A stretch of 64,000 nt of DNA from the NCBI RefSeq assembly GCF_037975245.1, contig NC_092576.1, positions 6,180,001 through 6,244,000 of the forward strand, in the 5' to 3' direction. The position numbers and the translations under genes are program-made. The DNA is from Apostichopus japonicus (lineage: Eukaryota; Echinodermata; Holothuroidea; Aspidochirotida; Stichopodidae). The notes beneath the pieces are model-generated. The model ran no database searches, was not told the DNA's origin, and saw only the letters and a list, made by a program, of their open reading frames with translations. Below, piece by piece: positions 1 to 64,000 of the stretch (positions within the stretch are counted from its first letter, which is position 1; every line of letters begins with the position of its first letter).

Positions 1-815
1 ACTTCGAAACGCTACTCGCTTAGCGCGACTTCGTACATTTTCCCAATTATTTATCTTGTCTTTTAGCTGAAGATTGATTTGCGAAAAATATCGCTATTAC
101 TCCGTTACACAAACTGCCTAAATTAAAGCGATATTTTACGCAATGAAAACCTAAATATGAAAGAGCATCTATCTTCCACTAAACTGGTGTTGAGTGAAAA
201 TCTTTGCCAAAAACATAGCAACAGTAACAGCAAACGTGTATCAAAACTCCTTAAATTGTTGTATGTTTTGCAAATTATGACTGATGGCATGTAGGAAATG
301 CCTCAAGTAATAATTTAGGAGATGTTTGTTCACCTTATAAGTGTATTGGTATTCTTACACAAAACAATTTTCCCTTCTCGTTGCTGTGTTAACGAACCCA
401 ATTTTACCCTATACCGTTGTTAGTGGTGGTGTATGGCACATTGAAGCCAATGTAACTCGACAGTTACATATGCTTTGTCGCCGAAAATGTTTTACCAAAT
501 TGACAGATAATCGTGTATTGTGGATTTCTGTCTTGCAGATCGACTGGAAATGGGTCTTTTCTCAATAAGTTTAATATCTCGAAACTCGGAATAAAGTGGT
601 TACAACTTGTTAAATATGCATTTTGGCGGCCTCAATTTTAGCTTTAATTTGGTGAGTAGTTTGCCAATTCTCTATAAGTATGTGTGTGATTCCAGTCCAG
701 GGAAAGAATCACAACAGCTCTATGTGATTTCATTACAGTTGATATTCAACAAATCTTTACTTTCATTTTATGAATTCGTGTTGAGTTATCCTTCGAATGT
801 GATACGTTTGCTTAT
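1..815. other. Non-coding stretch, no gene seen
   Basis: AT-rich sequence with only short open frames (under 80 codons) that lack recognisable domains or a chain of phase-compatible splice sites. Nothing repetitive was recognised before the hAT-like element that follows. Confidence 0.5.
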
Positions 816-820
816 AGCTG

Positions 821-1286
821 CAGGGGCGGATCCAGGATTTTGAGAAAAGGGGGGGGGGGGCCGACATCACGATGGTAGCACTTTAGTGATCTGCGTCCTG
901 GGGGAGGGGGCCCTCCTTTAAAAATACTTCAGGTTCTTGGCGACTACGTTGCGTTAGATAGTGTAAAACCGCCTACACCCCCTTTCATTCAGATAATTAT
1001 GATATACTTGCTAACTGTGCATTGATTATCCCTGACAGTAATAGTCAGCACTATAGCACTGAGCCGTATCTAATTAATACGTAATGTCGCGTAGGCCTGA
1101 TAATTGCCTTAGTTTCAAATTTGGAATAAAAACGATCGCGTTTCAGGGAAGAGCAGCTGGATATATATTAGGCTTTTCTTTCACCAAGTTATGCCTATTA
1201 GGAATTTGAAGTACTCCCACATAAAAAAAAACGCAACTGATTTCCAAAAAGGGGGGGCCGGGTCGGCCCCCCTGGATCCGCCCCTG
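821..1286. mobile_element. Non-autonomous hAT-like element, 466 bp
   Basis: Both ends carry the same inverted repeat: caggggcggatccagg at the left and its reverse complement at the right. The 5-bp word agctg flanks it directly on both sides (816-820 and 1287-1291), which looks like a target site duplication. A 5-bp duplication is shorter than the usual 8 bp of hAT elements, but some hAT groups (hAT5-type) are reported with 5 bp. G-rich tracts sit just inside each end. There is no transposase, so this is a MITE-like passenger. The family name rests on the terminal motif only. Confidence 0.75.
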
Positions 1287-1291
1287 AGCTG

Positions 1292-2870
1292 TCATTGTTC
1301 TGAATATTAAAACATCTATCTTTGGAAGCATAGATATATTTGTACTTCAATCGGAGCTTTAGTAATAGCGCCACCTTCATATCAGCGTATGTTTACAGCA
1401 TAATAAAATAACAAACTGGATGGTCAACTGGATATTTCTTTATGAAGCATGGTCATTCTTAGCTGTTTGAATTTTGAGCAAAAAGTTCATCTTGACTATA
1501 TTTTTATCCTCTGGTTTGAATTCAGTGTTTGAAATCAGTGAGTGAGATCCATGTTACCCCAAAGGAAATTTCATATAAAATTGTTGCTTTAAAGGAGAAA
1601 TAAACTCTGGGCTTTTGTAGTGTACATGCGGTAGGGGATAATTTTCTAATTCCATTTGTGAAATAACTAATCAAAATAAAGTTTCCCTAAATTTTACGCG
1701 AATTTCCCAATTATTTGTTTTACCCATTTGAACAAAGGCCATTTTGTTATTTTGTCTAACTATAGATATTATACGTTACATTATAAACAGATTGATTCAT
1801 GTACTGTTTAACGCACTTAATAAGGAACTATTGCGGTTCATCAGGGGAGTAATCAGGTTTTTGGTGTGGATGGGGGGGGGGAGGGGCACAGTCAAATTGT
1901 GTCCCCATTTTCAGGCACTTAACGGTGGATTGCCGTTCTGGGTAAGGGGTATAATGGGAGGGGTCTAAAGGGAGGGTTGATTTTCGAAGGGGGCTAAGAT
2001 GCAAAATGGTGCTATCATTTCCATCTTGTTAACTATACATTCGTGTACTAAAACTTTCCCTTTTTGGTACAAAATCTTCACCAATTTTTTTGGGGGAATA
2101 AACGAAATAATAAAACTTAACAATTGAATCAATAGAAAGGTCATATTGGCAAGCGGCAACCCTTACATGCATCCTGTTTTCGCGTAGCATTAATCATACT
2201 CATAGCATGCAGGCGATGTATAATCAGTGTTGTAGCAATCAACGTGACTCAATGCCCGGGTAACCTTAGCTGGTTAATTAACAGAGGCGATGAGTGTAAG
2301 GGAAGTTCGAACCTGATACTGTTAGGTCGCAACACAAACATTTTCTCTTTATATTTATCACTCTCTCCAAAGACTCCTCCCCCCACACCCATCATCGGCC
2401 CCACCCCCAGGTTTGAGTTACATTATGATTTTTTGTTGATGCTCCCTTTGATTTTTCACATTCGCCAATCGCGTCCCCAAAAGTTTATATGGTGGAGAGG
2501 GGCATTGTTTCCCCCCCCCTGCCCCTCCCCATCCCCCTTTCGCGCTGGCTACGCCACTTCTGTTCTTTCAGCCACGTGGTAAATGTACACCGGATGAGGA
2601 ACTAAATAGAACAAAAAACTTACCACGGAATTCAGTGGCCTCTTAAAAATTATTGAACCGTGAAATTCTGTCATATCAACAGTGTGACTTCCGGCTTTCA
2701 AAACATATATATAATTAATCTGAAAGCACATATTGTCAGTATAGTAGTATTATGAAAACGATTCTCTTTCAGCAGATATTGCCCGTGGAATATCATTATT
2801 AGATTACCGTTATCCACGTACAGTAAATATTCAATTCAGCTTGCTAGTTCTTACCCAATTTGTTAACATC
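1292..2870. other. Spacer with degenerate repeat, hAT-like end near 2560
   Basis: No gene recognised. G-rich (about 1868-1970) and C-rich (about 2380-2540) tracts bracket a block that finishes with ctggctacgccacttctg at 2545-2562. Its reverse complement contains the hAT-type terminus agtggcgtagccag. The matching left terminus and target duplication were not found, so the block is probably a decayed or truncated element. Confidence 0.4.
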
Positions 2871-3030
2871 ATGATCATAACCAAGATGATCGCTGTATTT
2901 GTAGTTCTCGTCGTGTTTACGGCAGTAAATAGTTTGCCGGCTTGGCCCGTCATTACTCATCTCAACAGGGAACAAGACTATGAACAGTCACCGAATAAGG
3001 AAAACAAGCCATGTGATATCCAGATCTCGG
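2871..3030 (+). CDS. ML-like gene, exon 1 (signal peptide)
   Basis: Encodes the start Met, a hydrophobic signal sequence and a short hydrophilic mature N-terminus with one Cys (NKENKPCDIQISG). It ends in phase 1 at a consensus gtaagt donor. An alternative internal Met at 2886 gives a tighter signal peptide. Confidence 0.65.
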
Positions 3031-5717
3031 GTAAGTGTGTATATTACCCATTACTGAAATGGAAATATTAAAACAGAAGACTTGAGACAGAATTTTATTT
3101 TGTGTGTGTGTGTAAACGTGAGTGTTATTAATTTTCTACATCTATTCGGGCCAGCTTTAAAATATGGTAAAACCTGGATTTATTTTGTGTCTAAAATCAT
3201 CATTAAAGTTATTGTGTTAAGGTTACATAAGATAAATCTTCTACTTACGTTATGTAATGAACAAATGTTAAGTTATAGGCCTATGATCATTAACAAAACA
3301 TTCTCAATTTGTGGTAATGTACGTCATTAGCTCATAAAATACAAGTCATTCACTTAAAGAATAACTTTTATGCATAAAATTAATAATTCAATAAATCAAT
3401 AATTCTGATATGTTGTAGACTACTCAAAGACAATGTAATTAGTTAAATTTTCATTTTAATGCCACTGTGAATTTGTTGAGAAATGAACGTCTAAGCATCT
3501 CAGTGTTATCGATAGAGTGGCTAGACTACGTAATCTAGCAATAAGACCACTACAACTTAAAACTCAATCTGGAAAACTATTATTGATTTACTATCAATGC
3601 TACATTCTGGAAATTAAAAAATCTTTAACCTTAATACCTAGAGAAACATTACTGAAACTCGTTGTTGTCTTAGATGACAACATACCCTGACTACGTGTAT
3701 GTCACTATCAGCCTTTAAAATACAACGTTGGCTGTTTTTCTTTGATTTGGGATTTGGGGACCTATTTCGATGTAAAACATATCGGTTCTCAGATACTTCA
3801 TTATGAACCTACTGATAATTCTCAGAGTGTAAAAGAAAATCTCGTCAGTTACTTTTCTTCTGCTCCGAAATGTTGGACTTTTCCAGATGCCATATGGTTT
3901 ATAAAAAATATATATACAAATAAACAATCAAAAGCACTGCAGAATCACGTCATGCTAGTTAAGGTTTGTGGGGGTAATATATTAAAAAATATTTATATTA
4001 TTCCTAGGTCCATGGTCTGATGTTATGAACTTCACTGCTTCACCAAACCCACCTCGATTTGATTCGTTGCTTAAATTGGATCTTGACTTGTATATAAGTA
4101 CGTATAACATACAAGTACCAACTTATTCGGTACAACGTTGAGTTAACCCTTACTAAATGGTAACCAGTAGGTCTCATAACTAATTTGCTTATGTTTGCCG
4201 TTGTAATCATAACGGAAATCTTCTTTAAATTATACCATCTGAAGATACCCCCATGACTTTCATTTTGGATATTGTCATGTGGATGCTGATCATTTTTGTT
4301 AAATTGCCCAACCGCCACTTCCGTGATGTGGCTTTTTGTAAAGGCCGTGGCTATTCTTACAACCAGGAACAACATCGGCGAATTTCCGGTTACGCATGCG
4401 CAGAAAAGTAAATAAAGCAACTGCGCATGCAGTAGGGGTAACCCTAACCCTAAACCCTAACCGTAAATTATTGTTACTCCTTGTCGTAAAAAATTGCCAC
4501 GTTAAAGCAACTGCGCAAGCGTAACCGGAAATTATTGTTACTCCTGGTTGTAAAAATAGCCACTTTGTTTTGAAAATGGTCCTGGCTCATAGTTTTAGTA
4601 TACAAGTGTTACACTTGTAACGTCACTTGAAGGTATACCATCGCTTTACTTATCATTTTTTTTTCTGGTCAATCTCTTCGAAATACACTATCGTTGCCAT
4701 CAAATGTATAGTATATGGTACTTAGAGAATCAAACCTCTCTCCCCCCCCCTTCTCCCTTTCTTTTTGAACTATGAACATTCCAGTGTGCGATTTTGTCAT
4801 AATTAAGCTAAGCCTTAGTATGGTGTGTGGTTGAAAAATAAGCTAATTGAACAAATTTGGTAGAAACATTTAAACTCTTCCGTTGCAGTAGAGCTTATAA
4901 ACTGCACGTCAAGCGGTGTATGATTTGGTTATGTATGCATTTATTCATGTTGGGAAAAATGCAGAATTGCAGACAACAGTTAGTTTCCTTGGCTTATTTA
5001 AGTACTAGGGAAAAATAAGGATGTCGTAAGCCAATGGCATTATGGTGGGAGCAGTACTTCAAAACTAAATTACACTAACACAGTTTACGCATTTCAATAT
5101 GTTTGCAGAAGAAGACTTATTGTCTGTGACATACAAGGCAAATGTTAGCATCGATGGAAAAGGATTCCAAACTTTTGAGAAACCATTCTGTGGTTTTCAA
5201 ACCAGAAGTGATTTTTGCCCTGCTGAAAAAGGAGGTATAACCTACACGTAAATTTTAAGAAAATGTCGAGGAGTACATTTTTATATAATTACATATATAA
5301 AATACATATAATTATATAAAATGTTCAGTAGCGTTATGGTCGGGTAATGTTATATCACAAGCTGCAGTTTAATGAGATTTAACCATATGGAATTTAATGG
5401 AAAAACAAAAATTCTACACTGCAAAACCATCTTAGCATCTTAGCTCTAAATGAGGGTCCTGGATAAAGAGATATTTTTCCAGATAAAAAATCGTTATAAG
5501 AAAGTATGATTCAACATTACAGATAATCAGCGAATATTTTCTTTTTCTCATTAAAGCTTGATAGTTCCTTGTTCAACTGTAAACATATTCTGAATTCAAC
5601 CTGCTTGCTTTGTTATGCATTATGTTAGCTACATGGTACTTATACTTCGTTTATTCTTTATATTTGTCAGCGAGAAGTCACTACGAACTGGCAATATACG
5701 TTGGCTTTATTGTACAG
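2871..5717 (+). CDS. Secreted ML-domain (MD-2/NPC2-like) lipid-recognition protein, partial
   Basis: Three exons are phase-consistent: 2871-3030 (donor gtaagt, phase 1), 5109-5234 (phase 1 to 1) and 5671-5717 (phase 1 to 0). The first begins with a typical signal peptide (start at 2871 or the Met codon at 2886; hydrophobic IAVFVVLVVFTAV, then NSLP). Exon 2 has the ML pattern: beta-strand-like SVTYKANVSIDGKGF, then a C-x8-C pair ending FCPAEKG, which resembles the Cys pair and following Lys-Gly turn of MD-2 and NPC2. ML proteins bind lipids, sterols or lipopolysaccharide in a beta-sandwich pocket. Two or more C-terminal strands and the last Cys are not present in these exons. A further exon after 5717 was not recognised, so the gene is either split by a long intron or cut off by the repeat-rich block that follows. 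The domain was assigned by eye. Confidence 0.6.
4329..4572. repeat. Palindromic repeat with interstitial telomere-like core
   Basis: The arm at about 4329-4402 (gtaaaggccgtggctattc ... ggttacgcatgcgcag) reappears inverted and diverged at about 4507-4572 (actgcgcaagcgtaaccgg ... atagccact). Between the arms lie another partial copy (aattattgttactcct) and four CCCTAA-type units at 4438-4462. It lies in intron 1 of the ML-like gene. It is probably a MITE; the telomere-like tract may be part of the element. Confidence 0.6.
5109..5234 (+). CDS. ML-like gene, exon 2
   Basis: Follows a tttgcag acceptor. The 41 codons are fully open and carry the beta-strand/C-x8-C segment of the ML fold. Donor is gtataa, in phase 1. 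Confidence 0.6.
5671..5717 (+). CDS. ML-like gene, exon 3
   Basis: Follows the acceptor tttgtcag and ends at a gtaagg donor in phase 0. It encodes SHYELAIYVGFIVQ, a beta-strand that fits after the Lys-Gly turn of an ML domain. Supported by phase agreement and position; it is short, so less certain. Confidence 0.5.
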
Positions 5718-5782
5718 GTAAGGCAAAGTCATTACCTGTGTTATGTTTAGTCGTGTGTAACAAAGGATTACAGCAATTAATA

Positions 5783-5958
5783 AGGGGTTAATCAACGGTC
5801 TAGCGTGCGTTACTCACAGGATTAATGCACGATCGGGGGATAATGCAAGCGATGCACGAGGGCGGAGCGTAGCGGAGCCCGAGTGCATCCAGCGATAGCA
5901 TTAACACCCGGAGTGCATTAATCATGTGAGTAACGCACGCTAGACCGTTGATTAACCC
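5783..5958. mobile_element. Fold-back (MITE-like) hairpin element, 176 bp
   Basis: The 47-bp arm starting ggggttaatcaacggtctag is repeated almost perfectly as its inverse at 5911-5958. A second inner stem (gatgcacgagggc with gcccgagtgcatc) lies inside, giving a nested cruciform. A fragment of the arm (gcgttactcacaggattaa) recurs at 6067-6085. Not present at the start of segmental copy B. Confidence 0.75.
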
Positions 5959-6295
5959 CGTTCATTCATACACTACCATTTGTGTGGGGGAAAAATCATA
6001 AAACAAAACATTTTTGGTTACATATAACCAAAGATTTTATTAAAGTGATGCCCCGTAATTTTACCGTGCGTTACTCACAGGATTAACCACGGTCAGCTGA
6101 CCTGAATGGACCAATAGGATTTAGGAATCTTTACTAAGTATGAATGAACACGTGATTATAATTGCACAAATATTCTGGTGGCGGTAACACCTAACCCAGG
6201 TTAAAAGTCTACAAGTATTATTTATACCCAGCCATGACCTGTCCATTTGTGTTTCTATTGTAAAAGCATTCAGGAGGTGATACATCATTATTATG

Positions 6296-7130
6296 CTGAT
6301 TTCGAACCTGTGACTGGCTTTGACCGTACAGTTAGGTAGCATTCAGACCCATCACTAACTTTGTGCATTATTTTGTTGTTCTGATTTCGAACCTGTGATT
6401 GGTTTAGACAGTACAGTTAGGTAGTAGCATGCAGACCCATCAGTATAACGTTATCTATTCTTGTTCTGATTTTGAACCTGTGACTGGCTTAGACCGTACA
6501 GTTAGGTAGCATTCAGACCCATCTGTAAGTTTGTGCATTTTTGTTGTTCTGATTTCGAACCTGTGACTGGCTTAGACCGTACAGTTAGGTAGTAGCATTC
6601 AGACCCATCAGTATAACGTTGTCCATTTCTTGTTCTGATTTCGAACCTGTGACTGGTTTAGACCGTACAGTTAGGTAGTAGCATTCAGACCCATCGGTAA
6701 AAAAACGTTGTCTATTTCTTGTTCTGATTTCGAACCTATGACTGGCTTTGACCGTACAGTTAGGTAGTAGCATTCAGACCCATCAGTATAACGTTGTCCA
6801 TTTCTTGTTCTGATTTCGAACCTGTAACTGGTTTAGACAGTATAGTTAGGTAGTAGGATTCAGACCCATCGGTAAAAAAAACGTTGTCTATTTCTTGTTC
6901 TGATTTCGAACCTATGACTGGCTTTTACCGTACAGTTAGGTAGCAGCATTCAGACCCATCAGTATAACGTTGTCCATTTCTTGTTCTGATTTCGAACCTG
7001 TGACTGGCTTAGACCGTACAGTTAGGTAGCATTCAGACCCATCTGTAAGTTTGTGCATTTTTGTTGTTCTGATTTCGAACCTGTGACTGACTTAGACCGT
7101 ACAGTTATTAGGTGGTTACATCAGACCCAT
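6296..7130. repeat. Minisatellite array A, about 10 units of 83-90 bp
   Basis: Units begin near 6296, 6381, 6466, 6549, 6635, 6724, 6810, 6900, 6986 and 7069, each with ctgatttcgaacctgtgact followed by gaccgtacagttaggtag and attcagacccatc. Two unit variants alternate (gtaagtttgtgcattttt and agtataacgttgtccattt). This is the left edge of the segment shared with 42 kb onward. Confidence 0.85.
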
Positions 7131-7336
7131 CAGTAACATTGTGCATTTGATATTCCAATTGCCCATACATTCTGGAAGGGTTATTGCCTTGCTGTGGACC
7201 TGTGACCGGTTTAGAAATAGTGACCTTTAATGTATATGTATCTGATTCCAAAGCGTTGTTCATATATGGTAATAATTGTGCAAACAATCTGGAGGTATTG
7301 ACGCCTTGGTGTAAACGTATTGTATAGGCGTTCAAG

Positions 7337-7702
7337 CAGTGGCGTAGGAAGGTACTTTTGAGTGGGGGCGCTGAAGACTGATGGCCGGCCTGGGGGAGGG
7401 GTCTAAGGGGAGGGGGTACCCCCTCCCCTTTTGGATTTTTTTTGCATTTCCAGGTGGCCTCAGATGCAATTTGGTGCAATATAGCACATTTCAACCCACC
7501 CACTCCATTTTGTCTATAATTTTGCATTTTCACCTGGCCTTGGATGCAATTTGGTGCTCCAAATGAGATTTTTTCTCATTTGGAAATGAAAAAGGGGTTT
7601 TCTGACTTGCGAAGCGGGGGGGGGGCGGAATGATACTTCCGCCCCTCCATAACTTTCACTGGGGGGGCTGGCGCCCCCAGCCCCCCGGTTCCTACGCCCT
7701 TG
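7337..7702. mobile_element. hAT MITE, 366 bp, with 8-bp target duplication
   Basis: Ends are cagtggcgtaggaagg and ggttcctacgcccttg (inverse). The direct repeat cgttcaag flanks it at 7329-7336 and 7703-7710, the 8-bp duplication expected of hAT. Interior has G/C runs and no transposase. The same family recurs at 42,604 and, inverted and interrupted by a LINE, at 45,613. Confidence 0.9.
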
Positions 7703-7970
7703 CGTTCAAGTGATTTTCGACATGATTATGAATCATAACGTCAAAAACCTATATAGTACCAATGTACTCTTGTTAAATATGATAAATATGATGTTCACGG
7801 TATAGAGATATATAAAGAATCGAAGAACTATACGTATTCATCAGTCCCGCCCTGCAATGGAAAACAAATGTTATCCTCACAATACCATATTGAACTCGAA
7901 TCTTAATCAAGCACCGATCGCCAACAGCTAGAAACATTCTTTCAGTGTGCGTAAATCATGTCATTTAGTG

Positions 7971-8360
7971 CAGGGTTGTCCAACCTTTTGATAAGGAGGG
8001 CCACCTCGAATGATTATGATAAAGAAGGGGCCGCGTGGGCCTCAGCTCCTGTGGCATATCCAGGGTTTCGTGCCAGAGCGGCACATTTCATTGGCCCCGC
8101 CAGGGGTATGTTAGAGGGTATGGGAAATTAAGTTACTATACAAGCGGAGGAAAAAATCGCCCAAAAGACCCCCATATTGCAGGAAATGACACTTTACAAG
8201 CCTTCTGATCTGTATCAAAACAATCTTAATGATCTCTGAAATTTATCAAGAAAGAATACCTGGGTAAAAGTACATTTGTTAATTAATGAGGTTGGTGGGC
8301 CGGACGGGACCTTGCGGCGGACCGCACTGTGGCCCGCGGGCCGTCGGTTGGACAACCCTG
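7971..8360. mobile_element. hAT (Charlie-like) MITE, 390 bp
   Basis: The termini cagggttgtccaacc and ggttggacaaccctg are exact inverse copies, and the 8-bp duplication atttagtg flanks both sides (7963-7970, 8361-8368). No coding capacity. The terminus type is widespread among hAT elements of animals. Confidence 0.92.
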
Positions 8361-8912
8361 ATTTAGTGTGTACAACTCAGTTTCTCGATTACGGGTTCCG
8401 ACCTTCATCGTGAAGAATTCACGACAGTCCGGACGTCACCTCATTTTCAGAATCCGTTGGTGCGGTGGTGTGCTGCAATAATGTGTGTTTTTACGACTTG
8501 GCAGGTTTGTCAATAAAACAGATAATCAGCCACGTTATGAGATTTAAAAAAGAAAAAACACTATAATTTGAATTAGTGTGTGTAGAAAAGGTAATGCAAT
8601 TACTTTATCAAATAAGCCATATTGTGCAAGTAAGATAATTTTTCCTGTACTAAGATTTTAAACCGAAAAAAAGATATTGCTTTCCTTTCCTTTCACATTT
8701 TCTTATGAAGTTATGCTAAAACCCTACTAGACATCGATTAATTTGTCTCACGGATTCTTAATTTGTCGTTTTCTCTCCTTTCTCTTAAAGTATTCGTTTT
8801 CCTGTGTCGCACAATTTCTCAACCAAGATGACGAGATGTTATTCACTATTATCACCAAGAACTGTACTATCAACTGATTATTCACGCCATCATTCGACCA
8901 TTTGTATGTATT

Positions 8913-9133
8913 TTAGATCCTCCTGCAAGCAGGAACTCGCGAAGAAGCCTCATTGGCTTATCGAAGCCGCAAGCTGACCGAAGTCATTCTCTTACATTCA
9001 CATTTAACGTCCATGATTATGAATTGTTAATTGTTAACAACTCTGTAACTGGACGACATACATTAATCTTGGAGTGACTCAAACTCGGGACCTTATGATT
9101 GAAAGGCACCGGCGTTAACCACTGTGCTAACAC
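8913..9133 (-). mobile_element. tRNA-derived SINE (reverse orientation), copy A
   Basis: Read on the minus strand the unit starts with a tRNA-like head: gttagcacagtggttaacg resembles an A box and ggtcccgagtttgagtcac resembles a B box. It continues into a non-tRNA body ending near ttcctgcttgcaggaggat. The counterpart at 44,081 and a shortened third copy at 53,622 show it is an interspersed family. The tRNA of origin was not identified. Confidence 0.7.
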
Positions 9134-11893
9134 ATCATTTGATGTATGATGTAATTCTTCTTAAGAATAAGATCACTTGACAAATCGTATTTCGTTATGT
9201 CATTAGCACATATACTGATATGAACAATATACTAATTCATTATATCACTTTTAATTAAAAATGACCATAGATAACGAGACAAATGTTTGCGTATACGCCA
9301 TTTTCTGAATTGTCTTTGCAAAGATTAAAGGTAGAGTCAATCTGACGACGAAACAGTGACCCGAGCACACAAAAGTAGGCCTATATTCATTCACAATTCA
9401 TTAAATGTTCCTGTCTGTGTTGTAATGTTAACTTTTTCTATAGTCAAAAACAGAGATCAAGTTTATTTTATACAAATAAACCAAGATTGGTATGAGTAAA
9501 AGAAGAGTTTCCCTTGGTATGGGTACGATTACAAATCATAAACAGAGATCAGATTTGTTTTGCGATTACATGTTATATGTTGTAGTGCGAGTAGAATTAC
9601 GGACTGTGCCGAGGAGTTATTAATCACAGACAGGAAACTTAAGGAAAATTAGACAATCGGAATAGCTAGTAAAATTAATGTTGTACTTGAATATTTAGAA
9701 CACATGTCGATTATTGGGAATAGTAAAATAACTAGATGTGTTGATCTTATGTACTTGCAAATTAAAGCAAGACAAAAATTGTTTCCCGCATCATATTGGC
9801 AGTACATGTAATGACATGCGTTCACAAGATTTCTTCTGGCCTATTACATAGTTTTCGGTTTACGATAAACTTATAGTAAAAGTTAAAAATGAAATATCTA
9901 ATATTAAGTTTTTGAAGATTAGCTTTGTAAAATGCTATAAGAATAATTGGTAGCGATGCTGGGCATGATGCTAGGTTACAGTTAAACTGTGTAAATAAGT
10001 CATTTAAGTCTAAGTAAGTCTTTTTTTTAAGATGCTATAACAGAATGGTAATTTAAATATTTGCAAGAAGTTTTTTTTTTTTAATAACTCAATAGTGTTT
10101 TTTCTAGTACTCATTTTTTTTTGGTCAACATATATTGAACATATATTTGCTGCATTTTGCCGACACTAATGTCCCTTTTTTTCAATTGTATATGATATTA
10201 TTTTCCTTCAACTTCAACACCGAAAAATCAAAAATATATCTTGTTAATTGACGTATTTATGTTTCCTTTCTTGGATCACCTGTATTTGTTTACCATTAGT
10301 AAAAGCAAACGAAGTTAGAGGGAACGGTACAAACATCTTACTATAGAACTCTGGCAAACTCAGTGAAAATATCGTGTTATTTGTTGATATAACACAGGAA
10401 TTATGTTTTGGCTGTCTTATTCACCATCATTTCAACATTAAAATGGGAAGTAAGAACAAAGTCAGAATTTCATAATTATAACAGAGTATAACATTTAACT
10501 GTTGTAAATAATACGTGAAAGAATTTACAACGAAGCAACTATAGTAGTAATATACTATACCTGATTGCTATTTTAATATGTTTAAAGAATCAATATACCA
10601 CCGTGCGTAAGGTGTGCAGGCGAGGGTTAAGTTCTGAATAGTGTTTGAGTTCAGGTGACCGGGTCACTATTATTAATATATTGTACTGGAGGGAATGGGC
10701 GCTAGAGTCGCGTCTTCGCTTACCAAAGAGGTAAAGGTAGTTTGGCGTAAAACTATGTTTTCGTCTGGGTCTATGTGTGGTTAAGTGAGATTCGTCCTTG
10801 AGTCTCCCCACGGCTGTTCCTGTTATATTGTAGTACTTCAGACCCGTTGTCACCCTCGACGTCTGTCATGGTGAAACCGAAAGTTTTATCGTAGGTAAAC
10901 GACCCCCGGCTTGTACTTATGGCCAGAAGTCGGAACACCTATTTTTCAACCGCTGTAAATAATAATCAGTCAGTTACAAAACCTACTTCTAATCCATGTC
11001 GTTATTTGGTCTACCATCATTTATGCATGATCCCGCTATGGTGCCGAACATGCCTTTCTTACTAAGTATCGCAATTTGAGAATAATTATTTGATACTTTG
11101 TAAATCGTTATCATTGTTCTTTAGCAAACGATAATCAGATGCAACTATGATGGTAATTGTCTTTCTGTTTTTGTTCATGTTTCCATCGGTATAAGGAAAT
11201 TTACCTTCATGGTAGGCGAGTACTTCTTATTACACTGTATGTGGTAATGGGGCACATCGTGAGACCTGTAACTCTCAGAACAAATCGTCCAAGAATGTTC
11301 AATGCATAATAGAATGTGTGTAACTATGATGGTCTCAGTAATGTTGGAAGAATCTAGCGATGTTTATAGGCTGTTACCCGCAGAGCATTATAAGCATTTA
11401 AATCAGAACTGTAGAGTTGAATCAAAGTTCATATAAAGTTCACTATAGGTAAACTTCAATTTGGTTAAAAGATTTTAAAGTCGTCTGAGGTTTCTGGGGG
11501 ATCCATTGTATGACTCAAATTTCTTTGATATTTTACCTATTTAACTACGGAGTCTGTATGATGATGCCAGAACCCGTGTCGATCAGTTTATTGTTCTACT
11601 CAACATATGAGAGCAACTAACAAACACCTCCATACATAACACAGAACAAAGGGACAAAGAGACGGCTCGGCTAGAACTAACACCTACAACCGTTTTAGGA
11701 CTGCTGTGCGTTGTATTTAGTTCCTTCTTTAAGCTTTTCATTGAAAATAACCATGATTGTTCCTTCTTTTTATTGTAAACATGTTACACGCTACGCAAAC
11801 CATAACATAACTGACAATGGTTGTTCCTTCTTTCTAGTTTAGCCTACCTCTTTGTGTAAATGTTACACGCTACACACACGGTTTTAAGTTCAG
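9134..11893. other. Spacer, no gene seen; contains empty hAT site
   Basis: AT-rich DNA shared with copy B. No supported exon. Position 10,447-10,454 carries a single gaagtaag, which in copy B is duplicated around a 3.4-kb insertion. Confidence 0.6.
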
Positions 11894-12420
11894 TCTACAC
11901 TTCATAAAGAGGACATCGTAGTTAGGCTTTATAAGCAGTTGGTTAGGCCTAATCTTGAGTATGCTGTGCAGGCTTGGAACCTATATTTTGCTAAAGATAA
12001 GGAAGTACTTGAAAAGGTCCAGAGGAGGGCTACTAGGATGATTAGTTCCTTAAAGAGTGTTCCTTATTATAGGCGGTTACAACTGTTGAATCTCACCACA
12101 CTGGAGCTTAGGAGGTTACGTGGGGACTTGATTGTTCCAGTTGTACCAGAGGTCATTGTCTTAAACTCCAAAAGTCACATAGTAGGATTAATATTCGGCA
12201 TAACTTTCTTCTAATAGGGTTGTGAATTAATGGAACGGTTTGCCTGAGAAAGTTGTACTTGCAAGTAGTGTCAATGGGTTTAAGAATGCTTTGGACAAGC
12301 ACTTTAATCATTGTACTCGGGTCTGAGTGTTGAGTCTTCAGATTTTTCTCTCTATAGGGTCCTTGATGGGGACTTAAGTGTCCCTCCTGATCCTTTTTTT
12401 CTACTAAACTAAACTAAACA
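11894..12420 (+). mobile_element. L2/CR1-like LINE, 5'-truncated 3' end, copy A
   Basis: The open segment from about 11,930 encodes the C-terminal part of a LINE reverse transcriptase: [25 protein letters not shown] and LLNLTTLELRRLRGDL are signature stretches. A frame break follows; the downstream part reads VNEWNGLPEKV and FKNALDKHF in another frame, then a stop and a short 3' UTR ending in ctaaactaaactaaac, a simple tandem tail usual in this LINE group. Catalytic RT motifs are absent, so it is dead. The copy at 50,470 has an extra frameshift. Confidence 0.85.
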
Positions 12421-13183
12421 TAGCGAGTATTGCACAGTATTGCAAAAAAAATTCAAGCCATAAATAATAAATTTCATGCAAGGTGTTGGGACCAGCCAGA
12501 GAAGTTTTTTCCCTTAATTTTATTATGAACATTTGCATACACATTTCTTGTCGCATATTTTCCCTGGCTCGTTCCCTATTTTCCCGCGGGTTGAAATGAC
12601 CTCAGAATAGCGTTTGTTGACCCATCTGAACCATTTTTCTTTTTTTTTTTGTGGGAGAGGGGGTGGGGGGTTAGAAACTTACTTTATTTTGTGACTTGAA
12701 GCATTATTGTTCGAGTTTTAAACTGATAGCATACCAAATTCTCCCTACTATGCCCCCAATTATTGGCTTCTCGATATAAGTTGTAGCATGAATCAACAAG
12801 TTCACCTAAAGACGAGAGAAACCTAAAAATGTATAATTCGTTCTTGAATCTCATTAAAGGGATGACCAAGACTGAAAATAATAAAGTAAATATCACATAA
12901 TGGTCACAGCTTTATAGCTTTCACAGTTTTTGAGTTATAAAATATCACTGTTTATATCACAGTTATTACTTTTGGCGCTCCATAGTTCTAAACCATCACA
13001 GTCAGATAGCCGTTAACCGAAGAATCTTTGCAGACGCCACTTTAACAGCTTAGGAAAAGGGATTAATGTTCGCTATTAACTATGAGCTGTTTCGAGTTCG
13101 AAATATTCCCAAAGCTTCCTCTCCTTCAGAGGTTAGGATTCCTTTTTAAGATAAGAAGTAGTTTGACTTACTAATATATTCAG
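12421..13183. other. Spacer, no gene seen
   Basis: The first half matches copy B up to about 51,430; from about 12,900 the two copies are unrelated. No exon or recognised repeat. Confidence 0.5.
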
Positions 13184-13800
13184 TTCGTGTAAGCATATTA
13201 CCTGTCACGCAAGTTTGGACGATACAGCCGAAATATCATCAGTAACAAGGTAAACAGTTGGAATCAGACACAGCATATGATATAGCCGTAAACTATATAG
13301 TAGTAACACTATTTGAAGTGGCTACAGTGCAGTGTCATGTTCCGTATTACGTATACGTGCGTTACTTCCGTATAGGCCTTAGTATAGTATATGTAACACA
13401 GCAGTAACTTCCAGTAACTTCGTCAAGTTCGTGTAAGCATATTACCCGCCACGCAAGTTTGGACGATACAGCCGAAATATCAACAGTAACAAGGTAAACA
13501 GTTGAAATAAGACACAAAATATGCTTTAGCCGGAAACTAGTAGTAACACTATTTGAAGCGGCTACAGTGCAGTGTCATGTTCCGTATTACGTATACGTGC
13601 GTTACTTACGTATAGGCCTTATTATAGTATATGTAACACAGCAGTAACTTCCAGTAACTTCGTCAAGTTCGTGTAAGCATATTACCCGCCACGCAAGTTT
13701 GGACGATACAGCCGAAATATCAACAGTAACAAGGTAAACAGTTGAAATAAGACACAAAATATGCTTTAGCCGGAAACTAGTAGTAACACTATTTGACGAC
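13184..13800. repeat. Tandem triplication, about 240-bp unit
   Basis: The sequence ttcgtgtaagcatattacc starts units at about 13,184, 13,428 and 13,668. Each contains acgcaag, gacgatacagccgaaatatca, agtaacaaggtaaacagttg and, between units, gtcatgttccgtattacg. Units 2 and 3 are nearly identical, so the second duplication is recent. Copy B has one unit (about 53,500-53,930), split by a SINE fragment. Confidence 0.85.
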
Positions 13801-14011
13801 ATTTGTCAACTACAGGACTGGCGTTAGTACTAACTAGGCTATACTATAGTGCCTAGGCAAACACCATAGAGCAGGATGCTGGATATAAGAAGTAGAAGGC
13901 GAAATGTCCAAAATAGCGGTGCCAGTATGGAGATTCCGGCGCCATTATCGAACTGGGCGAATTGCGCAATATATGAACGTCGTCTGCTCACTCTTTCGTT
14001 AATACCAACTT

Positions 14012-15544
14012 GGGTCATTCCGTGTCACATCACAGATGGCTGTTGCTGGACCCTCTTCAAAAATTACCATCCTCATTGCATGATTAGAGCATCAAGAAAT
14101 AACCATAATCTGAAAATTTCAGTTGCACTGCTTCAAAATTGGCTGATTTATCACACTTTGAAATTCCGCAATATGTCACCACCGTGACATTTTGGCATTT
14201 TCTTGATTTTGGGGTCCGATTTCTCAGCAATTAAACATTCTCCTATATTTCTATGACATCAACCTATAGACTTTTTGTCCCATAGAATGGAAACAACAGG
14301 CTATAAAAGAACTGTTTTGAGAAGTAAGGTCAACTAAAAACTGCTAAAATATTAAATTTTGATATGTTTCGCTATACAGATGCTATTGTAGTGATAAATT
14401 GCAACTAAAATACTGCTCCTGGGTAATTGATTCTTTCAGAGGTTATTATGTCCAGTCGAAACAAGCCAGTATAATAATTACAATGCTTTCCTGTAATATA
14501 TTTGCAAGTTTTGCAGCTCTAAAATTGCTATGTCATGCTGCGATTCAGCATGAGGAAGGGTGTTTGATGCCCTGATATTTTACCAACGTAACCATGTGAG
14601 AGTTGTTTAAGGGTTTTTTATTTTAATTATTAGTAAAACGTTCTTACAGTTCACCAGCTTCAGGGTTCTATCTTTTCTCAATATTAATTTATTAAGTTGT
14701 AAAGTTGCCCTGAAGTACAAAATATGTCGTCTTTTTTGACAGCCAATAATTTAGAACGGGTCACGTTGAAAAATATGTCTTTTTTTTATTAGAAGAGATA
14801 TAGTATCACCCTGTGTGTGCAAACAACTTCATTAGGGCATTTTGCCTTATTTGTATATGAAAAATCCTCAAAGTTTGGGATTTTTACACACACACACAAT
14901 AAAAAGTTTTTGCCCTTTGCGTGCTCTATATTTCAACGTTTATTATCTAATATTCATTTGAGAATTTGTTCCATCCTCTGATCAAAATCATAGCATTTCG
15001 TTGTCTTTTAAATTATCTCAAAGGCCTCTTAGTTTGAATTTTGTGTTATCACTTCACGCTTCGTTGACCTGCCAGCGAGACAGCATCAAAACGGATCGAA
15101 TTATATCAAGAACAAGATTATATTCAAGACCTTTTGCAAAATATTAGCTGTACCTCATCTGCTTTACCTGTAACTATGTAGCTGTACCTCATCTGCACCT
15201 GTCTTACACAGACGTTTTGTAATTGTAAGTAAAATAAAACATTTATAATTTTTTTTAAACAGCACTCCAGTGTAAGAAAGTATAACTAAATTGCACAACA
15301 CGCCTGTACGGGACATTTTGAATACAAATATTATTTCTTTAAAGAAAATCTCCACTTTTGATATTCGTATATATGATTGAATTTATAATCTTTCGAAATT
15401 TCAACAATTTCTCACGATTTCGTCGCCTTTTTCGCAATCCCGCATGAACTTAATATAAATGTTACGTTGCCTTTGTCATTGATCGTAGACAGTGTGATTT
15501 TAGAATCGGGATAAGTTAAAGAATAAATCCAGGGGAACCTTCCC
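14012..15544. other. 1.53-kb block present in copy A only
   Basis: Copy B passes directly from the sequence ending aataccaac to gatgatcaaaagcataat; copy A has this block in between. Its left part begins ttgggtcattccgtgtcac, a motif that looks like an interspersed repeat. No clear terminal repeats or target duplication, so insertion in A and deletion in B are both possible. No gene seen. Confidence 0.6.
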
Positions 15545-17759
15545 GATGATCAAAAGCATAATTTCATCCATCATATTAAGGTTGCTCGTTAAACATCACA
15601 AAGGCCAGAGCATTCACCCAAAAGAAGGGAATCCGTTTCTATGATCTCTGTACTTGCGATATTCCTCGATAAGATTTTTTTTAGAAAGTCGTTGCTAAAG
15701 AATATTTCTAATCTAATCCGCAGATCAGGACTGGGCCGCTGCAATAATTGAATTCTCACATATCGCAATGGCCGCCACAAAAGCCACGTAAGATTAAATA
15801 TATTAATTTTCTTTTAAATGAAAGATTCAAATGTGTTTATACTGGTCAATTATACATGACAGTACTTAAAAGTATTGATTACTTTATTTGTTTAATTTAC
15901 ATTCTTCTTTATATAAGCAATGTTGTATACTGAAAATCTTTCATAAGCCGGACTTCTCGTTCCCAGATAACCTTTGGAATAGGAGCAAGGGATCAGTGTC
16001 GAAGTGGGAGGGATTGTACAAACCCATTAAGGGTAGTAGGACATCACAGTGTCGTTGAATAGAGCAGGTGAACCACAAAGATATCGCAAATCGCTCATAA
16101 AATGAATCCTCTCTGCATTCTGTTCCACAAATTCCATTATTAAAGATATATGACCTTTGATTGATTGGTTTAATTTATCAGCAAAATTGCACGTCTTGAT
16201 TACACATTCCTAAGTGTCTCAACAAAGGGCCCTTTTTATGTGACAAACAATGACAAAACAGAACTTACATGGGCACTTCTAATCTATGAAACGGAGCACT
16301 TTTTGACGTTTTTGTTAAGAAAACATAGGCACTTGTCAATTTGGATTCCCCGCATCGGGTCAATCGCCCATGGATATAACATAAATGGTATATGCCAAAG
16401 CTTAAAGGCCAAACTTGACTTCTAGTAAAACTGGTTCTATATCTACACAGGTTTCCAAGATATTTTCCTTCAAATATGCTAAAACTCTGGAATGCTCACT
16501 TACGGGTTCAGAGATCGATGACGTCGGCGCCTCAGTGCAATCCTAAGTCTTAATTTTAATCCATTGTTTTAAAATTTGGAATAACTCCACCAACACATGT
16601 TCTTTTATCTCCATCAAAGCAAAAAGCATCTTGGATGACATTTAACACCATTTTTGCGTGACAAATTTGCAATCCATCTTAACATGACATTTGAGGCCAT
16701 AAAAGTCTTCACGATAAGCTTGTGTTGCATCTGATAAACTGACCTAATGGTCTTTGTATAAGACTAAATACGGTCCAGTCACTTCAAAGGGATTAACCTC
16801 ACTTATATAAAGGGTCATTTCTTTAAAGTATAAAGTGTTATAGACATCCAACATTGGCTAATAGCAGCGTGTTTTGATGGTCTACAAAATATGAAGTTTA
16901 ATTTTGTAACTTAAGTCATCATTTTTATCCGTATACCTCAACTTTCTATTTCTATAATATGCCTATTATATACCTTGTAAATACTGTTGCTATGGTGACG
17001 GAAGTCTTGGGTGTGAGGTCGGACAAAGTGGGTGCTCAGAGAGTTCAGAGAGGCTGAGTCAGAATTAATGAAGATGGGGGTTAAGAGAGGGTTAGAAATG
17101 TGTGTTTTCTAAAGTGTATGTTATATGTATAGGCTACCGTATATGGTATTAAGGAAAGAGGGAGTTAACTTTGACTTTGGAATTGGCCTTGTGTTGTTGT
17201 GGTGGCTGTTTAGAAATGAAGCAACGGTGTGACTGAGTGAAGTTACTGGAAACTTATGGAGACCTGAGAGATTGAGTGAAAGAATTAGGACTGTGTGTGG
17301 ATACATGTAGTGATAGAATAAAATTTACTGGACATTATCAATATTCTTTCATTTTATCTTTGGATTCTGAACTTAGTTCAACGTTTCTGCAAGAAAATCT
17401 GCAGCTTTTTGGGGACTACTAATACATCGAACCTCTGCTACACAGGTTCTTCTTAATTTAATGGGAAACTATTGACGTCGTGGATCTATAGGCCAGAATT
17501 ATCCTAATTATTAGGCCTTTAACGTCTCGTTTCTTACATCTGTCAGATAAGTATATCAATTAGTTTGCTCTAGACACTTTTAAAGATTATAATTCCACGC
17601 ATTCATTACAAGTCTGTGCCATTTGCAAGACTACAGGTACAGTCTAAGAGCTATCCATCAACATTACTTTAATTAAAAATCACTCTTAATTCTTCGTTAT
17701 CATGGAAACAAGCTTCCAACCTTGACCTTACTTTCACTTCTTGCCTTCCATATATACAG
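15545..17759. other. Upstream region of gene A; first exon not located
   Basis: Closely matched by 54,105-56,329. The propeller exon needs a 5' exon ending in phase 2, and no Met is in frame just upstream of it. No convincing first exon was found here, although a short one could be missed. Several open stretches differ by frameshifts between copies and so are unlikely to be coding. Confidence 0.5.
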
Positions 17760-18582
17760 AGGGCATGCAACGATACCACGATTCACTGTACAAGATGGTT
17801 ACACGGTGTGTTCCATAGACGTGCAAGATACAGGCCGTTTGGCTGTCGCTGGATATAATGAAAAGACACACTGCAGCTTTATCGATCTGTTTATGCTACA
17901 TTTTGATCCATATTCTGGAGAAAAACCGTCGTTATTTACGTCAGAGCCTTGTTATTCTAAAGAATTTACCGAGTTTGGTTCATCGTGGCGGTCGGTTGTG
18001 TCATTGGATGGTAATTTGTTTCTAACGTGTTGTGAGGGCACGATAGCATTGTACCAAAGTAGTAATGGCGGTCTGGTCAATCAAGGAAAGTTTACCGGTA
18101 AAGCCAGGTGTATGACAACCAGAAATGGTTTAATTTATGTCGGTTTAGATGGATCCAAAGAGGTGATTGTTTTTGATTTGAAAGAATTGAGACCAAAAAG
18201 GACAATCACTTTAACAGAATTACAAGATGGTGAATGCCCCGTTGATATAACAGTTAGTAATAATAAACTGTTTATCTGTACAGACTATTATATGAGAGCT
18301 TTAAAGTGTAATAGTGACGGAGAACTAGAACAGGTGTATACACACAAACAGTACAGATCTGCTTGGAGTATAACAGTCTGTGAAGAGAAAGGATTAATAT
18401 TTATATTATGGGGCGGTTTAGGGAGTAGAAACGTTGTTGTTTACTCGCGATCCATCTCTGGGGGTCATATCTTGGCTTCTTGTAAAGTTCCTGATTATTC
18501 CTTGAGAATCGGGATCAATAATAACATAAACAGATTGGCTGTGGTAACCTGGGAAACTGGAGAAGTATATGAATATCACACA
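17760..18582 (+). CDS. Gene A exon: beta-propeller domain
   Basis: Starts after tatatacag in phase 2 and ends at caca/gtaagt in phase 0; 274 codons. Repeated short blade patterns are visible (CSIDVQDTGRLAVAGY, SVVSLDGNLFLTCC, CMTTRNGLIYVGLDG, DITVSNNKLFICT, SITVCEEKGLIFILWG), each two or three beta-strands with a Gly/Asp turn. This fits a WD40/NHL/YVTN-type propeller of about six or seven blades, probably a ligand- or protein-binding sensor. Which propeller family it belongs to is not clear. No in-frame Met precedes the acceptor, so an upstream exon supplies the start. Confidence 0.75.
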
Positions 18583-19500
18583 GTAAGTACTAATACATGA
18601 TATATAGGCCTAATGTAAAACTTGGGACTTTATATCACTTTTATTCAAACTGTCCTTTGAATGAAGATACACGAATTCGGTTTCATTCAATGCGAACAAG
18701 TGAGGAGAAGACACTGTTTCGAGATCTAATTTTCAAACTTTAAAAAATAAGAACATTTTTGGTTTCTTGCTGAAAGCAAAGGAACCTTTGTAGCCAGGTC
18801 GGCTTGTTTTTACATGTGTGTGTGTATGTGTGTCACAATTAAGTTTGTTTGCACGATAACTCAACAGGTCACAGGGTCAAACGTCAAACTTTGCAAATCG
18901 CAATAACTTTGCAACTACAAGTTGGAGTTTCTTCAAACTTGGTATGGTGAAGTTGATAGACCAACTATTTTGTTAAATATAGTGCATTGGAACAGCAGTG
19001 TGAAGTCAATTAATGTGTAGCCTTATAGGCTAAGTATTATCAACATTGATAAGTACTAAAATATTTACTTTCCATATTTAGCTGAGCACAAATAACAAAT
19101 AACACAAATACAGTTTTATTTGAATACAAAATCATATGTGTAGGCTCTCCCCGTCTCAGCTATAGGTTCGTGGACACGTTGTAACCGAGGAGTGGATGGA
19201 AATTACTCGAATTAGTTGAGGATCCACTTCACACCCCTTCTCACCCACATCTCCCTCATCCCCTTCTCAATCTTCTGCTGAAAGCTAGAAACAGTATCAT
19301 AAACAAATATATATTTACAAACAACTGCTTTTATAATTGTTATCATTCTTGGTGAAGTGCATGGACTGTTATATTTGAAGTGTTTGATAAGCAACCCGCT
19401 CGAGCTAAAACAAAACTACGTTAGTGCATGGCTAGTCTAAGGTGCTAAATAACGTCAGTGTTGCCTAGTAACTCTTGAAATTAAGTATTAAAGCAGTACA

Positions 19501-19585
<85 letters not shown>

Positions 19586-22500
19586 AGATTTCTCTTAGAA
19601 ACCGGTATACTCTGAACAATGCTTACCATGTTAATTTTATTTAGAGGCCGAAATTGTGTTCCAATGGGAATTAAGGTTAAGGCTGACTCATGGAAGAACG
19701 AAGCTCATACTGGAAGCTCAGCATCATTCGCCTGTATGCATGTACACTGACACATACGATGAACCGATTTTGGAACAAATTTTCATCCACTCTATTTACT
19801 CCCGCCTGAAGCCCCCAACTTCACTCACAAAATGTCCAGTATACTATATTTTGTCAGGTTTCTATTTTGAATAATAACGGAAAATAGTAGAGAATTTTCC
19901 AATACACCACTGTTAGATAAGACTATGGGACCGTCGACCACACGACCACACGGATCTGTAGACTTTACAGACAGACCACCTGTATTGACGTTAAGCCAGC
20001 ACCCTCCCCCGTCCTTCCCCTCCTAATCTTGCAACTGATTCATGCATATTTATGAGGAGGCAGGCTGAGCATTATTTTTGTAAGTGAAGTATGTAAACAC
20101 GATAACTCAACTGATTTTGGTGCTCATATAATGAATATTAACCGAGTTCACGTGGTCAAATGTCGAAATCTCAAAATTGCAATAACTGCAAAATCCTCTT
20201 TATTTGGAGTCTACTACCACCAGTCTAATATTTGATTTTCTTTTTGTTATAGAGTGACATATTTACTTTTGATAACCTCCTGAAGTGCTCAGATGCATTG
20301 ATTGAGAAAGATGACTGTCAGAAGCTACTTGACTACCTTGAAGTTCCAGCTAAGGCATCAAAGGACATTATTGAGAGTGATGCACCTTTTTCATCTCTTG
20401 TCCACCATCTCAGAGAGGCAGGGAAGGTTTCTTATGATGACATCAACTATTTAATGACAGCATGCTCTGACAAAGGACTGAGTAAATTGATGACAGTATT
20501 AACTGTCTACCAACAAACTCAAGGTATGTTTATATCAGAGAGCGTAACAAGTTAAATATGTTATGCCTTGCAAAACATGCAAACGCATTGCCCTCAAAAT
20601 ATATAAATACAATTTGAGGTTATACACCATTGTATTGTTTAACCAACCAATGGTTGATAGAATAAGGATCATCCACCAATACCCTTAAATAGAAATAATG
20701 TGATAAATGAGTTGGCAAGAAATTGAATAACCGCAATTGACTGTAAAGTACGCAAACCCAGAAAGAGAATCCAATTTGGATGTTCAGAAGTTAAATTATT
20801 CCACACTTCATGCTTCATTCAATGTCCAGGTCTTGCATCACAGTCAATTCTTTGCATATATGTCTGTAACTTATGGGATATACTCTCAAGTTTGATTGGG
20901 ATATGTTCAGACAAGATTAGTAAAATTTTGGAATTTTCTTCCTTTTTAAATTTTGTAATTTAGTATTCTTGATAGATGGGAGCATCATTGAAGGCGCCTG
21001 ACTTTGTTGAATTGCTCAGAAGCAGAGCCAAACTAAACCCCCCAATAAAGTAAAATATTTACATGGTCACCTCAAATAACATTCTAAAGTTGGACCAAAA
21101 TGTGACCTCACTCTAAATTTAGTGCAAGTTTGTTTCAATATTTTTGGGGAAGTTTTGACCGGATAAATTATTACATAACTAAATCTCTTGGATGGAAGAC
21201 AATCTTTAACAATGTTTGCATCCTATATGTTTGTTTCAGATTCAAAGTTTACTACAAAAGGAGGTGATAAACAACAGCCAACCGGAAGACTAAATGCAGA
21301 GGAGGAGGATAGAGAGCAACTCACTGATAAACTATCAAAATCAGGTGAACAGCATCAAATTACTGGAAGACTTCAAGCTGCAGAGGAAGAGAGACAGAAA
21401 CTCAGTGATAAACTAAAAGAATTAGAAAATGATAGACAACAATTTATAAGACGACTAAACACAGCAAATGAGGAAAGACAAAAAGTTGCTGAAACATTAA
21501 AGTCAACAGAGGAAGAAAGACAACAGCTCTTTGAAAGATTACAGACAGCAGAGGAAGAAAGACAACAATTGAAAGATACACTGCAGGCAACAGAGGAAGA
21601 ACGACAACAGCTGGATGGAAAATTGAAGACCACAGAGGAAGAACGACAACAGCTGGATGGAAAATTGAAGACCACAGAGGAAGAAAGAAAACAATTCAAA
21701 GATGCATTGAAGGCAACAGAAGAGGAAAGACGACAGCTGAATGGAAAACTAAAGAGCACAGCGGAGGAAAAACAACACTTTAAAGATGCATTGAAGGCAA
21801 TAGACTATGAAAGGCAACAACTCACTGGAAGACTACAGACATCAGAGAAGGAAAGACAACAATTGAAAGATACACTGCAGGCAACAGAGGAAGAAAGACA
21901 ACAACTTACGGGAAGATTAAAGACTACAGAGGAGGAAAAACAACACTTCAGTGACAGATTGAATAAGCAGAAAGAGGTTAGACTTCACATAATATGTGAT
22001 TATAGATAACTGATGACTAAGTTACCTGACTTGGGCCATGAGAAAGTTAGTCACTATGAACAAGACAACTACCCTTGTAGTAGTGTCAAGTGACTTTGTA
22101 ATTTTTTATTTACAAACACATGTATTTTCAGAAATTTGGGAATGTTTATGATGCCCAACAGTAGAGATCAAATTTTGAACATATGAACAGCTTTATGTCT
22201 TTAGAATTTTATGGAAACATGATATTAAGTTCATGTGATTTACATTAACTCAACGTGTATCAATAGAGACCAAGAACAGAACATTCAGAGAGTATTCATT
22301 TCATGATGTATTGCTATTTTAATGTGGAAGCTTACTACTGAATTGTACTAATTGCTTAGTTACAAGTGACAGTCTCAGTTAACTAGCAAAAGTAAACAGA
22401 GGAATTCTTCGTGTGCTTTGGCACAAAGTCTAGTAGAAAAAGCATATCATGGAAAATATTGAATATTAAAACAATATATAATTAGTTAATCTATTTGATA

Positions 22501-25500
22501 TAAATGAACGCCTGTCCTTCAATGTGATAGACCTACATACCTTCTTCTAGAACAGTAGTTCTACCGTTAATGGAAGATACTTTTGAAGTTAGCTCACAAT
22601 TTTCAACACTAACTTATTGTGAACATTTGCTTTTCTCTGAACCACGTAGTAATTACCCAATAGTCACACCCTCAAATAATTGTCGCAGAGGTCATCATAT
22701 CAGCCTGCCTGAAATAAGTTTGGAGGAATTTGTTTACTTGAACTCTTTCCCTTCAGACCGTCTACTTTAATTTGTTAAGTTGAATGTTTTCGCTTCGTAC
22801 CGACTACTTCAATGTTAGTATATATTTTAATTGGTGGCAAGTAACCACGGGAGATGCATCCTTTTCAGTTGTCTCATACACTGTATTGTTTACATGACAG
22901 GAGCTGGAAAAGGCCAAATCAAGTCTGAGGGCTACAAAAATAGAACTTGAGAAGTCTCAACTGGAATATGCAAAAGAAGCCATGGCTTTACAAGAAGTCC
23001 TGAAGCAGAATAGGGAAGCCTTACATCAGCAAGCATTGGTAAGTATGATAAAGCATAGTAAGTGAATTATTAAAATAGATTAGTGTGTATGTGTAGCCAG
23101 CATACCATTAGTAGCAAAAGAAGTGTGTTTGTAAAGTGAGCAAAACATTGTGACGAGACCATTACTGTGCTGAATTTATGATCAAACTTTCCACTGTCGG
23201 TGTAACAAGGTGACAGCACAAGCTTGAGCTTTACAAACCATAGTTCAATAATTTTCACAAATGTCCTTAATTCATGCTACAAGTAGTGTGAAGTGAGTAA
23301 TGAGTACATTCACCTATTCTAAACTCAGTTGCTTCTATCAGCTAAAGACTTAATTGGTGTAACTTGACAGGTGACAGAACTGAGGTTCTTTTTTTTAATG
23401 TGACAGTACAACAAATAAGATATTTCCTATGTTGTTTATTTGCAGGCTTCATCCGCCTCTGTAACGGAGGAAGCCACCATACTAGCAGAACGCGAAACTC
23501 TTGACATATCACAGGGATCAAATTTGGCAGGTATGATCACAATAAAAAGATCATTGCTGCTGCCCTGTGTTAAATTTCCAGGCAGTAGGTTTTCTTATGT
23601 AAGGGATGGGGAAGGGGTGGTTACACGAGTCAATGTAAGCAGTGTAGGATTGATTGTCAAACTATCACTTCTGTTCAGATATTAAAATTGTCAAGTGAGC
23701 TCTGCAGAGGTGTAAATAAATCAAGGATTATCATAAAAACAGGTGAAATCTCTGTAATTTCTTGCCGATGGCAGAAGGAATCTTTGTGATGATGGTGATG
23801 ACGTGTGTGTGTTTGTGACACTTGCTCGTAAACCCTTTAACTTCAGAAGGATAACTGGGTTTATTTCATATTTGGTATGTAGGTTGCCTGTATTGCTTTT
23901 GTGAATATCAAAAGCCATTTGAGGTCAAGAGCGGGGAAAAAATTAGCCTGTTCGATTCTTATATGTGGTTATGAATTTCTGTGATTAGTTCAGCAGAATC
24001 TATTGTGCTGGTGGAGGCGAAAGGTCGCTTAGGGGATGTCTAAAAAACGAACATAACAACCACTGAGGGTCATATGATGTGCTCCATGGTAGCACCTAAC
24101 TTCGATCCAACTCATTTGTGTGCCTTTATCCCTTCTACAGCTAATGTCATAATTTGATAACTGCCACAGTCCTGCAAAAAACTTAGCCTCACACATACAT
24201 TTTACTAAGTGTTGCACGTATCGATGTTTACTGCAATTGTTCAATTGCAAAATTGCTGGTTCCTTTAAAAGATTGAACTGCAGATGAAACACTTACAGAA
24301 TATCAGGACTGTACATGCACATTGTACATTGACATAAGTAGTATAGAACAGGATTCGCTGTTCCTTAGCAACACACATCTAATTGCCTTACATGGCCTCA
24401 CAGATGCAGAACAAGCATTTTCAGAAACAGAGCAAATAAATATCAAAATCGTCTACTCAAGCAACTAATATTGAACTATACAGTAAATGTCATAGTATAT
24501 GTTATAGTGGAGTTTTGTTGTTTAAGAAACTCCTACATGTTCTGACAAAGTGTTAAAGTAACAAACCTGTTTAGGAGCAGCAGGAGCACATCACAAGATC
24601 CTGCATGGTTTGTATGTTTTTCTAGTGTGTAGTGTGATGTCTATATTTACATATATCCCTGGGATCAAGGAGCAAATAACATATCATATCAGCACCTCAA
24701 GGGCTTTCTTGTGAACTATTGTAGAAAATGAAAGCCTTACCTAATTCCTCTTTATAGTGTTTGTACTTTCATGTCATCAAGTGAGAAAGATCACACCCTC
24801 CTAAAATATGCAGGGTATAATTTGATGATTTTGAATCATTTGGCCCTAAATATCATCTGAAGCCCATTGCTATGTTATAAAACAGTGACAGTTAAAGATG
24901 CTATGGTAACACTGATGCTTGTTGTGTATGTGAGCAGTTACATCAACAGTACTTTAACCAGAGGGGAACCTATCCCAGCAGTTACTTGCCTTAAATACAT
25001 TATATATGCATCACAAGAGTAGTTGCAAGCAAATAACCCTGGCTGAAGTTCATACTGCAGATGAAGAGCAGTATCAATCTAAAAAGAGTCAGCGCTTACA
25101 TGGTTTGATGACAGGGAATCGTGTGACATAACACCACAACGATGAAAGAAAAACAGAGAGGCATTGTTTGTTGTTGATAATTTATTTTGATTGCTCACTA
25201 TAACAGAAAAGTGCTGACTTTGCATGTTAAATTGTTATCCTGATGAGATCCATTTGATTTTTTGTCATCTTGACCTCTGCTCACCTCAAATGACGTTCGA
25301 CTTCCACCAAAAACAATGGGTTCTTGCAATCACTATAAGAAAGACTCATGCAAAGTATGAGTATGAGATGTAACCTATCTGAGGATATCATGTTTACAAG
25401 GTTTTTGTTTATAAGACTTTACAGAGTGTGACTTCCACCAAAACAGTGGGGTTATTGTGCTCATTATAGGGAAGCCCCTTGTGAAATGTTAGAATAAATA

Positions 25501-28500
25501 TAGTTTCTTATCTTGAGATATCTTGTTTACAAGGAATTCGGGTTTGACCCCTAGTGACTTTATATGAGCTCTTACTTACATCAAATAATGTAGAAACCTT
25601 ACATTACATAAGGCTACCCTACCTTGGATGTATGAGCTTATTTGGTGTTCAGGTCCTAGTGATACAATATTTTGAGGTTTCCAGTTTCTCTCTGCTGACC
25701 ATTGACCTTCACCCAAAACAATACGATTCTTGTACTAATTATGGGAAAGCCACAAGCCAAATAACATAACTTTAGAAGTTACACACTTGACAACGGCAAG
25801 CAATAAACAAATATTGAAAACATCACAGATTTCACAAAAATATCATCTCAGCTATTGAACTGATTGAAAAGAAATGTACTTTGTTATTCGATATTAATAC
25901 TTACAAAACAATCAATAATCTAGTTATAAATAGGAATGTGATCTCACCTATTATTTAAAATTCGGTATTTTCAATTGGTTTGCTGTGCGGACTGGGATCC
26001 TTAACTATATGTTTTTGTTACTGTTATTTACATTTCAGCTGATTACGGAAGATTAATGGTCAATGTTGCTGAAAATCTTACTCTAGACAGCACTCTGAAA
26101 TTAGCAACTCTGTTTGGTCTACCACCGGCAGAAACTGATATGCTACGCCGCGTTACTCAGACAGAGACGCCAGGAATCACTCTGATTAAATTCATGAAGA
26201 CACGAAACATCATCAATATGTACGATGTCACTAACCTACAAAAGGGTTTGGTTTATATTCACCTAAACCAAACAAATGAAGATCTCTTAGTTCCATATCA
26301 GTCTAAAGTTGACCCCTTTCAATGTGAAGACAACCAATCACCACAACTACTTGACTGGCCTGGTAAGGATGAAGAAAATTATGTAACCAGAATACAAAAA
26401 CACAAAAATAGTACAGTACAGTAAAAATTCTAGAAATTTGTGTAAGTCGGAGGTTAATATTCAGCTTTCGGGCAATTTGTTATTTTAAACTATTAATTAT
26501 CATGGTGTTTGTATGGTGAAAGTTATTACAAGGGGATCTTTGAACCAAATGATTGGTTGCCATTTGATTCCTTTCTTTATAATAGAAGATTGAAAATAGC
26601 AAATGCCCAAAAATCTAGGTCCCAAGGATTAGCCAATATTTGTAGGATCCATTAAAACATCTGGTTTCTCAGACACGTTGCTAGATTCTTTTTATACTCA
26701 TGTTGTCTGATGCAATTCGTCTAACAACATAAAGCTTGTGTTACATATCTATTACATTTTGTATGAAGATTCCTTCAGTAATACCTCTTTCATAAATCAA
26801 CTGCAAGGCTTTTGTATTGATGAAGAACTTTAGATTATCAGGGATTAATTTTATTTATCAAGTATCACATCGAAAATGCTATGCAAAATTGGCGAATTGC
26901 TATGCGAGTGCAAAGATGAATAGCAGTTTTAATACACATGAACAATAGCACATATAGGAGACAAAACTATATGCACAACTTGAGCAATAAAATATTCTCT
27001 GATTAGAGATGAATGTGGCATAGTACAGCTGATTTTGTTTTTAAACGGCAAAGCTTCATTTAAGGTGGTTGTGTTTCCATTATTCTGTTTTCAGTTGAAA
27101 AAGTCAAACTTGACCCTGATGATGAATCAACTCTATATCAAGGTTCTGATGAAAGAGAAGAAGATCATGACCACAGTAAGGAGAGTTTGATAGAGAGAAC
27201 AGAGAGAGAAGAACTACCAAAACAAAGAAAAGATTCACAAATACTTGAAATGAGGCACCGTCATTCATACATTGAACACAGGATAAAGTGTGAAGGTGGA
27301 ACTATTAGCATCATGGGGGTACATCTGACCATTCCTGAAGGCGCTTTATGCTTTGATCGTGTAATAGCTGTTAAAGTGATCTATGATCCCACCATATCCC
27401 TCCCTGGAAGTGCTCGTAGGGGCAGAATGACACCTCTGATAAAACTAGAGCCAGAAGGACTCATCCTAAAAAAGCCAGCCCAGCTGACTATTCCTCACTC
27501 AGCTATTATCCCTGAGCCAAATCGACATGATGCTATTATCTTCACTGGTCTGAAAGATGAAGAACATTTACAAGAAGGTAAGATTGTGACCAATAAGCAC
27601 TTTAAATGGAATCGATGAATGGACCAGGCGAAGTATAATGAGTTATGATGAAAATCAGTTCGGTTGAATTCAAAATATATATCATCTAATATGCTCTGGA
27701 TATTTACTGCCTTTAAGTTTAACAAATAGTATATTTTATGTAATATTACTCGTTATAGGTGAAGTAACTTGGACTGAAGAGAAATCTATTGATTGGGAGC
27801 TAGACACGGAGAAGATCAGACTTGATATTAACATCCTGAGCTACGTCTTTGTTAATTTAGTCAGCCAAGAAACAGAACAGAAGCATATATTCCGTATTGT
27901 TCCATTTATTAATGGGATACTTGATGCCAAAGCTGATGTCTTAATAACTGTTTGTTTCTGTAAGGACAGTGATAAAGAGTACAAGGTGAGGATTATCTCC
28001 TGTTACCATGGTGGGTCAGTTTTGTTCCATGATGTGATTTGTAAGTCAGGTACTGGCAATGTTACTTTCTTTCATGATTTGTATAGTGACTGGCAAATAA
28101 TGAAGTGATTTGATAAAGGCACATTTGTGTGATACAATTTATTGATTCATCGTAGCACATCAAAAAGACGTATATGTTACATTTGAAATGCAAATATTTA
28201 AACATGCCGCTGACATAAAACATGTTTCTGCCAAAAGTGTTTGTTCTTAGATGAAACTGACAGTCATAAAGGGAGAATGCTGATAGTTTTATAGAGGGAC
28301 CGATGATGGTATTTTACTAACATTATTATTATTTCTTTTTCCTACAAAATATGTGTGTCCTCTCAAAACTATGCATTTGACCCAATTTTGATGAAACAAT
28401 CAACATTGGTAATGGACCAAATTAAGGAAACAAAGATGATGTTACTTGCTATAACAGTATTGATCTCTCTGTAAGGAGTGAAGGTGCAATAAATTGTAAA

Positions 28501-31500
28501 ATTAACTCTCTGCTTGTTTCTTTGCAATTACCATATTCATGTTCTTATGTTTTAGTTGCTGTTAAAGGACTACCATTCCAAACTATGTCTAGGAGACTAT
28601 ACAACATTTTCAATTACCCGGACATTGAATAACGGCAAAGACCGTGTTTCTTACATTGATCTGATCATGTCAACAACACCCGGTGATGGTTACCATCTAA
28701 CGACGGAAGAATCAACAAAGGTTTGTAATTACCAATGCTTTAAAGTTTGTCTTTTAACATTACTAGACTTGTAGTTAAGGATTGGTTACCTAAAGTGGAT
28801 CGAATTGTGTATCAGTTAGAGTGTTGCCCTACTAATATATGGTTTCTGGTTCCAAATGCCAGAAGAAACCACAATATAAGCAAACTTCTGTAGTACAACG
28901 TTGTTTAGCAGGATCTTGTGTGGGTTGGTATTCTTGTTTTATATGAATAAAGAAGTGAAGTTTGGTCCTATGTTCTTTAGTTTGGTTTTGCAAAAAGCTT
29001 CTTTTTACCGTGGCTTTAAGTTGGTGATGATGAACGCAGATGTCTATTATTCACCTACATTTGTATTTGAGGCAGTGTTCAATTATTGTGGCACTCTCTC
29101 CAATCTTGGATTGAGTCTTGATTAAGTGGCTGTCCCGAAAGCAGGAATATTGGAGACAAACAAATAATAATAATATCTCTGCACACTCATAAAACAGAGA
29201 ATGAATGATATAAGGCGGTGTTCATCCCCAATGACATGAATACCCATAGAATATATTTATGTAGAATACCTACCCCTGGTAACAATCTAAACCAAATAAT
29301 GTTATGGAATTCCTATTTACAATAGGAAATATGGTCTTCACTAGCTCCCGATAAATTGTAAGGATTTGTACATCACCACATGTCATTTCCCTCGTTAGTA
29401 TATCTTATATGTAACATCGTTCCTCTGAATACTTAACAAGCAGTCTCATCCTCAGTATCTTTTATCTATTAGCATGTTGACATCGATCACCTCTGTGCTG
29501 CCAGTAGAGTCTCTCATCAGTTTAGACTTGGTAGGGACAAAGATGGAGACACTGACATGGTTGATGTGAAGTTAAAAGTATCACAACATGAAATGAACCA
29601 GACAGACCTTAACCTCCAATCGAAGGTGAGCTATGTCTGCTAATCGTCTTCCAGCTTTTTGTGTTCTCATATGTTTCTTCATTACAAGACATTAGAGCGG
29701 CATCTTTTCCCATTTGCTCATTTCTTTGCTTAGTAATGTCCTGTCTGATGGAAGTCTTGCAGCTGTTTCGAAGCTGAAATAAACAACACCTCTGTTGTGT
29801 CATTGAATAATGTCAGCACTGTGACTGAATTAAAGCTTTTCTTCGTCATGTTCTTTCCTGATCCTTTTTTTTTGTAATATTCATTGTAGATAATAATTAA
29901 ATTTAGTTTAATTGTAGTATTCTTTTATTAATGTATTTTTTTCAGTCACTCCGGTGAACCTGGTATTCTTACGTTTGCCATTTGATCCTGACTCTTCCAT
30001 GTGGCTTTGTAAATAATGAGTAACTTAGAATGCAGTGAATGGCTAAGAAAGTGTACATATAACCTATGTGTTTATTACATACACAGGTCAACAGTTATGG
30101 GAATCTTTATTTTGTGGGTATCTTAGGTACCAATTTAAGAATACTGCATAAATAATATGTATGTTGTCATCAGCATTCCGTTTTCTTTTGGGAATTCACA
30201 CATTTATTATGTGTTGTTCCATGTTTGCTACAGCCCTATTTTTCTACATTACGTTCCTACTGTAAATCCAATCACTCTTAGGGGTGTGATAGCTGGCATA
30301 AGTGAATGTTAAACATTCTTACCCTTAAAGTTTCCATCAGTCATATAATAATTTATTTTTGTTTTCTTTCAGGTGAAAAACATTCTCTTATCTCCGGAAA
30401 GCCAGAAATTTCTTAACCCAGGTGAGTTTTATGTGGAAGTGCAACAAATGGGTGGACTTATCTAGTTTTAGAAGTCAACCCTGACCAGCATCTAGGTGAA
30501 GTTGGAAGAAGAAAAATAAGTGATCATTATTCTTTTACATGCACCAGGTAAGTATGTATTAGTTGAGATAAAAACGTAAACACAAGTAGAGCATACGGAC
30601 CCGTAAGTTTCTAAGTGAAGGTGAAAAGATAACAGCATTTGGTTTCAACAGTAGACACACATAAGTGTTACTTATATCAACTTTGTTTTTTTGAAACATT
30701 TAATCAACATTTGAAGAAATTTTTTTTACTGCTGAACCCGAAATAATCCTATTTGCATGCTTCCATGTTTAGTTAGTATGATCACTTCCTACTTTGTAGC
30801 TCAAGCAACTTTCAAAGTGAAGCTATATAATACTAGAATTTATCCACAAGCTAAGGTTTCAAGTTAAAAAGTTGCACGCAAGTTTTGGACAGTGTACTTA
30901 CCCAATTTATCGTGTGCACGCACGAGAGGTTGACTTGCATTCCAAAGTTCTCAATGATGGTTACATGCTTTTTGTGGGCCAGTCGTGTACTTGTGCGTGT
31001 TAGCTGTGAGCATTGCTCATTGTCCGAACCTAGCACTCAATTAGCATGTGCTTCAGGCAGTCTACTTTTTAAATGTGATATCTAGTATTTGCTATTTATT
31101 TTTTTCGAATGTTAATTGGATGTTATGTCCTCACTTTCAGGCTTACAAAAATATAAAAAAATGAGAGGAGACATTGGAAAGCTTCTGGATAAAGAACATT
31201 GTAAAAAGCTAGGCAAGTGGTTTGCACTCACGCCAGCAGAGAATGATCAAATTCAGAGAGCAGCAGAATCTGGAAAGATGCTGATGGAAATATTGGATGA
31301 AAGAGAGCTCATTATGCCAGACAGGATGATCGGAATGTATGACGGATTGAGAGATATTCGCTTTAATGAGGGGGTTACACTGTTGCTGGAGTACATTGAT
31401 ACATTACAGGAGAAGGGTGGACAGGTAAACGAAGGAGTGAAAGATGATCATAAGAAAATGGTTTGTGCTCTACAAAAACTAGTTAAGACTTACACTTCAA

Positions 31501-34500
31501 GCTTAAAGCAAAACAAAAGTCAGTTTGCATAAACTCAAGAACTTAGACTGGTTAGAACCTCTAGTACAGAATGTACTTTCTGTTTTAAAAGTATTATTTT
31601 TGCTATCATGCGAGTCTGTCTGAAATGTCTGCTGACTGAAACTTAAGTTTGTAGAGATCACATGTGCAAGAAGTCTGTGTAGAATATTCACTGCAGCCAA
31701 ATCAAATGCAGTAATTAGTTTTCTATCTTCATGAATGTATGATCGAAAATGTGAAATTGTTAAACAATTTGTAATATTTCAACATTGTTTCAGTTACAAA
31801 ATCCCGCGAAAGAGGAAGTAATCTCAAAGAGGGAATCAGAATGGTCAGTAAATTTAAAAAAATTGATAGAAGAGGGATACCAGAGGCAGAATGTCCAAAG
31901 TGCCCTGAAATTGTCTCATGGGAAACTAGTCTTGGGAAGACGGATTTTGTCAAAGGAAGTACATGGTAAATATACCTTATGTATTTAGCTACATGTGTAT
32001 TTCTGTTCTATCTCTTCCTGGTATAAATAACCGCCACCTCATCTGACATTCTACGGCCACATTTCAAGCCCTTGCTGTTTCAGTGTTCATGGAAGAAAAA
32101 GTATTTTTATTTATTTTATTAGGAATATTACTCACATAATAACTACAAAATAGAAAATTGATTCAGATACCTTTTATAAACTTAAGTGTTATTATTTTCA
32201 TGTCAAACATTAAATGACTACTGTTCACTGCCCATTAAGACGTATATTTAAGTTTTATATTATATTTGGTATTTGCAAATAGAAAATAATAGCAGTTTTG
32301 TGTTAGAGAGGCTGTTTTCATAATGTGTGTCGAAACAGTTTATGCATCAACACATCTTCTATTGAAGTGACAAAATACTTTCCTTTCACTTGAAATATAT
32401 TACTTTTCTCCTCTAGAGAAACCGCCTTTGTTCACAGGATCCAATTTTTATAAAGAGCAGTACTTTGATCAGCATGGAGGAGAGGTGGTTATCGCAGGTG
32501 TCATTCTGCGTGTACCAGCTGGGGCACTAGACACTGAAAGGATTGTTAGTCTGTGGGTTTCTACTGACCCTGCCAGTCAAGGACCTATCTCAAAGAAGAG
32601 TTTAAGATTGACCCCTTTTGTGAAATTTGGTCCAGAAAGCCTTACCTTACAAAAGCCTGTCACCTTGATTATTCCACACTGTGCTTTAACTCCAGCTGAC
32701 CAGATGGTTATTGATGTGTATTCAGGTGTATTACAAACAGGTGTGTCTCGGTTTCTTGTGATTTGTGCTTTATAAGTCCATCGATCATATTATTTCATCA
32801 CTTTAACGTTACCATGAACTTAATACGTACTATATATCTACCAGAGTGTTTCACACAATTTGAAATTTGTTATGCCAATAAAGATGTCGTATGAGGTCAG
32901 CAAGATCAAAGCTTGAAAACCTTCTAAACCTGCATAACTGCAAAAGTAATGCTGGGATGTGAAAAATGTGAAAATGCTTGTTATGTGAAATCACCTGAGT
33001 ACATGAACACTATAATTGGCAAGAAAACCACTAAATTTCATTCTGGCTGTCTGGTTCCGTGTAATGTAGAAATTATTATTCATAAGAGGGACGTATGGTA
33101 CGAGCAATTTATTTTTAATATCTTGCCAGAAGCAAAAGGAATCTATGCAATGGTCCTGGCATGTGTGTGTGTGTGTGACACTTGTTCGTAAATATGGTGA
33201 CTGAAAAGTTAATTTTGGATTAACTTCAAACTTGGTTTGTGGATCTGTCTTTTTGAGTACAAGAACCTCTTTTCTTTTCTGCGACGGCCAATGGTTAGGT
33301 GAGGTCAAAGAGGTCATAATTTGACAACCTTGTAAACACGATAACTCAAAAAGTAGTAGTATGTAGAAGCCTATTGACATTGGCAGAGATCAAAGGTCAC
33401 ATGAGGTGAACAAGTGTTAAAGTATGTAATCCTTGTAAGCATGTTATCTCCAAAAATAAAGCTACAATTAATCGGTGAGTTCTCAGATGTTATGATTTTC
33501 TTTTGGTAAACATAGTTTGGTCAATTTCATATCAGTTCAGTTTGTGAATGGGCCCAATATAAAATAAATCTTAAGTGATCTCTAACAATACATAAAGTCA
33601 TCCAGGAAATGACATATGCTTTAAATAGTTGATACTCTTGTTTTGGGTGCTTTAAGCACTTTCCAGTGGCCAAATAACAGTTTCACTCTCTAGCTTAAAA
33701 GGGTCAACAGGTTATCTCTAGTGGTGACGTTGATTTAAGCAGTAAGTTGTGAGAATATTTCACAGTGTATTAAAAATGTCATGTCAATCTCATTCATTTA
33801 TAACAATTATTAAAGGAGTGGTTGGTGTCAGAGTTGATTTTAGAGCTCAAAATTGGTAAATAAATGTCCAACTGCTCATACATTCATGTGTCTATTCTTA
33901 ACGTAGGAAGACTGTTCTTTCTGGATATTTAAACAGTTTGGAATACACGTTTGTTTACTGTAAAATCCTTACCAGTGACTTTAATTAGTTGATATCCACA
34001 AGTGATACTGCAGATAAGAGGTAAAAATCTCTGATCTTTTCTACGTACATTTCACCATGTTATAAAACGTTACCAGTTAGCAAATTGTTTTTGAAATTCC
34101 CATCAGATAAAGTTATCAAATGGAGCCAAGAAAGGAATCACCTCATCTGCTCTATGAATAGTCAACACTTTGCAGTTGAAGCTGGGAAACCTTGTCTCAT
34201 TGGTCTTCACGTCCCTTTCATTCCCAAGATGCTGAAGCGTGTCTGTGTCTTACCGATTGTAAACAGAGTTTCTGAATCGGGGGATCAATTGACAATCCAC
34301 TTTTGGTTTTATAATGATGACTCACTGGAACATAAAGTAAGTAGTAGATTTGTCAGCTCAAGTGTTATTATTAATTATGTCACAGATTCCAGTTATCTGT
34401 CTTAACTCAAGCTTAATTGATTTCAAAGTTAAGTGGACTGATAAAGTTTCAACTAGAAGCCTACAGCATAAAACCTTTCTGGAAGGTCAGATTGTAATCA

Positions 34501-37500
34501 TATAGTCAAGGGAAGGGTCATGTGAGATAAGCTGGCTCAGGCTGTCTGTGGCCATTGATGATTGGCAATCAACTTTGTACTGGACAAAAAACAATGATCA
34601 GATGTCCTATAATAACAATTTAATGCTCAACTTTTTCTTGTGTGTGGTCAATGACAACTGACAGCAACTGTTGCAACAGACAAAATTGTAAGCACACCTT
34701 GACCAGGTGTCCAATATTAGAGAGTGAAGAGTTTATATTTCAGAACATATACCATGAGACTATAGTCTTTGATAATCCATCTAGCAGACAATCAATGTAT
34801 AATTGTATGATAATAATAATGACAGCTCCCTGATTTCAGTTTATATTCCCCTAATTAAGTGGGGATTCAATTACAAGCTTGTGGATGTACAACAGAACTC
34901 AGACAGAGTTTAATAACACATAACTTGGTCCAGTTAATCAACCAGATAAGAGATTGGACAGAAAATATGTACAGAGAGTTAGACTTTATTACCCTCATGT
35001 ATCAGATATTATAGTAGCTGCTGGTTTCACCAAATAATGGCAACACCAATTAATAATGAGAGGGTCATACCAGGGAGCTGTTATTGCTTCCTGGTCATAC
35101 ATTGGACAACTAAGCAGTGTATCAGTGTATGTATTGTTGGTCATGTTTAAATAAACATTAATGATAAATGCAATATTAAATTGCTTCATTTCTATTTTAA
35201 CAGAGCCTTATCAATGAAGAAATCTATCAGCAAAAGGGATCCATAATTCAAAATCCTGTGTCTGTTCAACTCAATTCTATGACTTCAACTTTACAAGTTT
35301 GCACTAACTCCAGTACCTCACAGTGTAAACCAAGACAAGTGGTTAGTACTGTTTGTCAAAAATTCTTATATATTTTATGTCAACATGTAAAGAAAGCATG
35401 TAACTCCTGTTCCACGGGTAATTTGGAATTGTTGGAAGAATACTTTTATGCATCTGTTGAGTGGAATGTAATAGTGCTAGCATATGTTATTATATTGTAA
35501 ACTATTATGTATATTTTACATTTATCACAAATAAGCATATCCTATGTTATATTGAAACTGTTTCTTTCTCAATTTGTAATGATACTCAATGAGATTATCA
35601 CAGTATGGTAAAAGTTACTTCGCATGATCCATTTATACATCTGGATGAAAGGGGCTGTTTAGATCAAGTGCCTAGGCCAAGGTCACAGATTAAAAATCCG
35701 TGCAGGACTGGAACCTGTAATCCTTAGATTGTCAGCATATTCACTTTAACCACTTTACTATCAACATAATTGCTTTATAGTCTCACGTTTTATAAATTTA
35801 TAATAAAATATCCTTTGCTTATTCTCCCCAAAGGATGTTGCCATGGAAAACTTATGGTTAAAGAACAGACACAAGGAAGAATTTCATCTTCAGAATCAAG
35901 GGATCAAAGATACTGTCAATCTGGAAATAGTAGCAGGATATGGGAAGTTTTCGAAGAATTTGTTCAAGCTTAGTATTGAATTGCAGGTAACTTGATTTGA
36001 CTTAATGGAACAGAACTAAAGATCTGAATATGAGGAGTTTCACAATTTACTTTGGATCTTTCTTAGCTACTGCAACTCCTTTTATATTTAACGTGTTTGA
36101 TTATTGTTTACCCTTTTTAACATTCTCGGAGAAAGTCATTTTTGGTTGTTACACTGAAGGCATAGTAACCTGGTCGTGCTGGCGTCTATGTGTGGATGTG
36201 ATGGGCTAGCTTGTAAACATGATATCTCGGTAGGTAGATGCCCAATGATGTGTAGATGTAGATGTGCCCTATTGTTTTCACATCTCATGCATATTAATGA
36301 GTGGGCAGACCTTAACATAAAAATGTTAATATGGCAATATGTCTTCAACGGTATGTCTGATTTAGTTCATAATTGGTTTGGTGTTGTAAAGTACACAGTG
36401 GGTACATGTTAATTTTGTAACAATAATTTTGACCTCAATAATATTGATGAGTGGGTGGGGCTTAATGGGAAATCATCTTTAACTAATTATAAATATGATA
36501 TCTCAAGAAACACAAGTTGAATTAATGTCAAACTTGGTAGGTAGATGCGCAATGGTGTGTAGATGTTCTAGATTCTCATTTTATGAATATTGATGACTAG
36601 GCAGGGCTTAGTTTGGTGCATGCAGGTATGGTGATGTTAAAGCACATGGGCATATTTTCATGACGTCTCCAATTTTGGGTCATCAATATTCCTCAAATTG
36701 CAAAAAAAATGGCTTTTAAACACATGCCAAGAACCCAAATGATTTTCATCCTTGACATATCATACAATTAACCGTGTTGGTTTATGTGTTTATCATGCAT
36801 TTTAATCAGTGAACATGAATTCTTAATCAGATATATCTGAAATAATATGTTTAAATTAGCTTTACTCATGTACTTGGATAATACAATCTTAGTATATAGA
36901 TACATACTTATGGGATCATATAGTTTGACCGCATTAATATTCTTGTTTGTATCTGTTTTTTATAATAAATCTTAACATGATAACTCATTCCTGGTACCTT
37001 CATTAATGTGTTGCCGCATTTAATAGTCAGTAGACAATCCTCCTCAGTTGGATATGCACAAGTTCATGAATATTAACATGTATGGCTTACCAAACTATGT
37101 ATATGTTGAGGCATTTTCTGGTTTCGTTTCTATTGAAATCTCTACTCTGTGGGTCTTAATTGATGAACTGATTTTCATTGTAAAGGTTTGAAGTGTAATT
37201 AGCAATGCCAGTAAAAATCTTATGACTAGCCGTCTTCATGTCACAAATGTACAGAAAATACACTGTATAGGCATTAAGTCGTAATTAGCATATCTTAAAT
37301 TTATTAGTTTAAACCGCTTTTCGAGGTGAAATATGCACAAACTAGTTTTCTAGAAGAATCATATAAAGATTTCCTCTCTGTTTCCTCTTCACAGATTGAC
37401 AAGTTACGACACAATGACCAAATCACATCTCCATTCCAGCTCATTCTACCTGAATGTGAGTAATTAATTATTTTAGCATGTTAATGCAGCTAAAGATTTG

Positions 37501-38381
37501 TTATTACCATATTCTACTCACTACCAGGTTTTGAAAATCGAAAATGTTCTTTAATATCCAGTATTGCAATTAGCTGATAGTTATAGTCCACCAGTTGACA
37601 TGACAACTGTAGCCGGGACTCCTCAATGCAAATTAGGATTAGGTGTACACATCTCATATGTAAGGAATTGTAGGCAGTAATTAAATGTTGATTTATGAAA
37701 AGTAAGATTACATTCACCCATCTTGTATGAAAGGATTGTTATCCTAAATTTTGTAAAGTATTGGTGTTTGCTTTGGTGTTAAACATTAGTTGTGACACCA
37801 AAGAAACCCACCTTAAGTACATATACTGTATTCATGTCTCATTGCAGTGGAAAACAATCACCTGCTCACCCTTCAATCACCTGCTTGAAATAGGCATTCT
37901 GAGAGTTACCGCAGATTGTATTTTAGTCTCATTGCAAACGCTTTTTGCCCCTGGGTGTAAGAAACACATCACTGTTGTCTCACATTTCTGGATATTCATT
38001 GCATAAAGCAGGATTAATTAATTTTATGTTGAGTAATGTATTCAAAATACTTACAATTTCCTTTCTTTGAACCCTACAGCCATCATCAAATCTTTTGATC
38101 AGCTAAAGCGGAACTTATCAGAACACCTTGATGTAGACCAATCTACCATGCTGGCAAATATTATCCAACTTCCTCAGGAAGAAATTACTGATATCAAAAA
38201 GCACAAAACACCAGGAAATCTTTTGATGGAGAAACTGACCAAAAATGCATTGATTTCTCCCACAAACATCGCAAAATTGGAAAATGCCTTAACAGAACAA
38301 GGAAATGAAGAATGTGCAAAACTTGTCAGAGATTTTAGATGGAAAAATCCTGTAGTTCAAGCAACAATGTGCACAGAATAA
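17760..38381 (+). CDS. Gene A: propeller, DED, coiled-coil, two ZU5-UPA-death-fold modules (PIDD/UNC5CL-like scaffold)
   Basis: Nineteen exons chain with matching phases and GT-AG borders to a stop at 38,379-38,381, giving 1,715 codons plus an unseen N-terminus. Order: beta-propeller; DED-like; coiled coil of 14-residue repeats; DED-like; ZU5; UPA; DED-like; UBA-like; ZU5; UPA; DED-like. ZU5-UPA plus a death fold is the core of PIDD1, UNC5 and UNC5CL, which assemble caspase or NF-kB signalling complexes or act as receptors. No transmembrane segment or signal peptide is seen, so a cytoplasmic scaffold is inferred. Alternatives: two adjacent genes, the first ending at 31,532 by read-through of the 31,424 donor, or alternative isoforms of one gene. 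The exact function is not known. Confidence 0.75.
18775..18970. repeat. Interspersed intronic repeat, (TG)n-containing family
   Basis: Contains ctgaaagcaaaggaacct, a TG-rich tract, then gcacgataactcaacagg and caaacttggtatggtgaag. Diverged relatives sit at about 20,090, 23,745, 33,115, 36,160, 39,340, 57,345 and 62,660, mostly in introns of genes A and B. No coding capacity and no clear ends, so the class is unknown. Confidence 0.6.
19500..19582. repeat. (TA)n microsatellite, long allele
   Basis: About 80 bp of nearly pure TA dinucleotide. The orthologous tract in copy B (about 58,073-58,112) is about half as long. Confidence 0.95.
20253..20523 (+). CDS. Gene A exon: death-effector-like domain 1
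   Basis: Acceptor ttatag, phase 0; donor g/gtatgt, phase 1. Ninety codons give a six-helix pattern typical of DED-like folds (NLLKCSDALIEKDDCQKLLDYL, SSLVHHLREAGKVSYDD, YLMTACSDKGLSKLMTVL). DEDs recruit partners by homotypic contact. It carries no clear RxDL charge motif, so whether it is DED or another death fold is open. Confidence 0.7.
21240..21976 (+). CDS. Gene A exon: coiled coil made of 14-residue repeats
   Basis: Acceptor tttgtttcag, phase 1; donor gag/gttaga, phase 0. About 16 tandem 14-residue units of the type EERQQLTGRLKTTE or EERQQLKDTLQATE. Fourteen residues equal two heptads, so Leu/Phe positions recur in register and predict one long coiled coil for dimer or oligomer formation. 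At DNA level it is a 42-bp coding minisatellite. The copy in gene B is 348 bp longer. Long open frames on the opposite strand here are by-products of the repeat. Confidence 0.85.
22901..23038 (+). CDS. Gene A exon: coiled-coil extension
   Basis: Acceptor tacatgacag, donor attg/gtaagt, phase 0 on both sides, 46 codons. Charged, Leu/Ala-rich helix (ELEKAKSSLRATKIELEK, EAMALQEVLKQNREALHQQA) continuing the coiled coil without the 14-residue repeats. Confidence 0.75.
23446..23530 (+). CDS. Gene A exon: short acidic linker
   Basis: Acceptor tttatttgcag, donor g/gtatga, phase 0 to 1, 28 codons, Ser/Thr/Glu-rich (SVTEEATILAERETLDIS). Conserved in place and length in gene B but with 15 of 85 bases different, far more divergent than earlier exons. 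Confidence 0.65.
23745..24020. repeat. Interspersed intronic repeat, (TG)n family
   Basis: Carries ttgccgatggcagaaggaat, gtgtgtgtttgtgacacttg and tcatatttggtatgtagg, the shared features of the family also found at 18,775 and 33,115. The intron from 23,531 to 26,038 otherwise holds no recognised feature except the repeat at 25,260. Confidence 0.5.
25260..25790. repeat. Degenerate direct repeats in intron
   Basis: Three diverged versions of a block with cttccaccaaaa-caatggg, cttg-a-tcactata and aagcc begin near 25,308, 25,430 and 25,700, each followed by a tatctcatgtttacaagg-like stretch. They look like an inverted-orientation relative of the (TG)n family. Confidence 0.45.
26039..26362 (+). 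CDS. Gene A exon: death-effector-like domain 2
   Basis: Acceptor catttcag, donor g/gtaagg, phase 1 on both sides. The core is LMVNVAENLTLDSTLKLA, FGLPPAETDMLRRV, GITLIKFMKTRNIINMYDV and LQKGLVYIHLNQTNEDLL. The helix pattern and the isolated-Gly/Ile-Ile-turn of helix 4-5 fit a DED. A short Ser/Gln/Pro-rich tail follows before the ZU5 exon. Confidence 0.75.
27095..27577 (+). CDS. Gene A exon: ZU5 domain 1
   Basis: Acceptor tgttttcag, donor g/gtaaga, phase 1 on both sides. After an acidic/basic linker of about 60 residues comes the ZU5 beta-sandwich: GGTISIMGVHLTIPEGAL, VIAVKVIYDP, MTPLIKLEPEGLILKKPAQL and TIPHSA. These match the GG-x-V-x-IPxGA and P-x-L-x-KP-x-x-L-x-IPHCA-like hallmarks of the family. 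In PIDD and UNC5 this domain packs on UPA and the death domain. Confidence 0.88.
27759..27985 (+). CDS. Gene A exon: UPA domain 1, part 1
   Basis: Acceptor cgttatag, phase 1; donor aag/gtgagg, phase 0. Encodes the first UPA strands (DIGWELDTEKI-like start WELDTEKIRLDI, LSYVFVNLV, KHIFRIVPFI, ADVLITVCFCKD). The position of the PIDD-type HFS cleavage motif reads L-S-Y-V-F here. Confidence 0.75.
28556..28720 (+). CDS. Gene A exon: UPA domain 1, part 2
   Basis: Acceptor ttatgttttag, donor aag/gtttgt, phase 0 on both sides, 55 codons (LCLGDYTTFSITRTLNNG, YIDLIMSTTPGDGYHLTT). Corresponds in order to 35,204-35,341 of the second module. Confidence 0.65.
29473..29625 (+). CDS. Gene A exon: UPA domain 1, part 3
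   Basis: Acceptor tctattag, donor aag/gtgagc, phase 0 on both sides. It is 153 bp, exactly the length of its counterpart at 35,834-35,986. Encodes strand-like HQFRLGRDKDGDTDMVDVKL. Confidence 0.65.
30373..30421 (+). CDS. Gene A exon: UPA-DED linker 1
   Basis: Small 49-bp exon, acceptor tttctttcag, donor g/gtgagt, phase 0 to 1 (VKNILLSPESQKFLNP). Its role and phase match the 61-bp exon at 37,395. Confidence 0.55.
31141..31424 (+). CDS. Gene A exon: death-effector-like domain 3
   Basis: Acceptor ctcactttcag, phase 1; donor cag/gtaaac, phase 0. Helical: YKKMRGDIGKLLDKEHCK, WFALTPAENDQIQRAAES, MLMEILDERELIMPDRM and MYDGLRDIRFNEGVTLLL. This closes the first ZU5-UPA-death-fold module. If the donor is skipped, the frame runs on for 35 more codons to a stop at 31,530-31,532, giving a shorter protein that ends here. 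Confidence 0.72.
31794..31965 (+). CDS. Gene A exon: UBA-like domain
   Basis: Acceptor cattgtttcag, phase 0; donor g/gtaaat, phase 1. The segment LKKLIEEGYQRQNVQSALKL and HGKLVLGRRIL follows the UBA pattern (hydrophobic helix 1, G-[FY] turn, V-x-x-AL helix 2, A/G-x-x-IL helix 3). A UBA would give ubiquitin binding to the scaffold. Short domain, judged by eye. Confidence 0.55.
32417..32740 (+). CDS. Gene A exon: ZU5 domain 2
   Basis: Acceptor ctcctctag, donor g/gtgtgt, phase 1 on both sides. Clear ZU5: DQHGGEVVIAGVILRVPAGA, SLWVSTDP, LTPFVKFGPESLTLQKPVTL and IIPHCALTPADQ. Shorter linker than ZU5 1. Confidence 0.88.
33115..33450. repeat. Interspersed intronic repeat, (TG)n family
   Basis: Shows ttgccagaagcaaaaggaat, gtgtgtgtgtgacacttgtt, cttcaaacttggtttgtgg and ttgtaaacacgataactc in the family order, followed by ggtcacatgaggtgaac. 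It fills part of the intron 32,741-34,076. Confidence 0.55.
34077..34336 (+). CDS. Gene A exon: UPA domain 2, part 1
   Basis: Acceptor cgttaccag, phase 1; donor aaa/gtaagt, phase 0. A nearer AG (34,080) would break the frame, so the upstream one is chosen. Contains FACQ-like start SMNSQHFAVEAGKPCLIGL, VCVLPIVNRVSESGDQLTI and WFYNDDSLEHK. The motif HFA (34,166-34,174) lies where PIDD/UNC5CL-type proteins carry HFS. Confidence 0.75.
35204..35341 (+). CDS. Gene A exon: UPA domain 2, part 2
   Basis: Acceptor attttaacag, donor gtg/gttagt, phase 0 on both sides, 46 codons (NEEIYQQKGSIIQNPVSVQL, STLQVCTNSSTSQCKPRQV). Counterpart of 28,556-28,720. Confidence 0.65.
35834..35986 (+). CDS. Gene A exon: UPA domain 2, part 3
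   Basis: Acceptor ccccaaag, donor cag/gtaact, phase 0 on both sides, 51 codons ending KFSKNLFKLSIELQ. Same length and phase as 29,473-29,625. Confidence 0.65.
36160..36640. repeat. Interspersed intronic repeat, two tandem copies
   Basis: The order cttgtaaacatgatatctc, ggtaggtagatg, cccaatgatgtgtagatg, tgcatattaatgagtgggc occurs at 36,210-36,310 and again, diverged, at 36,490-36,610. It lies in intron 35,987-37,394 and relates to the blocks at 39,340. Confidence 0.55.
37395..37455 (+). CDS. Gene A exon: UPA-DED linker 2
   Basis: Acceptor cctcttcacag, donor t/gtgagt, phase 0 to 1 (KLRHNDQITSPFQLILPE). Parallel to the 49-bp exon at 30,373. Confidence 0.55.
38080..38381 (+). CDS. Gene A last exon: death-effector-like domain 4
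   Basis: Acceptor accctacag, phase 1, running to a TAA stop. Six-helix pattern: IIKSFDQLKRNLSEHLDV, MLANIIQLPQEEITDIKK, NLLMEKLTKNALISPTNI and LENALTEQGNEECAKLV. It takes the position of the C-terminal death domain of UNC5/PIDD. A possible polyadenylation signal aataaa lies at 38,928-38,933. Confidence 0.72.
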
Positions 38382-41300
38382 TGCCTGAAATCATATTGTG
38401 GGTTATTGTAGGCAAGAAACGATATTAACATATCACCAGCGGTGATGTAACCAGGAATTTGTTCACTTGAGAGGGGGAGAGCAAGTCAGCAAGTCTTTCT
38501 GTATTCACTGTTCATTACAGTCAGAGCTTATACAAACAGGAATATGTGCTGAATTGCACCTGTAGGAGTTTCGTATATACAATACTCTTCTTCCCCTCTG
38601 ACATGGTTATGTATGTAAATACTCTATGTGACTATATACTCTATTCTTACCTTTGATAAGAAAGCAATAACAAGTAACCTTTGCATTCATGTGTCTATGC
38701 GTGTGTGCAGTGCTTACCACTTCAGTCTATTACAAGCCGACTGATATTCATATATATTTACATGTTAATAATTTTCACCAACGAAATCTTAAGAATTCTA
38801 TTGTTTACAGCCAATGTCTTACACTGAAACACTGACCCACTTGATGAGGAAATTCAGGTATCTATTTCGGCTGGATGGTATTGGAACATCAGTTACCCCC
38901 TTCATTAGTTATTTTTAGGGCCGAACAAATAAACCGTAAGGACTTACTAAATTAAAAGTCCAAAAATCTGTACACACACAATCCGTTTGTGACTAATTAC
39001 AGACCCCTCAACAAATTCTTTATGAGCAACAACTACCAATTCCACCAACATATATAATCCGTTCTTCCTTTTCTTTGTTTCTTAATCCACTTATTGTTTA
39101 CTGATGGTACCCGATACTTATTCCATCAGTGCCCCTCGTACTTATCTAGCGTCATACTTTCATTGTATTGCATTTTGTACTTTTCATTCCAGTGCCAAGT
39201 ATTGCTCACAGAGGTCCTAGGAGGACCAAACATTCCAATATACTTTCTAATAGAGTTCTCCTTATCAATTATGAGTCATATCTTATTTCTCTGCTTTTGT
39301 AGTTCACATGGATTTTCTTTATTATGTAATGTCATGATATTGTGTGTGTGCGTGTGTGGTGCCCAGCTTGTAAACATGATATCTCAAGATAGGAAATATG
39401 GTTAATTTCCATACCTGGCATGTGGATGCATTGGAGTGAGCAAAATAAACCTATTGTTTTTGGTGGAGGTCAATGGTCAAATGCTGAAAACATTGTAATC
39501 AATACCTCATGATAGGATGTTTGAATACTTGTTTATACTTGGCATGTATATGTGTAGAAGAAACCTACAGTTTTTCGTAGAGGTCGAAGGTCATCTGAGG
39601 TCACCAGACATAAAAAAATGCAAACATTGTAAGCAGGATGTATCCAAATAGGAGGCATAGATACTTCTCATACTTATCACGTGCTTGTGTTATATTGAGT
39701 ACGAATGTCATCAGAGGTCAAATATTGAAAACCTTTTAAACATGATATCTCAAGGTATGAATCATGAAAAGATCTCATACTTGGTATCGGGATGCATCAC
39801 AAGTTTCAGCTAGAGATTTATATTCTTTCAGGGATGCAAGAGGTGTGTATTGCCCCGTAGAGTAGACCGACTCGTGTTTATCATGCAATAGTATAATTGT
39901 TAAACAAAATAGTGGTTCAGGACATTAATATTATAAGAGCTATTTCTAGTGAACAAGCAGAAGTCTATAGTGTAATGATATTATCGAAACCTTCATGCAT
40001 TCCGGTTATTGCCTCAGTACGTGTTTGGGATTGTAGGGAAAAGTTAGACGGGTTCTGACATAAAGAGGTTGGTATAAAGTCAGTAGGAGAGGTGAACTTA
40101 AAGTTTCAGCTAGAGATCTATCTTGTTTCAGAAATGCATAGTCCTGTTTGCGGGGATCAGTATTAACTGATTAGTATTAGCTTACCATTCGTAAGAAGAT
40201 CCCCTACTGGTCCCAGGGCTGTCGGTCATCAGATGATTGAGGTAATACGGACCTGATGATAAATAGTAAACTGTTCGTACTTTCCTTATACCTTAATGAC
40301 TAAGTTCTCCCCTGCAGACGATGTTTGCCCATTGTGAAACTAAAACAAATGAAACAATGAACAAAATGAAGGTAAAACAACATATGCAGTTTCAATAGAA
40401 TAACCAATTGGAATAGAAAGATGAGTGAGGTGAGAGCATGAGGAAGAAATGGGCAGTTGCATTGTTAATCGTTATAACAAATCTACATGCATATACTAGC
40501 CAATAAATCAAGAACAATTTTACATCTTTGTAATCAATTTTTGCCAAACCGTGTTCTGGAGTTGCTTTTGATATTTTGCGATACGGATGTTCAAAATCCC
40601 ATAACTGTATAGGTTACTATAGGTTACTCGCAATGTTGATGGATCAGTCATGTTCCATTTCAAATATTGGAAGTTCAAGGGTCAATATATTACCCGGCCT
40701 GCAGTCGAGCTGCATCGGCTGAACCCCTACGTGTACCCTATACCTGCCTCACACAGCTAAAGAAAAAAATCTGGAGAAAGACAATACAAGAAAGAATTAG
40801 AAAACAATATGTTTCTGTTGATAACAAAATGGCGGTATGAAAACACATCAGAATGCCCATGCACTGGACACTTCTTCAAATACAATTCTCAATGCCTTCT
40901 CATTTACACCTTTTCTCTACTTCTCTAGAATCACCAGGAAAACAAATGCATGTAATTCAAACTTAATCATTTAACACATAATCAATAGTGAACCTAGTCA
41001 ATGACTATATCTGCCCAATAGTATTAGAGGCTTTCCTGACATCAACTCATAACAACAATTTCCCTTCTAATGCACCTTACTTCACGACAGGTTTTTTTTT
41101 CTTTCATTTTAATAGACTTTTCCAACACTATCAACTATAATAATGAATGAATCGGTAACCTTGCTCAATACAAGAACATCACGCATGTGTATATTTGCTT
41201 GTACAGTATTAGGCTAACATTCCATGGTGGTGATCATTTGTTTACTATACGATCTACAATACTGCACTAGTTACGCTAACACGTATAGATACATAATGAA

Positions 41301-42009
41301 TGCAATGACATTATAGCCTACACTACTTAATTATCAGCATTGCCTACGCTACATATAACAAATGACCGAACTGTTCTACTAGTTTTTGATTGGTTATGTA
41401 GTATGTACACAGTCATCGCACTCTTATGATACAGAAATACCATTCTAAACATGTCTAACACTGTTAACGAACGTACCTGGTGAAACACATACAAGAATAG
41501 ATTAGAACACAATCTGTAGATAACAAAATGGCGATATAAAAACACATGGGATCGGAATAAACTCCAAGTCAGCGTAGCAAAGTTAGTTGGTGGCGCTAGT
41601 TTTCAACGTATAATTTCATACCCATACAAACATTTTAGACATTTTCAATTTGCTTTGATACAATATGTAGAATTGAAAACAGTGTCTGAACGGCGACATG
41701 TTGAGGTTTCCAACCCAGTTACTCGCATATAAACAGACGTAGGGCATGATGGGGAGGGGATGTGTTATTAAGTGGGGTGTGTTATGGGAGGAGAGGAGTT
41801 TCATCAATTACAAACCTCGCTTGATTATTACTCGTTAGGGGAGTGGGCAAATCTGCCGATCCGTTATATAAAAAAAACTGATTTAGAAGATAGGTCTTAC
41901 CTTGAACTTATCTTCACTATTTCCAAGAAAGTTGTGGTGCATTGTCAGGGGAATTATAATCAAGTACCTTCCCCTCACGCGTAAAAAGTTCAGTCCCATC
42001 AGTATAACG
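38382..42009. other. Intergenic region, repeats only
   Basis: No exon recognised. Contains the 3' flank of gene A, a block of the (TG)n/ctcaagata repeat family (39,340-39,800), two direct repeats of gtttcagctagagat about 305 bp apart (39,798 and 40,103), and two diverged copies of gataacaaaatggcg with neighbouring sequence (40,823 and 41,520). From about 41,560 it leads into minisatellite B. Confidence 0.6.
39340..39800. repeat. Interspersed repeat, ctcaagata family, about 4 units
   Basis: Units of about 100-130 bp each carry aacatgatatctcaagata or a variant, then catacttggcatgtggatgc, then gaggtcaaaggtcat. A TG-rich tract precedes the first. Related blocks sit in introns of gene A. Confidence 0.55.
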
Positions 42010-42430
42010 TTATCTATTCTTGTTCTGATTTCGAACCTTGACTGGCTAAGACAGTACAGTTAGGTAGCATTCAGTCCCATCAGTATAACGTTGTCTATTC
42101 CTTGTTCTGATTTCGAACCTGTGACTGACTTTGACCGTACAGCTAGGTAGTAGCATTCAGACCCATCAGTGTAACGTTATCTCTTCTTGTTCTGATTTCA
42201 AACCTGTGACTGGTTTAGACCGTACAGTTAGGTAGTAGCATTCAGTCCCATCAGTATAACGTTATCTATTCTTGTTCTGATTTCGAACCTGTGACTGGCT
42301 TTGACCGTACAGTTAGGTAGCATTCAGACCCATCTGTAAGTTTGTGCATTTTTGTTGTTCTGATTTCGAACCTGTGGCTGGTTTAGACCAAACAGTTAGG
42401 TAGTAGCATTCAGACCCATCAGTAACATTT
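42010..42430. repeat. Minisatellite array B, about 5 units
   Basis: Units begin near 42,025, 42,107, 42,191, 42,276 and 42,360 with the same 83-85 bp consensus as array A, which has about twice as many. Left edge of segmental copy B. Confidence 0.85.
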
Positions 42431-42603
42431 TGCATTTGATGTTTTAATTGCCCATACATTCTGGAAGGGTTACTGCCTTGCTGTGGACCTGTGACAGGTT
42501 TAGAAATAGTTACCTTTAATGTATATTATGTATCTGATTCCAAAGCGTTGTTCATATGTGGTATTAATTGTGCAAACAATCTGGAGGAATTGACGCCTTG
42601 GTG

Positions 42604-42972
42604 CAGTGGCGTAGGAAGGTACTTTTGAGTGGGGGGGGGGCTGAAGACTGATGGCCGGCCTGGGGGAGGGGTCTAAGGGGAGGGGGTGTCCCCCTCCCCT
42701 TTGGAAATTATTTGCATTTCCAGGTGGCCTCAGATGCAATTTGGTGCAATATAGCACACTTCGAACACCCACTCCATTTCGTAAATAATTTTGCGTTTTC
42801 ACCTGGCCTTAGATGCAATTTGGTGCTCCAAATGAGATTTTTTTTCTCATTTGGAAATGAAAAAGGGGTTTTCTGACTTGCGAAGCGGGGGGCGGAATAA
42901 TACTTCCGCCCCTCCATATTTTTCACTGGGGGGTCTGGCGCCCCCAGCCCCCCCCCGGTTCCTACGCCCTTG
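42604..42972. mobile_element. hAT MITE, counterpart of 7,337
   Basis: Same termini as the A copy. The right flank keeps cgttcaag (42,973-42,980), but the left target copy is gone because about 25 bp before the element are missing relative to A. This shows the deletion happened after the duplication. Confidence 0.88.
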
Positions 42973-43238
42973 CGTTCAAGTGATTCTCGACATGATTATG
43001 AATCATAACGTTAGAAACCTATATAGTACCAATGGACCCTTGTTAAATATGATAAATATGATGTTCACGGTATAGAGATATATAAAGAATCGAAGAACTA
43101 CTTATCCATCAGTCCCGCCCTACCATGGAAAACAAATGTCATCATCACAATACCATATTGAACTCGAATCCTAATCAAGCACCGATCGCCAAAAGCTAGA
43201 AACATTCTTTCAGTGTGCGTAAATCATTTCATTTAGAG

Positions 43239-43534
43239 TAGGGTTGTCCAACCTTTTGATAAGGAGGGCTACCTCGAATGATTATGATAAAGAAGGGGCC
43301 GCGTGAGCCTATACAAGCTCCTGTGGCATATCGCCCAAAAGACCCCCATATTGCAGGAAATGACACTTTACAAGCCTTCTGATCTGTATCAAAACAATCT
43401 TCATGATCTCTGAAATTTATCAAGAAAGAATACCTGGGTAAAAGTACTTTTGTAAATTAATGAGGTTGGTGAGCCGGACGGGACCTTGCGGCGGGCCGCA
43501 CGGTGGCCCGCGGGCCGTAGTTTGGACAACCCTG
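43239..43534. mobile_element. hAT (Charlie-like) MITE, counterpart of 7,971, internally deleted
   Basis: Begins tagggttgtccaacc and ends tttggacaaccctg, with atttagag and atttagtg as flanking duplications. It is 296 bp against 390 bp in A, mainly through one internal deletion. Together with terminal changes it appears inactive. Confidence 0.85.
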
Positions 43535-44080
43535 ATTTAGTGTGTACAACTCAGTTCTCGATTACGGGTTTCGACCTTGATCGTGAAGAATCATTTCACG
43601 ACAGTCCTGACGTCACATCATTTTCAGAATCCGTTGGTGCGGTGGTGTGCTGCAATAATGTGTGTTTGTACGACGTGGCAGGTTTGTTAATATAACAGAT
43701 ATCAGCCTCGTTATGAGTTTAAAAAAAAAACTATAATTTGAGTGTGTGTAGAAAAGATATTGCAATTACTTTATCAAATAAGCCATATTGTGCAAGTAAG
43801 ATAATTTTTCCTGTACTAAGAATTTAAACCGAAAAAAAGATATTGCTTTCCTTTCCTTTCACAATATCTTATGAAGTTAATATGCTAAAATCTTACTAGA
43901 CATCGATTAATTTGTCTCACGGATTCTTAATTTGTCGTTTTCTCTCCTTTCTCTTAAAGTATTCGTTTCCATTGTCGCACAATTTCTCAATCAAGATGAC
44001 GAGATGTTATTCACTATTATCACCAAGAACTGTACTATCAACTGATTGAATACGCCATCATTCGACCATTTGTATGTATA

Positions 44081-44302
44081 TTAGATCCTCCTGCAAGCAG
44101 GAACTCGCGAAGAAGCCTAATTGGCTTATCAAAGCCGCAAGCTGACCGAAGTCATTCTCTTACATTCACATTTAACGTCCATGATTATGAATTGTTAATT
44201 GTTAACAACTCTGTAACTGGACGACATACATTAATCTTGGAGTGACTCAAACTCGGGACCTTATGATTGAAAGGCACCGGCGTTAACCACTGAGCTAACA
44301 CA
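44081..44302 (-). mobile_element. tRNA-derived SINE (reverse), copy B
   Basis: Counterpart of 8,913-9,133, nearly identical, including the A-box-like and B-box-like segments read on the minus strand. Confidence 0.7.
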
Positions 44303-45604
44303 CCATTTGATGTATGATGTAATTCTTCTTAAGAATAAGATCACCTGACAAATCGTATTTCGTTATGTCATTAGCACATATACTGATATGAACAATATAC
44401 TAATTCATTATATCACTTTTAATTAAAAATGACCATAGATAACGAGACAAATGTTTGCGTATACGCCATTTTCTGAATTGTCTTTGCAAAGATTAAAGGT
44501 AGAGTCAATCTGACGACGAAACAGTGACCCGAGCACACAAAAGTAGGCCTATATTCATTCACAATTAATTAAATGTTCCTGTCTGTGTTGTAATGTTAAC
44601 TTCTTCTATAGTCATAAACATAGATCAAGTTTATTTTATACAAATAAACCAAGATTGCAAGGTATGAGTAAAAGTAGAGTTTCCCTTGGTATGGGTACGA
44701 TTACAAATCATTAACAGAGATCAGATTTGTTTTGCGTTTACATGTTATATGTTGTAGTGCGAGTAGAATTACGGACTGTGCCGAGGAGTTATTAATCACA
44801 GACAGGAAACTTAAGGAAAATTAGACAATAGGAATAGGTAGTAAAATTAATGTTGTACTTGAATATTTAGAATACATGTCGATTATTGGGAATAGTAAAA
44901 TAACTAGATGTGTTGATCTTATGTACTTGCAAAAGCAAGACAAAAACTGTTTCCCGCATCATATTGGCAGTATATGTAATAACATGCGTTCACAAGATTT
45001 CTTCTGGTCTATTACATAGTTTTCAGTTTACGATAAACTTATAGTAAAAGTTAAAAATGAAATATCTAATATTAAGTTTTTCTAAGAGTAGCTTTGTAAA
45101 ATGCTATAAGAATAATTGGTAGCGATGCTGGGCATGATATGTAAATAAGTCATTTAAGTCTCAGTAAGTCTTCTTTTTTGAAGATTCTATAACAGAATGG
45201 TAATTTAAATATTTGCAAGAAGTTTTTTTTTTAAATAACTCAATAGTGTTTTTTTTCTAGTGTTCATTTTTTTTTTTTTTTGGTCGACAATATTGAACAT
45301 ATATTTGCTGCATTTTGCCGACACTAATGTCCCTTTTTATCAATTGTATATGATATTATTTTCCTTCAACTTCAACACCGAAAAATCAAAAATATATCTT
45401 GTTTGACGTATTTATGTTTCCTTTCTTGGATCACCTGTAATCGTTTACCATTAGTAAAAGCAAACGAAGTTAGAGGGAACGGTACAAACATCTTACTATA
45501 GAACTCTGGCAAACTCAGTGAAAATATCGTGTTATTTGTTGAATAACACAGGAATTATGTTTTGGCTGTCTTATTTATTCACGATCATTTCAACATTAAA
45601 ATGG
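44303..45604. other. Spacer, no gene seen
   Basis: Matches 9,134-10,446 of copy A with small indels and longer T runs near 45,270. No exon or additional element. Confidence 0.55.
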
Positions 45605-45806
45605 GAAGTAAGCAAGGGCGTAGGAACCGGGGGGGCTGGGGCGCCAGCCCCCCCCCCAGTGAAAAATATGGAGGGGCGGAAGTATCATTCTGCCCCCCCC
45701 CCCCCGCTTCGCAAGTCAGAAAACCCCTTTTCATTTCCAAATGAGAAAAAAATCTCATTTGGAGCACCAAATTGCATCTAAGGCCAGGTGAAAATGCAAA
45801 ATTATA

Positions 45807-48800
45807 TTCAATTCAATTCAATTCAATTCAATTCAATTCAATTCATAAGACTTTATTTCAATCTCTCGCATTAAAGTATGCAATTATGACAATAGACGTG
45901 GGTAAATGTACAAGAGAACAAGAGATTGAGGAGTGCCAACAAGAAGCTCTGCAGAGCTTGTTTACGTTGACACCCCTTTACAAAAAAAACATAGAAAGAA
46001 AGCTTAAGTATACAGAGAAAACAGAACAAAGATGGCAAAGAAAGGAAAATACAAAATCAATGATAGTTTGATATAAGATACTCTTTAAGACGTTTTTTGA
46101 AGGTGTTCAGAGTTTTACAACCAGTAATAGTAGTAGGGAGGGAATTCCAAAGTTTTACACCGACATAACGAATACCAAGTTGTGCAGACCTAAGTCTAAA
46201 GTAAGGAACAGTCAATTGATTTGGCGCACGGTTGGGATAAGGATCGTTACGTAACTGAAAATAGTTGCGAAAAGTCGACGGAGCACTATCATGTAACCAA
46301 TTGAAAATAAAAATACCAACATAGTAACGATTTATATCATAGATACTAAGAGCGTTAAGAGTAGTAAACAGGGGTGCTGTATGCTGGAGGTAATCCGCAT
46401 TACAAATATAACGAATGGCTCTCTTTTGAAGTAAGTAAAGGGGTTGAATTCTAGAGGCATGGGTACTGCCCCAAATAACATTACAATATGTAAGATAGGG
46501 AAGTATGAGTGTATTATACAAAGTGACCAATGTGCTTCTGGGAATGATTTGGCGAAGACTATTAAGAACTCCAGCGCCTTTAGACACTTTCATACAAATA
46601 TTCTGAATATGATTATTCCAAGAAAGATGATTATCTATATAAACCCCAAGAAATTTAGTAGTCTTAGACAGCATAACATCAACACCGCAAAGTCTGGTAC
46701 TATTAATGTTAGGATTTAAGTGCTTTGAAGGTGTACTAAACACAATAGAGGTAGTTTTCTTAACATTTAGTGACAATCTATTTGCACAAAACCAATCATG
46801 AATATATGTAAACTCATTCTGTATAGTATCCAATAGAAAATTAATGTCATTACTGGAAAAGAACAGGTTGGTATCATCAGCATAAGAGATTATATGAAAT
46901 TTGTTGCTGGCTCTATAGAGGTCATTAACATAAATTATAAACAACAATGGACCAAGTATGGACCCTTGAGGAACACCACACTTAATTGGCTTAGAAACAG
47001 AATTTATATTATTAATAACAACAAACTGGTGACGATCAGCAAGATAGCTTTTGAACCACTGAAGTACAGTTCCCCGGATTCCATAATGACTAAGTTTTTC
47101 AAGTAAAATGTTATGGTCAAGGGTATCAAACGCCTTCGACAGATCCAGAAATATACCAGAAGCATACTGATTATTTTCGAAAGCTTCCATAACTTTACAA
47201 GTAAAATGTAAAATAGCATGTGTTGTTGAGCGGCCAGGAAGGAAACCAAATTGATAGTTATACAGTAAATTATGCTTAGCAATAAAGTTATATAACCGTG
47301 AGAACATTATTTTTTCGATTACCTTGGAGAAACATGGGAGAACTGAAATGGGTCTATAATTATTCACGGATTCCTTTTCACCGGCCTTAAAGACAGGAAC
47401 AACTCGAGCTATTTTTATAGATGTGGGGACAACACCAAGCTCAAAAGAGAGATTACAAAGATATGTGAGTGGAATACATAATGAATGGGCAACATGTTTT
47501 ACAATAATAGCAGAAACACCATCAAAACCAGCAGCGGATGGCTTGAGTGATAGAAGTACTTTAAGGACCTCATCTCTTGTTGCAGGAATAATGAATAAAG
47601 AGTCAATAACTGGTGCTTGCAGGTACATTTTGTAGTGAGAATTAACATTAGGAATCTTATGTTGAGTGGCTGGACCAATAGTAGTAAAATAATCATTAAA
47701 AATGTTTCCAATATCCATAGGATTAGAAAAACTGACCCCCTGATAATTAATCTGTTCAGGAGTGCGATTAGCTTGTCGACCATGTAAAAGGGTATTTATT
47801 GACCGCCACATACTTTTCGCATCCTGGTTGTTATTATTAAACATATTGGTGTAGTAAGACTTTTTGGCCAGCCTGATAACAGACGTAAGGCGATTACGAA
47901 AACGTTTGTAGTCGTTCAAGTTGTTTGCAGTACGGCTACGGAGATATTTTTTATATAGACGATTCTTTGTACGGCAAGAATTAAGGATGGCAGGAGTCAT
48001 CCAGTCATTCTTGTCACTAATACCCTTCTTTGTACTAGGAACATACGGAAGACAGTTGTTTAAATGCTTACTAAATATTTTATTAAACTGATCAAATGCA
48101 ACGTTTACATCATTGCCATAAAAGACATCTTGCCAAGTTTCGTTTTCAATAGCAGACCGAAATAACCGTATAGTTGCTGGATTAACGTGCCTCCTTAAAG
48201 TAATTGACGGAATACTAGTTTTAACATTGTCAATGTCAACAATAGTAAAAACAGGGAAATGATCCGAAATGTCGTCACAAATTATGCCCGAGGTAGATGA
48301 CAGTGATGGACTATTCGTAAAAATTACATCAAGAAGTGTAGCAGAGTGTGACGTTATCCTAGAAGGCAAATTGTGGAGTGGACGAAAAGAGTGAGAGTGT
48401 ACAAGGTTGATAAACTGATTACCGATGTTTTCCTATGTAATTAAGAGATTACAGTTAAAATCGCCCATTAAGAAACAACTCCTGTCTTCTCGATTCAATG
48501 AAATAAATAAAGTAGAGAACATATCAAGCACAGTTTCGCTAACACCGGAGGGGCAATAAATAACCCCTATGATGATTGGCGAATGAGAAGCCTGTAGTTC
48601 TATAAAAGTCGACTCAAATACGCCTTCTACAAATATACTCAAATCTGAACGAGATTTGTATTTAAGAGATGAATTGATATATAGTGCGACCCCTCCACCA
48701 CGCCCTTGCCTAGAGGCATGTTCCATATTATACCCAGGGATGTTGTAGAGAGTATATAAAGTATTAGGATTACCAAGCCAGGTCTCGGTTATACCGATAA

Positions 48801-48824
48801 CAGAAAAATTATGCCTAACGGATC
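45807..48824 (-). mobile_element. L2/CR1-like LINE, 5'-truncated, nested in hAT
   Basis: The coding strand is minus. The 3' end is an (AATTG)n-type tail of about seven units at 45,807-45,843. The 5' end stops inside the endonuclease domain. A probable 5-bp target duplication ttata is at 45,802-45,806 and 48,825-48,829. Tandem short-repeat 3' tails and this domain content are typical of the L2/CR1 side of the LINE tree. Confidence 0.88.
46057..48824 (-). pseudogene. LINE ORF2: apurinic-like endonuclease plus reverse transcriptase, one internal stop
   Basis: Read on the minus strand, the frame starts inside the endonuclease (FSVIGITETWLG, GGGVALYI, FLMGDFNCN). It meets a single TAG just after NLLIT (48,433-48,435), then continues in the same frame from the Met at 48,369 through 770 codons to a stop at 46,057. 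Visible features: endonuclease end (DVIFTN, SDHFPV); RT fingers/palm (YRPISVLPCFSKVIEKIM, FGFLPGRSTTHAIL); motif A FLDLSKAFDTLDH; GVPQGSILGPLLF; catalytic YADDT; C-terminal LPYLTYCNVIWG and LQKRAIRYIC. Target-primed retrotransposition enzyme. Dead as a source because of truncation and the stop. The frame upstream of 48,824 is hAT sequence, forming a chance chimeric ORF. Confidence 0.92.
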
Positions 48825-49016
48825 TTATACAAAATGGAGTGGTTGGGTTGAAGTGTGCTATATTGCACCAAATTGCATCTGAGGCCACCTGGAAATGCAA
48901 AAAAATTCCAAAGGGGAGGGGGACACCCCCTCTCCTTAGACCCCTCCCCCAGGCCGGCCATCAGTCTTCAGCCCCCCCCCCACTCAAAAGTACCTTCCTA
49001 CGCCACTGGAAGTAAG

Positions 49017-50464
49017 AACAAAGTCAGGATGTCATAATTATAACATATTATAACATTTAACTGTTGTAAACAATACGTGAAAGAATTAACACCGAAGCAA
49101 GTAGTAATATATACCTGATTGCTATTTTAATATGTTTAAAGAATCAATGTACAACTGCACCGTTACTGGAACCACGAATAACTGGGCTGTGTGCGTAAGG
49201 TGTGCAGGCGAGGGTTGTTCTGAATAGTGTTTGAGTTCAGGTTATATTGTACTGCAGGGAAAGGACGTTTACAGTCGCTTCATCGCTTACCATAGAGGTA
49301 TAGGTAGTTTGGCGTAAAACTATGTTTTCGTCTGGGTCTAAATGGGGTTAAGTGAGATTCGTCCTTGAGTCTCCCCACGGCTGTTCCTGTTATATTGTAG
49401 TATTTCAGCCGTTGTCCCCCTCGACGTCTGTCATGGGGAAACCGAAAGTTTTATCGTAGGTAAACAACCCGGCTTGTACTTATGGCCAGAAGTCGGAACA
49501 CCTATTTTTCAACCGCTGTAAATAATAATCAGTTTACAAAACCTACTCCAAATCCGTGTCGTTATTTGGTCTACCACCATTTATACATGATCCCGCTATG
49601 GTGCCGAGCATGCCATTCTTACTAAGTATCGCAACTTGACAATAATTATTTGATACTTTGTAAATCTTTCTTCTTGTTCTTTAGCAACCAATAATTTGAT
49701 GCAATTATGATGGTAATTGTCTTTCTGTTTTTGTTCATGTTTCCATCAGTATAAGGAAATTTACCTTTCATGGTAGGCAAGTACTTCTTATTACACTGTA
49801 TGTGGTAATGGGGCACATCGTGAGACCTGTAACTCTCAGAAGTCAGAACAAATCGTCCAAGAATGTTCAATGCATAATAGAATGTGTGTAACTATGATGG
49901 TCTCAGTAATGTTGGAAGAATCTAGCGATGTTTATAGGCTGTTACCCGCAGAGCATTATAAGCATTTAAATCAGAACTGTAGAGTTGAATCAAAGTTCAT
50001 ATAAAGTTCACTTTAGGTAAACTTCAATTTGGTTAAAAGATTTTAAAGTCGTCTGAGGTTTCTGGGGGATTCATTGTATGACTCAAATTTCTTCGATATT
50101 TAACCTATTTAACCACGGAGTCTGTATGATGATGGCAGAACCCGTGTCGATCAGTTTATTGCTCTACTCAACATATGAGAGCAACTAATAAACACTTTCA
50201 TATACATAACACAGAACAAAGGGACAAAGAGACGGCTCGGCTAGAACTAACACCTACAACCGGTTTAGGACTGCTGTGCGCTGTATTTAGTTCCTTTTTT
50301 AAGCCTTTTATTGAAAATAACCATGATGGTTCCTTCTTTTTATTGTAAACATGTTACACGCTTCGCAAACCATAACATAACTGACAATGGTTGTTCCTTC
50401 TTTCTAGTTTAGCCTACCTCTTTGTGTAAATGTTACACGCTATACGCACACGGTTTTAAGTTCA
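49017..50464. other. Spacer, no gene seen
   Basis: Counterpart of 10,455-11,893. Small indels, no exon, no additional element recognised. Confidence 0.55.
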
Positions 50465-50998
50465 GTCTACAGTTCATAAAGAAGAAATCGTACTTAGGCT
50501 TTATATAAGCAGTTGGTTAGGCCTCATCTGGAGTATGCTGTGCAGGCTTGGAACCTATATTTTGCTAAAGATAAGGAAGTACTTGAAAAGGTCCAGAGGA
50601 GGGCTACTAGGATGATTAGTTCTTAAAGAGTGTTCCTTATTATAGGCGGTTACAACTGTTGAATCTCATCACACTGGAGCTTAGGAGGTTACGTGGGGAC
50701 TTGATTGTACCAGTTGTACCAGAGGTCATTGTCTTAAACTCCAAAGTCACATAGTAGGATTAATATTCGGTATAACTTTTTTCTAATAGGGTTGTGAATG
50801 AGTGGAACGGTTTGCCTGAGAAAGCTGTACTTGCAAGTAGTGTCAATGGGTTTAAGAATGCTTTGGACAAGCACTTTAAGCATTGTAATCGGGTCTGAGT
50901 GCTTGTGTCTTCATTTTTTTTTTCTCCATGGGGTCCTTGATGGGGACTTAAGTGTCCCTCCTGATCCTTTTTTTTCCTACTAAACTAAACTAAACATA
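50465..50998 (+). mobile_element. L2/CR1-like LINE 3' end, copy B
   Basis: Matches 11,894-12,420, including the RT C-terminal residues and the (taaac)n tail. One extra base loss near 50,620 breaks the frame that is still open in copy A, so decay continued after duplication. Confidence 0.82.
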
Positions 50999-51621
50999 GC
51001 GAGTATTGCACAGTATTGCAAAACAGTTTCAAACCATACAAAATAAATTTCATCCAAGGTGTTGGGACCAGCCAGAGAAGTTGTTTTCCCTTCATATTGT
51101 TATGAGAATTTGCATACACTTTTCTTGTCACATATTTTCCGTGGCTCGTCCCTATTTTCCCGAGGGTTGAAATGACCTCGGAATAGCGTTTGTTGATTGA
51201 TCTGAACCTTTGTTTTTTCTTCTTTTTTTTGTGAGAGAGATGGGGAGGGGTGGGTTAGTAACTTCCTCGATTTTGTGACTTGAAGCATTATTGATACCAT
51301 ACCGAATTCTCATATATTTATAAATTATTGGCTTCTCGATATAAGTAATAGCATGAACCAACAAGTTCACCTATAAAGACTAGACAAACCACAAATGTAT
51401 TATACGTTCTTGAATCTCATTAAAGGGATCTCATTAAATGAGATCTCAAAATAAAGAAGTTTTAGATGCAACTTACAAGGCCTGGGAAGTGCTATTTCCG
51501 GCAATCTGGGACGGGCCGCAATTGTGGCAACAAATTTCTTGCTACGGTACGCGCCAACAGATGGTGGCGCTCCGCTTAGATAGTGTCATGATGGTCTCTT
51601 TAATTAAGGATATGGCCTATC

Positions 51622-52172
51622 CAAGGGCGGCGGAACCGGGGGGCACAGGGGCACGTGCCCCCCCCACTTTTCCTCAGGTTAAAAATGTGCCTTTTTTCTA
51701 CGTAAAAATTGAGGTGTCTCAAGTTAGCAAGAGGTCAGGGAACCAGAATGAACACTCGGGAAGGGCCGTTTCCGGCCATCTGAGGGCATTGTAAAACCAA
51801 CAATTTTCTTGTACGCACCGCGCCAACTGATGGTGGCGCTCCGCTCAGATATATAGTTGTGCATGGAACTTATTCGGAAGTTCCTACATTAGCAACTCTA
51901 GCTTGATTTCACCCCATTCTGTATCAAAAGAAAACTTGTTCCGTTTCCCAATTTACATATTGGATATTGCAGTGCTAGTATGCATATTTTCCTTGAGGGT
52001 GGGGGGGGGGCGGGCGTTGATGGAGTGATGTGTATAGGCAAATAAGATAATACAATAAGAGTTATAAAGGGTACTAAATATCAGGCTGCATCAGTCCAAT
52101 CGAATTCCTGCAAAGTGCCCTTCGACGTCGGTGCCCCCCCCCCCCAGATTAAAAGTGCTTCCGCCGCCCTTG
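51622..52172. mobile_element. hAT MITE, 551 bp, with perfect 8-bp target duplication
   Basis: Termini caagggcggcggaacc and gcttccgccgcccttg are inverse copies. ggcctatc flanks both sides (51,614-51,621 and 52,173-52,180). No transposase. A different family from the one at 7,337, though the first bases are similar. Confidence 0.92.
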
Positions 52173-52619
52173 GGCCTATCCACTAAAATTTTGTATCATA
52201 AAAGGCCCTGGTATCATAATAATAATAATAGTAGTGATTTATAACGCGCGCTTATCTACCCGGAAGGGCGCTGAGGGCGCTGGAATGGAAAATAGAAATG
52301 AAAGGGCATACACGAATGAACAAAAGAGTTATTGGTTAACATTGATGAATGCTTGATACATAATAAGAATTGTCAGAAGTTTTTTGAACGAAGTGAGCAT
52401 CGCATCTGAGTTCTAGTGGTAAGCCATCCCAGAGGCCATGTATGTTTCGGCTGATGTAACTTTGGAGTAAATGCTCTGGCGAATAAACATTTGATAATGC
52501 TATTTTACAAAATAACATACAACTTACAAACTTGCAGCCAAGCACACCCCCTCTCACTCTCCCTATCCGTCCCTTTCCTTCCCTCATTTCCCCTCGTTCA
52601 CTCCCCACACATACATCAA

Positions 52620-52646
52620 AGGTCAAAGGTTAAAGGTCAAAGGTCC
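52620..52646 (+). promoter_or_regulatory. Four tandem AGGTCA-like half-sites, DR1 spacing
   Basis: Reads AGGTCA-a-AGGTTA-a-AGGTCA-a-AGGTCC: four nuclear-receptor half-sites in the same direction, one base apart. DR1 is the preferred arrangement for HNF4 and RXR-type dimers. It may equally be a 7-bp simple repeat with no function; no gene is close downstream within copy B until 56.3 kb. Confidence 0.35.
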
Positions 52647-53254
52647 CATCCTTTAACAAGAAAAAAAGAGGTTCATTCAATGTTAAATTAAATTAGTCAC
52701 AAAAGAGGTGAAAGTTAGTCAAACTGACTAATTTGTTTTGTTCGTCGCTGTCTGATTAATTGATTCGACCACGTGACTACATTTTTGATACTTTCCGACC
52801 AGTTCCAATTTAGTCATCACTAAACGTTTCAACCAGTTACCATCGGTAATTGTGTTTTAGTGAAAGATGCATTTATCACTCTTATTATCATAAAATTAAA
52901 CTGAGGTTACCTTCCCAACATAAAAAGAAGTTTCTAATAACCAAAGAAAGGTTTATTAAGAACAGTTTTTTTTCAAGTTGTTTCGATAAACTAAATTAGG
53001 GTGATTAAATGTTTTTTCCACATTTCCTCTTTTTTTTCCACTTTTTTGCGAAGATATTTGTGAATTTTATTCATTTCACTTAATATAATTTGTGCTTTAA
53101 TGCCCTGATCTTGTACGCATGACTAAGATGATTTAGTCTTGAAAATTCCAAATGAGCTTAGGCATGACGTATGCAACATCCGGGAACTTTGGATGGCTAT
53201 TTTGGCGCAATAACTAATGGTCATACGTGCATATGATTTCTGGGGGAAAAAAGA

Positions 53255-53330
53255 TATCTTCAATTCATTGGAGATATCTGAAATTGATTGCAGATATCTC
53301 GAATTAAATTGAAGACATCTGTAATATTAT
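53255..53330. repeat. Short tandem repeat of a gatatct-aatt motif
   Basis: gatatcttcaattcattg, gatatctgaaattgattg, gatatctcgaattaaattg and gacatctgtaatattattg follow each other at about 22-bp steps. Flanked on both sides by related catacgtgc stretches (53,222 and 53,354) in the same orientation. Confidence 0.6.
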
Positions 53331-53499
53331 TGAATAAATGTTAACATGGCGTTCCATACGTGCGGATGGTCATACTTGTATATTAGTACAGTGCCATTGG
53401 GCAGGATATAACAACTGTAGGGAAGAATTATGAGTCCGCCCCTTTATTCTAATATCCTGCACTATGTGTACAGTGCACACAGCTACTCGTACACACAAG

Positions 53500-53930
53500 C
53501 GGCTACAGTGCAGTGTCATGTTCCGTATTATGTATACGTGCTTTACGTCCGTGTAGGCCTTAGTGTAGTAGTACGAAACACAGCAGTAACTTGTATGTGT
53601 GTGTGTATGTATGTATGCTTATTAGATCCTCCTGCAAGCAGGAACTCGCGAAGAAGCCTCATAGGCATATCAAAGCAGCAAGCTGACCATAATTATGAAT
53701 TGTTATTGTCAACAACTCTGTAACTGGACGACATACATTAATCTGGGAGTGACTCGAACCGGGGACCTTACTTCGTGGAACTTCGTCAAATTTGTTTAGC
53801 CTAAGCATATTATCCGCCACGCAAGCTTGGACGATACAGCCGAAATATCATCAGTAACAAGGTAAACAGTTGGAATAAGACACAGCATATATCGCCGGAA
53901 ACTAGTAGTAACCCTATTTGAAGACAGTTG
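53500..53930. repeat. Single 240-bp unit, split by a SINE fragment
   Basis: The part from gcggctacagtgcagtg and the part from acttcgtcaaatttg to ctatttgaaga match one unit of the triplication at 13,184. A SINE piece (53,622-53,772) and a TG/TATG tract lie between them. Confidence 0.7.
53622..53772 (-). mobile_element. tRNA-derived SINE fragment, third copy
   Basis: Carries the SINE body from ttagatcctcctgcaagc to the B-box-like segment (gagtgactcgaaccgggg) but lacks the rest of the tRNA-like head. Specific to copy B at this place. Confidence 0.65.
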
Positions 53931-56329
53931 CCAAATACAGAACTGGCGTTATGACAAAGTTAGGCTAAACTAGAGTGTCTAGGCTTACACCATAGAGCCG
54001 GATATAAGAACTAGAAAACGAACTTCTCAAAATAGCGGTGCCATTACTGAACCGGGCAAATTGCGCAAGTGTGAAAGTCGTCTGTTCACTCTTCGTTAAT
54101 ACCAACGATGATCAAAAGCATAATTTTATCCATCATATTAAGGTTGCTCGTTAAACATCACAAAGGCCAGAGCATTCACCTAAAAGAAGGGAATCCATTT
54201 CTATGATCTCTGTACTTGCGATATTCCTCGATAAGAATTTTTTTAGAAAGTCGTTGCTAAAGAATTTTTTCTAATCTAATCCGCAGATCAGGACTCCCGC
54301 TGCAATAATTTAATTCTCACATATCACAATGGCCACCACAAAAGCCACGTAAGATTCAATATATTAATATTCTTTAATATGAAAGATTCAAATGTGTTTA
54401 TACTGGTCAACTGTACATGGCAGTACTTAAAAGTATTGATTACTTTATATGTTTAATTTACATTCTTCTTTATATAAGCAATGTTGTATACTGAAAATCT
54501 TTCATAAGCCGGGCTTCTCGTTCCCAGACAACACCTGGAATAGGGGCAAGGGATCAGTGTCGAAGTGGGAGGGATGGTACAAAAGGGTAGCAGGACATCA
54601 CAGTGTCGTTGAAAAGAGCAGGTGAACCACAAAGATATCTCAAATCGCTCATAAAATGGATCCTCTCTGCATTCTGTGCCACAAATGCCATTATTAAAGA
54701 TATATGACCTTCGATTGGTTGATTTAATTTATCAGCAAAATTGCACGTCTTGATTACACATTCCTAAGTGTCTCAACAAAGGACCTTTTTTATGTGACAA
54801 ACAATGACAAAACGGAGCTTACATGCATGGGCACTTCTAATCTTTGAAACGGAGCACTTTTTGACGTTTTCGTTAAGAAAATGAGGCACTAGTCAATTTG
54901 GATTCCCCGCATCGGGTCAATTAATCGCCCATGGATATAACACAAATGGTGTATGCCAAAGCTTAAAGAACAAACTTTGCTTCTAGTAAAACTGGTTCTA
55001 TATCTAGACAGGTTTCCAAGATATTTTCATTCAAAATATGCTAAAACTCTGGAATGCTCACTTAAGGGTTCAGAGATCAATGACGTCGGCGCCTCAGTGC
55101 AATCCTCAGTCTTAATTTTATTTCATTGTTTTAAAATTTGGAATAACTCCACCAACACATGTTCTTTTATCTCCATAAAAGCAAAAAGCATCTTGGATGA
55201 CATTTAACACCATTTGTGATTGACAAACTTGCAATGTATCTTAACATGGCATTTGAGGCCATCAAATTCTTCACGATGAGTTTTGTGTTGTATCTGAGAA
55301 ACTGATCTAATGTTCTTTGTATAAGAATAAATTCGGTCCAGTCACTTCAAAGGGATTAACCTCACTTGTATAAAGGTTCATTTCTTTAAAATATAAAGTT
55401 TTATAGACATCCAAGATTGGCTAATAGCAGCGTGTTTTGATGGTCTACAAAATACGACGTTTACTTTTGTAACTTAAGTCATCCTTTATATCCGTATATC
55501 TCAACTTTTCTATTTCTATAATATGCCTATTATATACCTTGTAAATATTGTTGCTTAGGTGATGGAAGTCTTGGGTGTGAGCCAACGAAAGTCGAAAGTG
55601 GGTGCTCAGAGAGGTCAGACAGGTTGTATCAGAAATAAGGAAGATGGGGGTCTAAAGGGGGTAGAAATGTGTGAGTTTTCTAAAATGTATATTATATGTA
55701 GGCTACCTAATATGGTATTGAGAAAAGAGGGAGTTAACTTTGACTTTAGAATTGGCCTTGTGTTGTTGTGCTGGTTGTTGAAAAAATGAAGCAACGGCGT
55801 GGTTGGATGAAGTTACTGGAAACTTATGGAGACCTGAGAGATTGAGTGAAAGAATTAGGACTGTGTGTGGATACAGGTAGGGATAGAATAAAATTTACTG
55901 GACATGATCAATATTCTTTCATTTTATCTTTGGATTCTGAACTTAGTTCAACGTTTCTGCAACAAACTTTGCAGCTTTGTGGGGACTACTAATACATCGA
56001 ACCTCTGCTCGACAGGTTCTATTTAATTTAATGGGAAACTATTGACGTCGTGGATCTATAGGCCAGAATTATCCAAATTATTAGGCCTTTAAAGTCTCGT
56101 TTCTTACATCTTTGAGATAAGTATATCAATTAGTTTGCTCTAGACACTTTTAAAGATTTTAATTCCACGCATTCATTACAAGTCTGTACCATTTGCAAGA
56201 CTACAGATACAGTCTAAGAGCTATCCATCAACATTCCTTTGATTAAAAATCACTCTTAATTCTTCGTTATCATGGAAACAAGCTTCCAACCTTGACCTTA
56301 CTTTCACTTCTTGCCTTCCATATATACAG
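53931..56329. other. Upstream region of gene B; first exon not located
   Basis: Matches 13,800-14,011 and 15,545-17,759 of copy A, without the 1.53-kb block. No convincing first exon. Confidence 0.5.
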
Positions 56330-57152
56330 AGGGCATGCAACGATACCACGATTCAATGTACAAGATGGTTACACGGTGTGTTCCATGGACGTGCAAGATA
56401 CAGGCCGTTTGGCTGTCGCTGGATATAATGAAAAGACACACTGCACCTTTATCGATCTGTTTATGTTGCATTTTGATCCATATTCTGGAGAAAAACCGTT
56501 GTTATTTACGTCAGAGCCTTATTATTCTAAAGAATTTACCGAGTTTGGTTCATCGTGGCGGTCTGTTGTGTCATTGGATGGTAATCTGTTTCTAACGTGT
56601 TGTGAGAACACGATAGCATTGTACCAAAGTAGTAATGGCGGTCTGGTCAATCAAGGAAAGTTTACCGGTAAAGCCAGGTGTATGACAACCAGAAATGGTT
56701 TAATTTATGTCGGTTTAGATGGATCCAAAGAGGTGATTGTTTTAGATTTGAAAGAATTGAGACCAAAAAGGACAATCACTTTAACAGAATTACAAGATGG
56801 TGAATGCCCCGTTGATATAACAGTTAGTAATAATAAACTGTTTATCTGTACAGACTATTATATGAGAGCTTTAAAGTGTAATAGTGACGGAGAACTAGAA
56901 CAGGAGTATACACACAAACAGTACAGATCTGCTTGGAGTATAACAGTCTGTGAAGAGAAAGGATTAATATTTATATTATGGGGCGGTTTAGGGAGTAGAA
57001 ACGTTGTTGTTTACTCGCAATCCATCTCTGGGGGTCATATCTTGGCTTCTTGTAAAGTTCCTGATTATTCCTTGAGAATCGGGATCAATAATAACATAAA
57101 CAGATTGACTGTGGTAACCTGGGAAACTGGAGAAGTATATGAATATCACACA
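56330..57152 (+). CDS. Gene B exon: beta-propeller domain
   Basis: Same length, phase and splice sites as 17,760-18,582. By hand count, 10 residue differences and 15 base differences from A, of which 11 bases change amino acids. Confidence 0.75.
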
Positions 57153-58069
57153 GTAAGTACTAATACATGATATATAGGCCTAATGTAAAACTTGGGACTT
57201 TATATCACTTTTATTCAAACTGTCCTTTGAATGAAGATCAACGAATTCGGTTTCATTCAATGCGAACAAGTGAGGAGAAGACACTGTTTCGAGATCTAAT
57301 TTTCAAACTTTAAAAAATAAGAACATTTTTGGTTCCTTGCTGAAAGCAAAGGAACCTTTGTAGCAAGGTCGGCTTGTTTTTACATGTGTGTGTGTGTATG
57401 TGTGTCACAATTAAGTTTGTTTGCACGATAACTCAACAGGTCACAGGGTCAAACGTCAAACTTTGCAAATCGCAATAACTTTGCAACTACAAGTTGGAGT
57501 TTCTTCAAACTTGGTATGGTGAAGTTGATAGACCAACTATTTTGTTAAATATAGTGCATTGGAACAGCAGTGTGAAGTCAATTAATGTGTAGCCTTATAG
57601 GCTAAGTATTATCAACATTGATAAGTACTAAAGTATTTACTTTCCATATTTAGCTGAGCACAAATAACAAATAACACAAATACAGTTTTATTTGAATACA
57701 AAATCATATGAGTAGGCTCTCCCCGTCTCAGCTATAGGTTCGTGGACACGTTGTAACCGAGGAGTGGATGGAAATTACCCGAATTAGTTGAGGATCCACT
57801 TCACACCCCTTCTCACCCACATCTCCCTCATCCCCTTCTCAATCTTCTGCTGAAAGCTAGAAACAGTATCATAAACAAATATATATTTACAAACAACTGC
57901 TTTTATAATTGTTATCATTCTTGGTGAAGTGCATGGACTGTTATATTTGAAGTGTTTGATAAGCAACCCGCTCGAGCTAAAACAAAACTACGTTAGTGCA
58001 TGGCTAGTCTAAGGTGCTAAATAACGTCAGTGTTGCCTAGTAACTCTTGAAATTAAGTATTAAAGCAGT

Positions 58070-58115
<46 letters not shown>

Positions 58116-61100
58116 ATTTCTCTTAGAAACCCGTATACTCTGAACAATGCTTACCATGTTAATTTTATTTAGAGGCCGAAATTGTGTTCCAATGGGAATG
58201 AAGGTTAAGGCTGACTCATGGAAGAACGAAGCTCATACTGGAAGCTCAGCATCATTCGCCTGTATGCGTGTATACTGACACATACGATGAACCGATTTTG
58301 GAACAAATTTTCATCCACTCTATTTACTCCCGCCTGAAGCCCCCAACTTCACTCACAAAATGTCCAGTATACTATATTTTGTCAGGTTTCTATTTTGAAT
58401 AATAACGGAAAATAGTAGAGAATTTTCCAATACACCACTGTTAGATAAGACTATGGGACCGTCGACCACACGACCACACGGATCTGTAGACTTTACAGAC
58501 AGACCACCTGTATTGACGTTAAGAAAGCCCCCTCCCCCGTCCTTCCCCTCCTAATCTTGCAACTGATTCATGCATATTTATGAGGAGGCAGGCTGAGCAT
58601 TATTTTTGTAAGCGAAGTATGTAAACACGATAACTCAACTGATTTTGGTGCTCATATAATGAATATTAACGAGTTCGCGTGGTCAAATGTCGAAATCTCA
58701 AAATTGCAATAACTGCAAAATCCTCATTATTTGGAGTCTACCACCACCAGTCTAATATTTGATTTTCGTTTTGTTATAGAGTGACATATTTACTTTTGAT
58801 AACCTCCTGAAGTGCTCAGATGCATTGATTGAGAAAGATGACTGTCAGAAGCTACTTGACTACCTTGAAGTTCCAGCTAAGGAATCAAAGGACATTATTG
58901 AGAGTGATGCACCTTTTTCATCTCTTGTCCACTATCCCAGAGAGGCAGGGAAGGTTTCTTATGATGACATCAACTATTTAATGACAGCATGCTCTGACAA
59001 AGGACTGAGTAAATTGATGACAGTATTAACTGTCTACCAAAAAACTCAAGGTATGTTTATATCAGAGAGCGTAACAAGTTAAATATGTTATGCCTTGCAA
59101 AACATGCAAACGCATTGCCCTCAAAATATATAAATACAATTTGAGGTTATACACCATTGTATTGTTTAACCAACCAATGGTTGATAGAATAAGGATCATC
59201 CACCAATACCCTAAGATACAAATAATGTGATAAATGAGTTGGCAAGAAATTGAATAACCGCAATTGACTGTAAAGTACGCAAACCCAGAAAGAGAATCCA
59301 ATTTGGATGTTCAGAAGTTAAATTATTCCACACTTCATGCTTCATTCAATGTCCAGGTCTTGCATCACAGTCAATTCTTTGCATATATGTCTGTAACTTA
59401 TGGGATATACTCTCAAGTTTGATTGGGATATGTTCAGACAAGATTAGTAAAATTTTGGAATTTTCTTCCTTTTTAAATTTTGTAATTTAGTATTCTTGAT
59501 AGATGGGAGCATCATTGAAAGCGCCTGACTTTGTTGAATTGCTCAGAAGCAGAGCCAAACTAAACCCCCCAAAAAAGTAAAAGATTGACATGGTCACCTC
59601 AAATAACATTCTAAAGTTGGACCAAAATGTGACCTCACTCTAAATTTGGTGCAAGTTTGTTTCAATATTTTGTGGGAAGTTTTGACCGCATAAATTATTA
59701 CGTAACTAAATCTCTTTGATGGAAGACAATCTTTAACCATGTTTGCATCCTATATGTTTGTTTCAGATTCAAAGTTTACTAGAAAAGAAGGTATTAAACA
59801 ACAACTCACTGGAAGACTAAATGCAGAGGAGGAGGATAGAGAGCAACTCACTGATAAACTAACAAAATCAGGTGAAAAGCATCAAATTACTGGAAGACTT
59901 CAAGCTGCAGAGGAAAAGAGACAACTTCTCAGTGATAAACAAACAGAATTAGTAAATGAGAGACAACAATTTATCGCACGAATAAACACAGCAGAGGAGG
60001 AGAGAAAAAACGTTGCTGAAACATTAAAGTCAACAGAGGAAGAAAGACAACAACTCTCTGAAAGATTACAGACAGCAGAGGAAACTATACAACAATTGAA
60101 AGATACATTAAAGGCAACAGATGAAGAGAGACAACAACTTACTGGAAGATTAAAGACAACAGAGGCGGAAAGACAGCAATACAAAGATGTATTGAAGGCA
60201 ACAGAGGAAGAAAGACATCAACTGAATAGAAAACTAATGACAACAGAGGAGGAAAGAAAACAATTCAAAGATGCATTTAAGGCAACAGAAGAGGAAAGAC
60301 GAAAGCTGAATGGAAGACTAAAGACCACAGAGGAGGAAAGACAGCAATTCAAAGATACATTGAAGGCAACAGAGGAAGAAAGACAACAGCTGACTGGAAG
60401 ACTAAATACAACAGAGGAGGAAAGACAGCAACTCAAAGATACATTGAAGGCAACAGAGGAAGAAAGACAACAGCTGACTGGAAGACTCAAGTCAACAGAG
60501 GAGGAAAGACAGCAACTCAAAGATACATTGAAGGCAACAGAGGAAGAAAGACAACAGCTGACTGGAAGATTGAAGACCACAGACGAAGAAAGACAACAAT
60601 TCAAAGATACATTGAAGACAACAGAGAAAGAAAGACAACAACTTACTGGAAGACTAAAGGCATCAGAGGAGGAAAGACAACAACTGAACGATACTTTGAA
60701 GGCAACAGAGGATGACAGACAACAGCTGACTGGACGGCTAAAGACCACAGAGGAGGAAAAACAACACTTCAGTGACAGATTGAATACAACTGAGAACAAA
60801 CTGAAGACATTGAAGGATGAGAAGGAAGAATTACTTCAGCAGCAGAAAGAGGTTAGACTTCACATAGCATGTGATTATAGATAACTGATGACCAACTTAC
60901 TTGACTTCGGTCATGAGAAAGTTAGTCACTATGACAAGACAAGACAACTACCCTTTTAGTACTGTCGAGTGACTTTGTTATTTATCATTTACAAACACAT
61001 GTATTTTCAGAAATTAGGGAATGTTTATGATGTCCAACAGTAGAGATCACATTTTGAACATATGAACAGCTCTATGTCTTTAGAATTTTATGGAAACATG

Positions 61101-62384
61101 ATATTAAGTTCATGTGATTTACATTAACTCAACGTGTATTAATATAGACCAAGAACAGAACATTCAGAGAGTATTCATTTCATGATGTAATGCTATTTTA
61201 ATGTGGAAGCTCACTACTGAATTTTTTTACTTGTTTAGTTACAAGTGACAGTTTCAGTTAACTAGCAAAAGTAAACAGAGGAATTCTTCGTGTGCTATGG
61301 CACAATGTCTAGTAGAAAAAAATTAACAAAAAGCATATCATGGAAATTATTGAACATTAAAACAATATATAATTAGTTAGTCTATTTGATATAAATGAAC
61401 GTCTGTCAATGTGATAGGCCTACATTCCTTCTTCTAGAACAGTAGTTCCACCGTTCATGGAAGTTACTTTTGAAGGTTAGCTCACATTTTCAGCACTAAA
61501 TTATTGTGAACAAGTGATTTTCTCTGAACCAGGTAGTAATTATCCAATAGTCACAACTTCAAATAAATGTCGCCGACGTCATCATATCAGCCTGCCTGAA
61601 ATAAGTTTGAAGGAATTTGTTAAGTTGAATGTTTTCGCTTCGTACCGACTACTTCAATGTTAGTATATATTTTAATTGGTGGCAAGTAACCACGGGGAGA
61701 TGCATCCTTCTCAGTTGTCTCATACACTGTATTGTTTACATGACAGGAGCTGGAAAAGGCCAAATCAAGTCTGAGGGCTACAAAAAAAGAACTTGTGAAG
61801 TCTCAACTGGAATATGATAAAGAAGCCATGGCTTTACAAGAAGTCCTGAAGCAGAATAGGGAAGCCTTACATCAGCAAGCATTGGTAAGTATGATTAAGC
61901 ATAGTAAGTGAATTATTAAAATAGATTAGTGTGTATGTGTAGCCAGCATACCATTAGTAGCAAAAGACGTGTGTTTGTAGAGTGAGCAAAACATTGTGAC
62001 GAGACCATTACTGTGCTGAATTTATGATCAAACTTTCCACTGTCGGTGTAACAAGGTGACAGCACAAGCTTGAGCTTTACAAACAATAGTTCAATAATGT
62101 TCACAAATGTCCTTAATTCATGCTACAAGTAGTGTGAAGTGAGTAATGAGTACATTCACCTATTCTAAACTCAGTTGCTTCTATCAGCTAAAGACTTAAT
62201 TGGTGTAACTTGACAGGTGACAGAAAGGAAAACTGGGGTTGTATTTTCAATGTGTCAGTACTTTAAATAAGATATCTTTCATATGCTGTTTATATACAGG
62301 CTCCATCCGCTTCTGTAACGGAGGAAGAAACCTTACTTGAAGAACATGAAACTCTTAACATAACACATGAATCAACATTGGCAG
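56330..62384 (+). CDS. Gene B: paralogue of gene A, 5' part only (propeller, DED, long coiled coil, linker)
   Basis: Five exons in the same order and phases as gene A: 56,330-57,152, 58,780-59,050, 59,767-60,851, 61,747-61,884 and 62,300-62,384. All frames are open and all splice sites intact, so there is no sign of a pseudogene. The next exon (DED 2) would lie about 2.5 kb after the last one and falls outside the window. The upstream exon with the start codon is also not found. The coiled coil is 116 residues longer than in gene A. A scaffold role like that of gene A is inferred. Confidence 0.75.
57345..57535. repeat. Interspersed intronic repeat, (TG)n family
   Basis: Counterpart of 18,775-18,970, with a slightly longer TG tract. 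Confidence 0.55.
58073..58112. repeat. (TA)n microsatellite, short allele
   Basis: About 40 bp of TA, half the length of the tract at 19,500. Confidence 0.92.
58780..59050 (+). CDS. Gene B exon: death-effector-like domain 1
   Basis: Counterpart of 20,253-20,523; four base changes seen, all changing residues (A to E, H to Y, L to P, Q to K). The L to P change lies in a predicted helix (VHYPREAGK) and could disturb the fold. Confidence 0.7.
59767..60851 (+). CDS. Gene B exon: extended coiled coil, about 24 repeats of 14 residues
   Basis: Acceptor tttgtttcag, phase 1; donor gag/gttaga, phase 0. Units alternate between EERQQLTGRLKTTE-like and EERQQLKDTLKATE-like, giving a 28-residue (84-bp) higher-order repeat in the middle. 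It keeps a non-repeat end, ENKLKTLKDEKEELLQQQ, that gene A has lost. The two-heptad unit keeps the coiled-coil register whatever the copy number. Confidence 0.85.
61747..61884 (+). CDS. Gene B exon: coiled-coil extension
   Basis: Counterpart of 22,901-23,038, 46 codons, three residue changes (I to K, E to V, A to D) and no silent changes seen. Confidence 0.72.
62300..62384 (+). CDS. Gene B exon: acidic linker
   Basis: Counterpart of 23,446-23,530 with the same length and phases, but 10 of 28 residues differ. Acceptor tatatacag, donor g/gtagga. Confidence 0.62.
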
Positions 62385-64000
62385 GTAGGATCACAATGAC
62401 AAGATCATTACTGCAGCTTGTGGTAAATTTCCAGGCATTATAACGTTTGCGTATGTAAGTTTCTTTTTCGTTCTACATGCAGATCTTCAAAGCTGTCAGG
62501 GGAGATGTAAGGTGGGGTGGGGGTGGGGTGGGGTGGTGACTTGATTTAATTTATGTAATGTAGGATATATTGTCAAACTGTCAATTATGTTAAAGTATTA
62601 AAGGTAAAGTGAGCTTTGCAGAGGTGTAAATAAATCAAGGAGTATCATGAATTCAGGTTAAATCTGTTTGATTCCTTGCCAAAAGCAGAAATATATGCGA
62701 CGGTGAAGTTGTTGTGATGTTGTGTCTGTGTGACCCTTGGGGTACATTTCATATTGAGTATGTAGTTTCCCCTTAGGTAAAACTGGTTTTGGGTTGTTGC
62801 TGGTATTTGTAAAATGTCATTTGAGGTCAGCACATGTCACATTCAACATTGTTTGCACAATATCGCAAAAAGTGAAAATTGCAGGGATTTTATACTGGTG
62901 GGTAACTCGCCGTTGGTGAGCAGACGATCTGTAGTGTTTTCGTGACTGTAAAAGGTCTTTTGAGGTCAACAGAGAGCAAAATAGTGTGGCAAACTTTTAA
63001 ACATGTTATCTCACAGAAGGTAGCATGTTCAATTCTTATATCTGGTTTTTGTATATCCTGTAATTAGTTCAGCAAATCCTGTTGTTTGTGGTAGAGGTGA
63101 AAGGTCATTTGATATCAGGAGAGGGCAAATGTGAAAACATCATTATGAGCTATATCTCCAGAACTACAAAACGAGAGGAACTCATATATGCATGGTGTGA
63201 TAGTCTAGTGTGTTGAATAGTTTGTACACTATTTAATGTAGGTCACTAAAAATGGATAATTTTTGTTTTGCCAAGTTAATGGTCTAGACGCACCCAATGA
63301 CACATCTAGGTATCTGTTGTACTTCTGAAACAAATTGGTAACAATTTAACAATGGAGGGTCATTTAATGTGCGCCGCGGTAGCAATTAACTTGCGTACTT
63401 CGCCTTGCATTTATGTATCCCTTCTACAACTAATGTTATCATCGCAAAACTGCCGCAGTCCTGAAAAGTAAAATTAACAAGCCCAGCATTTTAGCTAAGG
63501 GGTTCACGTATCAATGTTTACTGCAATTTTTCAATTGCAAATTTGCTAGTTTTAAAAGATTGGACTGCAGATGAGACAGGATTCACTTTTTCTTAGCAAC
63601 ACAATCTAATTGCCTTACATGCACTCACAAATGCAGATCAAGCATTTTCTGACACAGAAAATAAGTCTCATGATAGTCTTTATCCAAAGTAAAGCAAGTA
63701 ATATCAACCGAACCGTAAATGTGTGTTATAGTGGCGTTCTGTTGGTTAAGAAACTCCTACAATTTGAAACTGGCAAAGTGTTGAAATAATATACATGGTT
63801 AGGAGCAACAGGAGCACATCACAATACCTTGCATGGCTTGCATGTTTTTTTTAGTGTATATTGTGACATCTAGATTTGTATATATATGTTGATGGGTCAA
63901 CAAGCAAATAACATCAGGCATACCAACACCTCCAATGTCTTTCCTGTGGAAAATAAAAGCCTTATCTAATGCCTCAGGTGAGGTAGATCACACACTCGTA
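62385..64000 (+). other. Gene B intron, runs off the window
   Basis: Aligns with the gene A intron from 23,531, but with many more differences than the upstream region. Contains a G-rich tandem tract (ggggtggggtggggtgg-like, about 62,513-62,540) and a (TG)n/ggtca-family repeat (about 62,660-63,190). No exon seen. Confidence 0.55.

Follow-up and report, generated by a model that had tools for sequence, protein, structure and literature searches.

The window analysed here, a stretch of 64,000 nucleotides from the sea cucumber Apostichopus japonicus, contains a gene of 19 exons on the + strand (17760-38381). When the model was rebuilt from the window, the exons formed a single open frame with one stop at 38381, and the internal exon boundaries were GT-AG throughout. 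The first-pass annotation had described 19 exons that keep phase from start to stop. The open frame, the splice sites and the stop agree with that description, but the start does not: exon 1 opens in phase 2 at a splice acceptor and lacks a start codon. The limits of exon 12 also need correction. The donor chosen initially, at 31424, is seen in the window copy alone among six copies read, namely the window gene (W1), a tandem copy that lies in the window and beyond (W2) and one copy each on contigs C19, C23, C15 and C11. A donor at 31460, 36 bases further on, has a counterpart in all six copies as read by eye, and is probably the true end of this exon. It adds 12 codons, and the joined product has 1717 amino acids instead of 1705. 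The exon series recurs in the paralogs.

The first in-frame methionine of exon 1 is residue 45, and the residues before it are conserved in paralogs. Because exon 1 starts at a phase-2 acceptor and Met45 lies within paralog-conserved sequence, at least one upstream exon is missing from the model. A conserved 5′ exon, non-coding as far as seen, ends at 15224 with the donor GTAAGT (14925-15224, +, where 14925 is the start of our query and not a biological limit), and is seen in W1, C19, C23 and C15. In the window copy, an in-frame stop was noted by eye just before the junction of this exon. A comparison of W1, C19, C23, C15 and C11 by blastn and tblastx revealed no ATG-bearing exon and no RING-like conserved frame upstream of exon 1, so that the start exon was not found, and the conservation in this region looked non-coding. 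The gene may use a non-AUG start or have an unseen mini-exon at its 5′ end.

The predicted protein begins with a beta-propeller of 274 amino acids in exon 1 (17760-18582), followed by a DED-like death fold in exon 2 (20253-20523). Exon 3 (21240-21976) encodes a coiled-coil rod of 42-nucleotide (14-amino-acid) repeats that ends in exon 4 (22901-23038), and exon 5 (23446-23530) is a linker; the assignments of exons 4 and 5 rest on the exon model and paralogs. A second death fold occupies exon 6 (26039-26362). Exon 7 (27095-27577) contains a further linker and the first ZU5 domain, whose end is encoded, together with a UPA-like region, by exons 8-11 (27759-27985, 28556-28720, 29473-29625 and 30373-30421). 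A third death fold in exon 12 (31141-31460) and a UBA-like insert in exon 13 (31794-31965) separate this module from the second ZU5 domain in exon 14 (32417-32740), which ends, again with a UPA-like region, in exons 15-18 (34107-34336, 35204-35341, 35834-35986 and 37395-37455). Exon 19 (38080-38381) carries the C-terminal death fold and the stop. The order is therefore propeller, death fold, coiled coil, death fold, ZU5-UPA, death fold, UBA-like, ZU5-UPA and death fold. The tandem copy W2 has its 5′ part on the same strand at 54106-64000 and runs past the window, with a propeller at 56331-57152, a DED-like exon at 58780-59049 and a rod from about 59769.

A Pfam scan of exons 1-2 and 6-19 of the window gene called ZU5 twice above the curated cut-off (1.2e-8 in exon 7 and 7.8e-12 in exon 14). 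Among the other domains named by the first-pass annotation, DED in exon 2 gave a weak match below the cut-off (0.0071), and the remaining death folds, the propeller, UBA and UPA were not called by Pfam on the window's exons; these domains rest on profiles, models and position. Both ZU5 and the death folds were recovered nonetheless, the former by Pfam and the latter by profile comparison and a structural model of exon 19.

Exon 1 was modelled as nearly all beta, with 22 strands and one short helix, and six blades could be read. It shows the repeated four-stranded blades of a beta-propeller in a model of low confidence (pLDDT 54.5, pTM 0.55). This model has 1171 PDB matches at E ≤ 0.001, and many of the 50 listed are WD40, NHL or YncE propellers, with TM scores of 0.41-0.66. 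At the level of sequence profiles, the best match is CDC4 (5.7e-4, the sum of two weak stretches), and NHL proteins match at 0.0066-0.03. Up to three of 19 propeller relatives weakly match some Pfam propeller model, the best at 1.4e-5. The earlier description of exon 1 as a propeller is consistent with this predicted structure. Exon 3 has roughly 11 copies of the 42-nucleotide unit, and the number of repeats varies among genes, with rod-bearing open frames of 96 to 916 amino acids across the six copies read. The coiled coil had been proposed as an oligomerising rod, and oligomerisation is its putative role.

Four death folds had been claimed, and four of the six pairs of the relevant exons are related by profile comparison: E12-E19 at 3.9e-11, E02-E19 at 3e-8, E06-E12 at 8.1e-7 and E06-E19 at 5.6e-5. 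These values are far outside those of permuted controls (30 per pair, none below 0.0067), although column permutation also breaks the helix periodicity, which makes this control a lenient one. With reversed profiles, no value was better than 0.067. The pairs E02-E06 (0.71) and E02-E12 (0.0031, with a best permuted value of 0.0067) are not significant, so exon 2 joins the set via exon 19 only. Structure prediction for exon 19 (AF2) gave a model with pLDDT 82.5. The best fold matches of this model are the death effector domains of PEA-15 and of caspase-8/cFLIP, with Z up to 12.4, a value to be read cautiously since helical bundles often give Z scores short of about 13. All 50 rows shown in this fold search are death-fold proteins or their complexes. 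Foldseek with the same model gave no match at E ≤ 0.001 (best 0.033), and some designed helical proteins were listed. Profile searches of the PDB with exons 2, 6 and 12 produced chance matches only, and with exon 19 the death domain of Pelle (0.41) ranked behind an unrelated chain (0.14). We regard exons 2, 6, 12 and 19 as predicted death folds, exon 19 by its model and the others by their profile ties to it.

A profile made from both ZU5-UPA blocks (C15_Z1 and C19_Z2 were left out of the alignment) has UNC5B as its best match (4.6e-10). The match covers profile positions 13-149 of 294, i.e., ZU5 and the beginning of the following region, and further into UPA the assignment depends on position and on an alignment to the NLR relatives described below. 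The two blocks are only 22-25% identical to each other. The exon 13 insert, of 57 amino acids, matches three CBL UBA entries by profile (E 0.0014-0.0082, with the next, unrelated match at 0.12), but does not match Pfam UBA, so the UBA-like module proposed earlier stands on the CBL similarity. A match of this exon to a tRNA synthetase (0.0078, below the cut-off) was taken as chance. Overall, the sequence evidence moderately supports the UBA and UPA assignments.

The window gene belongs to a large family. Our searches covered one genome of 671.58 Mb in 35 contigs at the level of DNA sequence, and found at least 51 propeller exons with at least 60% identity to exon 1 (best 141 of 168 candidates scored). 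A second genome-wide listing used exons 12 and 14 as markers (best 147 of 328 candidates scored). The exon series recurs, splice sites included, in paralogs on four other contigs. When matches up to E = 10 were admitted, C19 and C15 each yielded the full 19 exons in increasing order, and C11 yielded 18 in order, with no match to exon 5. W2 and C23 gave 17 and 18 matches, respectively, not all in order. The C23 stretch ends inside exon 17, and in W2 there was no match to exon 5, and the 5.1 kb that follow exon 17 contained nothing credible for exons 18-19. At homologous boundaries, the acceptor AG is present at 74 of 78 testable places versus 17 of 468 shifted controls, and the donor GT at 61 of 75 versus 26 of 450. 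Five of the 14 donor misses were inspected; four fall at exon 12, for which the common donor is the more distal one, and the fifth is displaced by one codon.

The arrangement of markers around the 51 close propellers points the same way. Among the matches listed, 40 of the 51 have both exon 12 and exon 14 further downstream on their own strand, ahead of any other propeller, and 46 have at least one of the two. Of the 54 exon 12 matches listed, 48 have an exon 14 no more than 8 kb further on, and none has exon 14 before it. The 5′ exon is similarly constrained: of the best 40 of 52 genomic candidates scored, 36 precede a same-strand propeller exon by 1.8-11.1 kb. Among the matches listed, 36 of the 51 close propellers have a copy in the 12 kb before them, and none has one within 12 kb downstream or on the opposite strand. 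These data bear on whether two or three neighbouring genes, one for the propeller, one for the rod or first module and one for the second module, were simply read as one. That 11 of the 51 copies lack one or both of the exon 12 and 14 markers among the matches listed, and that a start codon was found nowhere, would fit such separate genes. However, the order, strand and splice phases are fixed, and the only conserved 5′ exon found is upstream of the propeller. We therefore consider separate genes for the modules extremely unlikely, and a single gene from the propeller to the last death fold, as proposed by the first-pass annotation, well supported by genomic comparison.

The sequence data likewise give good support to a family structure that is large and clustered in the genome, with a probably recent expansion in the sea cucumber. 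The tandem copy W2 (window 54106-64000 plus C16:6244001-6260000) is 90-100% identical to W1 in exons 1, 2, 4, 10, 11 and 14-17, and only 74-85% identical in exons 3, 6-9, 12 and 13. Such a mosaic is what gene conversion between paralogs would give. The stretches upstream of the two copies (6284-12863 and 41989-51429) have common blocks that are 84-94% alike and arrays of units of approximately 85 bp. Given this likeness, the duplicated unit exceeds the gene. A non-LTR retrotransposon-like element occurs at 46057-48960 on the − strand, with a reverse transcriptase frame (8.7e-37) and an adjoining endonuclease-like frame (1.5e-7).

Variation among the propeller heads is concentrated on one side of the predicted structure. 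The comparison comprised 21 of the 51 close exon 1 copies, and the D-A and B-C loops, as read from the low-confidence model, were taken as the top face. Mean residue entropy is 1.07 in the top-face loops versus 0.39 in the bottom loops, a difference reached by 2 of 100000 label permutations, where the loop sets had been written after the variable positions were seen and residues 48-61 were set aside as uncertain. Of 33 hypervariable residues, 21 are in top loops and none in bottom loops. With unchanged loop sets, nine copies of a second kind of head, encoded on contig C12 and described below, gave 1.34 versus 0.56, which none of 100000 permutations reached. In this second count, nine of the ten C12 rows were aligned, with L034 left out as the most divergent, and the propeller of the L022-L024 gene is not in the propeller alignment. 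Variation on one modelled face, as would be expected of a ligand-binding surface, is suggested by both sets.

Substitution rates do not by themselves establish selection for diversity. Pooled dN/dS is 1.01 in the top loops and 0.55 in the bottom loops. The top loops have more synonymous change as well (0.264 versus 0.138 in the bottom loops and 0.142). As dN/dS is not clearly above 1 and dS is higher on top, positive selection is unproven, and mutation or gene conversion could contribute. Mean pairwise dN/dS over nine exons, as plain means with no significance test, is 0.86 for the propeller, 0.75 for exon 12 and 0.34-0.58 for the other seven (C11 left out; the exon 19 value comes from three pairs). 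A propeller that is an ordinary protein-binding platform, in a family where genes duplicate fast under relaxed constraint and convert one another, would account for a head dN/dS below 1, for the mosaic of the tandem pair and for the raised synonymous change in the top loops. Yet relaxed constraint would not spare the bottom loops, and the one-face pattern occurs in two separate gene sets. Moreover, among the matches listed, only two of the 51 close propeller exons have a stop inside the match. We find this explanation distinctly improbable, and favour a head that is diversified on its putative ligand-binding face.

The second propeller set, on C12, is about 40% identical to exon 1 and is attached to a different body. 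At C12:33478000-33517999, the order is propeller, two death-fold-related exons (24-26% identity), NACHT, ZU5, UPA-like and Death, with Pfam matches of 6.7e-19 for NACHT, 6.7e-11 for ZU5 and 1.6e-14 for Death. Judging from order and strand, this locus is probably one gene of the NLR type. For 29 of the 56 C12 propellers listed, a NACHT and after it a ZU5 follow on the propeller's own strand, ahead of any further propeller; NACHT taken singly follows 36 propellers in this way, and ZU5 follows 44. These counts include the four weakest propeller matches and 11 ZU5 matches that were omitted from a first count. Of the 45 C12 NACHT matches listed, 30 are followed by ZU5 within 20 kb, and in the first count four had ZU5 before them. 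By contrast, the window gene has no NACHT in its Pfam-scanned exons, and none lies within the window among the best 106 of 487 NACHT candidates scored genome-wide.

The two families differ at the position where FIIND-type proteins cleave themselves. In the FIIND of CARD8 and NLRP1, the serine of the SF/S site is required, a change of Phe to His cripples cleavage and histidines matter, according to the part of PMC3210808 available to us. We located the corresponding UPA exon in nine of 11 NLR-type loci, using a query in which the motif was masked because our first choice of site had relied on a motif-bearing pattern and was circular. All nine exons read (N/H/S/R)-F-S-W. The ZU5 exon was found in all 11 loci, each with a histidine that ends an S-H-H-like motif (S-N-H in one), and this histidine may be likened to those of FIIND. 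The six scaffold-type genes read I/T-L/M-S in the first block (I-L-S in the window gene) and K-P-C in the second, so that F-S is found at the aligned place in neither block of any of the six. S-H-H was not found at its aligned place in these genes either, although W1 and C15 carry a single histidine slightly further along, where the alignment of the second block is less certain.

Two loci combine features of both families. At C19:5215246-5252491, inside a scaffold cluster, a scaffold-type propeller (71%) is followed 29 kb on by an NLR-type NACHT, 82% identical to that of the C12 gene, and by a ZU5 exon that carries S-H-H. At C17:14165540-14210900, a 5′ exon of the scaffold type has downstream of it a short and partial match to the propeller, together with NLR-type NACHT and ZU5-UPA exons with S-F-S-W. 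These loci suggest that heads have been exchanged between scaffold and NLR bodies.

The first-pass annotation held that the domain order matches neither PIDD1, UNC5 nor ankyrin, and the comparison agrees, given the propeller and the two serial blocks, with UNC5 partly matched. The UNC5B cytoplasmic region shares ZU5, UPA (in part, as delimited above) and a death fold with the scaffold, but the scaffold has two such modules in series and adds the propeller, the rod and the UBA-like insert. The Ig and thrombospondin domains of UNC5 have no match in exons 1-2 and 6-19 of the window gene, whose 5′ end is missing. PIDD1 has the architecture LRR-ZU5-ZU5-UPA-DD. It too shares ZU5-UPA-death fold with the scaffold, which differs in having a propeller, two full blocks and no LRR match in the scanned exons of a gene model that lacks its first exon or exons. 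The HF/S self-cleavage sites of PIDD1 have no equivalent in the motifs read in all six scaffold genes. Ankyrins, with ZU5-ZU5-UPA-DD, have ZU5, UPA and a death domain in common with the scaffold; ankyrin PDB entry 4d8o gives a weak sequence match (0.95), and its death domain matches by fold (Z 9.4). However, no ankyrin repeats precede ZU5 in scanned exons 1-2 and 6-19, and a full UPA and death fold come before the second ZU5. NLRP1 and CARD8 resemble the scaffold in their ZU5-UPA-death-fold block, and the sister NLRs additionally share NACHT-ZU5-UPA-Death and the F/S site with them. In the window gene, by contrast, neither NACHT nor an F/S site was found, there are two blocks and a propeller head, and the death folds are not recognised as CARD.

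The similarity to UNC5 and ankyrin raises the question of a non-immune scaffold, such as a guidance or cytoskeletal protein, that was amplified by chance. UNC5B is the best ZU5-UPA profile match, and the accessible portion of PMC3210808 describes a Leu at the position of the cleavage Phe in UNC5B, as in the first block of the window gene. Nevertheless, no Ig, thrombospondin or ankyrin-type match occurs in the scanned exons, and a related head is found on NACHT proteins. Dozens of copies with a diversified head would also be unusual for guidance or cytoskeletal genes. A non-immune role is, in our judgement, very unlikely, and an immune one is preferred.

Propellers with a diversifying ligand face have been described in the fungal NLRs HET-E and HET-D, where variation also arises within a gene family (PMC4986451, in the sections available). 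These fungal proteins have near-identical WD units and a NACHT in the same chain, unlike the scaffold, and the likeness is best taken as convergent. Combinations of NACHT and ZU5, as in the sister NLRs, are reported from sponges and cnidarians (available excerpts of PMC12909245 and PMC8260672), Death-NACHT NLRs from sea urchin (PMC11508797, likewise in excerpt), and an expansion of NLR-CARD genes from the first A. japonicus genome (as cited in the available part of PMC13228809). The excerpts of these four papers contain no mention of the propeller head or of a double-ZU5 scaffold without NACHT. The nearest account found concerns TRADD-N expansions with ZU5-UPA and FIIND fusions (PMC8195603, in part). 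In the open-access literature searched, we found no description of a NACHT-less propeller protein with two ZU5-UPA-death-fold blocks, and no paper that joins A. japonicus and ZU5. These observations suggest an undescribed family of germline-diversified immune sensors whose kind of head is common to the sister NLRs. The locus had been singled out as a candidate for an undescribed immune or cell-death system, and the clustered family, the one-face variation and the sister family with NACHT, ZU5 and Death strengthen that candidacy, with function assigned by analogy. The first-pass annotation had not noted that the gene is one of dozens, that it is linked to NLRs, that the self-cleavage motif is absent or that the 5′ end is missing.

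From the exon series, domain order, family size, one-sided head diversification, sister NLRs and absent cleavage motif, we infer a cytosolic immune sensor-scaffold that has no NACHT, does not cleave itself, clusters on ligand and works beside the sister NLRs; belief and doubt in this model are about evenly balanced. The ligand, either a microbial product or an altered host protein, would be bound by one face of the propeller head, the face with loops that differ among genes. Several chains would be brought together by the coiled coil, whose length also varies by gene. The four death folds could thereupon nucleate a DED/Death-type assembly and draw in adaptors and initiator caspases, with the two ZU5-UPA modules as possible clamps that lie between death folds. 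Through the UBA-like insert, activation could be linked to ubiquitin. Since the cleavage motif is absent from both blocks, activation would proceed by opening or clustering, and no C-terminal fragment would be released. Opening or clustering has also been proposed for UNC5-type proteins. A release mechanism like that of NLRP1 is probably unavailable to the scaffold, judging by the residues at the aligned site.

Once set free, the UPA fragments of NLRP1 and CARD8 associate with one another, and filaments then form at a lower threshold (PMC7794386). Given this self-association, the scaffold could either join or dampen NLR assemblies, two roles between which our data do not decide. A negative regulator or decoy, in which the uncleaved ZU5-UPA modules and death folds capture the UPA-Death fragments that the sister NLRs would release on cleaving themselves and so damp signalling or set its threshold, would explain why F-S is absent from both modules of all six scaffold genes while F-S-W is present in every NLR-type UPA exon found, and it would also fit the related heads of the two families. 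A pure decoy, however, would need neither a diversified head nor a UBA-like insert, and the mutual identity of the two ZU5-UPA blocks is low, at 22-25%. We consider a decoy role unlikely, and return to the sensor-scaffold.

Combined with the sister NLRs, the sensor-scaffold would form a two-tier germline repertoire, in which one kind of head is carried by two bodies, a self-cleaving NACHT-ZU5-UPA-Death receptor and an uncleaved double-block scaffold, that serve as executor and as regulator or co-sensor of one pathway. We put this forward tentatively, with somewhat more doubt than belief. If it is true, a single animal has a hundred or so variable intracellular receptors, which would bear on the open question of how invertebrates attain receptor diversity without antibodies. 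The variable part, its face, the signalling body and the sister NLRs can be named from the sequence, so ligand, head-swap and cleavage tests would be direct. The two families also offer a natural comparison, within one genome, of ZU5-UPA modules with and without the self-cleavage motif.

A third, distant set of propellers includes proteins on C2, C17 and C20, which are encoded by single frames of 738-746 amino acids with a coil and with the propeller last. RING is above the Pfam cut-off in all three, and B-box is below the cut-off. The propellers of these TRIM proteins are weakly similar to that of the scaffold (29-34% identity). They differ from it in their single open frame and in the terminal position of the propeller, and RING was not found in the window gene, whose start is missing. 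Finally, the genome's best ZU5 match among the matches listed occurs at C15:2416967 in an open frame of 711 amino acids, which may be another kind of ZU5 protein.
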